Positions 1 through 64,000 of a stretch of DNA of 64,000 nucleotides are shown in pieces; within the stretch, counting starts at the first letter, position 1; each line of letters begins with the position of its first letter. A program made the translations under genes and the position numbers. Source of the DNA: Polytrichum commune (taxonomy: Eukaryota; Streptophyta; Polytrichopsida; Polytrichales; Polytrichaceae). The stretch spans positions 45,937,169-46,001,168 of the forward strand of contig OX485806.1 in the NCBI GenBank assembly GCA_950295325.1, given 5' to 3'. The notes under the pieces were generated by a model. The model did no database searches and was not told the DNA's origin. It worked only from the letters and a program-made list of their open reading frames with translations.

Positions 1-426
1 ACCACGGTGGGAAGGCAACACCGACGAATGTTAATTTTGTAATCAGAAAAGGCATAGAAAACCATAATGCCAACTCTTTATAAGACATTAACAAGAAATG
101 AGAAGATATCCCAACAACAACACAAAGCCCATCGGAGGAGCAAATGTAGTCACCCCCAACGTGTGTGTAGTGACTTGAAGCCAAAAGGAAACAAAAATAC
201 AATAGAAGAATGATAATAAAGATGATTTCAGGGTGATAGCACGTCCAATAATATTAATAGTGATACGGGTTCTAAGAACAAAGATGAAGATAGTAGTGAT
301 GCGGATGGTGATGACAAACTCCCAAATGAAGGAGGATATAAAAAAATAAGGAAATAAGATAAACAACTACGCAAGGACCTAATCAAAGAGAGTGAGTGGC
401 AAAGAAAAAAACAAATACATTGGGAG
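1..426. other. Degenerate sequence upstream of gypsy remnant, no gene
   Basis: No reading frame here gives a recognisable protein. The stretch runs into the gypsy gag/protease remnant that follows on the plus strand and is probably decayed gag sequence of the same element, but I see no motif that proves it. Confidence 0.3.
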
Positions 427-1399
427 GTGAACCAAGCCATCCGAGAGACGCAAAAGGAAGAGGGCAGAGCTTTCCCAATGCCAGAGGAGTTTGTACCTTT
501 GTACCATCAACGAGCTGAGAAGAAGTTTAATGATAAGGAAGAGCCAAAAAATGCTAAAAGCAAGAGTGGCGTAGAGGAGGCCGTAAAAGTAGATAAGATT
601 ATTAAAGAAGTGTACAAACAAACGAAGGCCAACATCTTTGTAGGGAAACTATTAGAAATAGCCCCCTACTATAGAAAAATAATTATGGCCGCATTACATA
701 AGGAAATCTAGGAGAGTGTGGTGGCCCCCCCTCATTCCTATCACGTTAAAACCCAAGACTATGATGAAGAAATGCCAATGAGTACGGTGGTCACAAAAAA
801 TAATAGAGTACCGAACGTACTTATAGATGAAGTATCGGGAGTCAATATTATGACAAATGCACTAAGGAAAAATTGGGCTCTACTAATATAGAGGCCTTTC
901 CATTTACAATCAAGATGGCGGACCAACGGAAAGTGGTGCCGGTAGGCTTGATTATAAACTTGAAAATAAATGTAAGAGGTGTGAAAAAAATGATGACCTT
1001 TATGGTGATAGATTTACCACCAACGGACAATGATTATGATATGATGTTAGGAAGAACATGATTGAAACAAAAGCATGACTAGGGCACTAGTAAAATTACC
1101 CTCCAAAACGAAAATGAAGAGTTAATATGAATGTGCAATAGATCCTGGCGGTACCAGCCTCTAAGAGAGCGTTGGCATGGGAAGTCTACGTTTGGGAAGC
1201 AGGATTATCCGATGAAAATGAGGCTATGGTATACAAAGCCTTTTCGGATTTCCAACCCATAGCAAAGGTACATCAATTTGGAGTCAAGGAGTTGTACGAG
1301 GCAGGATGCAATGTCATAACTCCAATTGATGAGTCAAATGAACAAATGAATACCCCTGAACGGGAAGAAAAAAACAAAATGACCAACCGTAGACCTTAG
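427..1399 (+). pseudogene. Ty3/gypsy gag-protease remnant
   Basis: The plus strand holds decayed pieces of a Ty3/gypsy polyprotein upstream of reverse transcriptase. At 427-711 a Lys/Glu-rich piece ends in a segment of the type KLLEIAPYYRKII, which resembles the stretch just before the protease in plant gypsy elements. At 873-1061 the frame ends in YDMMLGRT, matching the C-terminal retropepsin motif (YDIILGRPW in intact copies). The active-site DTG/DSG triad is not visible in frame. At 1172-1399 an acidic linker of the kind lying between protease and RT follows. Stops at about 710, 1060 and 1399 separate the pieces, so no functional polyprotein can be made. Confidence 0.65.
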
Positions 1400-1438
1400 G
1401 AAAATCGAGAGGTGGTTGAGAATCCTAGACCTTTGTAG

Positions 1439-2218
1439 ATGACAAAGAAAGAAGAAACAAACATGGAAGAGAATCCAATATACCCCAATCAATTTTACAA
1501 AGTAAAAAAAGGTGAAATTGTGATAGATAAGACTTTGGCTTTGAAAGCCATGAAAGGAAAGCAAATTGCGGGATGGATGATTGAAGATGATAAGATGATC
1601 AAGAAGGTTAACCTAAGGACTAAAGAAGAACCAAAGATGGTAAGGGTAGGAAAAGATATAGAGGAAAATATTGAAAAAGAGTTGATGGAGCTCCTTAAGA
1701 GCTATAAGGATGCATTCGCAAGGACATATGAAGATATGAAGGGAATACCTCTACACATTTGTAAACATAAGATAGAAATTGAGCCCGACACCAAGTCGGT
1801 CAAGCAAAGGAGGAACTGGATGAATCCAACCTACGCAACTCAAGTAAATGAAGAAATCGACAAGTTGGTAAAGACAAGATTTGTATATCGAGTGGATAGA
1901 TCCGAGTGGCTATCACCAATAGTTATAGTGCCAAAGAACAATGGGAAGTTAAAAGTGTATGTGGATTATCGCAAATTAAATGCTATAACAAAGTCAAATC
2001 TGTTACCGTTACCCTTCACCGAATCAATATTAGAGATAGTAGCTAGACATGAGATCCATTCCCTCCTGGATGGATTCAGTGGTTACAACCAAATCCGGAT
2101 AGCACCGGAAGTTCAACTCAAGACTTACTTCATCACCGAATGGGGAGTGTTTGCATACCGAGTGATGTCTTTCAGACTAATGAGCGCACCATTACATTTT
2201 AAAAGGTATGCAATATGA
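1439..2218 (+). pseudogene. Ty3/gypsy reverse transcriptase, truncated
   Basis: This 259-codon open frame carries the N-terminal half of a gypsy reverse transcriptase. In order there are a pre-RT stretch (YKDAFARTYEDMKGIPLHICKH), the fingers region (WLSPIVIVPKNNGKLKVYVDYRKLNAI), motif A with the first catalytic Asp (LDGFSGYNQI), and the start of motif B (FRLMSAPLHFKR). It stops there. The YVDD box, RNase H and integrase are absent, and the sequence switches directly to a copia integrase fragment. The element is therefore dead. The frame is unusually long and clean for such a fragment, which suggests a fairly recent truncation. Confidence 0.85.
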
Positions 2219-2250
2219 GGCAAAGTGGGGCAACAACGCGGAAATACTAG

Positions 2251-2960
2251 TGACAATGCCATTGGAGATTGTGCATTTGATTGCTTGTGGCCCCATGAGG
2301 ACCACGTATATAGGAATGGTAAAGTATTTTGTTACTTTCGTTGATGATTTTTTGAGGAAGGCATGGGTTTACACAATGAAATGAAAATGAGTTTGGTTTG
2401 GGAGGTTTAAAGAATTCCAAGCATTTGTAGAACGCAATTGGAGATTGAAATCAAGGCGTTTTTGTGCATGAGCGAAAGGGACACCATTTTGAAGGATTTT
2501 GAGGCATTTTTTATGGAACACGACAATGAGAGCACGCCTCAACACATTGGACCAATGGAGTGTGCAATTCAAAGCATTGTTGCAATGGCAACGCATATGC
2601 TCAAAGCTCAAAAGCTCAAGAAATTGCTTTGGTCTGAAGCGGTGGCGAATGCGGTTTATACACTAAACAAATATCCAACGAGAGTTTTTCACTCTGTTAC
2701 ACCCAAAGAAATGTGGAGTGGGAGGCCACCTTGCGTTGCATACATGCATGTGTTCAAAAACCTTGCATATGCAATGGTTTCAGACGAAAAGAACGGCAAC
2801 CTCAATGCCAAAGGAATCAAATGCATTTTCAGCATTTTGTAAAGGTACAAAGGCGTATAGGCTGATGTGTTGGGAAACAAAGAAAATTATAAGAAGCATA
2901 GTAATCCCCCCTTTAAGTATGCATTCGATTAAATATTCATCCCAGTTAAGTACATAAATT
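2251..2960 (+). pseudogene. Ty1/copia integrase core fragment
   Basis: Directly after the gypsy RT, frames shift to a copia integrase. At about 2259-2400 the translation reads like PLEIVHLIACGPM..YFVTFVDDFLRKAWVY, the start of the core domain. At 2438-2842 it continues with AMATHMLKAQKLKKLLWSEAV and YTLNKYPTRVFHSVTPKEMWSGRPP, the well-known copia stretch before the RT. A frameshift near 2840 leads to KGTKAYRLMCWETKKIIRS, the end of the integrase region. Internal stops and frameshifts make it a pseudogene. A second fragment of the same family lies at about 51960-52290. The junction with gypsy RT near 2220-2250 has no LTR between the two, so it is a chimera made by recombination or nested deletion. 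Confidence 0.85.
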
Positions 2961-3154
2961 TGTTGACAAAAAATTAGGGTTCATGCTTTATTGTTTGAAC
3001 ATGTCATGCGGAGTCATTTTCCGCAAATGCATGAATTCATTGATTGAAATTCAATGTCAATTTTTTAGTGTTTTGATGAAACGTCTCAAACAATCGTCAT
3101 GGTTCATCATACGTGTGTTCAACTTTTGTTTGAACATCGGACTAAAGCAATTGG

Positions 3155-4055
3155 TGTCGCGCACCTCTCCATGAGGAGTGCCCGAAACACCATGGGCACA
3201 AGGGGGACCCTGGAGTGACACCCGGGACTTGTGGCGCCGTTGGTGAGAGGGCCCAAGTGATCATGGTGTGGGCGCGGGCCCCGGGCGTTGGGAACGCCTC
3301 CCACCCACGGAGACTAGGATGCACAAGGGTAAGGCCATGAGCTATGTGTAGCTCATGGCGTGGTGATTCTAGAATGCTCAAGATCACCTCAAGCGGAGGT
3401 GTGAGCTAGGAGTTATGGCCATTTGAGTGGGGCGCTGTCCCGGGACAGCGCCCAGGTAATGCAGTGCCTGGGAGTGATTCCCGGGACTGCCAAGGTTCAA
3501 ACAGGCATAACTTCCTCAAGACTTGCCCGAATGGGGCAATTGAGGAATCCATCGGCATCTACGTGAAGCGTAGATGAGGATGGAGTGGTTGGTTGTTATA
3601 ATCAGACATCATAAAAGGAAGTTATGATGGTCTGAAGCTGCTGGGGTGGTTCTAGGCCCAGCAGCTAAAGGAAAATGTCCACTTGGCCCCAACTCTTGGT
3701 AGAGAGACAAGAGGTTGGTTGATGGTGGGGTAGGGGCCCCGCGTAAAGTCCTAGAGGCTTATATGGGTGAGGTGGTGTGGCCTCACCCACCCGAGGCCGA
3801 ATGGCACGGCCTCCATGGGCTTTGGCCCATTGTGAGGCCATAGTTGCCTAGTATGGTTCGGGTTGTTGTAGTGTTGCTCCGGCAATGCGATGATCAACAT
3901 AAGATGGGATTTCCACGGATGGAAGTCCACATCTAGGAATGGGTTACCGATTAAGGGGTGAGTCCCGAAAGCAAAGTAGGAAGGTTAGCGCTCGTAACCT
4001 TTGCTAGAAAGGAAAATTGGCAAGATTGCTAAGGGGGCTAGCAAAGGTTGCGACA
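3155..4055 (+). repeat. Solo LTR A, family TGTCGC...GCGACA, with TSD ATTGG
   Basis: A 901-bp unit starts TGTCGCGCACC and ends GGTTGCGACA, the TG...CA ends of an LTR. It is flanked by a perfect 5-bp target duplication, ATTGG at 3150-3154 and 4056-4060. Homologous units lie at 38498-39138 (minus), 42368-43307 (minus), 51428-51955 (minus, truncated) and 56087-57034 (plus). The 38498 unit is followed on its own strand by a Met-tRNA primer site, proving that the family is an LTR. No internal element flanks this copy, so it is a solo LTR left by recombination. A perfect 24-bp palindrome, GGGCGCTGTCCC-GGGACAGCGCCC, lies at 3430-3453. Confidence 0.92.
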
Positions 4056-4889
4056 ATTGGTCGTCATTGTCGAGGACAATGTGGTGTAGAAGTTCAAAGC
4101 CTTGGAGTTCAATAGCACTTTCAGATTCAACAAATGTCTCAATAGGTTGGATTTTGTTGCGGTATGTTTTCTCGATTGTCCCAGACTTTTTGGATGGCGC
4201 CTTCAGTGACTTCATACTCCCACCCTAGTGCCCGTTTGCTTGGTTTGTTCGGATTTCTCAACTTTTCAATGATTTCACATCGTGGGCTTCGGTCAAGTGG
4301 GTCGTCTCAATTTTCATATGTTTCTTGTTGCAATTCATCAAATCAAAGGCACACCAATTCTTAAGTTGCCATCCTCTATGATGTGGCATTGTGTTTACCT
4401 TAGGGCGTGACCCCCACAATGCATCTTCAAATTTGGCATAGTCCCAAAGGTGTCGTTCCTAGGTGGTCCGTTAGCGACCTTGGATCTCTCCTCCAAAGAC
4501 TTAACCTACACTAGACCCACCTACTTTGGGACTCACTTGGATTGCCCCTCCTTTGGGGCCTCCCTTGTTAGGCTTCACTAGCCTAACATGACACATCTAG
4601 GCGAGACCTCAACGTTTCCACTAAGTTGTCACGGTTCCCACTTTGCTTTTTCGAGACATGGGTTCATGACTCCCATGCGCCAACTCACGTTAGCTCGCAG
4701 GTAGCACATTTATGAGCACGCGCCATCACCTTGCCCCCGCCCGGACAAATCCGTGGCTAAGAAGTTTTTTGGTTTTATCCAAGGCCCCTCCAAGCCATGG
4801 CCCCCAATTACTCGGCTTACCCAACCTAGTTTGGCATGTCTATTCCCCCTCTTTCACTAATCAAACACAAGTACAAGACTAGGACATAA
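4056..4889. other. Non-coding or decayed gypsy 3' sequence
   Basis: This stretch lies between solo LTR A and the reversed gypsy integrase. Short open frames exist on both strands, but none has a recognisable domain. The minus strand at 4215-3985 is open across the solo LTR boundary, which shows it is not an independent gene. It may be the decayed 3' end of the reversed gypsy element next to it. Confidence 0.35.
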
Positions 4890-6480
4890 TATCATTTTTT
4901 TTTTTTGCAACATTAAAATTGAACTTTATTGCCTCAAGCCAAAGAACAACTACATGTTGTGGAGCGATTAACCTCAAAGGTAAGTGTGCTACTAGCGTCT
5001 CTCCCCCACTAAAGGAGATTGATGTCCTCATCAATGCCTACGTTTCTTTTTATTGGAATTATGTAGCCTTAGTTTCTTCAAAGTGTTTTACCAATTCCTT
5101 GGCATTCATCATGTCTCTTGCCGCTACCCAAGTGGATTCTTTATCATGGTATTCTCATCATTTCACCAGATACTCCTTTGTACTTTTTGTTTGTTTATCA
5201 TTTCCCTTGGGCTTCCTACACTTGATGATGCCTTCTTACCTCATGTTCCAAATGATCTCCACAAGGTCGGGAGGTGGCCTAATCTTTTGCTTGTGATCGG
5301 GCCACAAGGTGTCTTTCTAAAATTGCTTTAGCAATGAGACATGAAATGTCGGATGCATTTTGATCTCGGGCGGTAATTCCAACTTATACATGTCCTTCAA
5401 GATTCATTCCACAATGGAAAATGGAGCATGAACTTTGGAGTGAGGCCTTTCGGCTAAATGAAGTTGTTCACATTCAACAACACCTTTTGGCCCACTTCGC
5501 ATCTTTCGGCATTGACTTGCACTTCGTAGCACTTTCGGGCTCTCTCCACCAACAACTTGGTCATCTCCAAGACTTGTTTACGCTCCTTGGCCAAGTCCTC
5601 ACCATCTTGGTTGAACTCTAGTGTTGAATGTGCCCCCTCGAGAGCTAGATTAGTAAGTTGGAGCGCATCCACTCCATAAGCCACCACAAAATACAAACCC
5701 TTGGTCGCCAAGTGCGTGGCTACATTACAACTAGACTTTGCTCGATCCACATAGTCCGCCCAATCTTCTTGGTTCGTCCCCACCAAGTTCCTCAAGTATT
5801 GCTTCAAGACTCCATTCACACGTTTTGTTTTCCCATCCATTTGGGAATGTAAGGCCGTACTAAGCCTTAGTTTCATTTCCACGTCCTTAGAGAAATGCAT
5901 TGAAAATGCACTTGTGAACTTTGGATCTTGATCCGACACAATCACTATTGGCAACCCGTGGTGCCTCAACCATCTTTTGAGAAAAGGCTATGCGGTCTCC
6001 AACGTGGTGGTTGTTCCCACAATCGGCACCATGTGTGCCAACTTGGCAAACCGCTCTATCATCGACAAGATGGCATCATACCCATGTGATTCCGGCAAAC
6101 TTGTGATCAAGTCCATGTACATACTATGCCATGGTCCCGGCGGGATATGCAACAGTTGCAAGATTCTGCCTTGTTTTTGGTAAGAGGCTCGGTTCACTTG
6201 GCACTTCATCCAAGCCTTCACAAAGTGGGCTATATCCTCCTTTATGCACCGCCAATGGTACCTCCATGACACCATTCTATGGCGGCTTTCTCTTTCTCCT
6301 CTATGGCCGGCAATAGGACTATCAAATTCTTCCTTCTAAACCGTTAGCCTCAACTTGCCTTATGGCACATACACCCAACTTTGCTTACACTTGAACAATC
6401 CGTCCACCAACTTAATGTCTTTGAGCACTTTGCTTTTGCAAAGCTCACCTAATAGTTTTTGTGCTTTGGGGTAATTAATT
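4890..6480 (-). pseudogene. Ty3/gypsy integrase with chromodomain-side tail, degenerate
   Basis: Read on the minus strand from 6480 to 4890, the order is a linker (KLRLTV..EEFDSPIAGHRGEKEKA), the integrase zinc region (WRYHWRCIKEDIAHFVKAWMKCQVNR), the catalytic core (WHSMYMDLITSLPES; VSDQDPKFTSAFSMHF; MDGKTKRVNGVLKQYL) and a C-terminal part (PEIKMHP.FHVSLLK-like) that precedes the chromodomain in chromoviruses. The third catalytic residue is lost: the usual TDGQTERVN is MDGKTKRVN, so the DDE Glu is Lys. Stops and frameshifts break the tract at about 5454, 5988 and 6330. No RT lies upstream, so this is only the 3' half of an element. Confidence 0.85.
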
Positions 6481-7430
6481 TACCCCCCCCCCCGTATCTT
6501 ACATCACAAGTTTCTTTCGCTAGCACACATTAGCCACAAGGTTTGGATGGTTCTCATTGCTTGGAACTCTTCCTGTGGGAGTCCAATATTCGACGGAAAT
6601 ACGGAAATACGGATCCATTTTCCGAATTTTACCCTGCTCGTATGAGGACAATAGGGTCTCTTAGGGTAAATTAATTGTACTAGGAAATAGGGCATTTTAA
6701 ATCCGCCTCGCACGATAAAAAGGATAAAAAAGAGCATTATTACCGGTCCGTCAAATTGGATTATGAGGGGACCGTTTGATCATGGTCCGGACCAAGTAAC
6801 GGTTACGCCAAGATTAAACAACGGTCCGGAAGTGGACAGACGGTTACAACGGACTTATGGCGGTTGGGGGGAAAAACCGTTGGTGAACCGTCGGAAAACG
6901 GTTGGCAACCGTTTTCCGTTAAAACGAACGGTAACAAAGGAAGGAAGAGGGAGGAAGGATATTTAAGGATCCCTTCCTTCTCCTCCCCACTTTTTTTGTT
7001 CGCAAGAGGCAAATTGTTGAGAGAACGAGTGGTGAGGTTGTTTTTTTTTCCGAGCCGCCAGCAGTTGGATTGCTGGGACTCCGCAATTTCCAGTTACCGG
7101 CAGTTGGCTTGCCGGGACTCTGTAGCAATTAGTCAGAAGAAAGGAAATCCGGAGGGGAGAGAATTTCCGGAGTTGTGTCGGAGGTTGAGGGAAGGTAGGA
7201 AAATGCCGGAAGCACGGGAATAGGATAGGAGGGAACGCATCCCGATTCCGCTCAAAGCCTTCATCCCTACAATTCCGAGGAAGGACGGGGAGCTGCAGGA
7301 GCTAGCGGAGGATCTCCGGATTATGGGTTGCGCGGGGTTGCTCTCCAAACCCTGGAACCTCCGAGCGGAAGATACCCTCCGGGAGTTCAAGTTTGAGAGA
7401 GTACATAGTGCAAGCAATTAGAAATTGGAG
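6481..7430. other. LTR-like or promoter-like GC-rich segment, no clear gene
   Basis: The segment opens with a run of C at 6481-6491. It holds many ACGGTTnnnACGG and CCGGA repeats, then a TATA-like ATATTTAAGG at about 6958 followed by a pyrimidine-rich leader. From 6864 to 7223 a 119-codon plus-strand frame exists, with no domain I recognise. The layout (repeats, TATA, leader) resembles an LTR U3-R region, but I cannot find TG...CA ends with a target duplication. It replaces the left end of the outer MULE copy, whose transposase is cut in its first intron just to the right. Confidence 0.35.
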
Positions 7431-7495
7431 AAGAATTGTTTCATATTAGAATAAAACAAAAGAAAAAAAAAACAACAAGTTTTGGGACTACATAC

Positions 7496-9601
7496 CCCGG
7501 TCATGAAGCCTCCCCATTGGCGATAACGGAAGTGCCAGAATACAAGCCAGAGCTCCAGTTTGTCAAGTGCCTTCTCTGTCACTGCCCCGGCGGATACCCA
7601 CCATGCACGTAGCCCGTGGTACAGATTCTCCGCTTCGTCCATGGTCCGCGCGGTCCTATATTGGTGGCACATCTTCTTGTGTTGCTCCCAGAGTTCTTCG
7701 GGAATGTACTTCTCGATATACTTAACCATAGACTGGGTCCAGTGAAACTGACAGGTTCTCTCCCGGTCGTCCATGCGGTCCTCCTTCTTCCCGTTGCCAT
7801 ATATAACCCGAACTGCATTCCAGTTGGCCTGGGCGCTGTCGGCCATGAAACCCTTGAAGTTGGGCTGGACAACACCATTCCTCTCCATGACAGCATTGAG
7901 ATTTTTCCAGAAAACGATCTGGGCATCACAATCCTCAGATTGCATGTCACAGCTTGCAATGGACATGACACGACAATACGTGGAGTCATACACGTGGCAT
8001 GCCATTGTGGTCCATTGTCTCACCCGTTTCACATGGTCGAACATCATCCACGCATTCTCGAGATCTTCGCCGGGCTGCATACGCTTCACCAAATCTACCC
8101 CACTACCAGGCCCGACTTCCGACATCTTGAAGACAAAAACCTTGTCAAGATCAGCCCCTTGACCTGGAAATTTGTTCTCTTGAACAAAGGCCCATAAACT
8201 GATTTCACGGAGTTTGGTGATAGAGTCCATGACACCATACCTTCTGAGGAAACGGAAGCTCATGACCTTGTTGCGGATGTTCGGGGAAGCCATGTCCTTG
8301 CATCGGTCAAATACAGGAACAAGTTCCTCTAGAGTAAGCTTCTTTGGTGGCGCGTCATCGGGTTGAAGAAGATAGTTGCCAATTAGAACTTTGCTAGCCT
8401 CCAACACAACTGCACTCTTGGTAGCCTGGGGAGTCTTCTCGATCTATTCTTCAATTAGGCCACTAATCTCGGCCTTAGTGTCTCTGTAGTCGCCCACCTT
8501 GACTGGGTGATCGTGAGTTCCAAGGTGGATACACGCTCTTGTATGATTGCTTTTGCCAGCTACATAATAAATCTTAGCTCCACATGTAGCAATACATGAC
8601 GGGGGTTATTTACAAACCTTGCAAACAAGCGTAGACTCAGTTGGGGGTGCTTGATCCACTACAAAGGCTTGGAGGGTACAACCCTCAAACTCTGTCTCGT
8701 TGATTTCGAAAATACGAGGTCGGCGGATCAGATATTCGCACTCCTTGTTGTTGCAACGCAGGTGTCCAACGCAGTCGGAATGACGAAAGGACAAACCAAA
8801 ATTGTTTGTGATGTTGGTGGTGATGGTCTTCGTCCACACATGGCCGTCGTAACGCTTGTCCATTCCCTGCATAGACTTGGCCTGTGACCGTGAGGCCGTG
8901 TGACCAGCGGGTGGCAACTCAAATATGACGGGACCATCGAACATAGCAGGAAGGTACTCTACCCTCTCGTGTCTAATCACCGAGTAGTCTATTTTTTTAA
9001 GAATATTTTTTTTCCCCGGCATTGTTGCAAGTTGTTTTAATAAGGGTACTATGCTAACAGTATCTTGCGACAAAGGATATACTTTAGGAGCGTTCCCACC
9101 AACTATAAACTGAGGTGGGGGCTTGGTGGGACTGACCTCTTCATCTGAAGAAAGTGTAATTACAGACTAAACTCTAACGTTCTCTACAATAGGCGTCCTG
9201 ACCCGGGGCTTGAGCTTGACCTTCACATCACGTGGCAGAGGAGTTTGAATGGTGCAGGTAGAGGAAGAACGAGGAGTTAGGATCTCAGTAGAAGCAACCA
9301 TCTGAGATTCAATGAGGCCATACACTCGGTAACTACCTGGATGAAGAGTCCAAAACATGTTATTGTTCTCATCGCGATGCGAAATCCGACCAAGGGTGTG
9401 TGTAAGCTCTGACGTGACAACATCGAAAATATTCTCGTCAACAACAATAGTGTCCTCTCTGAAGCCGAACCGAATACTCAAACGTTGTGCCGTCACGTAA
9501 GCTAGGCCGTCCTCTTCCATCCGAAAGGTAAGTGGGACTCTCACTCCATCAACATAGAGGACTGCCATCTCCAACTCTCCGTTAGCAGGAAGATGAGCCA
9601 T
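7496..9601 (-). pseudogene. MULE-like transposase, outer copy, exon 1 (broken)
   Basis: The minus strand encodes most of a Mutator-type transposase homologous throughout to 26573-28663. From 9601 it starts with MAHLPANGELEMAVLYVDG, an N-terminal domain of unknown type. A Cys/His region follows (GHLRCNNKECEYL; CKVCK-PPSC; TRACIHLGTHDHPV), which fits the zinc-binding domains placed before MULE catalytic cores. The core holds the first Asp in CHVYDSTYC, the second in GFMADSAQANWNAVR, and the C..H pair in RTCQFHW. The exon ends at 7496 at a GTATG donor after QWGGFMTG, where the inner copy also has an intron. In-frame stops occur near 9168, 8607 and 8447. The second exon with the SWIM finger is missing, because the element is cut at about 7430. 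Confidence 0.9.
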
Positions 9602-9877
9602 GATGAGGTGAATGAGGCCTTGCGCGAAGATGGAAATTTGAAAGAGGATTCTCAACATTGTGGGCTACCTATTTAGTAGAAATGTGTTGCAAAAGAGAAC
9701 AGTGATGCACATGATCCACTCGACGAATGAACTATGAAAGAAAGAAACATTAATATTTTTAAATTTGAAACGCTGTCATGATATACAAAATAAGAGCGTC
9801 CAAGTCATGGTAGACATACTATTAAACAGGCAATTACATATGATTAGTTGGCGCCAACTTAAAGCCTGATTCATTTT

Positions 9878-10800
9878 TAGGTCTAGAGATAGACCTGACG
9901 ATTCCGCACAGGAATAGATAGAATGACGAAATTCCAATTGGCCATTAAATATAGGAATGTCCATATTGGAAAGTCTTATATCCGATCGAGTGATATTCAT
10001 CTTCTTTCACTTAGGGCCGCTTTACACTTAGAGGCCGGGCCAATTCGTTGTGTAAGAGGCTTGAAATCCTCATTTGTGATTGGTCAAAAGGCTCAAATAG
10101 GCCCCAACCCCTTTACATCTAGAGGCCGGGCCGATTTGGTGGTATGATTTTTTAAATTAAAAAATGTATGTTATGACACGGCCCGAGCTCGTTGAATTGG
10201 GTGCACCCAAAATGGAAGGCCAATTCTTGGCCTAGAGGCCAATGTCATATTCCACTAAAAAAATCTTCTTAAATAAAGTATAATTTTTTTAAGTGAACTA
10301 GATCCATTGGATTATGTGGAATCTAAAGGCTCTATCTTAGATTATGCTACATCCGTTGGATTAGGCTAATTTTTTTGAATCAGCTTGGCTTCTTGGCTCG
10401 AGGGCCTTTACATATGGGAAGATTGGCCCCCAGTATAATCTTATTATAATGTGTAGTAGAGGCCGGCCTCCAACCCAAAAAAGGCTGAAATTTTGTGCAA
10501 TCGGCCTCAAGGGAAATTGGCCCGGCCTCTAGGTGTAAAGCGGCCCTTAGTATCATAAGTTATGAATTTTTGAGTGGCGTATGAAGTGTTTAGTTATAGC
10601 TGGGTTAATTTAGACATAGATAGGTCTAGTGATGGACTAGACGTTTAAGGACAAGAATATATCGAATGACGAAACCCCAATTGGGCATTAAATATAGGAA
10701 TGTCCCTCGGGGGAACATCTGTATCCGATCGAGTGATACTCATATCCTTGGACTTAGTATCAAAAGTTATGAGTTCTCGAGTGGCGTAAAATGTAATCGG
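9878..10800 (+). repeat. About 150-bp duplication, one unit split by a MITE
   Basis: The sequence around 9905-10013 plus 10547-10600 is repeated at 10645-10800. Shared blocks are AATGACGAAA..CCCAATTG, CATTAAATATAGGAATGTCC, TCCGATCGAGTGAT and TTAGTATCA.AAGTTATGA. The first unit is interrupted by a MITE exactly at its TTA; the second unit is the uninterrupted version. It lies between the transposase start (9601, minus) and the first exon of the plus-strand gene (about 10860), so it may be a duplicated piece of the divergent promoter region of the outer MULE. Confidence 0.8.
10014..10546. mobile_element. PIF/Harbinger-type MITE with TTA target duplication
   Basis: A 533-bp element with nearly perfect terminal inverted repeats of about 32 bp starting GGGCCGCTTTACAC, followed by TAGAGGCCGGGCCAATT on both ends (one mismatch). 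It is flanked by TTA at 10011-10013 and 10547-10549. A 3-bp TTA/TAA target and G/C-rich ends are the signature of PIF/Harbinger (Tourist-like) MITEs. A partial extra copy of the terminal motif lies inside at about 10100-10140. It has no coding capacity. The duplicated neighbour sequence at 10645-10800 provides an empty site. Confidence 0.92.
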
Positions 10801-10859
10801 TTGAAGGGAGGGTTTTGCGAGTGTTGGAGAGGACATGCTTTGAAAGGGTGACACCTGAC

Positions 10860-11219
10860 ATGCAGGCCCCTATCAAGAGGAGAAAGAAGAGAGGGAAGTT
10901 ATATTTCAGTAGCAATAAGGCATTGAAGACAAGTAGAATGGGGAGGAAGAAGGTGGCCACTGAAAGATATGAGACAAACGGGATTAACAAAGTTTTGGAT
11001 TTTGAAGACACACGAGTGAACGGAACATTACCGACGGTGGATGAATCTCAAGGTCCGTCAATGACCCGGGGGAGAGGATCTCAGTCTCTAGAAGCATCAA
11101 AGGATGTGGGTACCCAATCCAATCCCGCATCCCTACCATCATCGGAGGAGCAAAGTGTGGAGGAAGAGGTTGAAGAGACGAGCTTGATGGAACCGGAAGG
11201 TGGGTTTAGTGAACCCTAA
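10860..11219 (+). CDS. Probable N-terminal exon of outer ParB-methyltransferase gene
   Basis: This open frame starts with a basic segment (MQAPIKRRKKRGKLYF), then a polar and acidic stretch with SSEEQSVEEEVEE, and ends at TAA at 11219. It has no known domain. It lies upstream and in the orientation of the ParB exons at 13712. Its STQSNPASLPSSEEQ-like segment resembles a small exon (TQLQPGAASSASTSVHSEEQ, 24876-24817) of the inner copy of the same gene. I read it as the 5' coding exon with a nuclear-localisation-like basic N-terminus. The frame may begin earlier, at 10815, and the donor is not certain. Confidence 0.45.
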   Translation: MQAPIKRRKKRGKLYFSSNKALKTSRMGRKKVATERYETNGINKVLDFEDTRVNGTLPTVDESQGPSMTRGRGSQSLEASKDVGTQSNPASLPSSEEQSVEEEVEETSLMEPEGGFSEP

Positions 11220-11339
11220 ACTTGACTCTTGTGGTAGAAGTTAGCCCCAGACCATAAGATAGCCCCAATAGTGGAGGTTGGAGAAGCAAGACATGCGATG
11301 GAGGGGGAGCAAGGAACATGTAAAGGATTTTGCGGTTTC

Positions 11340-13620
11340 GGATGTGCTCCGAGGAGGTGCCGGTAACGGCACCCCCCACGGGGGACTTTTTTTGTGTGTT
11401 TTGTAGTCTGTTTAGGTTGGTCGAAAATGGGCAGCGAGGGGTTGGGGTTTGTTTTTGTTTTTGCAGGTGAGGCGAGTGGCTTGAGAATCCGAGCTAGAAG
11501 GCCCTTACTCCGAAGTTAGGTAACATGTTTTGGTTGGTCGAAAATGGGCAGCCAGGGGGTCCAAGTTGAGGTTTTTGGGTTGCAGGTGAGGCGAGGGCTG
11601 GAGCATTCGAGCTCTAAGGCTCTACTTATCATGTTTGGATGTGTGTTTGGTTGGTAGAAAATGGGCAGCCAGGGGGTCCAAGGTTGGGTTTTTGGGTTCC
11701 AGGTGAGGCAAGGGCTGGACCATTCGAGCTCTAAGGCTCTACTTATCATGTTAGGATGTGTGTTTGGTTGGTCGAAAATGGGCAGCCAGGGGTCCAAGGT
11801 TGGGTTTTTTGGTTGTATGTGAGGCCATATTCACCGCCCCCGAGAGGGTGCCTGTAACGGCACCCCGCTCGGGGGACTTTTTTTGTTTTACAATGTGTAT
11901 ATGTTGGTCTAAAATGGGCAGCCAGATGAGGCCATATTGAGAGCCCCAGAGCTCTAAGGCCATTGTTGTGAGGTTAGTTTGTCTGTTTTGGTTGGTCGAA
12001 AATGGGCAGCCAGGGGTCCAAGGTTGGATTTTTTGGTTGTAGGTGAAGCCATATAGAGAGCCCCCGAGAGGGTGCCTGTAACGGCACCCCGATCGGGGGC
12101 CTTTTTTTTTGTTTTACAATGTGTATAAGTTGGTGCAAAATGGTCAGCCAAGGGCCTAAGGTTGGTTTTTTTGGTTGCAGGTGAGGCCATATTGAGTGCC
12201 CCAAAGCTCTAAGGCCATTATTATGAGGTTAGTTTGTCTGTTTTGGTTGGTCGAAAATGGTCAGCCAGGGGTCTAAGGTTGGTTATTTTGGTTGCATGTG
12301 AGGCCATATTCACCGCCCCCGAGAGGGTGCCTGTAACGGCACCCCGATCGGGGGTTTTTTTTTTTGTTTTACAATGTGTATAAGTTGGTCTAAGATGGGC
12401 AGCCAGGGGCCTAGGGTTGGTTTTTTTGGTTGCAGGTGAGGCCATATTGAGAGCCCCAGAGCTCTAAGGCCATTTTTATGAGGTTAGTTTGTCTGTTTGG
12501 GTTGGTCGAAAATGGGCAGCCAGGGGTCCAAGGTTGGATTTTTTGGTTGTAGGTGAAGCGATATAGAGAGCCCCCGAGAGGATGCCTGTAACGGCACCCC
12601 GATCGGGGGCCTTTTTTGTTTGTTTTACAATGTGTATAAGTTGGTGCAAAATGGTCAGCCAAGGGCCTAAGGTTGGTTTTTTTGGTTGCAGGTGAGGCCA
12701 TATTGAGAGCCCCAGAGCTTTAAGGCCATTATTATGAGGTTAGTTTGTCTGTTTGGTTGGTCGAAAATGGGCAGCTAGGGGCCTAAGGTTGGTTTTTTTG
12801 GTTGCAGGTGAGGCCATGGTTGGATGAATCGAGCTCTTAGTCTCTTATTATGAGGTTAGGATGTTTATTTGGTTGGCCGAAAATGGGCAGCCTGGGTGTC
12901 GAATGCTGGTTTTTATGGTTGCAGTTGAGGCCATGGCTGGATGATTAGAGTTCTAAGGCTCTTATTATGAGGTTAGTTTGTCTGTTTTGGTTGGTAAAAA
13001 ATGGCAGACAAGGGGTCCAAGAATGGTTTTTTTGGTTGCAAGTGAGGCCATGGCTGGATGATTCGAGCTTTAAGGCTCTTATTGTGAGGTTAGTTGGTCT
13101 GTTTTGGTTGGTTGAAAATGGAAGCCAGGGGGTCCAAGAGTGGTATTTTTGGTTGCAGGTGAGGCCATATTCAGAGCCCCCGGGAGGGTGCCTGTAACGG
13201 CACCCCCTTCGGGGGACTTTTTTTGTTTGTTTTACAATCTGTTTGGTGTGTTTGAAAATGGGCATCCAGGGGGTCCAAGGTTTGTTTTTTTGGTTGCACC
13301 CAAGCTCAAAGGCCCTTATTATTAAGTTATGATGTATGTTTAGGTTGGTCGAATAGGGCCAGCCTAGGGTCGGGTTGGTTTTTTTCGTGCAGGGGAGGCC
13401 ATGGGCTGGAGCATCCGAGCTCGAATGCACTTATTTTTAATTTTTGTTGTATGTTTTGGTTGGTCTAATATGGGCAGCAAGGGCCCGATGTTTATTTTGT
13501 TTTTGCAGATGAGGCCATGGGTTGCAGCCTGCGAGCTTTGGGGACCTTGTTTTAATCTTTTGAAGTCTGTTTTGTGTTGCTCACTAAGGGCAGCAATGTT
13601 TCCGTTTCTATGTGCAGGTT
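11340..13620 (+). repeat. Tandem array of about 19 units of about 115 bp inside an intron
   Basis: Units share GGTTGGTCGAAAATGGGCAG, then CCAAGGTTGG-T-run-GGTTGCAG, then GTGAGGCCAT and a segment ending in CTCTAAGGC. I count about 19 diverged units. Six carry an inserted hairpin of the form CCCCCGAG..GGGTGCC-TGTAAC-GGCACCC..CTCGGGGG followed by a T-tract (near 11355, 11837, 12061, 12316, 12571 and 13177). The array lies between the N-terminal exon and the ParB exon of the outer methyltransferase gene, so it is intronic. Frames on the minus strand across it (for example 12445-11516) merely repeat the unit and are not genes. Confidence 0.9.
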
Positions 13621-13711
13621 TTGGGAATGGTCTGGGGCTGCTTATATATAAGTTCAAGTTTTTATATCTTCTTGAATGTATTACGATGCTGATGACTTCG
13701 CTTTGATGCAG

Positions 13712-14537
13712 TCCCCCTTACGGATTCGGAGTTGAAGTTGAAGCTTCACGACCTTGCGATTAAGGAGAGCGTTCCAACAGCCTCTCATCTAGAGAAGCTA
13801 AAATGGCAACCAAAACAGAAGGGTCGTCTCTTCATCCCCCTCTGCCGTATGATGCCTCTTCCTGTGGTGAGACCGTTTCTCAAGAACGACGTATCCCAAC
13901 TTGCAACACATTTTATGACCGATGGCTACATGGAGGGGTGTGGTTTTTTTTATGTGGCTTTGGAGGATCACCATGGGCATACCAATGACGTGACCCCGAA
14001 TGTGCTGGCTAAGTGGTCATCGGAGTGGAAGGAGGTGAATGCTGAGTTTGAGAAGAAACTTATTGCCGATGATGATTTAAAGATTTTTTCTAACAAGATG
14101 TTCATGGTTTGGGATGGTAACCATCGGCTGCAGGCATGGATGCCTATCATTGAGCAATTTCATACTCATGATATGAATTGGCATTTCTGTGTTGAGGGTG
14201 TAATCCTTGACCCAAGGGGAGACGTTCCATCTGTGATAGCCGCTCTGCACGAAGTGAATTGGTAAGATCCTAATCCTTGCCGGGAGTGTTTGAATTTATT
14301 GTTTGAATTTTATGCATCTTCTTAATGTAAAATTTTGGATTTGCAGGAAGAACCAAAAATCTCACGTCACAACGAACCTAGTTCACAAGTTGTTTCGCAT
14401 CCAGAATCTTGCTCCACAACCACTGTCGTACTTTGAGGGTTTGGTATCTCCAACTGTTTTGGAGGCTGCAAGGAAGAAACAGGCTGGAAAACATCGGACT
14501 TGGTTCACCCTCACCGTTGAAGGTCTCACTGTGGTTC
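13712..14537 (+). pseudogene. Outer ParB-methyltransferase gene, ParB-like exons
   Basis: Two exons, 13712-14261 (acceptor ATGCAG, donor GTAAGA) and 14347-14537 (acceptor TTGCAG), encode the N-terminal half of the fusion. Residues IPLCRMMPLPVVRPFLKND, followed about 75 residues later by FMVWDGNHRLQAW, match the ParB/sulfiredoxin-like fold, in which D/G-G-x-H-R binds nucleotide or metal. The second exon (KLFRIQNLAPQPLSYFEGLVSP) is homologous to 22009-21814 of the inner copy. The exon is interrupted at 14537 by the 16-kb inner element; the last 10 bp (14528-14537) are the target duplication, and the exon resumes at 30671. ParB domains of this kind fused to amino-methyltransferases are common in phages. 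Confidence 0.85.
14528..14537. repeat. Left target site duplication of inner MULE
   Basis: ACTGTGGTTC here matches ACTGCGGTTC at 30671-30680 in 9 of 10 positions. It flanks the terminal inverted repeats exactly. A 9-11 bp duplication is characteristic of the Mutator superfamily. Removing the inner element and one duplication restores the reading frame and the splice donor of the outer gene. Confidence 0.9.
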
Positions 14538-14577
14538 GGGAAAAGCTATTTTGCGAGCGGTGAGCGGTAAGCGGTAA
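14538..14577 (+). repeat. Left TIR of inner MULE
   Basis: The 40-bp end starts GGGAAAAGCTATTTTGCGAG and continues with three heptamer-like units (GAGCGGT GAGCGGT AAGCGGT). It matches the reverse complement of 30631-30670 at about 35 of 40 positions. A conserved CCTATGACCGCGG lies 50-60 bp further in. Related ends are at 59918 (GGGAAAAGCTATTT identical) and, on minus, at 35032. The heptamer repeats are plausible transposase contact sites. Confidence 0.9.
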
Positions 14578-14734
14578 ATTTTCTAGAATATTGAAATTTT
14601 GTGTGGTGAAACATGCCCTATGACCGCGGTGTAGAGCTAACTTTTGAAATATTTATTGACAAATTTATTGACAAAAAGAACCTATAACCGTGGTTGAGGA
14701 ACCTATGATGTATTTGCTTGCACCTTCTCTTATA

Positions 14735-15500
14735 AGGTTTGTAGGTTGGGAATGGATCCCGGATGGTTACAGGTTGTCATTTGAGGTGGACTAAGTCCCA
14801 CTTGGAGAAGGCCTCGGATCCGAGGCCTCATGGCTGCGGTATCATTTCAGATTGGGTATAAGGTTTGTAGATTGGGAATGGGTCTCGATGGTTACAGGTT
14901 GTCATTTGAAGTGGATGAAGTCCCAGTGGGAGAAGGCCTCGGACCCGAGGCCTCATGGCTTGAGCCCCTAAATTCTGATTGTGTTTAAAGTTGGTGGTTT
15001 CTGGGTGGGTCTCGGCATTTCAAGTGGAGGGGCTACTTTGCAGAAGGCCTCGGATCCGAGGTTTGTTTTGCCTTGGGGTTTGCTGTTTGATTTGAGGTCA
15101 AGTTTATGGTTTCAGATTGAATGTAGGCATGCCATGTTTGAGTTATATGTTTAGCTACATTCAACCTGACTCCATAAATTTGAAATCGAATCATTGGTTT
15201 CAATTTGGGTCTCGACATGCCCAATGGCTTAGATTTCATGTTCGGTCTCGGCATGGCCAATTTGGACAAGGCCTAGGGGTTTTATGTTTAGGGTGAATTA
15301 AAGTTTATGGTTTCCGGTTGAATATGGGCATGCCATGTTTGGGTTTCATGCTTAGCTACATTCAACCTGACTCCATAAATTTGACATCAAATCATTGGTT
15401 TAAGGTTGAGTCTCGGCATGCCAAGTGGTTCAAATTTCATGTGGGAGTGGCCACTTTGGATATGGCCTCGGATTTCTTGGGGTTTGATGTTTGATTTGAA
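14735..15500 (+). repeat. Subterminal tandem repeats with GGCCTCGGATCCGAGGCC palindromes
   Basis: Units of about 124 bp (TTGTAG.TTGGGAATGG, GGTTACAGGTTGTCATTTGA, AGTCCCA, GAAGGCCTCGG) repeat at about 14737 and 14861, with a weaker one from about 14985. Each includes a palindrome: AGGCCTCGGATCCGAGGCCT at 14809-14828 (perfect, 20 bp), the same with ACC at the centre at 14934-14953, and a half-eroded one at 15045-15064. A second unit type of about 196 bp (GGGCATGCCATGTTTG.., TACATTCAACCTGACTCC) repeats at about 15105 and 15302, with GTCTCGGCATGCC motifs. All share the CTCGG-NN-CCGAG or CTCGG half site found in the intron array of the same element. Confidence 0.85.
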
Positions 15501-17454
15501 CAAAAAACATAGGATGATGTCCGTATTTTATGCACAAGCCTTTTTTGGGTTCTAACATTCTTCTTCCATTCTATCTTCTAATTTTCTTATTCTTCCAGTC
15601 TATCTTCTTATTTTTTGTAATTCTAAAAAACGTATTGATATTCTATACTTATCATCTTTAATTTTTTGGTTTAGTTTTCCTTAGTCTTTGTTTCATGTTT
15701 TGATCTATATGTTTACAACTACATTTCTTTATGTTTTTTGGGTTTTGTTTTGAATTTTGTTACATGGATGATGCTATGGTGGATAATGAGGTAGTTTACC
15801 TCTATGCCTTATTGAATAATAGAGTGCAAGGAGGGTTTAGGGTAAGAGTGTAAGAAGGCATTACAAAATATAATTCACTGTCTAAGGAAAACCATGAAGA
15901 TTACCGCACTAAACAGACAATTAATAATCAAATGCAAAAATATATTATTATGCAAGCAATAAGACACAAAATTCTACCTAAGACATATAATCGAAATCAC
16001 AATTATCAGATAATGCTACAGAGACTTTAGAATCTGTACTATCTGCATCTGAAGAGCCTTCATCCTCAGACTCAACAACTTCTAAATCAACATACTCTAT
16101 GCCGCTTAGCATCAACTCCTTAGGTCTAAATGTACGATATGAACCTTCCGCTAATTCATTGGCAACGTCATTTGCGTATGAAGGGAGCCGCCATGACTTT
16201 GGAGGGCTTGGATAGAACTTAGGGTCACAAAAAAAAGGGCGGTGACTAGGGTATCTCAAATTACCGCTTCTGCAAATGCAAATGGCAACATGGTCATAAA
16301 ACCGCCTCATATGAAAGAAAATAAGAAAATATATCACTAGTAGTAGAAATAGTAGCTATACTCACTTACTAAACCTTGATTTCTTCACGATTTTCTGAAC
16401 AACAATGATTTCGCTATGTGGATCCTCTGACATGACAACGTCTCTTGATTTCACTTCTATGGCCGAAGCATTTCGAATTAGAGGAGCGATCAAGGCTTCA
16501 AAAATTGCCTTGTCATCCTCTAATGCCGCAATGTGACGGTTCACATTGCGGCACGCATGAATAGAAACACCTGCAAAATAAAAAAACAATGAAGTTCAGT
16601 TCTCAAACAACATAAAAATTAATTAACATGAAATGATCAACGGTTATTTACTTAAACATGAAGATATGTTCAACGTACCCGTAGCTGTAGAGCAGTCTAG
16701 AACAATATCCCCGGGTGAAGAAGATGCCTGAATGAGCATCTGTATAAGGGCGAGGGATTTTTCGCGAGGACCACGCCAAGGGGTGGATCCATCCATTAAC
16801 TGATCCTCCCTTGACACCAAGTTCTGGAGGATGTCATCCCGTGCCACATCAATCCCGTGACGGTCTAGTGCAGGGATGTGTTGAAAGCAAAATCTGGAAG
16901 CACGCACCTCCGGAATGCTCCTAACAACTAAAGTTATTCCAAACCTCATGGTCTGCAGATTACAAAAACAGTTAATTACTTTACTTACGAAATAAGATAA
17001 AAATCATTAAGCACATTCTAGTAAATGATATGGAAGATTAGTTTGACAAGATTAATAACATAAGATACAGCTATCAATAAAATTAGCAATAAGTCATATC
17101 ATAAAATAAACTCACAGTCAAGACTGGATTAATTGGGGACGTCAGGTGAAGCTTGTTCATCCCCCACCACTCCTTGCGAACAGCAAATCCATACGTGGAA
17201 CAGTACCCAAGAATGATTGACTTTGTAGACATTCGAAAAGGATGGAACAAAATTATAGCCCCATCGTCTTGAAGGTGATGGTCTGCGAAATCAAAGATTG
17301 TTTGAAACCAATCCTCAGGTTCTATGTTCCAGGCGGGAATAAACGAAGGTGGATTCGAAATTCCTGGAACAGGAAGGCCCTCTGGAAGATCTGTAAGAAT
17401 CAAGTCCACACAGGGCACTTCCACAACAGATCCCTTGTAGCGTCGGCCTTTGTC

Positions 17455-18223
17455 ACTTGTACGAAAACATAATCTCGCGGTTCGGGGTGCCAAACCGGTT
17501 CGCGGTTCGAGGTACACATTTTTTGAACGACTTGGTTCGGGAAATGACCGAGAGGTTTCGAATCGATCACCGGAAGACCACCCCTTATCACCCCCAAACA
17601 AACGGACAAACGGAGAGGGTTAACGGTATTTTGGTAAGTATCCTACGCAAGACGGTCCTAGACTCAAAGCGCGATTGGGATACGAAACTAACGGCGGCAC
17701 TTGGGCATATCGCACAACCTATAAGGTCACCACGCACGCGACTCCATTTTCATTGGTTTACGGGTTAGAGGCTACTCTTCCAATCGAATACGAAGTCGAA
17801 TCACTTCGAGTTGCCGTGGATACGCGCCTCACTTACGAAAAATCTTTGAGGAGTCGACTTACGGACTTGGAGGCGCTCGACGAGCGAAGGCGAATGGCGG
17901 CCCAACACATCGAGGCGATTCAACGCCGACGGAAGCGCATCTTCGACAAACGAAACAAAAAACGGGCACTCCAACCGGGTATGATGGTCATGATCCAAGA
18001 TGCAAGGAAACTCGAATTTCCCGCAAAGTTTGATGCGGTATGGCTAGGCCCTTACCTTGTAAACGAGGTGTTTCCAAAAAATTCACTTCAATTGGAAACT
18101 TTAAATGGACAACTCTTTCCTACGCGGACTTCGGGAAGTCGTTGTAAGCAGTACCTAGCGTGAATTCGGCATTTACCTTCGAAGCAAAAGATTTTGGATC
18201 CACCCCCCGATGGTCGCCAATTA
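17455..18223 (+). pseudogene. Ty3/gypsy integrase C-terminal fragment inside the methyltransferase gene
   Basis: The plus strand carries the integrase core from ENIISRFGVPNRFAV through HHRKTTPYHPQTNGQTERVNG, which includes the catalytic Glu in QTERVN, then YGLEATLPIEYEV, a basic stretch and a C-terminal beta-barrel-like part (QPGMMVMIQDARKLEFPAKFDAVWLGPY). A frameshift near 17690-17760 breaks it. It is followed by its 3' LTR at 18224. No RT, gag or 5' LTR lies to its left: the sequence changes directly into the methyltransferase exon at about 17455. A deletion therefore removed the element's 5' part together with part of the host gene. Confidence 0.88.
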
Positions 18224-19775
18224 TGTGAGCCCAAAATGGTGCCCACATGTGGTGATTAACTCTTCGGGACCAATTTTAGTTTGACTTTGAGGTGTTATGA
18301 TTATTTACAAAACATAAAAAGAGTGAAGTGTGGTGTGGATTTAAGTTTAGGCATTAGAATGTGTGGTGTGGTTATTCCAAGGTTTGAATTCAATAAGAGT
18401 ATGCCTTGATATTGTGAGTAGGGGGTAAGGTGAAGCAAGGTGAGCTCCGCGGGTTAAATGCCCACTTTTGGATCCACTTTGTTAGTTTAGGAAGAAGGAA
18501 GCTTGGTGGAAGGGGATTAGTCCTTACTTTAGAGGTGAAGGTTAAAGGATTGTGATTGGAGGTGCTAATCCTCTCACCCTATCCTCACCTCCCTCTCTCC
18601 CTCTCTCCCTCTCTACTACTTAAGGTGGTTTCTCTCTCATTTTCTTCTCTCTTCATCAAGCGCTCTCAAGGGAGCAAGTTCTTAAGAGCTTGAGCCACGT
18701 GTGTAGGTTATTAGTTTTAGTGAATTTAATTAGTTAAGCTCTCTCCCTCATTGTCTCTCAAGGGTGTGAGCTCTTAGAGCTTGAGACAAGGTGGGTGAAG
18801 TAAGTAGCTCTTAGAGTAGTTGTGTGTTAGATTAGTTTAGTTCATTAGTGGTTTAGTTAGCTCATTTAGCCAAAGTGCAAAGAAGAAAGGGATTAGTGGA
18901 TGCTTGATTAGCACCTAAGGTGGCGTCATTTAAGTGAGCCAGCTAGTTAAACCTGGTTGCTACATACAAGCTGTTGCCGAGCCACAAGGGTCAGCTGGTT
19001 AAGCCGGTTGCTACATACAAGCTGTTGCCGAGCCACAAGGGTCAGCTGGTTAAGCCGGTTGCTACATACAAACTCCTGCTGAGCCTACTGGTCAGCTGGT
19101 TAAGCCAGTTGCTACATACAAGTTGTTGCCGAGCCACAAGGGTCAGCTGGTTAAGCCGGTTGCTACATACAACTCTGCTGCCGAGCCAAATCTTGGATTA
19201 AGCCGGTCTAAGCCTTGTTAGGCCTTCACTTAACGAGTTAATAAATATAAACCTTAGTCGCCTCCCCACAAATTAACCTTGAACCACAATAGACTATTTT
19301 AGAATATATTAAGACTTAGGTAAGTATTGGATTTATTAGGCTAGGTAGGGCATGTGTGACTTTTAAATGTATTTGGTACTTGAACCATTGATAAAAGTGT
19401 TTTTCAACACTTGAACCTATTGGTCAAAATAAATCACTTGGATTACTAATGAAGAAGGTGGAGGACATCCGCGGTGGCGAGACAAAGGAGGTTAGGCCAA
19501 GGGAGAAAATGGAGGACTCTAGTGACGGAGGGGATAATCAAAAGCCAAAGGAGAATATCTTTGAGAGCTTGTGTTGCCAAGGCCGTTGGTTGGACCCTTG
19601 AGAAGGCCAATTCGGCTACAAGTCAAGAGGCTACCATTAATAAATGAAGTGATTCAAAATAACATGAATGCCTTGGGATGTGAAGTGAGCATTTTCAATA
19701 CACAAAACAATACATGTGATTCTCAACACCATCACCCGGACTAGGACGCTTAAGGGTGGTGGGTTTGGCCTCACA
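18224..19775 (+). repeat. 3' LTR of TGTGAG...CTCACA gypsy family
   Basis: A 1,552-bp unit starts TGTGAGCCCAAA right after the integrase end and ends GGTTTGGCCTCACA. The ends are TG...CA with a 6-bp inverted match. It contains a CT-rich track followed by a possible TATA (about 18600-18640) and a tandem array at about 18935-19185. Relatives on the minus strand are at 39139-40701 and 49689-50977, sharing the start and the CACCCGGA-TA-GACGC-AAGGGTGG segment near the end. At its right end the methyltransferase coding sequence resumes at once (GACAC / 19776). Confidence 0.88.
18935..19185 (+). repeat. 51-bp tandem repeat within the LTR
   Basis: About 4.5 units of 51 bp, each with GGTCAGCTGGTTAAGCCGGT, TGCTACATACAAGCT and GTTGCCGAGCCACAA. 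Because 51 is divisible by three, an open frame crosses it with a 17-residue repeat, but there is no sign of a gene. It is a minisatellite inside LTR sequence. Confidence 0.9.
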
Positions 19776-22700
19776 CCGTGTCGCCACCAAGGACTTGCTC
19801 TAGTGAGAAGTTTTTAATCCACTCCCCAACTTGGCCATCATTCTCCTCACCCGATGTGAAAACAGGGATTCCTTGGCTTAACTGCTCATAGGAGGAATCG
19901 TGTTTGGTTCCTCTAGACTGAATTGGAGCATGAGAACCAGAGTCATATGTAGGACTAGGCGCATGTGGGCTCTTACATTCTGGCTCTGGAGGGGGGTTCA
20001 TCTTCTTCTTCCCCCTCTTGTTAGTCTTTTCCAGAGAGTTGTGGAGTTTTGCCATCTCTTTCTGGGCCGCTTTCTCCTCAGCTTCCTTCACCTTAAGCGC
20101 TTTCTTCCTATCTTCTTCTAGACGTCGCGAGAGGGCCTTTGCCCTCTCGTGCTCGTCTTCGATGCCCTGTAAATCAACCATCTCAACACCAGACTCTCCA
20201 ACTGCCTCCCTTGACTTCCTAAGTTCATTTTCGAAGGAAGGAGTGAAACTAGGAGCACAGTCGAGGTACCATCCACCTCCTGTAAGATGTGAGGTTGACC
20301 ACGTCCGCTGTTGATTTGCTGAGAACATGCACGTTGAGTTCGACCTGTCAAGCCATGCAGAAAGAAATATGGGGAGATCTTCTTTTGTTATTGCTCCTTT
20401 TGCAAGGAGCTCGTACTTGAAATATCTGCAGGCAAGAAACAAGTCATCATTACATACATTGCAATCGAAATACCTGTGATTTGGAAAACCAAATCAGTAT
20501 GCCAAATATAATAACTGCAGTAGTTAAAGGAGAACCAACCGAAAGAGTACCCTTCGAACAATTAAGTCAGTTCCGTTGAAGCCCACAAATTTGATAGTTT
20601 TGTTAAAAGCCTCTTGACCTCTGAAGAAGGTGGGGAACGCATTGTCCCATAATTTCATTCTACAGTCCTCGATGTATGCAGCCAAGGTCAAAGGCTCGCT
20701 GGGTATTTCAAAGTTGATTGCTAGTCTGTCTTGGCGCAAAGTGTCTTCAAATATAATGGAAGCCTGATCGGATATCTGTAGAAAAATAGTGAGCAAGGCC
20801 GACAACAAGGATGAGAACAAAATTGAGCCATGTATGGAAATTAGAGTAAGAAAGACCGAGAAGAAGACCAAGAGAAAGACCGAATTAATGTAAAAGCTCA
20901 AATCAGGGAAACAGATCTAAAGAGTATATAAGGGGTTATGTACTCACTCCTGCCCAAAAACATGCCTTGGCCAAGAATGCATGCAATTTCTCCTCGTTGG
21001 TGGGCTTGGTTGGGAGTTTGCGTGCCTCACGTGTTGATGCAGAGGAATTGAAATATTCCAACCATTTGATTTTTGAAGCGGGTGATGCTTTTGCAGTAGC
21101 GATCAACTGCAATTTCTCTAAGTTGAGCTCCGGTGTAATTGAGTTAAGAGTGTAGTGACGCGCAATCTGTGAAACATAGAGTAATATATTAGACTCAAGG
21201 AGTTCATTGAATTAATTGTAGAGTGAAAAACGGGCCTTAAAATAGTGGACATACCTCTCCAAGCCAACCCTCTGTCAACTCTGGGTTTGCCACACAAACT
21301 AGTTTTGACATTTTTTTATGAAGTGCCTCGGCTCTCTTTGAAGCAGCGACCTCTCCATCCGTTTGTTCAACAAGTTGACGAACACCCTCATCTGCAGCAA
21401 GTCCCAGTTCGTGCTGCAAAGGGATTACATTAGTTAGTTTGTCATGAAGAAGATGGATTAGGAAAGGCGCATACATATGAAATATCGATTGCCAGACATA
21501 GTGTAGAACCTATGTCTCGGTCCCAAGAATGAACTGTTGAATTCTAGCCAAAATAAAAGACAACACAGGAGCCGACTAGCTTAGTCTTGAACCAAATCTC
21601 AGAACCCAAGCTTCGGACAAAAAAGAAGCTAAACTCAAGTGATAAGTTAGCCAACAGTGGTTGTCAGGGTAGTTATTCTGTTATGTCAGCAAAGTCATAT
21701 AGACAAAGAAATATAGACAAAGAATAGAGCAGCAACATGCTTAATGTGAAATAAAATTAAAGAAAAAAAACGAGGGAATAAATCATTCAGAGTGAGTACT
21801 ATAGAGATTATACCTGGAAGATGAAGTTCGTAAAAACATGTAGATTTAATGAATACCACGTCTTCTTAGCATTTTGAGATTTCTTGCACCTTTTAATGTT
21901 AGCTGGAGTCAATATCTCTTGGTACTGTTCGAGCGGCATAAGTCCATACTTCTGCACCCTAAATAGAGTGTGAATTGTGTTGGTCTTGACGTGAAAGTCT
22001 TCAGTATGTCTACAAGTAACAATCATAGAGTGAAGATAGGCAAATTAAAATATATGTATATTTAAAGTACTCTACATATATGAAAATATTAAGTAATGAA
22101 AACTTACTTGTTGATGTTAGGCATAACTTGCATAACAACACCAGTTTTACCCTTCGTGTCAAGGAGGATGCTATCCACCGAAAAATGCCAGGCCTCTTCT
22201 GTTTTGTGAAGTCTTTGAATATGATTGAGCCAAGCCTGCCGCCTATGGTTCCCGTCACAAACAAAGAACATCAAGTTCTTAAAACTGGCTAACTCCGGAA
22301 CGGATAGAAGAAAGGAGTTGAATTCTTCATTTTTGGCACTCCAAATAGGACCCCACGATGCCTTATGCGCTTTAGTCACCTCATGTGTTTTGCCTTCTTC
22401 ATCCGTTATAGTGACATAAAATACTGAGGCACCCTCTCTATACCCATGGACAAACTCCTGCTCCAATTTAGCAAGATCACTTGAGAGAGTTGGCCTCACC
22501 ATAGGCATGGCCAACATTTTGCACAAGGGAATATGGAACCTTGAGGAACTCAGGGGTTCGACTCTCAGTGGAGAAATCGTGGCAACGGAGTTAAGTTTGT
22601 GTCGGGTCCTGATATCATCTTCATCACCTTCATATGGATCTCTATCTCCAAGCCCCTCTTCATCCTCATCCTGCCCCTCTTCGGAATTGTCCACAGAAAC

Positions 22701-22913
22701 CTGAGAAACACCAGGAACAACATCCTTTGCGTTGTTCTCTACCTGCAGGAGACGGCAGGCTCGATACATTCTATGATCAAACCAGTTATACAGTGTATAA
22801 CAACATTTCAATAAAATTCAGGCAGTCATTGCTAAACAAACGCAAAATGTATACCAAGACACACATATAATTTCAAAACAACCTTAGGATACTAACCAAT
22901 AGGCCCTCAATGT

Positions 22914-24275
22914 AAGTATGTCGGCACCGAGACAGACCACATCAAATCAATTCAGACCCACCCCGTAAGTATCTCGGGACCGAGACATCCAATTAGTTTC
23001 CAAGCAACCTTCTTCAAACAACATTTTGACCTTAATCACCTAGCAAGAATCATCCACACTAAAATGAATTATGACTAATTCAGACCAGTCAAGACTAATT
23101 CAGACAACTGCAGTGCATTCGTCATTCGAAACTAAACTGATTTCAGTGCTCTTTATAACCTATCCTATCAGAAACTAATTCTGAAATTAAACCCTCCTTT
23201 TAGGTGTCTCGGGACCGAGACACACAATAAGTTCCAAAGCAGCCTCTTGAAACAACATTTTGACCCTAATCACCTAGCCAGAAACATCCACACTAAAATC
23301 AATTATCACTAATTAAGACCACTCAAGAGTAATTCAGACAACTGCAGTGCATGAGGCATTCGAAACTAAACTGATTTCAGTGCTCTCAATAACCTATCCT
23401 ATCATATACTAATTCTGAAATCAGAGCCTCCCTGTAAGTGTCTCGGGACCGAGACACACAATAAGTTTCAAAGCAGCCTCTAAAAACAACAGTTTGACCC
23501 TAATCCCTTAGCCAGAATAATCCACACTAAAATCAATTATGACTCATTCAGACTAGTGAAGAGTAATTCACACAACTGTAGTGCTTGATGCATTCGAAAC
23601 TAAAGTCATTTCAGTTCTTTGAATTACCTATCAAATCCCAAACTAATTCTGAAATCAGACCCTCCCTATAAACTGATTTCAGTGCTCTTAATAACCTATC
23701 CTATCAGAAACTAATTCTGAACAAAAACCCTCCCTATAAGTGTCTCGGGACCGAGACACATAATAAGTTTCAAGCAGCCTCTTGAAACAACATTTTGATC
23801 CTAATCACCTAGCCAGAAACATCCACACTAAAATCAATTATGACTAATTCAGACCAGTCAAGAGTAATTCAGACAACTTCAGTGCATTCGGCATTCGATA
23901 CTAAATTCACTTCAGTTCTTGGAATTACCTATCATATCCCAAACTAAATCTGAAAGCAGACCCTCCCTGAGAGTATCTCGGGACCGAGACACACAATAAT
24001 TTTCAAAACAGCCTCTTCAAACAACAGTTTGACCCTAATCCCTTAGCCAGAATCATCCAAACTAAACTCAATTATAACCTATTCAGACCACTTCAGACTA
24101 ATTCAGACCACATCAATGCTTGCGGCAATCCTGACAGCGTGAAATCCACATACTTCCTACTCAATCCCTAAAACCCAATACCCTAATAAAACCTAATACC
24201 CCCAATAAGACTACCATTGCAAGCATCCCTCAATATAGCGAACATTGCCTACAAGTATGTCTCGGTCCCGAGACT
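22914..24275. repeat. Intronic array of TGTCTCGG-NN-CCGAGACA near-palindromes
   Basis: Units of about 233 bp (spacings about 233, 234, 302, 233 and 284 bp) each contain the 18-bp motif TGTCTCGGGACCGAGACA or a one-base variant: 22970-22987, 23205-23222, 23439-23456, 23741-23758, 23974-23991, and 24258-24275 with TC at the centre. A degenerate seventh lies at 22914-22934 and another at about 21503. Unit flanks (CCTCCCTATAAG before; CACAATAAGTTTCAAAGCAGCCTC after) also repeat but have diverged more than the motif itself. The array sits in the intron between exons 24688-24560 and 22742-22108 of the ParB-methyltransferase gene. Confidence 0.9.
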
Positions 24276-25359
24276 TCAAGAACGACTAAATCGCCCTCAC
24301 CATCAACATAAGGCAGAATTGACATGGATTCCGCAAATCTCCCTCTCGGCACCCATATGCATAAACAAGCTCAGAAAACAAAACAAACCAGCACTGATGG
24401 ACTCTTTGGGTTGGTCCTTTATCGTCCATACAATGGCTAGTGAGCCTTACAATCCAGGTAATTTTGGGTCACACCTTTCATCTTCAAATCCTGCACGAGA
24501 AAACAGATTCAAGGATTGCACGAATGATCCACATTAGAATTCGGTGTGGGCAAGCCTACCTCTTCCCCGAAGTGCCTCTCCTCATTATCCATGCTGCCTT
24601 CACAAAGATCTACAACATCAGCGTCGCCATCGAATTCTCCTATGCTTAACTCAGCAACCTCAGCGTCCCGATCGAAATCTCCTATGCTCTGTTAAGTGGA
24701 TATATCATGTGCTCCTTAGCTATGAAGTTGGCCTCATAAACTGTTGGCATTGGAAATAAACATTACCCTTGACCCAAAACCCTAAAATTCACCAATTGAG
24801 AACAGTCTTCACAAACCTGCTCCTCACTATGAACTGATGTTGAGGCACTCGAGGCTGCACCAGGTTGAAGCTGTGTCTACGTCACTCCCTGTCCCAGATG
24901 CCCAAACGTAATCCAAGTTACATCCTATCACCAAAAATATAAAAACCAACATAAAGGGTAGCTATTGGGTCTCAACTGTTCTAATTATCCTTGAGAGTGG
25001 TTCACATTACGTTTTTAAAGAAAACAATATCATGAGGATTTTTGATAAACAACACCTCACTGCCCCCTTTGTCTTCTGGGTTGTCTTCCTCCGTTACTGG
25101 AAATAAAACGATGGGAGCTACCGCTTCAACATCAAACGTCTTTTCCCCTTTGGAACCTCTACTTGTACCCTTAGAAGAAGTAACCCCTCTTCTACCCATT
25201 GTTGTCCGCAAGTTGTACGGCGTCCCTAAGCTTTCTCATGATTCTAACCTTTGCCTTCTCTCAATTCGCCTCTGTTTCTCACTATTCCTCCTTCCTTCTC
25301 GTTCTGCTCTTGCTCTCGACCTAGTGTTCATCTCTAACAAACATCTGAAGCAAACAGAT

Positions 25360-25705
25360 CTTATATATCATTTTCAAGTCTGTCAGAATTAACATCTATG
25401 CGCCATCGTTATGTTCACATTTTCTTGTATTTAGATAGTTAATCTGCAGTTACTTAAATTGATCCTTTGTTAATCCACACAACATTAATACACTACAAAA
25501 GGCGGCGCTAAATCCTTTTCTACATAATCGTATCCTTCCATGTCAGATAATTCGTGGTGATAAAGGGATGACTACTATTGCAGTACATTCTATTCATACA
25601 TGAAACAGGTTGTCCAGAATTTACATAAATAACTATTGACTATTAATTGATCTATCAGGTTATCAAATATTCGGGCATTGCTGTCTACCCTAGGTGTATA
25701 TAATA
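25360..25705. promoter_or_regulatory. Divergent promoter region of the inner MULE
   Basis: A TATA-like ATATATAAGATC reads leftwards at about 25361-25373, about 30 bp before an ATG (about 25335) opening a basic peptide (MNTRSRARAERE) of the methyltransferase gene. A TATA-like GTATATAATACC reads rightwards at about 25696-25707, about 50 bp before the ATG at 25757. The two lie roughly 330 bp apart with no coding sequence between. The promoter assignment rests only on these boxes and on gene orientation. Confidence 0.5.
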
Positions 25706-25756
25706 CCTGATTACTTGTACCCATTCTTTCATCTCATCTCATCATATTCTTCTCCA

Positions 25757-26185
25757 ATGGGTACTGACTCAAGTCTCCCGAGCCTTGCTCCTTTAGGTGC
25801 TCCTAGTGCATCACAAATCCACACCACATCGTCGATTGATGGTTTTCCAGACGTCAACAACATGAAGATTCTAAACCCACCTTACTGCTCAGTAACTCCG
25901 GCGGTCGCAGTTCAGAGTCCACATCCCCGGACTCCATCTTTGCAGACGGATGTTGCAACGCTGATAGAGGACAAGTCTACTTTACAGACTCATGCCTATT
26001 CTAGAGTAGGGGTTATTAAACCGGGCACTTACTCTAGATCTCTATTAAGGAGTGCCCCACGTCCCCAAGGTCAGGGAATCGGTTGCGCAGGATGCACTGC
26101 AGTTCATAGTTTAGGGATTGACCATTGTCATAAACATGACGGTGACAAAAATGGCAAAGGGCCCCATAAGCGTCTTCGTCGTTAA
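25757..26185 (+). CDS. Small Cys/His protein or first exon of the inner transposase
   Basis: A 142-codon frame starts MGTDSSLPSLAPLGAP, 50 bp after a TATA-like box, and ends TAA at 26185. It is Ser/Thr/Pro-rich, with a C-terminal CAGCTAVHSLGIDHCHKHDG cluster that could bind one zinc ion, then a basic tail GPHKRLRR like a nuclear localisation signal. It resembles no family I know. It may be a separate small protein of the element or a 5' exon upstream of the transposase start at 26573, with the AT-rich stretch 26186-26572 as intron. I saw no counterpart upstream of the outer transposase. Confidence 0.5.
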   Translation: MGTDSSLPSLAPLGAPSASQIHTTSSIDGFPDVNNMKILNPPYCSVTPAVAVQSPHPRTPSLQTDVATLIEDKSTLQTHAYSRVGVIKPGTYSRSLLRSAPRPQGQGIGCAGCTAVHSLGIDHCHKHDGDKNGKGPHKRLRR

Positions 26186-26572
26186 TCACAATGTAGCATT
26201 CTAATATTATTGCCGAGCTACTATCATGCTCTCCACATTATTCTTGGCGGCCGTCATTCTTATGACTTTATTTGCCAATATATATTATAATCATCAATGT
26301 TTAGAATGTATGCCTGTTCTTGGATTATACTATTTGATATGGATGCCTTTTATAGGATTCTACTATTCGTCTTCTTACCTATCTCGGACTTGCATTCAAA
26401 ATTGGGTTTTCAGCCGTCTTTCATCTTTCTCTGCATGACTCTCTATTAACTTCTGAAATTCCGCTTGCTGGTACATAAATTACCAGTTTGCACAGTAATT
26501 TCTTTCCTGTTATATATTCTCGCCATTTCAATGTTCAGAATACTTGTTTTGTTCAGAGTTCACTGGTTTACT

Positions 26573-29500
26573 ATGGCCCTGCTTCGTGCTGAACCTCATT
26601 CTGTTCCGGTCCTCTTTCCATTAGGTGAAGACGGTCATGCTATAGTCACTTGTGCAACATTGAATTTGAGGTTTCAGTATCGTGAGGTCACTATCTTTGT
26701 CGAAGAAGAAGTTTTTGACGATCATACCGGTCTAGTTTCACATGCAATTCGTCAATCTAGGGTAGAGAATGACTTCGGTGCGTTCTGGTTGCTGATGCCT
26801 GGAAAATATCGTGTATATGGAGTCTCAGAGTCTATGTTAGAGTGTTCGACTGAACTTCTAACACCTAAGGAGTCGTCCACTGTTAGCGTTGAGAGACCGG
26901 TGCTGGCTAGGGTCAAAATTGAACCCGGTCTAAATACAATATATGAGTTGAGTGATGATTCCGACGGCGATGTTGAATTCCTAAAATCAGAGAGGAAAGT
27001 CCCAGCTTCGCTCTCTCCACAAGTAGTTCGCAAGGAAACAACTCTTCCTGTTAGTCCGTATCGTAATCCTGTTCAGGCCAATGTTGTGACAAGTCATGTT
27101 GTCAGTATCATTCATTCATTGATTCGCCTTGGAGCTCGTAAGCAGTCCAAAAGTGTGTTATCTCGTATTAACTTTGATGCGATCAGACTCTAGCAGGTTG
27201 AATACCTTCCCCCTCGTTACGATGGGGACGTTATCTTCAAGTTTCCACCTTTAGGTGACCATGGCCAGAATACAAAGGCCAAGCTGCTTCGTGGAATGGA
27301 TAGAAGGTACAATGGCCATGCTTGGTCTCGTACAATTACAACCAATATTCAGAATGATCTCAAGCTTTTGTTTCGTACATCTTCTTGTTTGGGGCACCTC
27401 CGTTGCGACAATCCTGCTTGTGAGTATCTTCAGCGAGACCACAGGACTTCCCAAGTGAATGAAACAGAGTGGGAAGGATTATCTGAGAAATTGTTTGAAG
27501 TAGGGTCCAAGCCTCCAACTGGTTCGACCGTTGTTTGCAAATCCTGTAACGTCCTTCCAACCTGCGTTGTTGTGTGCACTGCCAAGATCTAATATGTAAG
27601 TGGGACACCTCACATGACGAGGGCTTGTGTGCACTTGGGATCTCACGACCATCCCGTCAAGTCAGGTGATCATCGAGACTTCATCGATTTGACAGACAGC
27701 TTGATTGGGGATCAAGTCGAACGCACCCCATCAGCCACTCGCTCCGCTATTGTGCTTGAAACTACAAAGGAAGTACTGGGCCCACTCCTCCTTGCTAAAG
27801 AAGGCGAACCACAAAAGATATTGGAGTTGGACGAGCTGCAAGTTATTTTCGATCGGTGTAAGCACCTCACCTCGCCCAACATTTGTAACGCAGTCACCAC
27901 GTTCAGGACTATGCGTCGTTTTGGAGTCATGGACAGTATTACCAAGTTACGCGGTGCTAGCAATTGGAGGTTCGTGTAGCAGAATAGGTTTCCAGGGCAA
28001 GGAGCGGACATGGACAAGGTCTTTGTCTTCAAGATGTCTGAAGTTGGACCGGGCAGCGGAGTCGACCTGGTCAAACGAATGCAATCCGGTGGTGATCTGG
28101 AGAACTCTTGGATAATGTTTGACCATGTCAAACGGGTCAGGTCGTGGACGACAATGGCTTGCCATGTGTACGATTCCACATATTGCCGTGTCATGACCAT
28201 CGCAGTATGCGACATGCAGTCTGAAGATGTTGCAGCCCAGTCAGTCGTATGGAAGAACCTGAACGCTCTCATGGCTCAACATGGAGTGGACAAAGTCAAT
28301 TTTAAAGGTTTCATGGCCGACAGTGCCCAAGCGAACTGGAATGCTGTTCGAATCATATACGGAAGTGGAGATGCGTCTGAGAAGATGGTGGACAGAGAGA
28401 GGACTTGTGTTTTCCATTGGACGCAGTCCTTGGAGAAACATACCAAGGCCGATATCCGTCAAGACATGCAATATCAGCATCGAATACTATGCCAACAATA
28501 CAAGAATGCGAAATCGATGGCGGAGGCCGAGACAAAGTTTCTGGCAATTCGAGCATTGTGGATGTCATCCGGTGCAGCAATTGAACAAACTCTTTCTCGA
28601 CTGGAGCTCTGGCTGGCATTCTGGCATTTCCGTTACCGCCAATGGGGTGGATTTATGGAGTTGGTAAGTCTATACTTGCCAAACCTTTCCTGTATAGTTC
28701 ACTCTTATGGTTCAACTACATTGATTCCATCCTTATTCTAATTCGGACTGTATGGGCATTGCAGGATCTAAGTGAAGCTGAACTAGCGGAAATGCCATCT
28801 TGTAACCTTGCTGAATCTATCCATAACAAGTGGAAGCAACAATCTGGCGATCGAGGCAGCGACCTTTATGTGGCAACAGTCGACGACTTTGTGCGTGTTT
28901 TCATGCAGTGCTCAGCATATTCCCAATTCCTAAATGGAGACAACCCTGGAACTGGACCCTCGAAGGAGGAATTGAAGTTGAGGCGTGCTCAAAGGTCAGC
29001 CGCAAAAACAGGAATATCTAAACCTCTGCACGAGGCCATCTTGAAGATGCTTGGCGGTGACGAGTGGTGCACCAGGACTCCCCACCTCGAAGGGGAAGAG
29101 GTATTTGTTTCTCTGAAGCGTAAACCAGACATTGCTTTCGGTGACGAACGTGAATCCCACAGGCCAGACAAAATCAGTATATCCCGACCACGCGTCCAAA
29201 CCAGATCTACCCGACTTAACGATTCTCCTTCTCCTCTGACAATTCCAGATTCTCCCACAACTCCAGATGAAGAGCAGCCGCAACTTCCAACACACGACGC
29301 TCCGCAGCAGGTGGATCGGCACCACGTCACCGCGATTGAGGAGACATTATGCAACCCTGCCCAGTGGCACATCGCACGGCTTTCTAAGACATCTGCGAAG
29401 GCTTGCTTTGCTCTACAAGCAATCACCAAGAAGAAGTGCGTCGCTCGGATTGTACAAGACGGGAAGAGCACCGCTGCACCTACCTACTCGGGCCTCATGG

Positions 29501-30213
29501 ATAACTATCGGAAGAAGAGATTGGACCCTCAAGACTTATTTTTCTGCAATGACGACATTGAGAGATGCGTTAAGGGTACAAAAAGGAGATGGGTGGTCTC
29601 AGTCCCGAACGTTCCGGAGGTATGGCCGGTTAAGTTGGGGACCAACTTAACATGCAAAGAGATCCTCTCTTTAGAAAACGCAGGCTTTAGACTGCCCCAG
29701 CGGAAGGAGATGACACCTTCCAGAATTTTTCAGGACCACCCGTTACCTTTGGACTTGGCAAGCTACACGACACCTGCATATCCCGATGAGTTTCCCACCC
29801 GGCGTTCAGGGAAGTTGATTAGGCGCAACAAGAAGGCCCCGTCAACAAAACACGCCAATAATTGTGCCTCAGCCCTATCACTGAAAGCCAAAGTACACAA
29901 ATTGTGCATGCTTCCAGCCCCTGCCTTAGGATGCATCGTCTCGTTGGATTCCGGCACGCCCCCAAAGGTTCAGCAATACTACTTGACGATTTCGCAGTTG
30001 CCAGCATGCACTTGTCCTAACTTCAAGGAGATGGCGACTAAAGCAATTGGAAAAAGGGGTCAATGGGCCAACTGTAAGCATTTGTACTATTTGTTTACTG
30101 TAGTGTGTGGTTTGGACTCAGATTCAGATACGTTCATTCATGCAGCTAGTTTTAGCTTCAACGAAGTGAAGCGAGTTTTGGAGGCTGGTTTATTGAAGTA
30201 CCTTGACTCTTAG
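26573..30213 (+). pseudogene. MULE-like transposase with SWIM finger, inner copy
   Basis: Exon 1 (26573-28663) starts MALLRAEPHSVPVLFP. It carries an N-terminal domain shared with the outer copy, then Cys/His motifs (GHLRCDNPACEYL; VVCKSCNVLPTC; TRACVHLGSHDHPV) and the DDE core: CHVYDSTYC (Asp 1), GFMADSAQANWNAVR (Asp 2) and RTCVFHW (C..H pair typical of MULEs). Exon 2 (28765-30213, after a 101-bp GTAAGT...TTGCAG intron) is fully open. It ends with a SWIM-type finger, CTCPNFKEMATKAIG..WANCKH (CxCxnCxH), and runs to TAG 30213. The whole would be roughly 1,180 residues. Three in-frame stops in exon 1 (27192, 27591, 27978) replace Glu, Tyr and Gln positions of the relative, so it is inactive unless bypassed. 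Confidence 0.9.
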
Positions 30214-30630
30214 AGTTTTCTGTTTCTTTAAAGAAATATATGTATGCAAGATTTTTTATAATCATGATGTAGTGAGACTAAAAGGGCCACTACAAGACAT
30301 TTGACGCACCACATGTATTTCTCTTTTCCAAAGTTGCGTGACCTTTTTGGAGTACCACTAATTCTCCTTGTACTGAAACAGTACGTGTTTGACTTGAGAC
30401 AAACCCATATTTATTACTGATATTAGTTCCAAATGTTCAATTTAAGCCCCTACACCATATTTTTCACTGATACTATAACATTTTTTCCTATATCATAGCC
30501 CTTAATTGTCCACGGTCATAGGTCCCACTGTTCACTAAGTTTAGAAAAAAAATTACTTAAAATACATTTAGTCCACATATACCCTAAACTTACTACTTAA
30601 AATAACATTTTAATCAAAATATCGCGGAAG

Positions 30631-30670
30631 TTACCGCTCACCGCTCACCGCTCGCAAAATAACTTCGTCC
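30631..30670 (-). repeat. Right TIR of inner MULE
   Basis: Read on the minus strand from 30670 it begins GGACGAAGTTATTTTGCGAG and continues with GCGGTGAGCGGTGAGCGGTAA, matching the left end 14538-14577 at about 35 of 40 positions. Further in, at about 30510-30525, the subterminal CCTATGACCGTGG is the counterpart of CCTATGACCGCGG at the left end. Confidence 0.9.
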
Positions 30671-33600
30671 ACTGCGGTTCTTTACCAGGTAATTCAACCT
30701 CAAATGTTTTTTTTGTCATTTCATTTATGATCAAGAAATTCATTTAACTGATTCAAATGATTGTTTGATCTATAGCAAGAGATTGCAGAAGCTGCTCATG
30801 TTGCTGAAGACAAATACAAGATGAAGAACCCAGATTCTAGCACTTGGACAGGTCGTAATGCAGAGGAATGGGTTAGGAAAGCTGTGAAGAAGGTCGAGGA
30901 TAAGCTTGTCGCGGAGCTCAGGAAGCATTTGCCTGTTGCGGATCCCAAGCTAACTCCAGGTTTTCTTGAGGAGATAAAGGCTCACTATGAGAAATTCGAT
31001 GAACCTGAGATGCTTCAGGAGAAGATGTATATGCTGGCTACCTCTGCGATGCCTCCAAAGATGATGGTCAAGTGGCTCCAGAGGTGGAACTCCTCTGTGG
31101 CAATTCGGGATGCGCATCGCTTTCCCAAAACTGCCTTCGCCGACTCCAAGTTCCCGGAATGGCTGAATCGGGCAACATGGTGGGCGCAGGTTAGTATTCA
31201 TCTTAAATTTCATGTTGTCATTTCATTGTCCCCTAATGAGCTATGAAACTCTGGAATTAAGACAATATCTAATTTCTTAAAACTGTTTGTGTGCTTGGGA
31301 TCAGATTGCAGTGGAGGCTGAGGAGCTCTTCTCGGGTGTTCTCACAGATCTTGAGGAAGTTGTTGACTACAATCCCGTTGGCGAAGATCCTATCCTAACT
31401 ATCTTCGATTATGTGGAGGCTATGAGGTGTCAGCTCTGGGAGATTGCTTTCTTCGTTGAGTTGGGTGGAGATAACGGCGCTCACAAGAACAACCCCCCGG
31501 AGAAGCAACCTTTCTTCGGGCAAGCTGTCCGCAAGGTCCTTTACATGTATTTTCGATACGTTCTCCTACCCAGGAAGGCCATCTCTAAGGTTCCCCCTTT
31601 CTTCCCTAACTACCTGGATATCCAAAGTCTTGATTCCATGTTCACTCCTGCAATTGTAAAAACATGGGATCCAATTCATTTTCAGTAGTGCGGGTGGTAT
31701 TTGGACTGTCCGTTCAAGAAACCTCCTCCCTTTGACATCGCACTCAGGGACTCTATTCAACCTCTCTTACCTTCTCCCGCTACTTCAGTTCCACTCTCTC
31801 AGTCTCCTACACCCCCCAGGGTGGCTCCTCCAGAAGCAAGACCGTTAGTAAGGCGAGTAGGCCTCGGGGATCCAAGCGGAAGGCTGCTGAGTTAGTTGAG
31901 GACCCCATGGAGGAAGATATTCTTGTAACAGGTTGTGAGATCGGTGATCCACCTGCAAAACTTGCAGAGTCTTTCAGCTCCCATCCGCCGCGGGCACCTG
32001 CTCTAAAGCGTATTCGCCTTGGAGTTGCCGGTCAATCCAATCCCATCGGATTCGTCCCACCTGCTGTGAAGGCAATGTCTTCTTCCCAGGCATACAACTC
32101 CTCCTATGCTTCTTCTCGGGTTCTCGTACTTAATGACTCCTTCCACAGGATGTTGGATTTTAAGGCGAAGCATAACAAATTCCCTTCAACTTATGATGAC
32201 ATGGTTGCTTTTCTGAATGAGGTACATGTCTAACTTTATTCCCATTCAAATCAGCTAGCCTTCCTCTATTCACAAATGTTTTCTATACTTAATGCCATGG
32301 TTTTTTGGAAACTAATGTTGGTGCTTAATTCCCATTCAATTCAGCTATCAAGCCCCTATTCACCAACTCATTGGTTTTTTTTTTAAGGTTGGAGCATCCA
32401 GGGAATTCTTCTTCTCAGGCAAGGTGTTGCAGAAGGCTGCCGTGGACCTTGTTATTGCAGAGTACCCTGATGGTTTGCCTGTCCCAGGAGTATTCTGAAT
32501 TCCCCGGGCAAGTTCCAAATTGGAATAAGCAGGTTCAGAACTTTGTCAAGTTCACAATTGGCTTCTGTCAGGGCTATCTTCACGACGACGGTGCACTCCT
32601 CTTATTTTATCCTGACAGTGTGCAAATCAAGAAAGAGGTTCTAAGCTTTCTATACAACAACAATCTGGAGGTCAAGGAAGAATGGACCATTATTAATTCT
32701 CTCCACCTCACTCACCCTATGCATAACTCAAAGCGGGTAAGTAATTGTAATCATTTCCCACTCTTCAAGTTCTACCTCATTCATAATTTCAATCACATTA
32801 CTAACAATTCGAGGCCTATGTTTGATGTCCATACTTTGAAGTTCAAAGCAATCGTGTTGGTTCGATCTTTCCCCATACCTTTGGCTAGGCCACCCAAGGA
32901 ATTTGTCATTTGTTCTAGTGACGAATTTGAAGGTGTTGACCTTGCAAGTGATGACGTGCTTTTCAACATTGTCACCGCTGATACTGCACTCAAGCGCAAC
33001 GACGGTGCCACGTTCTAGAGGGGCCCTAAGGAGAAGGCAGTGTCCCTGCTCCAGCTTCTAATCAATGGCCTTAGCCCTCCGGGGGGGATTATTTGTGACC
33101 TCACTGCTGGAACTGGTATGAGTAATTTTTTCAACATTCTCATGTCTCTAGACTTAGGCATTCTACTCAATCACATTCTTCTAATTTATTTATTTTGCTC
33201 TTTGTAGGTGCCTCGATTCTTGCAGCACAATCCGCTAACAGAGCAATAGTGGCACTTGAGGGAGACAAGAAATTGTACGAAGAAATTTTTCACCCACTTC
33301 AGGTCGCCGCGTCGGAGTCTCAGGGGGTCGATCCAACCCACTATGTAGACCTTGACGACGACGACGATGTCCTCCCTCAACAAGATGCAGTTAATCTATG
33401 TGAGTAAGTCTTTTGTCATCTTAAACTTATTTTTTTTAAATGTTGCATTTAATTGGAAGGATTCTAACATTTGTAATTTGTCCTTTGTTGGTGCAGTGTG
33501 ATGGTTCAAGGCTGCGGCTCACCGACTAGTTCTAGCATGCAACTTCCTTGTTATGCAGAGGCTATGGCAGTAGCTTATGCCAAAGACTCCTCCCTTAGTT

Positions 33601-33698
33601 GTAGTGCCTCTTCTAGTCCATGTCAGAGATACGATCCAAGAGTACTCAGATTCATAGATCATAGTGCTTCGGAGAGTGAGGATGAGTTTATTCCTTGA
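30671..33698 (+). pseudogene. Outer ParB-methyltransferase gene, C-terminal exons
   Basis: After the right target duplication the interrupted exon ends at 30688 (CAG/GTAATT). Further exons are 30776-31189, 31305-32221, 32388-32736, 32814-33115, 33208-33403 and 33497-33698. The product continues the fusion: a helical part (EEWVRKAVKKVEDKL), GWYLDCPF, a Lys-rich region, then the methyltransferase with VDLVIAEYPDGLPVPG at motif IV, LHDDGALLLF, KEKAVSLLQLLI..PPGGIICDLTAGTG (X and I) and AIVALEGDKKLYEE (II), and an acidic tail ESEDEFIP. Lesions are TAG at 31686, a frameshift near 31820, another near 32495, and TAG at 33016 where relatives have Trp. Two introns present in the inner copy are absent here. 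Confidence 0.85.
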
Positions 33699-34062
33699 AC
33701 TCCATTTTGTATTGGATTGTATTATTTTTGGCTTTTTTATTTCCGGCGCAAGTCTCATACTTGCACTTCTTTATTTCATTTTCATAATGTCAACCCGCAT
33801 TCCAATCTTCATTTATTGATGTTAATATTTTTAGTTTGTGGATTAGCCCTTAAGTATAGTTTAAGTATCCCTAAACAATATGGCTCTCACAATCTTAACC
33901 GCTAGTCACAAAACAATGTAGCATCCAACCATTCCAATAAAAATTTGGTGCCTCACACACCTCCTCCTTGTTTCATTGAATCATAAGTATTCAATAATAC
34001 TTAAGTTGCAAACCACACAACACACACCAATTCATACTACCCGCATTGCATTCTTCATTTAT

Positions 34063-34672
34063 GTTCACCCTCTATAATGTTCACCCTCTATAAATGTTTG
34101 CCCTCCGGAGTGGATCAATGTGAACATTTATAAAGGTGTTAACAGTTAACAATTATAAAGTAGAAATTTTGAGCAATATACAAATCTTAACATGTTCTAA
34201 CTATAAGCAATTGTGAACAATACTTGTGAGAGGATACCATTCACAAAATTGCAAACCCAATCAAAACTTTATTCAATATGAAGTTTACAAATCATGGATG
34301 AAGTATGAATCAATGGTTCTTTGGTGAAATTCATGTGCAAGCACAACTTGCAAATATTTATCAACGTGCACCAACAAACCCACATACTTGGACACCTTCC
34401 ATGTACCTTCTAATGGAACTTCTCATGTGCCTCCATTCTTGAACTTCCATCACTGAAATTATAAGTAGCCAAACGTAGTCTTCCCAAAATACTAGTTATG
34501 GTTGTATTTCATTCGTTAACATTTATAGAGTCAAATTTACAAATAAGGGAGTAGCATTTTGTTAACAATTAACACGTTTAACATTTATAGTGTGCAATAT
34601 GTGGGGAGTAGAATAAAGATAACATTTAGGAAGGGTTAAGACTAATAGGTGCAACATTAATAGAGGGTGGAC
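34063..34672. mobile_element. MITE-like element with CACCCTCTAT ends
   Basis: The left end reads GTTCACCCTCTATAATGTTC and immediately repeats as CACCCTCTATAAATGTT. The right end, on the minus strand from 34672, reads GTCCACCCTCTATTAATGTT. This gives inverted ends of about 18-20 bp around about 600 bp of AT-rich non-coding DNA with internal GTTAACAATTA repeats. I could not settle a target duplication. It lies in the 3' subterminal region of the outer MULE. Confidence 0.6.
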
Positions 34673-34992
34673 TGTATGTGGGGAATTGTTTTCACAAACC
34701 TCCTTCGTGCTTTCTTCAAATAGTAAATTTAATTTAATTTACAGAATATGTACTATAGTACACAAGTTTGGTAAATGTATTTGTGACGTCATAGTGATGT
34801 AAGCCCTAATTTTGTATTTTTATTATAATACATCTATGTTTCAAAAATATATAAACGTTATGAATGGGGAAATGTTGGCCTATTTCCACGGTAATAGATA
34901 TCCTATCTCTTAAATGTTTCTAAAAATAGTTTGATGTTCTCCCCTCAATCCCACAGTTATAGGTGCATTTCCCCTCTCAATTCATGTTTGAA

Positions 34993-35032
34993 TTTGAGTT
35001 CTCCGCTCTCTGCTCGCATACTAACTTTCCTC
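34993..35032 (-). repeat. Right TIR of the outer MULE (diverged)
   Basis: On the minus strand from 35032 the sequence reads GAGGAAAGTTAGTATGCGAG, then CAGAGAGCGGAG, aligning with the inner right TIR at most positions (AAGTTA.T.TGCGAGC). The subterminal CACCTATAACTGTGGG at about 34955-34970 corresponds to GACCTATGACCGTGG of the inner copy. It lies about 1.3 kb past the methyltransferase stop, the spacing seen at the left end of the inner copy. The next 10 bp, GGCCGCCGCC (35033-35042), would be the target duplication; its left partner was not found. Confidence 0.75.
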
Positions 35033-36060
35033 GGCCGCCGCCCTCAGGTTGGGGATTTTTGGGCCTCTACTTAAGGCTGAATAAGGAGATGGAGAGGGGT
35101 TCCTTCTCCATTGTTGTATTTTGATTACTCCTACTCTAATAAACCCCTTGACTTCTTCACTCTTTGACTTTCCTTGATTGATTTTTCTGTACGAATGATT
35201 CAGAGATAGTTAGCGGAGGAGAGAGAGGGAGAGCATGAGGGGATAGGAGTTCCCGGATAGGACATGGGAGAAGAGACCCGGATCATATCTAGTTATTGCC
35301 TTGCGGATCCTCTCTGTGTGTAGTACGAGGGAAACCTCACTGTTCCGGATGGTTGAGTAACGTCTAGGTGGGATAGCCGCTGGGAGGATTGGGTGAGATC
35401 CGGAAGGGATCCCGACTTGCGCCATCCAAGCTTCTGAAGAGGTCCCACCACCTTTAGACGGACCAATCCAGAAAGTGGTACGGATCGCCTAGTTAGCTCA
35501 GATTGAGTAGAGTCCAAGGTAGTGGTAGCCGGATCGATCCGTCAAAAGGAGGAAGGAAAAACCGGAACAGTTAGGATTCCGGGTCGGAGGCCATTTCCGG
35601 AGTGTAGTGGGAAGGGGACCTCATTGTTCTGGATGTCTAGGGAACGTCTAGGTGAGATAGCCGTGGGGAGGACTGGGTAAAGATCCGGAAGGGATCCGGA
35701 CTTGCGCCAATATGATCTTCTGAAGAGGTCTCACCGCTTGTGGGCGGGACAATCCGGATTGGTTGTGAGGGAATATCTGGATCCCAATCTTATAAGGGAC
35801 GTCTTCCTCGGAAGAAACCACCTATTCTAGAGGGTAGAACGTAGAGGGGTAAATTTGGACCATAGGGGTGAGTAAGTATTATAATTAAGACCTAGAGATA
35901 CAATCCGGGAAAGCAAACTCCGGAAGAAGAAGAGTTTCCAAAAGACCGGAAACCGGGGTTTCCGGAAATTCGGCTAAGGAGTGGAAAATAAGTGGGTACG
36001 GAGAGTTCTCGACCTCCTACACTTCACAGAATCCCTGGACGATACTAAGGTCATCCGGAT
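35033..36060 (+). repeat. CCGGAT-rich segment with a 150-bp duplication
   Basis: The segment is rich in CCGGA and GGATCCGG. A block at about 35330-35480 (ACCTCACTGTTCCGGATG, AACGTCTAGGTGGGATAGCC, GATCCGGAAGGGATCC, ACTTGCGCCA, TTCTGAAGAGGTC) is repeated at about 35605-35765 with roughly 80-85% identity by eye. No reading frame is convincing. It may belong to an LTR of an unidentified element; the style resembles 6760-7240, including TTTCCGGAGT, but I cannot prove homology. Confidence 0.6.
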
Positions 36061-38480
36061 AAAACCGGATTAGGCACTTAAAAATGCCAATCCGGATATT
36101 TTGGTGTTCGTGTGTTCCCACACTTCCCGTCTACTTAGCGCATCTGGCACCACATTTCCACTGTCCGGTTTGTAGATCAAATCCACCTTCATAAGTGCCA
36201 AACTATCATGCCACCGCAATGACTTGGCGCTCATTTGCGCTTGTATATCAAAATACTTTTAGGACACATTGTCCGTGTAGACCTTTGCTTTGTGCGACCC
36301 CAAATATTGTCGCCAAATCTTCAAGCAATGTACTACGGCAAAGAAGTTCTTTGTCATGAGTTGGTTGTCTTCTTTGACAACCATCAAGCTGCATGCTCCC
36401 ATATGCAATGGCCATCCATCTTGCATCAACATCTCCCAATGGTAAAGTCACTCGCCCCCGTATGCACCTCAAAAGATTTGTCAAACTCCTCGAATTTGGG
36501 CACGGGCGGCGAAGATAACATGGTCTTAAGCTCCCCAAAGACTTGGTGACAAGGCTCGTCCCACTCTTGGGATAGCCATTTCTTTCACAAGTCGGACAAG
36601 GTCGGACAACCATCGAGCTTCATGCTCCCATATGCAATGGCCATCCATCTTGCATCAACATCCGCCAATAATAAAGTCCTTCACCTCCATGTGCACCTCA
36701 AAATGTTTGTAAAAACCCGGAAAGCTGACCACATTTTATGAAGAGAATTTGCTCTTAAGCTCCCCAAAGGCTTGGTGACAAAGCTCATCCCACTCTTGGG
36801 ATAGTCATTTTTCTTTAACAAGTTGAGGATGGTCCTAGCAACCTTAGAAAAGTCTCAAATGAAGAAGTGGTAGTAGTTGGCTAGGCAACCAATGACCTAA
36901 GCCATTTTTGAGTCAAGGGCCAAATCTCCTCTTGGATTGCCTTGACATTCTTCATGTTCGTCCACCAACTTCATTTGTCACCACATACCATAAAAACTCA
37001 ACTTCTTGTTGAGCAAAGTTGTTTTTTACTCCTTGGCAGTAACATTTTGAGCAACACATTGGTGAACACATCCTTATATCTCACCAACATCCCACAAATG
37101 TAGTTTGGGGGAGGCCCATCTTTCCTAACCTCCCCATGAGTTCCTTGGAGTTGCTCCAATTGAATCACGACCATTATTATTATTATTGTTTTTCTCGTTT
37201 ATTCATTTGGTCGATTAAGACCAAATTCGACTTGGTTCCTCCTACCATAGGAGTTTTTGTCAACTTGAAATTCAATTATTTGCCATCATGACACAATACA
37301 AATGCACCACAAGCTTACCGGCTTGCGCCTCACATCTATCATGTGAGTTTCAAAAAAGATGACCTTTACAATGACATGCACCTCATTTATTTCACATAGT
37401 GTGAAATTTTGAGAAAAATCCAATGTCCCACCATTAAAAGTTTACATGCATCGCCGCCTCCCTTACCTTATGCGGTCACCCTTTGCAAACCAGACCTTGG
37501 TGGGCTTGTCCGCTCTACCGGTCGGCAAGCCCCAACTCCCTTATGAGACATTTCTATCATTCATTTGAGCCTCAAGGTACAAAATACTTGGCCTCATCTT
37601 AAGGCTACTAGCCTTGGCCACAAAGCCATCGTCTAACATTCGGTCGTCGGCAACAACATGATTTGGTTTGGTCCGCAAAGCCAAATTTTAGCATTTCGTC
37701 TGCGGCACAAATATGATTTGGCTTGGCAACACCAAACCAACTTCTAATATTCCGCTCACAACACAAATATGATCTGCATTGGTAGCATAAAACCACCTTT
37801 TAACATTCTGTCCGCCGCACGAACATGTTTTGCCTTGGTATAATGGGCCAAACTATTTATGCTCATTTCCTTGGGACCTATTTCAGCTAAAGCCACTTTG
37901 TGGTGAAGTGTCGCCCAACCTTTTTTCGTGACCATCGGCTTCAATATTCTTCAAATCTTTATGATCCGCTCTACGTCCTCAAGAGGCTTTGGCAACTTGA
38001 ACATGGTATTCACCACCCACTTTTGAAACTCACCTAAAACGATGCATTTCTTAGAAAGTTTGTCCATCTAAGATGTACGATTCATTTGGGTGTGAAATTC
38101 GCACATATATGCCTTAGAGACCCCACGTGCCTCATTTGCACCAAGTTTATTTCAACATCACCACCTTCTAAGCATTTTGAATTGGAATGTCAATCCAACA
38201 TTAATACCCTCCAAGGTTTTGGGTGCAATCGGTACTCTAGGCCCCAAATATTTTTTGAGGTTTGCGGGAGCCCTTTTCAAAGCACTCCTCCATTTTCCTT
38301 ACCCAATCCACCCTCGTGCCCACCATTGTTATTAAAACCAATGGTATGGTCAAACTCCACTTGCACATGATCCTTGTTCCAATTTGAGCCTCCCAACCTT
38401 TTGGAAACCTCGGGCTCACCATCACAATCCACATTTTGATAGCCATGTCTCCCTCAAAGTGCTAGCTCAAATATTGGAAC
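36061..38480 (-). pseudogene. Ty3/gypsy internal region (gag to RNase H), reversed
   Basis: Read from 38480 down, a gag-like part comes first (about 38450-38230: VDWVRKMEECFEKGSRKPQKIF), then a tandem-repeat-bearing segment (37830-37610), a protease-like part (about 37480-37230), heavily decayed RT (37150-36830), and a connection/RNase H region (WDEPCHQVFGELKTMLSSPPVPKFEEFDKSFEVHT; IAYGSMQLDGCQRRQPTHDKELL; NVVPDALSRREVW). A 229-bp block of the RNase H start is duplicated in tandem (36377-36605 and 36606-36830). The element stops abruptly at about 36061 with no integrase and no 3' LTR. Many stops and frameshifts are present. Confidence 0.8.
37615..37835 (-). repeat. About 63-bp tandem repeat in the gag region
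   Basis: Three to four units of about 63 bp share TT.TAACATTC.GTC.GC, GCACAAATATGATTTGGCTTG and CAAAGCCA. The period is a multiple of three, and the minus-strand translation shows a repeated motif such as NHICAADEMLKFGFA. It is an in-frame coding repeat of the reversed gypsy gag. Confidence 0.75.
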
Positions 38481-38495
38481 CCTGCTTTGATACCA
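38481..38495 (-). other. Primer binding site for initiator Met-tRNA
   Basis: On the minus strand, two bases after the LTR end (GCGACA), the sequence is TGGTATCAAAGCAGG. Plant LTR elements primed by initiator Met-tRNA carry TGGTATCAGAGC. The match (one difference in the first 12) fixes the orientation and shows that the TGTCGC repeat is an LTR. Confidence 0.88.
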
Positions 38496-38497
38496 CA

Positions 38498-39138
38498 TGT
38501 CGCAACCCTTGCTAGCCCCTTTAACAATCTTACCAATTTTCATTTCTAGCAGAGGTTACAAGCGCTAATCCTTCGCATTCCACCATCCTAATGGTTAGCT
38601 CCTCTTACCCCGGACCTTATAGTTCATAAGAGGGAACCAACCCTCCTACTTTGCTTTTGGGACTCACCCCTTAATCGGTAACCAATTCTTAGATGTGACT
38701 TCCATCCATGGAAGTCCAATCTTATGTTGATCATCGCGTTGCCGGACCAACACTACAACAACCCGAACCATACTAGGCAACTATGGCCTCACATTGGGCC
38801 AATGCTCCTGGAGGCCTCACCCATATAAGCCTCTAGGATTCTACGCGGGGCCCCTACACCACCATCATGAATCTTTTTGTCTCTCTACCAAAAGTTGGGG
38901 CCAAGTAGACATTTTCCCTTAGCCGTTGGGCCTAGAAGCTTCCAGTAGCTTCAGACCATCATAACTTCCTTGTATGATGTCTAATGCTGATAAGCAATCA
39001 CTCCATCTTCATCTACGCTTCACGTAGATGCCGATGAACTTCTCACTTGCCCCATTCAGGCAAGTGTTGAGGAAATTATGCATGTTTGAACCTTGGTAGT
39101 CCTGGGAATCACTCCCAGGCACTGCTGTACCAGGGCGC
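38498..39138 (-). repeat. LTR B, 5' LTR of the reversed gypsy element, truncated
   Basis: It is homologous to LTR A over about 640 bp: the GCGACA end is at 38498, and conserved blocks include TTGGGGCCAAGTAGACATTTTC, ATCTACG..ACGTAGATG and the Met-tRNA site just outside. The outer part is missing. It breaks at 39138 inside the GC-rich palindrome of the family and joins directly to the other LTR family. It belongs to the gypsy internal region 38480-36061. Confidence 0.88.
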
Positions 39139-40701
39139 CCACCCTAATGCGTCATAGTCCGGGTGAGAGGTCATGACTAACATCCACAATAGTGGTCACG
39201 CTTGACCCTTGACATGAATCACCACCATGTCCAAACTGTTGGTGTCACACACAATGTTTTATTCCAAAGAAAATACAGTTACAAGCATTAAGAAATGCTT
39301 TTGTACCCACAAGTAGTCATCCTACCCTAACCCCAAAAAGAATCTCAAACTCACCACTCCATCCTAGTGCACCTAACTCTCAACATTCCCCTAAAATGAA
39401 CTAACACACATCTCATGCCTCCAAATCCAATCTAATCTAATTTTCACCCAAATAACAGCCCTTTATACCAGCCCGCTCGGTCGTTGAACCCAACTGCCCA
39501 AGTGCTTTCGCCGTGACCTGTGTCCAGCCTTCGGCCTTGGCTTACAATGCCTGAGCCGTGTGCCCTTCGGGAGGTTCAGACCTCACTCCAGCTTCCATCC
39601 TTGACCAGTGGCTTGCTGCCGCTCATACCAGAACTATGCAGAGGCCCAAGGCTTAGTTCCGGCAGCCTCGGTCTAAAAGCATTCACCTTCCTGATGTTTG
39701 ATGCCCCGTCCCCTTCTGTGATCCTCAGGGGCAAGATGCCGGTGGCCTTGGATCTGAGACCCCCTTCCCTTCTGCTACACTGCCCTTAGTGGCTGGTAGG
39801 CAGTCAACTCAAATGAGAAAGGCAAAAATTGCCCCTCAAGTCCAAATCTTGTCACCCATCCTCCTTGGCGAAGCCTGCACAAGAATGGCTGCCAATTCAT
39901 TGCCATTCCAGAATGCTCTCCTCTCCTTGAGTGACTAACAGTGTTGCATTCTTCAATCACCGAAGACGCGGACTCTTATTCCTTACTCGTTCTCAGAATT
40001 CCAACTTGTTCCAAGCTCGGCATGAATCAACCCGCGTCCCAATTCCCTTGCTCCTCACCTGCCCCTCCTTTTCAGTTCAGGTTGTGTGTCGCAATGGCCG
40101 AAAGAAAAGAATGAGATGCCGGAAGGCAACTCAACCATCGTTCCTCAGATACCGTATCTATTTTTCCTGGCTATGGTGCATTTTGTCACATGTTGGGTCT
40201 CTGCGGCCGAGAAAACATATGTTCCCCCTGCCTCCGTAGCCTTTCTGCTGCCTTCCTTCTCAACAACCTTTCTGATCTTGATCAGGCAATCTCCCCCGCG
40301 CCGCACTGGTGCTTGCTCCTTACCCGCACCAGCACACACACACACCAGAGAAAAAAACTGCCAGCCGACTCCCAACTGCAGTCTGCCCCAGTCCCGAGTC
40401 CGGGATTTTCTAGGGGTGCAGTACCCCACCCTTAATGCGAACACCGACGATCCCAATTCGGTCACAATGACCCAGCTCCAAAGTTTCAATCCCAACTTTC
40501 ACACTTATCTAAACTAGTCCCAAGTTAATTCTTTACTTAATTCCTAAATCTAAAAGCAACATCTAAGCCTAAAGTTTTAAATCACAATCCATTCTAACTT
40601 CACTATGTTTATGTTTTTAGAATAAGCAATAAAAATTCAAATGCCCATTCTTAATGCATTCTAAGCTTAAAAACACATGGGAGCACATATTTGGACTCAC
40701 A
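39139..40701 (-). repeat. LTR of TGTGAG family, reversed, truncated at one end
   Basis: On the minus strand from 40701 it starts TGTGAGTCCAAATATGTGCTCCCATGTG, matching 18224 and 50977. It ends near 39139 with CCGGACTATGACGCATTAGGGTGG, lacking the last 15-20 bp of the family. It contains Cys/Pro-rich open frames (for example 40495-40145) without any domain, which I treat as chance. The junction with LTR B shares CCCAC. Confidence 0.8.
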
Positions 40702-41160
40702 CCAAGCTAGAGTCAACTGTTGTCAATGTCCCTTATGCACTATGCACACGGATATGGTTTCCGAAAGCATACGTAGATCGGTAAGATGTTGCTTGGTTAG
40801 AGGGTGGAAGAGACAAGACCAACACATCTTCATCAATCTCCTCTCCTGCTACTTTGGCACGTGAAACCTTTGACTTGAACCAATTGCGGAAATGCTCATT
40901 TTAGATATTTTTGGGATAAACAATCCTGCCATTTCATTTTTTCCTTCGATATTCCTCACGATCCAATTTGCGTTGTGTCATACTTGCGGTGTGGCGCCTG
41001 TAGAATAACACAATATTGTGATGTCTTTCATGTTTGTAAAGTATACAATCTCTAAGTATACATAAGTGGCATGTATTGGTGATACATAAAGTTTCTTTCA
41101 TCACAGACCGAATTCATTTCCAATTTGTATGACATAAAGTATGGTTTCATTCTTTGGGTG
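40702..41160. other. No feature recognised
   Basis: This short AT-rich gap lies between the LTR and the end of the CACTA transposase. It probably includes decayed 3' sequence of the CACTA gene, but I see no motif. Confidence 0.3.
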
Positions 41161-42367
41161 TGAACATTTTTTTCATAAATATCAAAACATTATGCATAAG
41201 TGATGAAGTAACTTACTATTTCCACGACTCCAATGGAGCCACATTATTCACCACAAATTTATGTATCCAATTGCGTATCTTGGGTGTTAGTATCCTTGGT
41301 CGCCCAACACCTTCCAATAATTTGTTGTTCATTATAGGATCCTCTTTATCATCCCATACCCTACAACTTGTAATGGTATATGTTTGCATGTATTCCGTGC
41401 AAAAACCAAGCGCTTCATCTATGGTATATCCTTCGGCCATAGTAGTTTCGGGTCTTGCGCGATTTCGAATATAGTCCTTCAATGTCTTCAAGTATCTTTC
41501 TATAGGATACATCGAACGGGCATGTACGGGCCCACAAATATCTAATTCCTCAACCAAATGCACCAAAAAATGCGTTATGACATCAAAAAATGCCGGTGGA
41601 AACTCTTTCTCGAACATGCCTAAGATGATGGTCGTATCCTCTCTTAATTCATTCATTTCCAATGGATTGATGGTTTTAGCGCATAAGCGTTTGAATATGC
41701 GGCTTAGTCTTATTATACATATACATACATTTTTTCTCATGATTGTGCGTATACAAAGGGACAAAACTTGTTGCATAAGGACATGGTAATCGTGGGATTT
41801 CAATCCTTTCAGGCTCCCATCCACGTGAATTCTTTTTCGCAATTGGCCAGCATAGTGAGTTGGACTTTTCAACTGCCGCACAACATCTAGGAATACCTCC
41901 TTCTCTTTCCTTGTGAGCACATATGAAGCTTGTGGGAAAGTCAGGCTTCTTGGTTTTCTCCTTGGTATGGGTCACAAATGCGGCCATATGTTGGCTTCTT
42001 TTAAGTCCATGCGAACCTTGTGTATATCATTCTCCCCAAATAGGGTTTTCATGAGACTTTCTGTTATGTTTTTCTCGCAGTGCATTACATCCAACATATT
42101 GCGTATAAGAAGGCCCTGTCGGTCCACATAATATCAGGGTAAATATATTGCCTGCCAAATACCATATAAAAAAACTTTACAAAGTGTTACAACAATTGTT
42201 ATCCGATATGACTATACCATTACTTATATAAGTATTGGAGTATTAACATGACTACAACTACATGTGTTCAATTACTTCCTAAAGTCATGATTAATTACCT
42301 CCAACAATCATCTTCATTTAATTCTAATAGACATGCATTACTTCTCATAGTTTGGGTCGACATTTAC
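41160..42367 (-). pseudogene. CACTA TNP2 transposase, C-terminal part
   Basis: On the minus strand from 42367 the frame carries LDVMHCEKNITESLMKTLFG, a hallmark of TNP2 (Transposase_21), then SHDYHVLMQQVLSLCIRTIM, ALIRL-type RLSRIFKRLCAKTINP, FPPAFFDVITHFLVHLVEELDICGPV and MYPIERYLKTLKDYIRNRARPE, followed by MAEGYTIDEALGFCTEYM (the DUF4218-like region). About 235 codons are uninterrupted (41920-41216). It is the continuation of 44800-43308; the two parts are split by solo LTR C with a 5-bp target duplication. Confidence 0.9.
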
Positions 42368-43307
42368 TGTCGCGACCCTTGCTAGTTTTTCTCCACTTAG
42401 CTCAATCGCTTTCCAACTCTAGCAAGTGTCCCGAGCGCTAACCTACACATCCCACGCACATACATGGTTAGCTCCCAAAACCGCGGACCTTCAATCCCAT
42501 ATTTGGTCACCAAACCCTCCTACACATGCATTCGGGACTCTTTCCCCTTAGTAGGTAACCCATCGCTAAGGTGGACTTCCATCCATGGAAGTCCACTCCC
42601 TACTTGGTCATAGTGTTGCTAGGACAATACTACAACCACCCGGATCACATTGCCAAGTATGCTCCGGGGGGGTCGGTCGGCAAAGCCGCCTCACCCATAT
42701 AAGCCTCTAGGACTTTTGGCGGGGCCCCTCCCCCACCGTCAACATCCCTTTTGTCTCTCTACCAAGAGTTGGGGCCAAGTAGACATTTTCCCTTAGCCGC
42801 TGGGTCTAGAAGCCTCCCTGCAGCTTCAGACCTTCATAACTTCCACGTGCGGTCTCTGAATCTAACAACCAACCACTCTATCGTCATCTACATTTCACGT
42901 AGATCCCTATGGACACCTCACTTGCCCTATTCGGGCAAGTATTGAGGAAGTTATGCCTGTTTAAACCTTTGCAGTCCCGGGAGCCACTCCCAGGCCCCTG
43001 CTGTTCCAGGGCGCTGTCCCGGGACAGCATCCCACTCAAAGTGCCATATCTCCTAGCTCACACCTCAGATTGAGGTGTTCTTTAGCATTCTAGAATCGGG
43101 ACGCCATAAGCTACTCATAGCTTATGGCTTTACCCTCATGACTCCTAGTCTTTGTGGGTGGGAGGCGTTCTAAACGCCCGGGGCCCTCACCCACATTAGG
43201 ATCACTTGGTCCCTCTCACCAATGGCGTCACAAGTCCCAGGTGTCACTCCGGGGTCCCCCTTGTGCCCATGGTGTTGCGGGCACTCCTCATGGAGAGGTG
43301 CGCGACA
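42368..43307 (-). repeat. Solo LTR C, family TGTCGC...GCGACA, with TSD TTTAC
   Basis: A 940-bp unit runs TGTCGCGACC... to ...GGTGCGCGACA in plus-strand coordinates, flanked by perfect TTTAC at 42363-42367 and 43308-43312. It is homologous to LTR A in reverse orientation and keeps most of the central palindrome (GGGCGCTGTCCCGGGACAGC). It is inserted in the CACTA TNP2 coding region, separating the N-terminal and central parts from the LDVMH part. Confidence 0.93.
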
Positions 43308-44905
43308 TTTACTTTCACAGTTACACAATCAAATTGAACCCTCCATAAAACTCAGATGTTTAAGTAGGGCCCATAAGATGTGGTCAATAATACCGGGAAT
43401 ATGAGTCGCCAGGGTGTACCTTCCAATATGGTAATGCAAAGAATGCGTTCTTCCTCTTCACTCCATGCTCGTGGATTGGATCCAGTTTGTCTCCTTCTTT
43501 ATTTCCAGTCGACCCTGCCAACCAATCTTCTCTTTGTTTTACAAACCACAAAATATTGCGTGAAAACAATACCCGCGGGGACCTTGGCGATCCTTTCTCC
43601 ATCAAAGCTATTTTTTAATCGTCTGTACGGATGGTGCATTGCCAAGTAACGATGATGACCAAGATAAACGTTTTTTCCCCAAAGACTTAGACCTCCTTGT
43701 TGACACATGTGGCCCACATGGGAGACAACCCTTGTACCCCTCCGTAACTTGCCCGGCAAGCAACCCATAGGCTGGAAAGTCATGAATACTCCACATAAGA
43801 ATTGCTTGAAGCTTGAAATTTGGGTTTGTGTTGTGATTACTCTCCACACTTGAGTGCGTCAATATTGATCCATTGATTGCCTTCACCCCTTCCCGCAACC
43901 TTTGTAGCTCCTCTATGAGTGGTGCTAAGTACACATGTATATTTTCCTCTTTCACATTGTCTTTGCCGGCAATGATTAGGATTAACATCACAAAAAACCG
44001 CTTTGTAAATAACCATGGTGGCAAATTGTAGTTTAGCAATACTACTGGCTAGGTTGAATGACTTAAAGATTGGTTAGAAAAGGGATTGACACCATCCAAT
44101 GCTAGTGCTAGACGTAGGTTCCTTGGCACCTTCGCAAAGTCCGGCCACCTTGCGTCCACATGTTTCCATGCCTTTGAATCCACAATCGATCTTATTTTGT
44201 TGTCCTTGTTTTTCCCCTCAACATGCCACGTCATAAGCTCAGCCAACCGTTTGCAACGGTACATTCGGAGCAACCGAGGTATAAGAGGAAAATGTCGCAA
44301 CACTTTCATTGGAATGTTATCAGAATTGGGAACATATCAGGATTCTTTGTATTGGGGACACTCTTTTGCGTCCTTGAGTTCATTCGTAAACAAGTAATGG
44401 GCATTCTTACACACATGAATTGTGTTGTAGCTCAAACCCAACTTCCTCACCAATTTCTTGGACTCGTAATGTGATGGAGGGCAAGTGTTTTATTTGGGGA
44501 GTAGATCATGTTTCAGAAGTTTCAACAACTCGTCGACACATGCGTTTGGTACTCCAAAAATAGTGCATATATTAAGGAGCATGAGGGTTGCTTGCAAGTA
44601 GTTGGTTTGGTTGTCCTTGAAGAGCGGAGTACTAGCTTTCAATAATGCCTCCATACTCTCGGCATTCTCATCATTATTTTCTTCACGTACACGTGGTTCT
44701 AGATTGGCCATTTCGTCCTCATCTTCTTGTTTTCCATGGACTTCTTCCTCCATTTCCTCATTGTTTGGTGTGGTGTTCGCGCATCCGGGCAAACCATCAT
44801 ACCTCTTAAAACACTAATTGACCATCCAACCGCCTTCCACTTCCTCATTGCTATTTTGCACCGCTTCTGTAGTTGTTTCTGGTAATATGTCTCCATCTAC
44901 TCTTG
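43308..44905 (-). pseudogene. CACTA TNP2 transposase, N-terminal and central part
   Basis: Minus strand in order: MPGCANTTPNNEE (44792), an acidic stretch, LLKLLKHDLLP, HYESKKLVRKLGLSYNTIHVC, MKVLRHFPLIPRLLRMYRCKRLAELMTWHVEG, SKAWKHVDARWPDFAKVPRNLRLALALDGVNPF, then LNYNLPPWLFTKRFFVMLILI, HVYLAPLIEELQRLREGVKA, ILMWSIHDFPAYGLLAG and HPYRRLKNSFDG. These are the consecutive signature blocks of En/Spm-type TNP2. Stops and frameshifts near 44480, 44049 and 43608 break it. No CACTA terminal repeats were located, so the element's borders are unknown. Confidence 0.9.
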
Positions 44906-46606
44906 TTCCCGTATCATTATTTGTTTCTACCGTCATGTAGCTCCCTTTTTGTGTCGCCATACATATATCATTTTGTGCAATGTAAATGTCGTTATTCACA
45001 TGTTGTATGTGCATCAGGAATAAGAAAACAATACATTTTCTCTTAGTAACCTTGTATATTTACGAGGAATCTAGGGGGTTAAATTTTTTTCGCATGTTCT
45101 CTTCTGGCCCTTTCAATTGCATTTAGTTGTTGTCCACTATGTCAAGTAATGTAAATTACTACTTCAAGTAAAGTTGTCCAATACAACTTGCCTTATGGTG
45201 TTCTGCTTGTATGTGGATAAGGAATAATAAAATAATATTGCCTGCTTTTGCAGAATCCATGGCAAATAAACCCCAGTCCATGAACAAAAACTTTGAAATT
45301 TTCACTTCCCAATTTCTTTGGTGAAACTTGAAAGTACTAAACTTTGGTATGGGGCCATCACACCTCTGCCCATCGAAGGCTTCAACCCTCCAATTCACCA
45401 ATTTCAGCTCCTCATTAGTGTAATTTTTCTTTTGGGGGACAAGTTTTGGGGTTGTCATTTCTTTAAAAAACAATTGAATAGCCACCTTAGTTGCCTCCTC
45501 AACAAAAGGTTGTCTTTGTGCCTACACAAATGGAATCAATACTAAATCAAAATTCAATTGCCTCAATTACAAAACAATATAATTCAATGAACGCAAATAT
45601 ATCACTTACCAATATATATTTCGTAAATGCACGATCTTGTTTGTAGCGACGAAGATGTTTTCGTATGGTTGCTCTTGACAATACCTTTCTCCCTGCGCAC
45701 ATACTATAGGGGCATCAATACTTTACCAATATTATTTTGTCTGCTTCTTTTTCCTCCAAGTTCCATAGCTCCAAGTCCAACATTGCGCGCCTTGATGATC
45801 CATTCATTTTGAATCTATATTAAAGCAAATAAAATCTTGTTACTCCAAATGTGAGCTTCAATTATGTGATCATAAATGTTGGCAGAGTTGCAAAATTACA
45901 TTCCTAACAACATCAAGAGCCCCACATTTGTTGTAAGTAGTCCAGAGAATTTCTACTGTGTGTTTTTTTACCTTAAAGTGGACAGATTTACTTGACGTAG
46001 TAATTTTCATTACTTGACATAGTGAACAACAACTGAATGCAGTTGACAGGGCCAGAAGACAACATGTGAATAAAAAAGACAAGGCTTGACAGTAATCTAT
46101 ATAATCTTCATGCATAAACTAAGTGTTTGTTAGGTAATCCAGATACCTTGAGAATGGTTCCATTTGAGGCTCAGGGTTACAATTGGATCTTGGTAGATGG
46201 GAGAAGGCTTCATGAATACTTATGACCAACACATCAAATATTAGTATATTGGACAAAAGTAGCACAAACAAAATAATCACCCACATTGAGAGTGTAGGAA
46301 ACATCTAATATGGCCAGCGTTAATTTTCGTGCATAAATTTATTACGGGTTACAAATAAATGTGGCCCACAATACTAAGACTAGTTAGAGTACATTGTATT
46401 GTCTAATTAGTGTGGGCTACTACTTGGAATTACGTGTTGCTATAGCTTTTACTGAGAGCATCATTTCTCACCCAAATAAAATAAGTAGTTAGTAAGCACA
46501 CTTATCCGTATGATATAACTTTGTTGGTAAAAAAAAATCCAGGTAAAAAGATTTAGCAACACGTCACTCCAACTGGTAACCTACACTAATTAGAGAAAAA
46601 AATGTA
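44906..46606. other. Possible 5' exons of the CACTA gene; otherwise no gene
   Basis: On the minus strand 45812-45612 reads KVLSRATIRKHLRRYKQDRAFTKYI and ends at a GTAAGT donor, and 45485-45159 is an open frame of 108 codons. Either could be an upstream exon of the TNP2 gene or of an accessory CACTA gene. I do not recognise a domain. The rest is AT-rich without features. Confidence 0.3.
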
Positions 46607-46830
46607 CACTGAATATGATATTTAGTGTTTGATTATATTTAGTGTTTTTACCACCCTATCCTGCTATATCCCTACTAACACCAAATTCGTGCATGTAACT
46701 TCCACATATTACCATAGTTGATATTTGGGGTTTGAGTGTACATTTAATGTTGCTTACTTTCTTAGGTTTAGTGATATTTAGTGTTTGCGCTTGTATTTAG
46801 TGTATCAAACACTAAATATCATATTTAGGG
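46607..46830. mobile_element. Small MITE with CACTGAATATG/CCCTAAATATG ends
   Basis: The left end, CACTGAATATGATATTTAGTG followed by TTTGAT, and the right end, on minus CCCTAAATATGATATTTAGTG followed by TTTGAT, form terminal inverted repeats of about 27 bp around 224 bp of non-coding DNA. Extra TATTTAGTGT motifs lie inside. The CACT-like ends and nearby CACTA gene suggest a CACTA-type non-autonomous element, but no 3-bp target duplication could be confirmed. Confidence 0.7.
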
Positions 46831-49688
46831 TAGTTATGGAAGGTGTAGAAAAGTCAAATTGACCCATATCCACGTCAGCAACTTCCTCTTCCAGCTGTAT
46901 TTGCCTTGACAAACAAAGGACCATAGTTACTATATGCAATTTGGTGTAAATATTTACGCAACCAAAATTACCGAGCTTTTTCGCAATGCAAGCATGTCGG
47001 CAAGTACAGGGCTACACCTATCCTGGACTAAAATCACTACATGAGGATAAAACAGATAAAACCTTTGTGAGGCCTTTGTGTTGCTGGCTTAGGGTATTAG
47101 AATGACAAGAGCAAATGCATCTCCCAAGTCCTGCTCGCGTGCCACAGCTCCAAAGCAATACAAACAGGCCTTGTAGACCACACCAAAGTGAAACCATTGT
47201 TGGAATTCAATCGTTTCCCTCAAGTACGCATGCTTTCACCTTCTAATTCACCCTTAGCCTCCACGTTGATCCCCAGATGCTCTCGGTGTGTGTGCTCAAT
47301 TGGTGATTGAAGCTCATGCAATGAAAACAAAAATGTGGGTTGTGGTAGCGTATATAGTAGACACGTGAACTGGAAGGATGAATACGTATCCTCGTTCATC
47401 CCATCCATAATAAGCTTAGGGTTTCAGGAGACACTCTTTTGCACTGCCCCAAAGTCTTGTGCGTGTCTCGGCGTCGACACGGTGTGTACATCGCTCTAAT
47501 CGATGCGGTGTGGGTGGAGTTCTCAGGTTTTCCAGTGGTTTTCGTGGTAGTCGGAACCACATCAACCCTATCATCCAAACCCAACGTTTTTCGCTTATGA
47601 ACTATGGGAGTGCTTAACCTTGCTTCACATTTATCTTGTTGGGTAATCTATATTAGACAATATTGCTCAATTCTTCGTACTCACGAGGGCATGATTTTTT
47701 GTCCATAGTCGTTAGACTTCAGTGTTGAATTAAAACAATGAGAATTTAGGTCGTACAAAAGGATGAAATCTCGGAAAATACTGTGGAGATGGTTTTGTTA
47801 CCCTGTGAACCCTGGACTGCCAGATCCATCTTGCTAGGTTATTGGATGGTTCTTATGGATACTATTGAGAAATAGGGTTTTGAACCACATGTTGATCTAG
47901 CAATGAATGTTATGGACCCTGGTGCATTTCTTTGGAGCACCAAATGCTATATTTAGACTTTTGCACCGGCTAGGAAAGCTAGAAACGTCTTGTAATACTA
48001 TTTGATTTGTAGGGTAAGAAGCGGTTTAATCTCGATCCTCCTCGAGGATCATTTCGCACTAAGGTTAGTTCAATCTTTGCCTGCTTAGAGACTCCAAACT
48101 TCTAAAGCTCAACACTCTTCCATGAGATTTATTCGTTGTAATAAGGGTGAATAGTTTCTATGGACTTCTATCTCCTGCTTTTATAGAGCTAAATGCTTAC
48201 TACAAGCTTCATGTGTCTTTGCTTAATACTGTTTATATTGGGTTCTTCACTTTCAGCAGACGTTGGTGGTAAGAGATGCTTACTTGCAAAGTTTTTCTTC
48301 TTGAAATTAAAACTATCACGTATAGTTGTGCACTTTGCATGCTTTTGGAAGTTGAAAGCTCTTGGGGTTTTGTGAGATTTGTTAAAATTGTTGATTTGAA
48401 GGTTAGGAGATGTTGGGGATTTCATGTATCAGTCAATAAATGGCTTACAAATTCATGATAAACTTCCACTAACTGCTTTTCAAAGATATAGTGTATATGT
48501 AGTTGGATACAAAGAGACTCATTATCACTGTCAACTGATGAATTCCATGCACCAGATGACTTTGTCTGGCTTACTCCAACTTTTTAATCATTTCTTCAAA
48601 ACGGAGACCACCATCACCTGGAGAACGTAGTAGTAGTTCAACAAATACTCTACATCCCCTGCTAATTTGAAAAGTTATTGACCTTGGGAGGTGAGCCACA
48701 TGCAATTCATTTTCTTCAAATTAGCTTGCTTTTAGCATATGCATGTAATCCTTTAAGCATGCCTTCCAAGTCCATAGGAACTTACAATTCCATGAGTGTA
48801 GTTTTGTCGTCTTTATGCCCATCACAGTGGCTTGGTCAATATCATGAATCATATTGAAATTTCAGTCTACCGTCATGTAGCAACATCACCAGAATTACCT
48901 CCAATCACTTGTTTGAAAGCTACACTAAATATTGTCTTTAATGTGGTAATTTATAAAAAAAATCTTGTGTATTTTGAATCTTGGATGAGTCAAAAATCCG
49001 CCAGCTCCTAAACTCCTGTAAGATTCGTTGATTCTTATAGATTACTTGTGGTGCCGCATTGAGGCCATATGTATCTTTGACCAGCTACTTCTGATTCTTT
49101 CTTGTGCACATGACCTGTGAATCCTTTCGATGTCATTTGTTCTAACAGAAACGTCTTTTGTAAAACCATTCAATCAAGGACCTACAAGAAGGTAGCGTAT
49201 TAGGTTTTTTTGGTGCAGAGCTGTTGCATCCACCAGGGGGCTCCATAGAAAAATCATTGTGAATATTCCAAAATTTCCAAACACTACCAAAATTTCCTGC
49301 ATCTTGGTTTATTGTAGTATGGCATACATTATAAGGCTCACCTGCTAGTGGATTTTATGTTATGCTCATTTTACATACAACAATACATGATTGCATGCAA
49401 CCTAAGCCCTTAAGTGAACCCCATGGTACTCGCTATAGTAAACGTATTCATTTGCATTCAAAACATGGCACTTGGCAAAGTCATATACACTTCACTACTA
49501 GTAATACATAATATAGACATACGACAACCACATGACCTCACAACGTAGGCCAAAAACCACTACTTGATGTAAACATTACTCCACTTACTAAAGTAGATAT
49601 CACGACATGAAGTAAGAAATATATGTCATTGTTGTATTTATTTAATTATAGCAGTCACAGACGCTTATTATGTAACGTTATTGACTTT
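46831..49688. other. No gene recognised over about 2.9 kb
   Basis: Only frames of up to 78 codons occur, none with a domain. The base composition is plain AT-rich. There is no obvious repeat with neighbouring sequence. Decayed retroelement or unique intergenic DNA is likely. Confidence 0.35.
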
Positions 49689-50977
49689 TGTGAGCCCTTA
49701 ACCCCCACCCTTGAGCGTCGTAATCCGGGTGAAGGCCTAAGGCTCGCATGGACTCAACCGTTGTGCTTCGCTAGTTTAACTCATCATCCATTGCACCAAC
49801 AATGTGAATATCACTTGCATAATTTTACTCAAAAGGAATCAAGGTTGTGAGCATTTAAAAATGCTTTCCTTCCTTGTAACTGTTGCCAACCAACCTGAAT
49901 TATCAAGTCTCACACATCACAATAAAAACCCTCAAATGTGAATTGCTAATGCTGAGGCCTTGGCCTCACTAATGCTAACAGTCAACTTACCCTACTCTTA
50001 CAACCTTTCCTAATCAATCCACACTAATCCCTTAGCTTCCAACCACACTCTCTGTCCTTCAATTCCCTGAGAGGGTTCGCTCCTCCTTGCAGCTGCCGCA
50101 ACCCAGCCCTCACAGTTGCTGCCACATTTGGCAGCCTCAAAACCCAAGGTTGTGCCTAGTTCGATAGTCCTCTCACTCCTGGGTTAGTCTTCCTTCCTCA
50201 CTCCTCGGACCGGCTACCTTGGGTTCTAGGATTTTAGTGTTCGGCCATGTAGCCGGTAGGAAATTTATCTGATCTTTGTTGCACCCAAGCTGATAAGTCG
50301 AATGGAACCTAATGACTCCGCTGCCGAAGAGCCTCTTTGGTGTGCTTGGTTGCGGCACATGAGATCAGTCAACCAGCTCCGATTTCCACTTCGGCAGCTG
50401 GAATTCTTACCTCTTGACTTCCCCGAATCTCCTTCCAAGCCTGCAGATGTGAATCCTCTTTCCAAGCCTATTGATTCAAGTAGCATTGCCCACACAACTG
50501 CTCTTTCTGCCCTTACTACCCATATTTAGAACAAACACTTATCTCATGCCCAACCATCTGCTGAATGCCCTTCCTCCCTTCGGTAGACTCCTCATGCCCA
50601 ACACTTGCATCAAGCTCCAGATTTCCACTACCCAGCAATGCAGCACCAGAAGCGCCTAAGAAAAACGAATCTCAAAATAAAAGAACCATACCCAATTCGA
50701 ACAGTAACCGAGCCCATTTAAGCTACGTAAACCCTAGGTTACAAGGCCTAAGGTCCGCGACTAAGGAACCCCTTCAATTACCTCCCAGATAATTTTCTTA
50801 CCCCCACTTCCACTATTCAAGTACTAAGTACGAACATCATGTGTCTAAACTTAATTTCAACACAACTACAAATCTCCACTTTTTTGATGTTTTATTTATT
50901 TTTTAAAAACCCAAAACCTAAGCTTTAATGTATTTTTCAGCTTGAGAACACATGTGGGCACATAGTTTGGGCTCACA
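49689..50977 (-). repeat. Solo LTR of the TGTGAG family with near-perfect TSD
   Basis: A 1,289-bp unit runs TGTGAGCCCTTAACC.. to ..TTTGGGCTCACA in plus coordinates. Five bases before it are ACTTT and five after are ACTTC (4 of 5 match). It shares the start (TGTGAGCCCAAA on minus) and the CACCCGGATTACGACGC segment near the end with 18224-19775. No internal domain flanks it, so it is a solo LTR. Confidence 0.85.
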
Positions 50978-51427
50978 ACTTCCCACATTGTTGTCCGCGA
51001 TTATGGAAAACAGTAATGTGGGAAAATTAATTCAACTAATCTTCGTCACGTGGAAACATATTTGTTTCAACCCTGTTGTTAATGTTGATTAGTAATTTGG
51101 AATGTATGTATATGCATTACACATGATATGACTTTGTGTAGTGAAGTGCAAACACCATACATGACTAGTGCCAGTGCCATGAGTCCACTAGGCTTAGTTA
51201 TATGGACGTGTGTCTTATCTTACCTATCTTGACGAGACGTAATGAAGTAGGAAATGACTTTATAAAATAAAGTACGCAGAGCACCCCAAACTTCAGTGCC
51301 ATTGGGAACGTGTCCATTGGGAACGTCCTGTCCGACATGACTACGACCATACTTTACTGCTTGTCCTGGTTTTCTCATTTGTAGAAGTTGAAAAACCCAG
51401 TTGTAGAAGACGTATTTTGTTGTAATG
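50978..51427. other. No feature recognised
   Basis: This short stretch between two LTR families has a local GCCATTGGGAACGTGTCCATTGGGAACGTCC duplication at about 51298-51327 and nothing coding. Confidence 0.3.
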
Positions 51428-51955
51428 AGTATACATTTTTGTTTAGCCGTTGGGGCTAGAAACCCCCAACCACTTCAACCCCCATAACTTTGTCATATGA
51501 TATCTCCTACTATCAAACGACCATTTCATTGGCATCTCATCTTTGCGTAAATGCGGATGGATCTTTCATTTGCCCCATAGAGGCAAGTATTGAGGAAGTT
51601 ATGGTTGTTCAAACCTTGGTAGTCCCAAGCGCCACTCCTTAGTCATTGTTGTCCAAGGGCATTGTCCCTGGGCAACGTCCCACTCAATTTGCCATATCTC
51701 CTAGCTCACACCTCCAATTGAGCTGTTACTTGAGCATTTTGGAATTAGGGTGCTACAAGCTACTTACATTTATGGCGTTACCTTTGTGACTCCTAGTCTC
51801 CGTGGATGGGAGGCGTTCCCAACGTCCAAGGCCCTCACCCACACTAGAATCACTTGGGCCCTCTCAGCAATGGCGCCACGAGTCCCAAGTGTCATTCCGC
51901 GGTCCCCCTTATGCCCATAGTTTGTCAGGCACTCCTCATGGGGAGGTGTGCGACA
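51428..51955 (-). repeat. LTR D, TGTCGC family, truncated
   Basis: About 530 bp homologous to the distal half of LTRs A and C. It begins near TTTAGCCGTTGGGGCTAGAA and ends GGAGGTGTGCGACA at 51955. The family palindrome is eroded (GGGCATTGTCCCTGGGCAACG). The Met-tRNA-site half is missing. It abuts a copia integrase fragment at its right. Confidence 0.85.
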
Positions 51956-51959
51956 TGTG

Positions 51960-52290
51960 TCAAAGATATTGGACCAACATAGTGTGCATATCAAACCATT
52001 GTTGCTATGCTTAAAGCTTAAATGCTTAAGAAATTGTTTTGGGCAAAGACGGTAGTAAATAGGGTTTTGTACTCCATTACAACCAAAGAAATGAGGAGGG
52101 GGACATGGTTTGTGTCTGGAAGCACTCCTTATGCAAAGGTTTCGGAGGAGATGAAGGGCAAACGCGATGCAAATGGTAACAAATGTGTGTTTCTTAGATG
52201 TAACAAAGGTATGAAGCCTTATAGACTGATGTATTTTGAAAAAAAAATCATAGAAAACATAGATGTTGTGTTATGAAAGATAATAAGAGC
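51960..52290 (+). pseudogene. Ty1/copia integrase fragment, second copy
   Basis: The plus strand reads MLKKLFWAKTVVNRVLYSI, TTKEMRRGTWF, KGKRDANGNKCVFLRC and MKPYRLMYFEKKIIENIDVV, the same copia integrase end as 2570-2950. Internal deletions occurred (the NRSPT..TPYE segment is shortened). The nucleotide match (ATTGGACCAA..TAGTGTGCA) starts at about 51970, right after LTR D. It is a dead fragment. Confidence 0.75.
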
Positions 52291-53059
52291 ATTAATAACG
52301 ATTTGGAAATGAGTCTAAGTGGTGATGGTGGTCGAATCTTCCAAATTGCCTGTGTTTGATGGCGGTGGATGGAAGCAAACAAATGGGAGGTAATGGAGCT
52401 ACAACTGAGGAACCACGTGAAAGGTTGGTTAACGCCAAAGTTATTGTTGAGAGTTTTGGCGAGGACCAGTGATATCCCACAAAGGACCAACAACCGCTTG
52501 GAAAATGGTGGAAGAACCACATTATGCTTCAACATGTTGAAGAACGCGCCAATGTGGCAATATTAGGAGGTTTTTTGAGTTGGAATGAAGCAATTAGGCA
52601 TAATATGCAGAAACTTATGCACAATGTTAGAATATCACTATATAGAATTGAGAAATGAAGAAACTACAAGTCTTTGACTAGTCGGAAAGTGGGAGTATTG
52701 AAGGCGGGGCATCTAATTGCTCATTGTCATAGAAATGTAATACAAGAAGTCCTAAGGCTGTAATAAATTTACAAGGCTAGTTCGTTGTGGAAGAAAAGTT
52801 ATACCATATTGTTTGTATCAACCAAAGTGACAATGAGCAATAAAAGGCAAAGCAAAGGGTTGAGGAGGTCATCCCACTCCAAACATTATTAATATGCCTT
52901 TGTATATGTGTAATGTTTTTTTGCAATCTCATTTTTAGCCCTATTGGGTTCCTATAAAAAATCACATCAAAGTTGTTGAGGTACGGTTTTTTACCAAACT
53001 CTAACACAACACAACCTAATAACACACCTTTTAAGACTGCCATATATAGTTTGGTTGCA
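52291..53059. other. Probable decayed retroelement sequence
   Basis: Short frames with no domain. The plus frame at 52369-52566 could be decayed copia linker sequence between integrase and RT. Nothing else is supported. Confidence 0.3.
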
Positions 53060-54290
53060 TTGAAAGCTAGGCCATTCTACCTAACTAAATGAAACACTCT
53101 TAAAGCATGGTGAGATGAAAGGCTTTGATCGTTTGGATGCTAAAAAAATCAATAAATACCGACATGGAATTGTGTAGGAGGTCAAAGAAGATGGAGGTCA
53201 TCACACGTTGAAATGTTGCCGATGCATTACATAGACCAAAAGGCATTACTGCGTAAATGAATGTACCTCAAGGCGTCGTGAATGATGTCTTGTGATAGTT
53301 TTTGGGATCAATGGACATTTGGTTATAGCCAGAGTAGTTGTCCATAAAAGTGCACAACTCATGCATGGTCACCTCATCTAAAATTTGGTTTACAAAGTAA
53401 AATGGGAAATGGTGTTTTTGCATGGCCTTGTTGAGGTGTCTATAGTCAATACACACCCTTACTTTTGTTTCTTCTTCTTTATCAACCCTATAGGAAAAAC
53501 CCAATCCAAAATCTTTACGGTTTTGATGAAATCGGCTTCAAGGAGTTTATTAAGTTCTATCTTCACTTTTAATTGAAGTCGTAGATTCCATTGGCATTTT
53601 TTTTGGAAAACCGGTAGAGCATTGGGAATCAAAATGATGGTGTGTTGGGTTATTTAAAGCGGTATGCCTTTAAGGTCTTCATTGGGCCATGTGAAAATGT
53701 CTCTAAACTCCAAAACGAGGTTGCGATATTCATCCACTTTGTTGGGGCAAAGTTGATATCCCATTTTGCCTAACCAGTTTTCTTTTCTTTTGAGCGACAC
53801 TTCCACCTCTTGCCAATCCTTGCCCGCAATGTGTATGGAGTTTGTAGGTCCATGATACCAATATTTTGGCATAGATGGATAGATATGAAAGTTGATCCTT
53901 ACTTGGAGGTTTTACATAAATGTAAAAGAGGAAGAATGATATCTTCTTCATTCACGAGGTCGCAAATGTAATGTGGTTGGGTGCAGTTGCATTGTGGGTG
54001 TATACCAACTTGATAGGGATGTCATCTACAATGGCGGCAAAGTTGGAGTCCATCGTTCACTACAAGTCTAATTGTCATAGAGTGGATGGTGTGGACTACC
54101 TCTTCCATAATTTCCTTTCGGAAATTCACCAGCCACCGCATGAATGTTTTGATATATTGTATGATATTGTTCAAAGGGTTTGGTGGTGGAATTTTTTGAA
54201 AAAGGAATTGGCATCGTACAAGGTGCCAAGTTAGGTGGGATGACTATTGGCAATCCTCGAGGTACCATCATGGCATCCATTTAGGTTGCC
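53060..54290 (-). pseudogene. Ty3/gypsy reverse transcriptase fragment, reversed
   Basis: From 53872 down, the minus strand reads VLEFRDIFTWPNEDLKGIPL, then ETKVRVCIDYRHLNKAMQKHHFPFYFVNQILDEV and MDNYSGYNQMSIDPKNYHKTSFTTP, then MPFGLCNAxATFQRxM. The YVDD catalytic box position reads MSVFIDFFSI, so the second Asp is Phe and the enzyme is dead. Upstream (54280-53890) lies protease/linker-like sequence. No LTR is attached. It is a different lineage from the RT at 1439-2218, judging by sequence. Confidence 0.85.
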
Positions 54291-56086
54291 ATGTGTGAAG
54301 GACTAGTGAATGGAGTGTGTGGCAAATTGATGAGATTTTGTCCCACCTGTCTTGTAATTTCAACTTTTATTTGACGTCTAGAGGTATTGATTCGAAAATG
54401 GATTGGCATACACTTTAATTTAAGGGATCAAATTATGATCATTTGGAAATCAAGAGTTTTTTTATTTAGTCTTCATTTATTTATATTGGTGATCACATGA
54501 ATGATTAATACATTATGTAATTGATGATGAAATATAAGGTATAGCTTTTGTAAAAATTAAGAGAAATTTGGTTTGTAAAAAATCACCTTTACAACCATTT
54601 TTGATTCTACATATTTCTTAAACAAATCATTTTACTTCACATCCATTCCATAAGGTTTTAATCGTGTAAAGATAATGCCTTTGTTTTTATTTGGATGTGG
54701 TACACAGGTCCAATGATGAAACATTTCAAAACCATGTGTCAGTTATTAAAGTGGTAGAATCACGCATCCACCTTGGCTTATTCATAAGTGACTTGTCGCA
54801 AACAAGGGGTTACAATTAATTTTTGTGTATAGTTTAATTAATCAACTAATTACACATGGACATACCACAAAATATGTGATGGACACGGTTCACAACAATT
54901 TGGATGTTTAATCTATTGCTTTTGAAATTATTGGATGTTGGGCTATCACTGACAATATTGATGGACCAATGACAAATCAAATATCGTTGGGCATTAATCC
55001 AATTTTTTCATCACAAAACCGTTCAATTGTTTTGACAAAACAACTACCATATACACACAAAGGGTTCCAATCAAAATCCCAAGATTTGGAAATCCCCCTT
55101 GGCATTCAATTATAATTCTTATCCTTCATTGAACTACAATAAAATATAGAAGGGTTTGTAGATATACCTTAAGGTAAGTAGCCTAGTCGCACTCCTTCCG
55201 ATGTTTTTCACCTAAACTTAAATTTTGGAATTTGAAACTCACCTTACTTGAAGGTCAACTTTGTTAGCTTCAAAGTTTAAGCTCTAAGCTCCAACTCCAA
55301 GCTTCACTCCAAGACCCAACTCCAATCTCCACGTTTATGCAAAAAATTCAACACAACGAAAAATCTAAAAGCACCCACTTTTAGCGGACGTGCCAAAAAT
55401 GTGGTAACAATTATTACTCCAACCAAAGAAACAATCCATAATATTGGCCAGATCAGTGCATCATTCTAGTGCCTCCAAGCAATGATTTTCAATTTCCCAC
55501 AATCATTCAAATGCATCACCTTATTCCGTGCAACACATTCATTTGTGTTTTCTAGTAGTTACAACAAATAGTAAAATTTATGTGGAAAAACTTTGTGGAT
55601 TTGTAAACCTGAAAGGCATTCCATGCAAAAATGTTTTTTTAAACTAAACAAACTAGTGTTTACTATAGCTTCCTCACAAAACTTTGCAATTTCTTTGAGT
55701 TCAATCTGAAAATATTGTAACCCTAACTATAATATAGGATTGTAAATGGTCAAAAACACACCCAAAGACGGTTATTCTAGAAATATTGCTAAGTGAACCA
55801 ATTTTCAAAGTAAATATACCTTTTAGATTTCACCTATTTGAAGTACCGAGGCCTTAAAGTGACACCTAAAAAATGTAGTTATTTAAAGTTTATATATATT
55901 GGAAAGAATAATAATTTTTTAAAAAATTATAAAAAAATTCACATGCAACCTACAAATTTTATAAATTTGTTTTAAAAAATGAACATTATACTCCCCATTA
56001 AGGGATCCATTGAAATGGGATTGCTAGGTGAAAATTACCACCAAATAATCTTATTTTGCAATATTGGTTTTTGAATGGTAAACCAT
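54291..56086. other. AT-rich, no gene recognised
   Basis: No frame longer than about 60 codons and no recognised repeat. A short A/T stretch at 55900-55990 is simple sequence. Confidence 0.35.
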
Positions 56087-57034
56087 TGTCGCGCACCAAA
56101 CGGACCCCAAAGTAACACCCGAGAATTGTGGTGCCATAATTGACAGGGCCCAAGTGATCCTAGTGTGTATGAGGGCCCCATGTGTTAAGAACGCCTTCCA
56201 CACATGGAGATTGGGAGTCGTAAGGGTGAGGCCATAAGCATTGGATAGCTTACGATGTCCAAAAACTAAAAAACTCAAGAACATCCCAATCCGATGTGTG
56301 AGCTAGGAGATATCGCAATTTGAATGGGGTTTTTCCTAGGGACAATGCTTTGGGAGAATAGTGACCTGGGACTAGCACCCTATACTGCCGGGGTTAGAAC
56401 AACCGTAACTTCCTCAATATTTGCCCAAATGGGGCACAAGACGAGTCAATAAAAATTTACACATAGAGTAAATGTCAATGGAGTGTTTGTTTGATAGCAT
56501 CAAAGATCATACAAAGAAGTTATGAAGGTCTTAAGATGTTGGGGGCTTCCAACCCCAACGGCTAAGGTAAGAAAATATCTACCTAGCCCCAATTCTTAAG
56601 AAAAAATCAAAAGGTTAATGATGGGACATGGGTCCTGCCAAAAGTCCTAGAAGCTTATATGGGTGAGGCGGCATTGTCGATCGACCGCACCCAAGGCCAA
56701 ACAGTGCAGCCTCCACAGGCGTTGGCCCAACGTGGAGGCATAGTTGCCAAATACTCCTTGGGTTGTTGTAGTGTTGCTCCTGATAATGCGATGATCAATT
56801 CAAGATTGGACTTTCTTGGATGGAAATCCACACCTAACCATTGGCTACCTACTAAGGGGAGAATCTCGAATGCATGTGTAAGAAGGTTGGTCACCTAGCT
56901 ATGAGCTTGGTCGTCCAAGGTACTAGAAGTTAACAATTTGCATGGGTGAAATGTGAAAGGTTATCGGTCGTGATATTTGCTAGATTTGACAAACAATCAA
57001 TATAAATTAAAGGTAGCTAACGAGGGTTGTGACA
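56087..57034 (+). repeat. Solo LTR E, TGTCGC family, TSD ACCAT/ACCAC
   Basis: A 948-bp unit runs TGTCGCGCACC to GGGTTGTGACA, homologous to LTR A in the same orientation but more diverged. Flanking pentamers are ACCAT (56082-56086) and ACCAC (57035-57039), 4 of 5 matching. The palindromic centre is decayed. No internal region is attached, so it is an older solo LTR. Confidence 0.88.
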
Positions 57035-59917
57035 ACCACGGTCGTGGTTATATGTTCTCCAATTGTGGGGCTAGTTTGTTTTGAAACCAAGATTGAGTCC
57101 ACCGCCGTTAATTGTCAACTTATTAATTTTTGATGCTTATGTTGACATTTGGGGTAGACAAATATTACATCTTCTCTTGAGATGAAGTCTAGAAACCTAC
57201 ATCCTACCGAAAAAATTATGCATTGGAGTTAGACCACACTCAATAAACATTTGAAGTAAGTAAAATTATGAATTTCAACCAGACAGATGTGATTGACCCA
57301 AAAGATAAAAGATAGCAAAAGAAAAATCAAAGATAGGTTGTCATTGTAGATGTAAATGTAAGGATATTCATATAATACATACACTTTATTTGAAGTAAAA
57401 ATATTGGCTTTGGCATAAGAACAACCATGTAGGAGAATAGAGGTTAGAGGATAGAGGATTTTTTTGTTTTTTGTGTAGAAATCTTGTTCATAATTCCAAG
57501 GTCTAAATTTTGTTCTGTGGGTCCCACTCATTTGTGGCAATTTTTTATTGAGTAACCTAGGTTGTTTTGAATGACAAACTGCATTGTTTCCTACTGTCAT
57601 CTCTTTGCTATTTTGATTTCTTCTATTCATTCCACATCTCCATAGTTCGTTTTACTAGGGTTTGAATATGTGTGTATTTGGGGAGAATATATATATCACA
57701 AATGTTAGGTTTTGCATCTATATAGAAAGGTTCTTATGTTATTGGTTTCATTGGAAGAACCTTCATTTAACTAGTATGTATTTAAGAAAACATCATGTAT
57801 TCCAATAGAAGAAATATAGTTGAATGGATTTGAAAAGATATAAAATTACTAAGTAATGAAAATTCAAATAATACATGGTAAGACTCAAGGTAGTTAGTAG
57901 GAGAATACGTAGGTAATAATTGATATAGCGATAACGTGACTACTGGTGAAAGGTATTTTGAGAGTATGGTTCTTCTAAGGAACCAATATTTTAAAAAATA
58001 AAATGAACATCTTACATGTAATGCCTAAAAATTACTAAAGGTAAGTTTTTGTACATATAAAAAAGATAAAATGTATGAATGTATTGTCACATAATAAAGC
58101 AATGTAATACAAATTGTATACTTGAATGCAACATTGATATTTTCATGAATGAATCAAGTAATACTAAAGGGCTAATATATAGTATCCTAAGCGCAAGTAA
58201 TCCTATTAATGGAAAAATCAATGATTTTTGAACATTTACCAACCATGCAATGAATACACTATAAAATGTAAGAAATCACAATTCAAAGCAATCATGTGTT
58301 GTGTGAAAATCATTTTAATAGGTTGGGGCATACCCATTAGACCACTCCTCAAATTTTTAGAGCCACATGCCACCATAGTTCTAGCAACTAGACCACATAG
58401 TTCAATACCAATTGTTAAGGATTTTTTTGCAAAATTGTACCTAATTATTAACTATATAAAAAGATATTATCAAAATGGTATTTACATTTCCACTAGAATT
58501 TGGTGGGCTTAGCATATACCAATTGGCATAGTTAGAGTGATGAACACGGGATGATACTCTATAAAAGTGACATTTACCAATTCCACTAACGTGGTAACGT
58601 GTTTACACAAGAGGAAACAACCACTCCAATACCAATATGGCAATACTTACTCGAGGGATCTAACAAAGACTATTTGTGATTTTGGAAATCAATGTCAATT
58701 TGGCGTATGAAGCAAACCAAGATGCACCTAAAAAACTAAAGATAACTTGACAATACAAAGAAGGCTATGAGTAGCCCACACGGGATTTACAAAGAAATGA
58801 TCAAGGAAACCACAATTGGTGGGTATCCCAACCATCATATCATCTTTGATTATTCAAAAATTAATTTTGCACATGCTAGACAATGGAAGTTAATGGCGGG
58901 AAATAATAAAATGATTACATAAATGGGTTACACACACCAAAAAAATCGAGTTTATACGTTTAGCATCCCCAATACGCAAAGAAATGGCATCATCATGCAA
59001 GACTTGTGAGAACTTTAAAAAACATGCAAACAATAGTTGTCACTACGGCTGATGATAGTTGGAATGGCATGAAAGTATATGAATTTCTCTTCTACATGGT
59101 TTACATTTTCCATTTCCAACTTTGTAAGGTTGTTGAGTCACTCCTCTTAAGAAGCGTGGAAATGATTTTTGTGGAAGACCAACCAAATATTCCCACCTCG
59201 TGAATACCTACATGTTGGGCAATGTGGGGGTATTGAATTATGTTGTACGATGGACTACAAGATCTATGTAAATTAATAAATCATAGAATGTGGATGCCTA
59301 TCACATTATTTTGTTCTGTTGCATCTGGGATACCTTGGGAATATGGAAGACAACTTATATTGGGTCTTAAAAACGGGAATGGGTCCGTACGCCACAAAAA
59401 AATTGAGGAATGTTGAAGATGATGTGGATTTGGATCCCACAATCTATTGCATTATGATTTTTTTCCCTAGGATTAGGCATGTGGTTATTTGAGCCACCCG
59501 TTGTAATTAAGACATGGTGTATGTTTGGGTTGGGCCTAGTTGAGCAAGGCAGTACGGATAAGGTTCAGTCTTGTAGGACCATGGGAGGAACTAGCATGAT
59601 ACTCTTAGATAATCTTCCATGTTTTTGGGATGTGTTTTTTTTATAAAGTGGAGGTCTAGGGTTTAGAGGTTTGTGTTTGGGATCTATATTATGTTGCACC
59701 CACATCAATTTACATACATGCATACATTTTTCATTCCATACCAACATGATCACATTTAATATATTTAGAATACATGACAACATTTTGAAACAATACCCAA
59801 ACATCAAAAAAATTATAACGAACTACATAAATGTATTACATAAATGTTTGCAACTACATATTAGAACACCACATGGACCCGTTTTGGTTTGTCCACCATA
59901 TTCATTAGTTAATGAGG
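57035..59917. other. AT-rich, no gene recognised over about 2.9 kb
   Basis: Frames of up to 133 codons (57630-57229 on minus) exist but are compositionally simple and lack domains. No inverted or tandem repeat stands out. The stretch ends where the third MULE copy begins. Confidence 0.35.
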
Positions 59918-60876
59918 GGGAAAAGCTATTTAGTGAGCACTGAGCCGTGAGCCGTGAGGTGTAAGTGAACGGTAATTTTGATAATTTTTGTCAAGCGATG
60001 CACACCCTATGACCGCGATATTTTGATGTAATTTTAAATTTTTTACGAGATAATGACGTAATGACGCCTATATCTGTGCGTGCAGGAAAATAATGTGCGC
60101 CCTCTTCGTCCAGATCCAAGGTGCACCTTTCAACGTCAAATTCTAGACATGTGCATGTGGAGGCAGCCGATATTCAGACTTAAGGCGAAAACATCTAACC
60201 CTAAATACCATTTCGCAAAGTATAACGAGAGAGGGGGGACGCGAAATGTGGTGGGGAATTCATGGCGAAGACAATGGTAAGCAAACACCCATCAGTCGCC
60301 ACCATAACGTCCCATCACTACAAAGCAATTTTACTCAGTTACTACAAACACGTGCAATGTCTATTAGGTTCTAGGAATACTAATCACCAAGCCAAAACTA
60401 TTTCACTGTCTAGTCATGGACAAGAAACAGGAATGACAGTTAGAAAAAGAGTGGACATCAATTTCTGTTGGAATTCATTTGCAATTGAATAGCCATAGAC
60501 AAATACAGCAACAGAAAATCGTAAGAAATCATTGAAAAAATATATGAAAATGATTATAGAAGAATAGTGGAAATCCTTAAATTTAAAATAGAAGGGTATG
60601 AACGAATAGTAAGATTATGGAATTAAGTGATGAACAATCAAATTAATCGTAAACTCAAACGTTAATAAGTAACCAAGTGGTGTTCGAAATTATTTTAAAC
60701 AATATCAGAAAATATGAGGTCAAAAGTTAACTTAAATCTACAATTTTATATATGAAATCCCATAAACTCCGAAAGTAATACAAATATAATGAATTTCATG
60801 CGGAATGAGTGCACAAAATGAAAAACGAAAGAAAAAAAACCGGTATATTAGATAGTACACAAACACCCACATGAAG

Positions 60877-63800
60877 CTATTTCATCAGATCCAAATCACT
60901 GTGATCACCTGATGATGAAGAGATTCTAGAATCACTAATATCTGCATCAAAGGAGGCCTGACCATCAGACTCAAAAGCTTCTATATCCAAAAACTCTAAA
61001 ACTCTTCCCCGATGATATTTAGATCTAAATGTCTGATAAGAACCTCCAGCTAGTTGATTAGCAATATCATTTGCGTATGTAGGAAGTTGCCAAGACTTTG
61101 GAAGGCTGGGATAGAATTCAGGGTCACAAAAAAAGGCCGATGAATAGGATAGCTCAATTTATCGCATCTGCAAATGCCAATGGTACCATGTTCATAACTC
61201 AACTTTAGATGAAATGACACCAAAAAACATAACACTGGTAAGAGAATTTGTGGACCATATTCACTTAGTAAACCGAGATCTCTTCACAATCCTCTCAACG
61301 GGGATATCTTCACCCTCAGGATCCTCTACACTGGTGACACGGTCTTCAAGAGTGACTTCAGAGGCTGCTCTAGAGATAACCAATGGAGCAAGTAAGGCCT
61401 CAAAAATATCTACATCAGCCTCTAATGCCGCAATGTGACGGTGCACATTGCGGCAGGCATGAATGGAAGATCCTGCAAATAAAGAAGTTGAAAAAAATTA
61501 GTACAAAAACCACTATGAATTTTGTAGAACAAAACAATATTAACGATTAACAAACTGAAATGGAAGATTACAAAGACATACCGGTCGCTACCGTGTAGTC
61601 TAGAATAATATCCCTTGGGGAGCTACATGCTTCAATTAGCATTTGCATTAGAAGCACGGACTTTTCACGAGGCCCTCGCCATGGTGTGGATCCATTAGTT
61701 AGTTGGTCCTCATGAGAGACCAAGTTCTGGAGACTATCATCCCGTGCAACATCCACCCCATAAGGATCCAATTCAGGGACATGGCGAAATGAAAACTTCG
61801 ATGCAGGTAACCCCGGCACGCTCCTGACCGCCAATGAAATACCAAACCTCATGGTCTACAATGTACCAGACATAAAGATCAATATTACTTTACAAAGTAA
61901 ACAACACAACTGCATGAGTTTAATAGTTTGGTGGGTCTACACTCAGAACTACCTCAAGGATGAAATTGAAACTGAATGTACTAAGCAGCGGTGATCAGAA
62001 AGAAAACTTAAGCATTATCTTACAGTTGATGGTAGATTTATTGGGGATGTAAGATGAAGGCGGTTCATTCCCCACCACTCTTTCCAAATTGCAAAGCCAT
62101 ACGATTTGCAATATCCAAGAATATTGGACTTCGTACACATACGAAAAGGGTGAAACAAAATAATTGCCCCGTCGTCGAGCAGATGTTGGTCGGCAAAGTC
62201 AAATAGTGGTTGTAACCACTCTTTCGATTCTTGATTCCAAGCGGGAATGGACGATGGTGGGTTTGATATGCCAGGAACAGGAAGACATTTCGGTATATCT
62301 GCAAGAATCAAGTCCAAACAGGGATGGTCCTCCGGAGAACCTTTGTAGTGCCGGGTTTTGTCTTTTGAGTGCTGCACAATCAAAGGACATTGTCACAATT
62401 TGTACATGACAAATGACTTCAATAAAACCAGGTTTAGGGTGAATAGATAAGCATTCAACTAGTTCCATTCAACGAGGAGTTTAAATCATTTTGAAGATTA
62501 CCTACCTCTACAACAGCCACAAGACATAAATCTCCCTGATGATGTGTGACTTGATCAAAAAGTTGTAAGTAGTGACTGTCGAACAATAACAAATTTGAGG
62601 ACCCTTATCAAAAGGATTAAAAGAATCCTCCTTGCTTTGTACATTGCCTAGTACTGGAATGCAAAACAAATTCTTTATACATTTTTGTACCCTCCTAAAG
62701 TGTTGCCACTCTAGATATCAATCACAGTTACTTCAAATATTATAAGCTACTGTTGAGTTGCAACAAGAGGGGCTTGCAAAACTAAGTTGGATCCTAATAC
62801 ACATTATAATGTGATGAAGTCCTTTAAAGCAATGGTGTAACAAAACAAATGGCCGATTGCAAGCACAAAACAAATTGTCGAGTCCGTTGAGGGCTCAGCT
62901 CACACTCCATATGGTTTTTCGGTCCTGAAACAAAAGCATAAACTATTCCCTTTCGAGCCCTTAGTTGTCAGAATCCATGTTTCGGTCCCGAAACAAAACC
63001 CGATTGCTGAAATATGAAAAGCAATACCTACTGAATGAAAAATTTGGACAAGATTGAAATGCAAAAATTTGAAGGCAAACATGTTATGACAAAATTATGG
63101 AAGAGCAGTACCTTAAGCATGAATCTTTTCAACTCATTGTAAGAAGGGGTGAATTCCTCTGTGTCACCGCCAAGAACGTCTTCCATTGAGGCGTTGAGAA
63201 TGAGCTCTTGAAGGTGCATCTCGAGCTCTTCTCCCGATGTCAAAATAGGAATTTGACTCAACTGCTCGTAGGAGGAATCGCATTTTGTTCCTCTAAAAAA
63301 TGTTGGAGCATGAGAACCAGATTTATATGTGGGACTTGGAGCAACAAGACTTTTACCTTCTGGCTCTAGGGGGGTTCATCTTCTTTTTGCCCTTCTTGAT
63401 GGACTTCTCCAGTGATTTTTGTAGCTTCTCCCGCTCTTTTTGATCAGCTCTCTCCTCAGCCTCCTTGACCCTCAGCGCTTTCTTTCGGTCTTCTTCGATG
63501 TGTCGTTTCATTGCCTTTGCCCTCTCATTCTCATCTTCAATGCCCTGTAAGTCCACCATTTTAATTCCAGACTCACGTACAACCTCCCTTGACTTCCTGG
63601 CTCAATCTCAAAAGAAGGAGTAAAACTTGGAGCGCAATCAAGATACCAGGCACCGCCGGTAAGGTGAGAAGTTGTCCACGTGCATTGTTGAAGAGCTGAG
63701 AACATGCACGCTGAGTTTGATCTATCAAGCCATGTGGTCAAGAATACAAAAAGATCTTGTTTGGAAATAGCTCCTTTGGCCAGAAGCTCGTACTTAAAGT

Positions 63801-64000
63801 ACCTGTGTTACGAAATAGCACATAACATTACATTCTAGAACTTTCGAACTAGCAAATCACATAATATGAACGGAAACAATTACTGAAATTAATGAAAAAT
63901 ACTTCAAGATTTGAGACGTACTTAAGAAAAACTTTGCGGACAACTAGGTCATATCCGTTAAATCCAACAAAGTCGTTACCTTTTTTGAAGGAATCGTGTC
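60877..64000 (-). pseudogene. ParB-methyltransferase gene, third copy, C-terminal two-thirds
   Basis: Exons on minus: 64000-63922 (partial; DFVGFNGYDLVVRKV), 63802-63112 (WYLDCAPSF, Lys/Glu coiled coil, DVLGGDTEEFTPSYNELKRFMLK), 62371-62024 (LDLILADIPKCLPVPG, DDGAIILFHPFRM, WWGMNRLHLTSPIN), 61855-61582 (PREKSVLLMQMLIEACSSPRDIILDYTVATG), 61472-61266 (ACRNVHRHIAALEAD) and about 61212-60877 (SYEHGTIGICRCDKLSYPIHRPFF). It is closest to the inner copy. Frameshifts near 63600, 63375 and 61130 and a weak last acceptor indicate a pseudogene. Motif IV is DIPK rather than DPPY. Confidence 0.85.
62913..62995. promoter_or_regulatory. TGTTTCGG-TC-CCGAAACA palindromes in an intron
   Basis: TGTTTCGGTCCCGAAACA at 62978-62995 has perfect 8-bp arms. 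A partner about 60 bp away (TTTTTCGGTCCTGAAACA, about 62916) is nearly the same. Both lie in the intron between exons 63112 and 62371 of the third methyltransferase gene. They fit the consensus TGTYTCGG-N2-CCGARACA with the intron array of the inner copy. A protein-binding role is inferred, not shown. Confidence 0.6.

Follow-up and report, generated by a model that had tools for sequence, protein, structure and literature searches.

The stretch of Polytrichum commune DNA analysed here (the window; 64,000 nucleotides) holds one transposon inserted inside another. The inner element, B (14538–30669; 16.1 kb), is bounded by TIRs and a TSD. Its left TIR (14543–14580, plus strand), which contains 7-bp GAGCGGT repeats, was matched by blast to the right TIR (30628–30665, minus strand) over 38 bp at 92%, and the flanking duplications, CACTGTGGTTC at 14527–14537 and CACTGCGGTTC at 30670–30680, are identical at 10 of 11 positions. 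Joining the flanks of B restores an unbroken exon, ...FTLTVEGLTVVLYQ, of the fusion gene of the outer copy A, which places the insertion of B in that gene's second known exon. B carries a transposase on the plus strand and, on the minus strand (22769–15978), a spliced gene that runs from a DGNHR domain to a methyltransferase. The unit at 14538–30670 that a sequence-only reading had proposed, with TIRs, TSD and both genes, is real, and its coordinates were right within about one base. Rfam and tRNA scans of the 64-kb window gave no match.

The fusion gene, the transposase and their copies

The predicted protein consists of a DGNHR domain, a long middle region and a class-beta amino-methyltransferase. 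In B, the DGNHR exon (22108–22769, minus strand; ParB-like by motif) is open, ends in a GT donor and has a provisional 5' start; it is 38% identical to the exon of A. The middle exons (19776–22009, minus strand: 22009–21814, 21413–21255, 21166–20948, 20775–20540 and 20425–19776) follow a GT/AG spliced model and have counterparts in copies A and C. The methyltransferase exons (15978–17457, minus strand: 17457–17116, 16952–16679, 16570–16366 and 16269–15978) match PF01555 and the profile of PDB 5hfj. Between the two sets lies a gypsy-type retroelement fragment on the plus strand (about 17459–19775, limits approximate), with integrase-like ORFs recognized by inspection within 17397–18163, which is absent from copy C at the corresponding point. 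In C, the linker exon ends in a GT donor, contains no stop and runs on into the methyltransferase exon, and the two halves therefore form one gene. Both genes of B are damaged, the fusion gene being split by the gypsy-type fragment and the transposase (26573–30213, plus strand; exons 26573–28663 and 28765–30213) containing three in-frame stops.

The outer copy A has the same pairing, as had been claimed: its fusion gene is on the plus strand (13711–33404, split by B) and its transposase on the minus strand (9601–7496). The first known exons of the gene, with the DGNHR domain, lie upstream of the B insertion (13711–14537), and the remaining ones, including the methyltransferase, lie beyond it (30681–33404) and contain stops and a frameshift; the first exon of the transposase (7496–9601) has three in-frame stops. 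A third copy with the methyltransferase gene, C, was also confirmed. Its left TIR (59918–59955, plus strand) is 82% identical to that of B, and its linker and methyltransferase exons (60877–64000, minus strand) extend beyond the end of the window, with the DGNHR exon in the 1.9 kb of genome just past it. The copy C gene has frameshifts, and two stops in the DGNHR exon.

Elsewhere in the genome, the two genes lie within one TIR-bounded unit in D1 and D2 as they do in B, in each case on opposite strands, and they stand side by side in F1 as in A. The divergent multi-exon layout recurs in three lineages (A, B/C and D). No transposase was found in the stretches fetched for C and E3 (20 kb for E3), and no DGNHR exon in the stretch read for E1. 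At L043/L044, a D-type place and the fifth to be picked by its palindrome, about 3 kb were read; the start of a transposase was detected (E 9e-5) and no fusion gene was found in that stretch, which speaks against the link between palindrome and fusion gene. Three other PF01555 places in the genome are on small contigs, C10 and C12.

The transposase of B is 53% identical to that of A over 698 aa; in a second alignment it is 54% identical to that of A and 45% identical to that of D1. By inspection only, the transposases show the motif order D, D, C-x-x-H, E, which we take to be that of MULEs (the C is lost in D1), and a SWIM-like CxC...CxH is visible at the C-terminus of the B protein. No Pfam profile of the MULE DDE transposase matched any of the three transposases, and SWIM (PF04434) matched weakly, in one of the three (E 0.063). 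A model of the transposase core was too poor for a fold search (pLDDT 43.9). The target-site duplications are 11 bp in B, 10 bp in D1 (TCTGTTACCT, 10 of 10 identical) and 11 bp in D2 (9 of 11), the latter two by inspection, and the TIRs of D1 and D2 are 56 bp at 79% and 36 bp at 86%. Such duplications fall in the 8–11 bp range given for MULEs in the accessible part of PMC6446971. The MULE label of the earlier reading rests on the length of the duplications, the TIRs and this motif order; we describe the family as MULE-like, made up of large DNA transposons (15–20 kb) in a land plant that carry a pair of divergently oriented gene units. Recoding of the transposase stops was considered and rejected: the stops of A and B face differing residues in the alignment, for which decay is the better explanation. 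Two peptide patterns of the transposase, run against viral contigs, confirmed no relative.

Domains of the fusion protein

The methyltransferase assignment of the earlier reading holds. PF01555 matches all five copies searched at E ≤ 1 (best 3.2e-9). B (1.7e-7, 31.9 bits), D1 (30.6 bits) and D2 (32.2 bits) exceed the cut-off of 26.7 bits, and C, at 26.6 bits, lies 0.1 bit below it. The methyltransferase exons of B match PDB 5hfj at 5.5e-8, and a profile search recovered 5hfj (E 3.5e-9) and CcrM (6pbd, E 5.7e-4) over most of the length. The domain shares with these class-beta enzymes the motif order IV, then X-I. It differs from PF01555 enzymes in being fused, spliced and carried by a plant transposon, and in having DxPx instead of DPPY as motif IV in six of seven copies. 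The catalytic motif of amino-methyltransferases is (D/N/S)PP(Y/F/W). In the seven copies read, motif IV is DLPE (B and E2b), DIPE (E1), DIPK (C), EYPD (A), DIPD (D2) or DIPY (D1): only D1 is near-canonical, with Y at the position of the catalytic aromatic residue, which is E, K or D in the other six. Within the B/C lineage, motif IV has the form D(L/I)P(E/K) and the first glycine of motif I is lost; D2 carries the motif DLFVGTG.

The methyltransferase also matches 342 phage records, all at less than 60% identity, and no close phage relative was found among them. Four of these records were inspected: in the three with annotation the methylase gene stands alone, no such gene is annotated in the other, and PF02195 was found in none of the four.

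The N-terminal domain had been called ParB-like, a label that no profile supported. The DGNHR motif, which we take as a ParB-like mark, is kept in seven of eight copies read (A, B, C, D2, E2, E3 and F1; D1 has DGNHP). ParB family profiles matched none of five members in Pfam or NCBIfam, and none of six in a larger set searched against Pfam; among PDB profiles, the domain matched no ParB chain. The lone NCBIfam match is an ArsR-type HTH model (E 0.026, two of five members), and PHROGs returned two unnamed families with one member each of the five (E 0.016 and 0.17). A DUF1015 match in one of six members (E 0.22) was not counted as evidence. No match to the DGNHR exon was found in the phage collection at 0.01, and its AlphaFold2 model was too poor for a fold search (mean pLDDT 40.8). 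The name ParB-like is therefore based on the motif, and the ParB fold of this domain is putative.

Both domains are under purifying selection between B and C, with dN/dS of 0.09 and 0.11 at dS 1.6–1.7, a value near 1.6 being close to saturation. Such constraint agrees with a functional accessory gene and not with a fragment acquired by capture. Among B, E2 and E3 the DGNHR exon has dN/dS of 0.18–0.28; between the recent copies D1 and D2 the value is 1.09, as for an exon drifting freely.

Palindrome arrays beside and inside the fusion gene

Tandem arrays of lineage-specific palindromes, which the sequence-only reading did not mention, adjoin the fusion gene and also occur inside it. In B, the array lies between the divergent genes (22918–24274) and consists of 234-bp units bearing the palindrome GTGTCTCGG-GA-CCGAGACAC, with seven sites at no more than two mismatches. 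Three further sites with the same CTCGGnnCCGAG core are subterminal, at the left end of the element (14811–15060). The array of A, again between the divergent genes (11356–13204), contains six sites of a different inverted repeat, GGTGCC-n6-GGCACC, flanked in some units by an outer CCCCGA/TCGGGG; its 37-nt hairpin has a z-score of -4.46, and its rows did not reach significance when tested without gaps, being equalled in 23 to 52 of 200 shuffles. D1, D2 and F1 likewise have arrays between divergent genes, and in E3 the array adjoins the fusion gene. Palindromes also occur in introns of the fusion gene, as at 62916 and 62979 in copy C.

Across the 408-Mb genome, the B-lineage pattern GTYTCGGnnCCGARAC has 1,867 sites compared with 4 for the reversed pattern, and about 3 per strand are expected from composition. 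The D lineage has a different palindrome, with 37 sites compared with 0 for the reversed control. The arrays of B, E1, E2 and E3 have only about 30 bp in common, the palindrome itself: their best blastn matches are at most 33 bp long and fall on the palindrome. At the first position outside the search core, 70 of 74 sites keep mirror pairing, by three types of pair, a result that none of 2,000 shuffles reached; sites within one array are non-independent. At the third position, pairing (57 of 74) was matched by 311 of 2,000 shuffles, no better than chance.

Four places were chosen by palindrome alone (E1, E2 with E2b, E3 and F1; 12–20 kb read), and all have fusion-gene coding sequence; F1 was read over 12 kb, a stretch that does not show its methyltransferase end. 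The B-type places read are among the first 100 sites listed, with the C1:15.22-Mb cluster and the lone site at C1:10.99 Mb left out; of the 11 D-type places, full reading covered D1, D2 and F1, and L043/L044 was the fourth.

A candidate cis address for the fusion protein

Based on these observations, we lean, with moderate confidence, towards a reading of the whole MULE-like family in which the fusion protein serves self-recognition, and probably anti-silencing, through a cis address of its own. By analogy with ParB-parS or VANC and its motif, the protein would bind the palindrome of its own lineage. Through the arrays, the protein would collect in many copies on the element, where it could counter host silencing and so keep the common promoter region active, and the effect would act in trans on all copies bearing a matching address. 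The D-lineage methyltransferase, near-canonical in DIPY of D1 and DLFVGTG of D2, may write N6-methyladenine or N4-methylcytosine at the arrays, and the B/C copies, altered in motifs IV and I, may have become mainly readers. Of the interpretation suggested earlier, the linkage in several copies, the methyltransferase and the B–C constraint of an accessory gene are supported, and the ParB domain matched no profile; the anti-silencing role gains support from the arrays. A more specific version is tentative: the palindromes would form a parS-like centre of the transposon's own, read by a co-diverging fusion protein, with one lineage perhaps still writing a bacterial-type base mark and another, its catalytic motifs lost, retaining a pure reader. 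A modification enzyme would in this version have been turned into a self-recognition, anti-silencing factor.

Several other explanations account for part of the data. The palindromes could work as hairpins in DNA or RNA, whether as cruciforms, terminators or sources of small RNA, and not as protein sites. Hairpin z-scores, computed for a single example per type, lie between -4.1 and -4.9 in the three palindrome types covered and, like the paired changes in the arms, agree with this, but dyads of 18–24 bp with a 2-nt centre, as in the B, C and D types, are also typical of dimer-binding sites, and we consider it improbable. The arrays might instead be sites or enhancers for the transposase or a host transcription factor, with the fusion protein acting elsewhere, for example by methylating newly replicated or excised DNA. 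Their position between both divergent genes in five copies and the subterminal sites of B are what such sites would predict. However, sites also lie in fusion-gene introns, and the E3 array adjoins the fusion gene with no transposase found in 20 kb; we regard this explanation as unlikely.

It is also possible, though we rate it as somewhat doubtful, that the fusion protein works as an N6A/N4C methyltransferase and marks the DNA of its own element, with the palindrome as methylation target. The PF01555 matches in five of five copies and the D-lineage motifs favour such an activity, but the catalytic aromatic residue is replaced in six of seven copies despite strong B–C purifying selection on the region. 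Binding and modification of the own transposon are suggested by the authors of the Ectocarpus study in its accessible text (PMC12477816). Capture of a passenger fragment with no role for the element, as in Pack-MULEs, has the precedent that MULEs often carry host fragments (accessible part of PMC6446971). This is highly improbable here: the gene recurs in three lineages with the same divergent multi-exon layout, and the B–C dN/dS of about 0.1 already contradicts it.

In bacterial ParB-parS, a protein with a DGNHR-like motif likewise acts beside palindromic sites, and the half-site of copy C, TGTTTC...GAAACA, presumably resembles parS. The present case differs in lacking a ParB profile match, in its eukaryotic transposon and lineage-specific sites, and in having no ParA among the ORFs read. 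VANC, to our knowledge, has no methyltransferase or DGNHR domain. In anatomy, the family resembles VANC/VANDAL of Arabidopsis, in which a MULE-encoded factor targets short motifs in tandem repeats, introns and upstream regions, that is, lineage-specific arrays in the element's own non-coding DNA; the motif described there, YAGTATTAY, is arrayed in one orientation, in contrast to the palindrome here (accessible part of PMC5735166). Uptake of a DNA methyltransferase gene by mobile elements is described for retrotransposons of dinoflagellates and charophytes, but those enzymes are C5 cytosine methyltransferases (PMC5890265, as far as accessible), unlike the amino-methyltransferase fold in a DNA transposon here.

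The closest precedent is the giant transposon Sola1-1_Ec32 of the brown alga Ectocarpus, as described in the accessible part of PMC12477816, where a gene for a ParB-like plus N4/N6 methyltransferase protein lies opposite the transposase and inside the TIRs, as in B, D1 and D2. The pairing, treated as new in the sequence-only reading, was therefore already in print. That element belongs to the Sola-1 superfamily, in contrast to the MULE-like land-plant family with its 10–11-bp duplications; the accessible description contains no palindromic arrays, and its authors only suggest that the accessory gene may bind its own element. Our literature search found no land-plant MULE-like carrier of a ParB-methyltransferase gene and no such palindrome arrays.

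The arrays provide a concrete candidate target for the ParB-methyltransferase protein, with a genome-wide count and a control, and the palindromes of different lineages would permit a swap test. If the preferred reading is true, the palindromic address would be usable for aiming proteins at chosen loci. The family would then represent a second, seemingly independent motif-array self-recognition system in a MULE-like element, built from a bacterial-type DNA-modification protein.

The inner element and its relatives

The inner MULE-like element B (14538-30669) ends in 38-bp inverted repeats that match at 92% and contain 7-bp GAGCGGT repeats; it is flanked by CACTGTGGTTC on one side and CACTGCGGTTC on the other. 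It carries a transposase on the + strand and, on the - strand, a spliced fusion gene made of a DGNHR exon (ParB-like by motif only), a middle region and a methyltransferase. When the flanks of B are joined at a single duplication, an exon of the outer copy A is open through to its GT donor, indicating that B inserted within the fusion gene of this related copy. In copy C, at the right window edge, the DGNHR and methyltransferase parts form a single gene; this copy continues in the 1.9 kb that follow the window.

Searching the same genome with PF01555 gave five matches, three of them on small contigs. The other two led to the elements D1 (contig C1, 15.2 kb) and D2 (contig C4, 19.8 kb), both bounded by TIRs and by TSDs matching at 10/10 and 9/11 bp, respectively. 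They can be aligned piecewise at 83-98% identity (93-98% in the five longest pieces), and each contains a transposase and a fusion gene in divergent orientation, with a 577-aa open exon spanning the middle and methyltransferase parts. D1 has one stop in the transposase, one in the DGNHR exon, a frame break and DGNHP replacing DGNHR. In D2, a gypsy-type element splits the transposase and the DGNHR exon has three stops. The small G000 contigs C10 and C12 (L001-L003) show strong PF01555 matches (9.6e-26 to 7.3e-13) and are perhaps bacterial contamination.

A B-like transposase at L037 1312-4513 (+) is open over 564 and 488 aa in two long exons, where it is 91-92% identical to B; its N-terminal part, at 76%, is interrupted. 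In D-lineage elements, a protein-kinase-like reading frame also separates the array from the DGNHR exon; it represents either a third gene or the N-terminal part of the fusion protein. At F1, a place picked by its palindrome, this frame is open for 502 aa (L046 1365-2870, +) and scores 23.3 bits with PF07714 (over the 23.1 cut-off) and 29.2 with PF00069 (under 31.7). Similar pieces were recognized by inspection in D1 (C1:9641001+17200-17760) and D2 (C4:44092001+24616-25239).

The fusion protein and selection on its gene

PF01555 matches the methyltransferase of all five copies, over cut-off in B, D1 and D2. A profile built from five methyltransferases finds PDB 5hfj at 3.5e-9 and, over most of its length, CcrM (6pbd) at 5.7e-4. 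The motif order, IV followed by X-I, is that of class beta. Motif IV reads DLPE (B, E2b), DIPE (E1), DIPK (C), EYPD (A), DIPD (D2) or DIPY (D1). At motif I, copies A, D1 and D2 have GTG, and copies B, C, E1 and E2b have ATG or STG. The N-terminal domain is conserved, with DGNHR present in 7/8 copies read; no profile called ParB in domain-library and PDB profile searches, and the structure model of this domain is too poor to use. Inspection of the transposase identified D, D, C-x-x-H, E and CxC...CxH motifs, the first C being absent from D1; Pfam gave only a weak SWIM match, in 1/3.

Between B and C, dN is 0.16 and dS 1.69 in the DGNHR exon (156 codons; ratio 0.09), and 0.18 and 1.58 in the methyltransferase (219 codons; ratio 0.11). 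At least in the B/C lineages of the transposon, the fusion gene has thus been maintained in a functional state. The ratio is 0.29 for the A-B DGNHR exon (dS 2.2) and 0.18-0.28 among B, E2 and E3; A-D1 and B-D2 are saturated. For the recently split D1 and D2 (dS about 0.02), the DGNHR exon gives 1.09 and the 577-aa exon 0.52, values to be expected of copies in decay. The B/C methyltransferase (for example, window 16679-17457, -) shows purifying selection in the B-C comparison despite degenerate motifs IV and I; it is possibly a pseudo-enzyme reader.

Palindromic arrays and the fusion gene

In A, B, D1, D2 and F1, a tandem array lies between the divergent genes. The 234-bp units in B each contain the palindrome GTGTCTCGG-GA-CCGAGACAC or a near match, the units of about 104 bp in D1 and D2 contain TGTTTGTGCGC-TG-GCGCACAAACA and variants, and the 117/255-bp array in A contains an inverted repeat whose two arms are separated by 6 nt. 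We examined 24 tandem-repeat rows of period at least 40 in 164 kb, scoring a palindrome as significant at no more than 1/200 shuffles. Seven rows passed: two of the B main array, the B left subterminal row, two of D1, one of D2 and one unassigned array at L014 7487-7663. Two more rows of the B array (39/200 and 27/200), the 45-bp array beside C (3/200) and the three rows of A (23-52/200) fell short of this threshold. The L014 row repeats every 98 bp and contains a perfect palindrome of 18 bp, TCGTAAGAATTCTTACGA (0/200).

Of the 18 matches to the B/C pattern (at most 2 mismatches) in these 164 kb, 10 are in B, 7 lie within the C gene or immediately 5' of it and 1 is elsewhere. All 13 matches to the D pattern (at most 3 mismatches) fall in D1 and D2, and all 6 to the A pattern (at most 1) in A. 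The B and C palindromes differ by a paired change, CTCGG/CCGAG versus TTCGG/CCGAA. Palindromes in the copy C intron (window 62978-62995; L014 about 896-919) have arms GTTTC...GAAAC, which we take to resemble a bacterial parS half-site, possibly by chance. A further repeat, which has short palindromes of its own, occurs as several diverged inverted and direct copies (window 3155-3927, 38697-39204, 42571-43307, 51478-51956 and 56093-56780).

Genome-wide, GTYTCGGNNCCGARAC has 1,867 sites, compared with 4 for the pattern read backwards and about 3 per strand expected from composition; TTGTGCGCNNGCGCACAA has 37 sites in 11 places, against 0 for the control. Fusion-gene coding sequence adjoins the array in 4/4 places picked by palindrome only and read over 12-20 kb: E1, E2 (with E2b, probably the opposite end of its gene), E3 and F1. 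At a fifth, read for about 3 kb, only a transposase start was seen. At E1, the array is accompanied by the tail of a transposase and by a methyltransferase, with no DGNHR exon within 20 kb. The E2 fusion gene adjoins a B-like transposase in converging orientation, probably a result of nesting. No transposase was found in the stretch read at C or E3.

By blastn, the best matches among array units of B (234 bp), E1 (138 bp), E2 (159 bp) and E3 (244 bp) are 26-33 bp long and lie on the palindrome, or no match is obtained at 1e-3, indicating that the palindrome was retained while the surrounding array was replaced. At 74 sites picked by the inner core only, the first position outward pairs in 70 (as CG, TA or AT) and the second in 69, each reached in 0/2,000 shuffles; pairing at the third is not above shuffles (311/2,000). 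Because array sites are related to one another, these counts are supportive and are not probabilities.

A possible role for the arrays

ParB-methyltransferase genes in transposons are already described in one paper. In the open-access literature we found no account of palindromic arrays accompanying them and, with plant groups narrowly covered, no land-plant example. The host here is a land plant, judging from its 408-Mb assembly: it has 42 matches to dirigent proteins, which mark land plants, 41 of them above cut-off, and 14 control genomes have none.

Beyond the observed element, gene, selection, arrays and linkage, we propose that the fusion protein would bind the palindrome, and that the arrays would increase its density on the element. 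The strongest parallel for such a mechanism is the motif layout of VANC, the anti-silencing protein of Arabidopsis VANDAL elements. VANC motifs are lineage-specific and occur, tandemly repeated, within introns and upstream regions of their own element (PMC5735166); the moss element likewise has lineage-differing motif arrays in these locations. Seated on the arrays, the fusion protein may keep silencing away from the shared promoter region, or regulate this region in another way.
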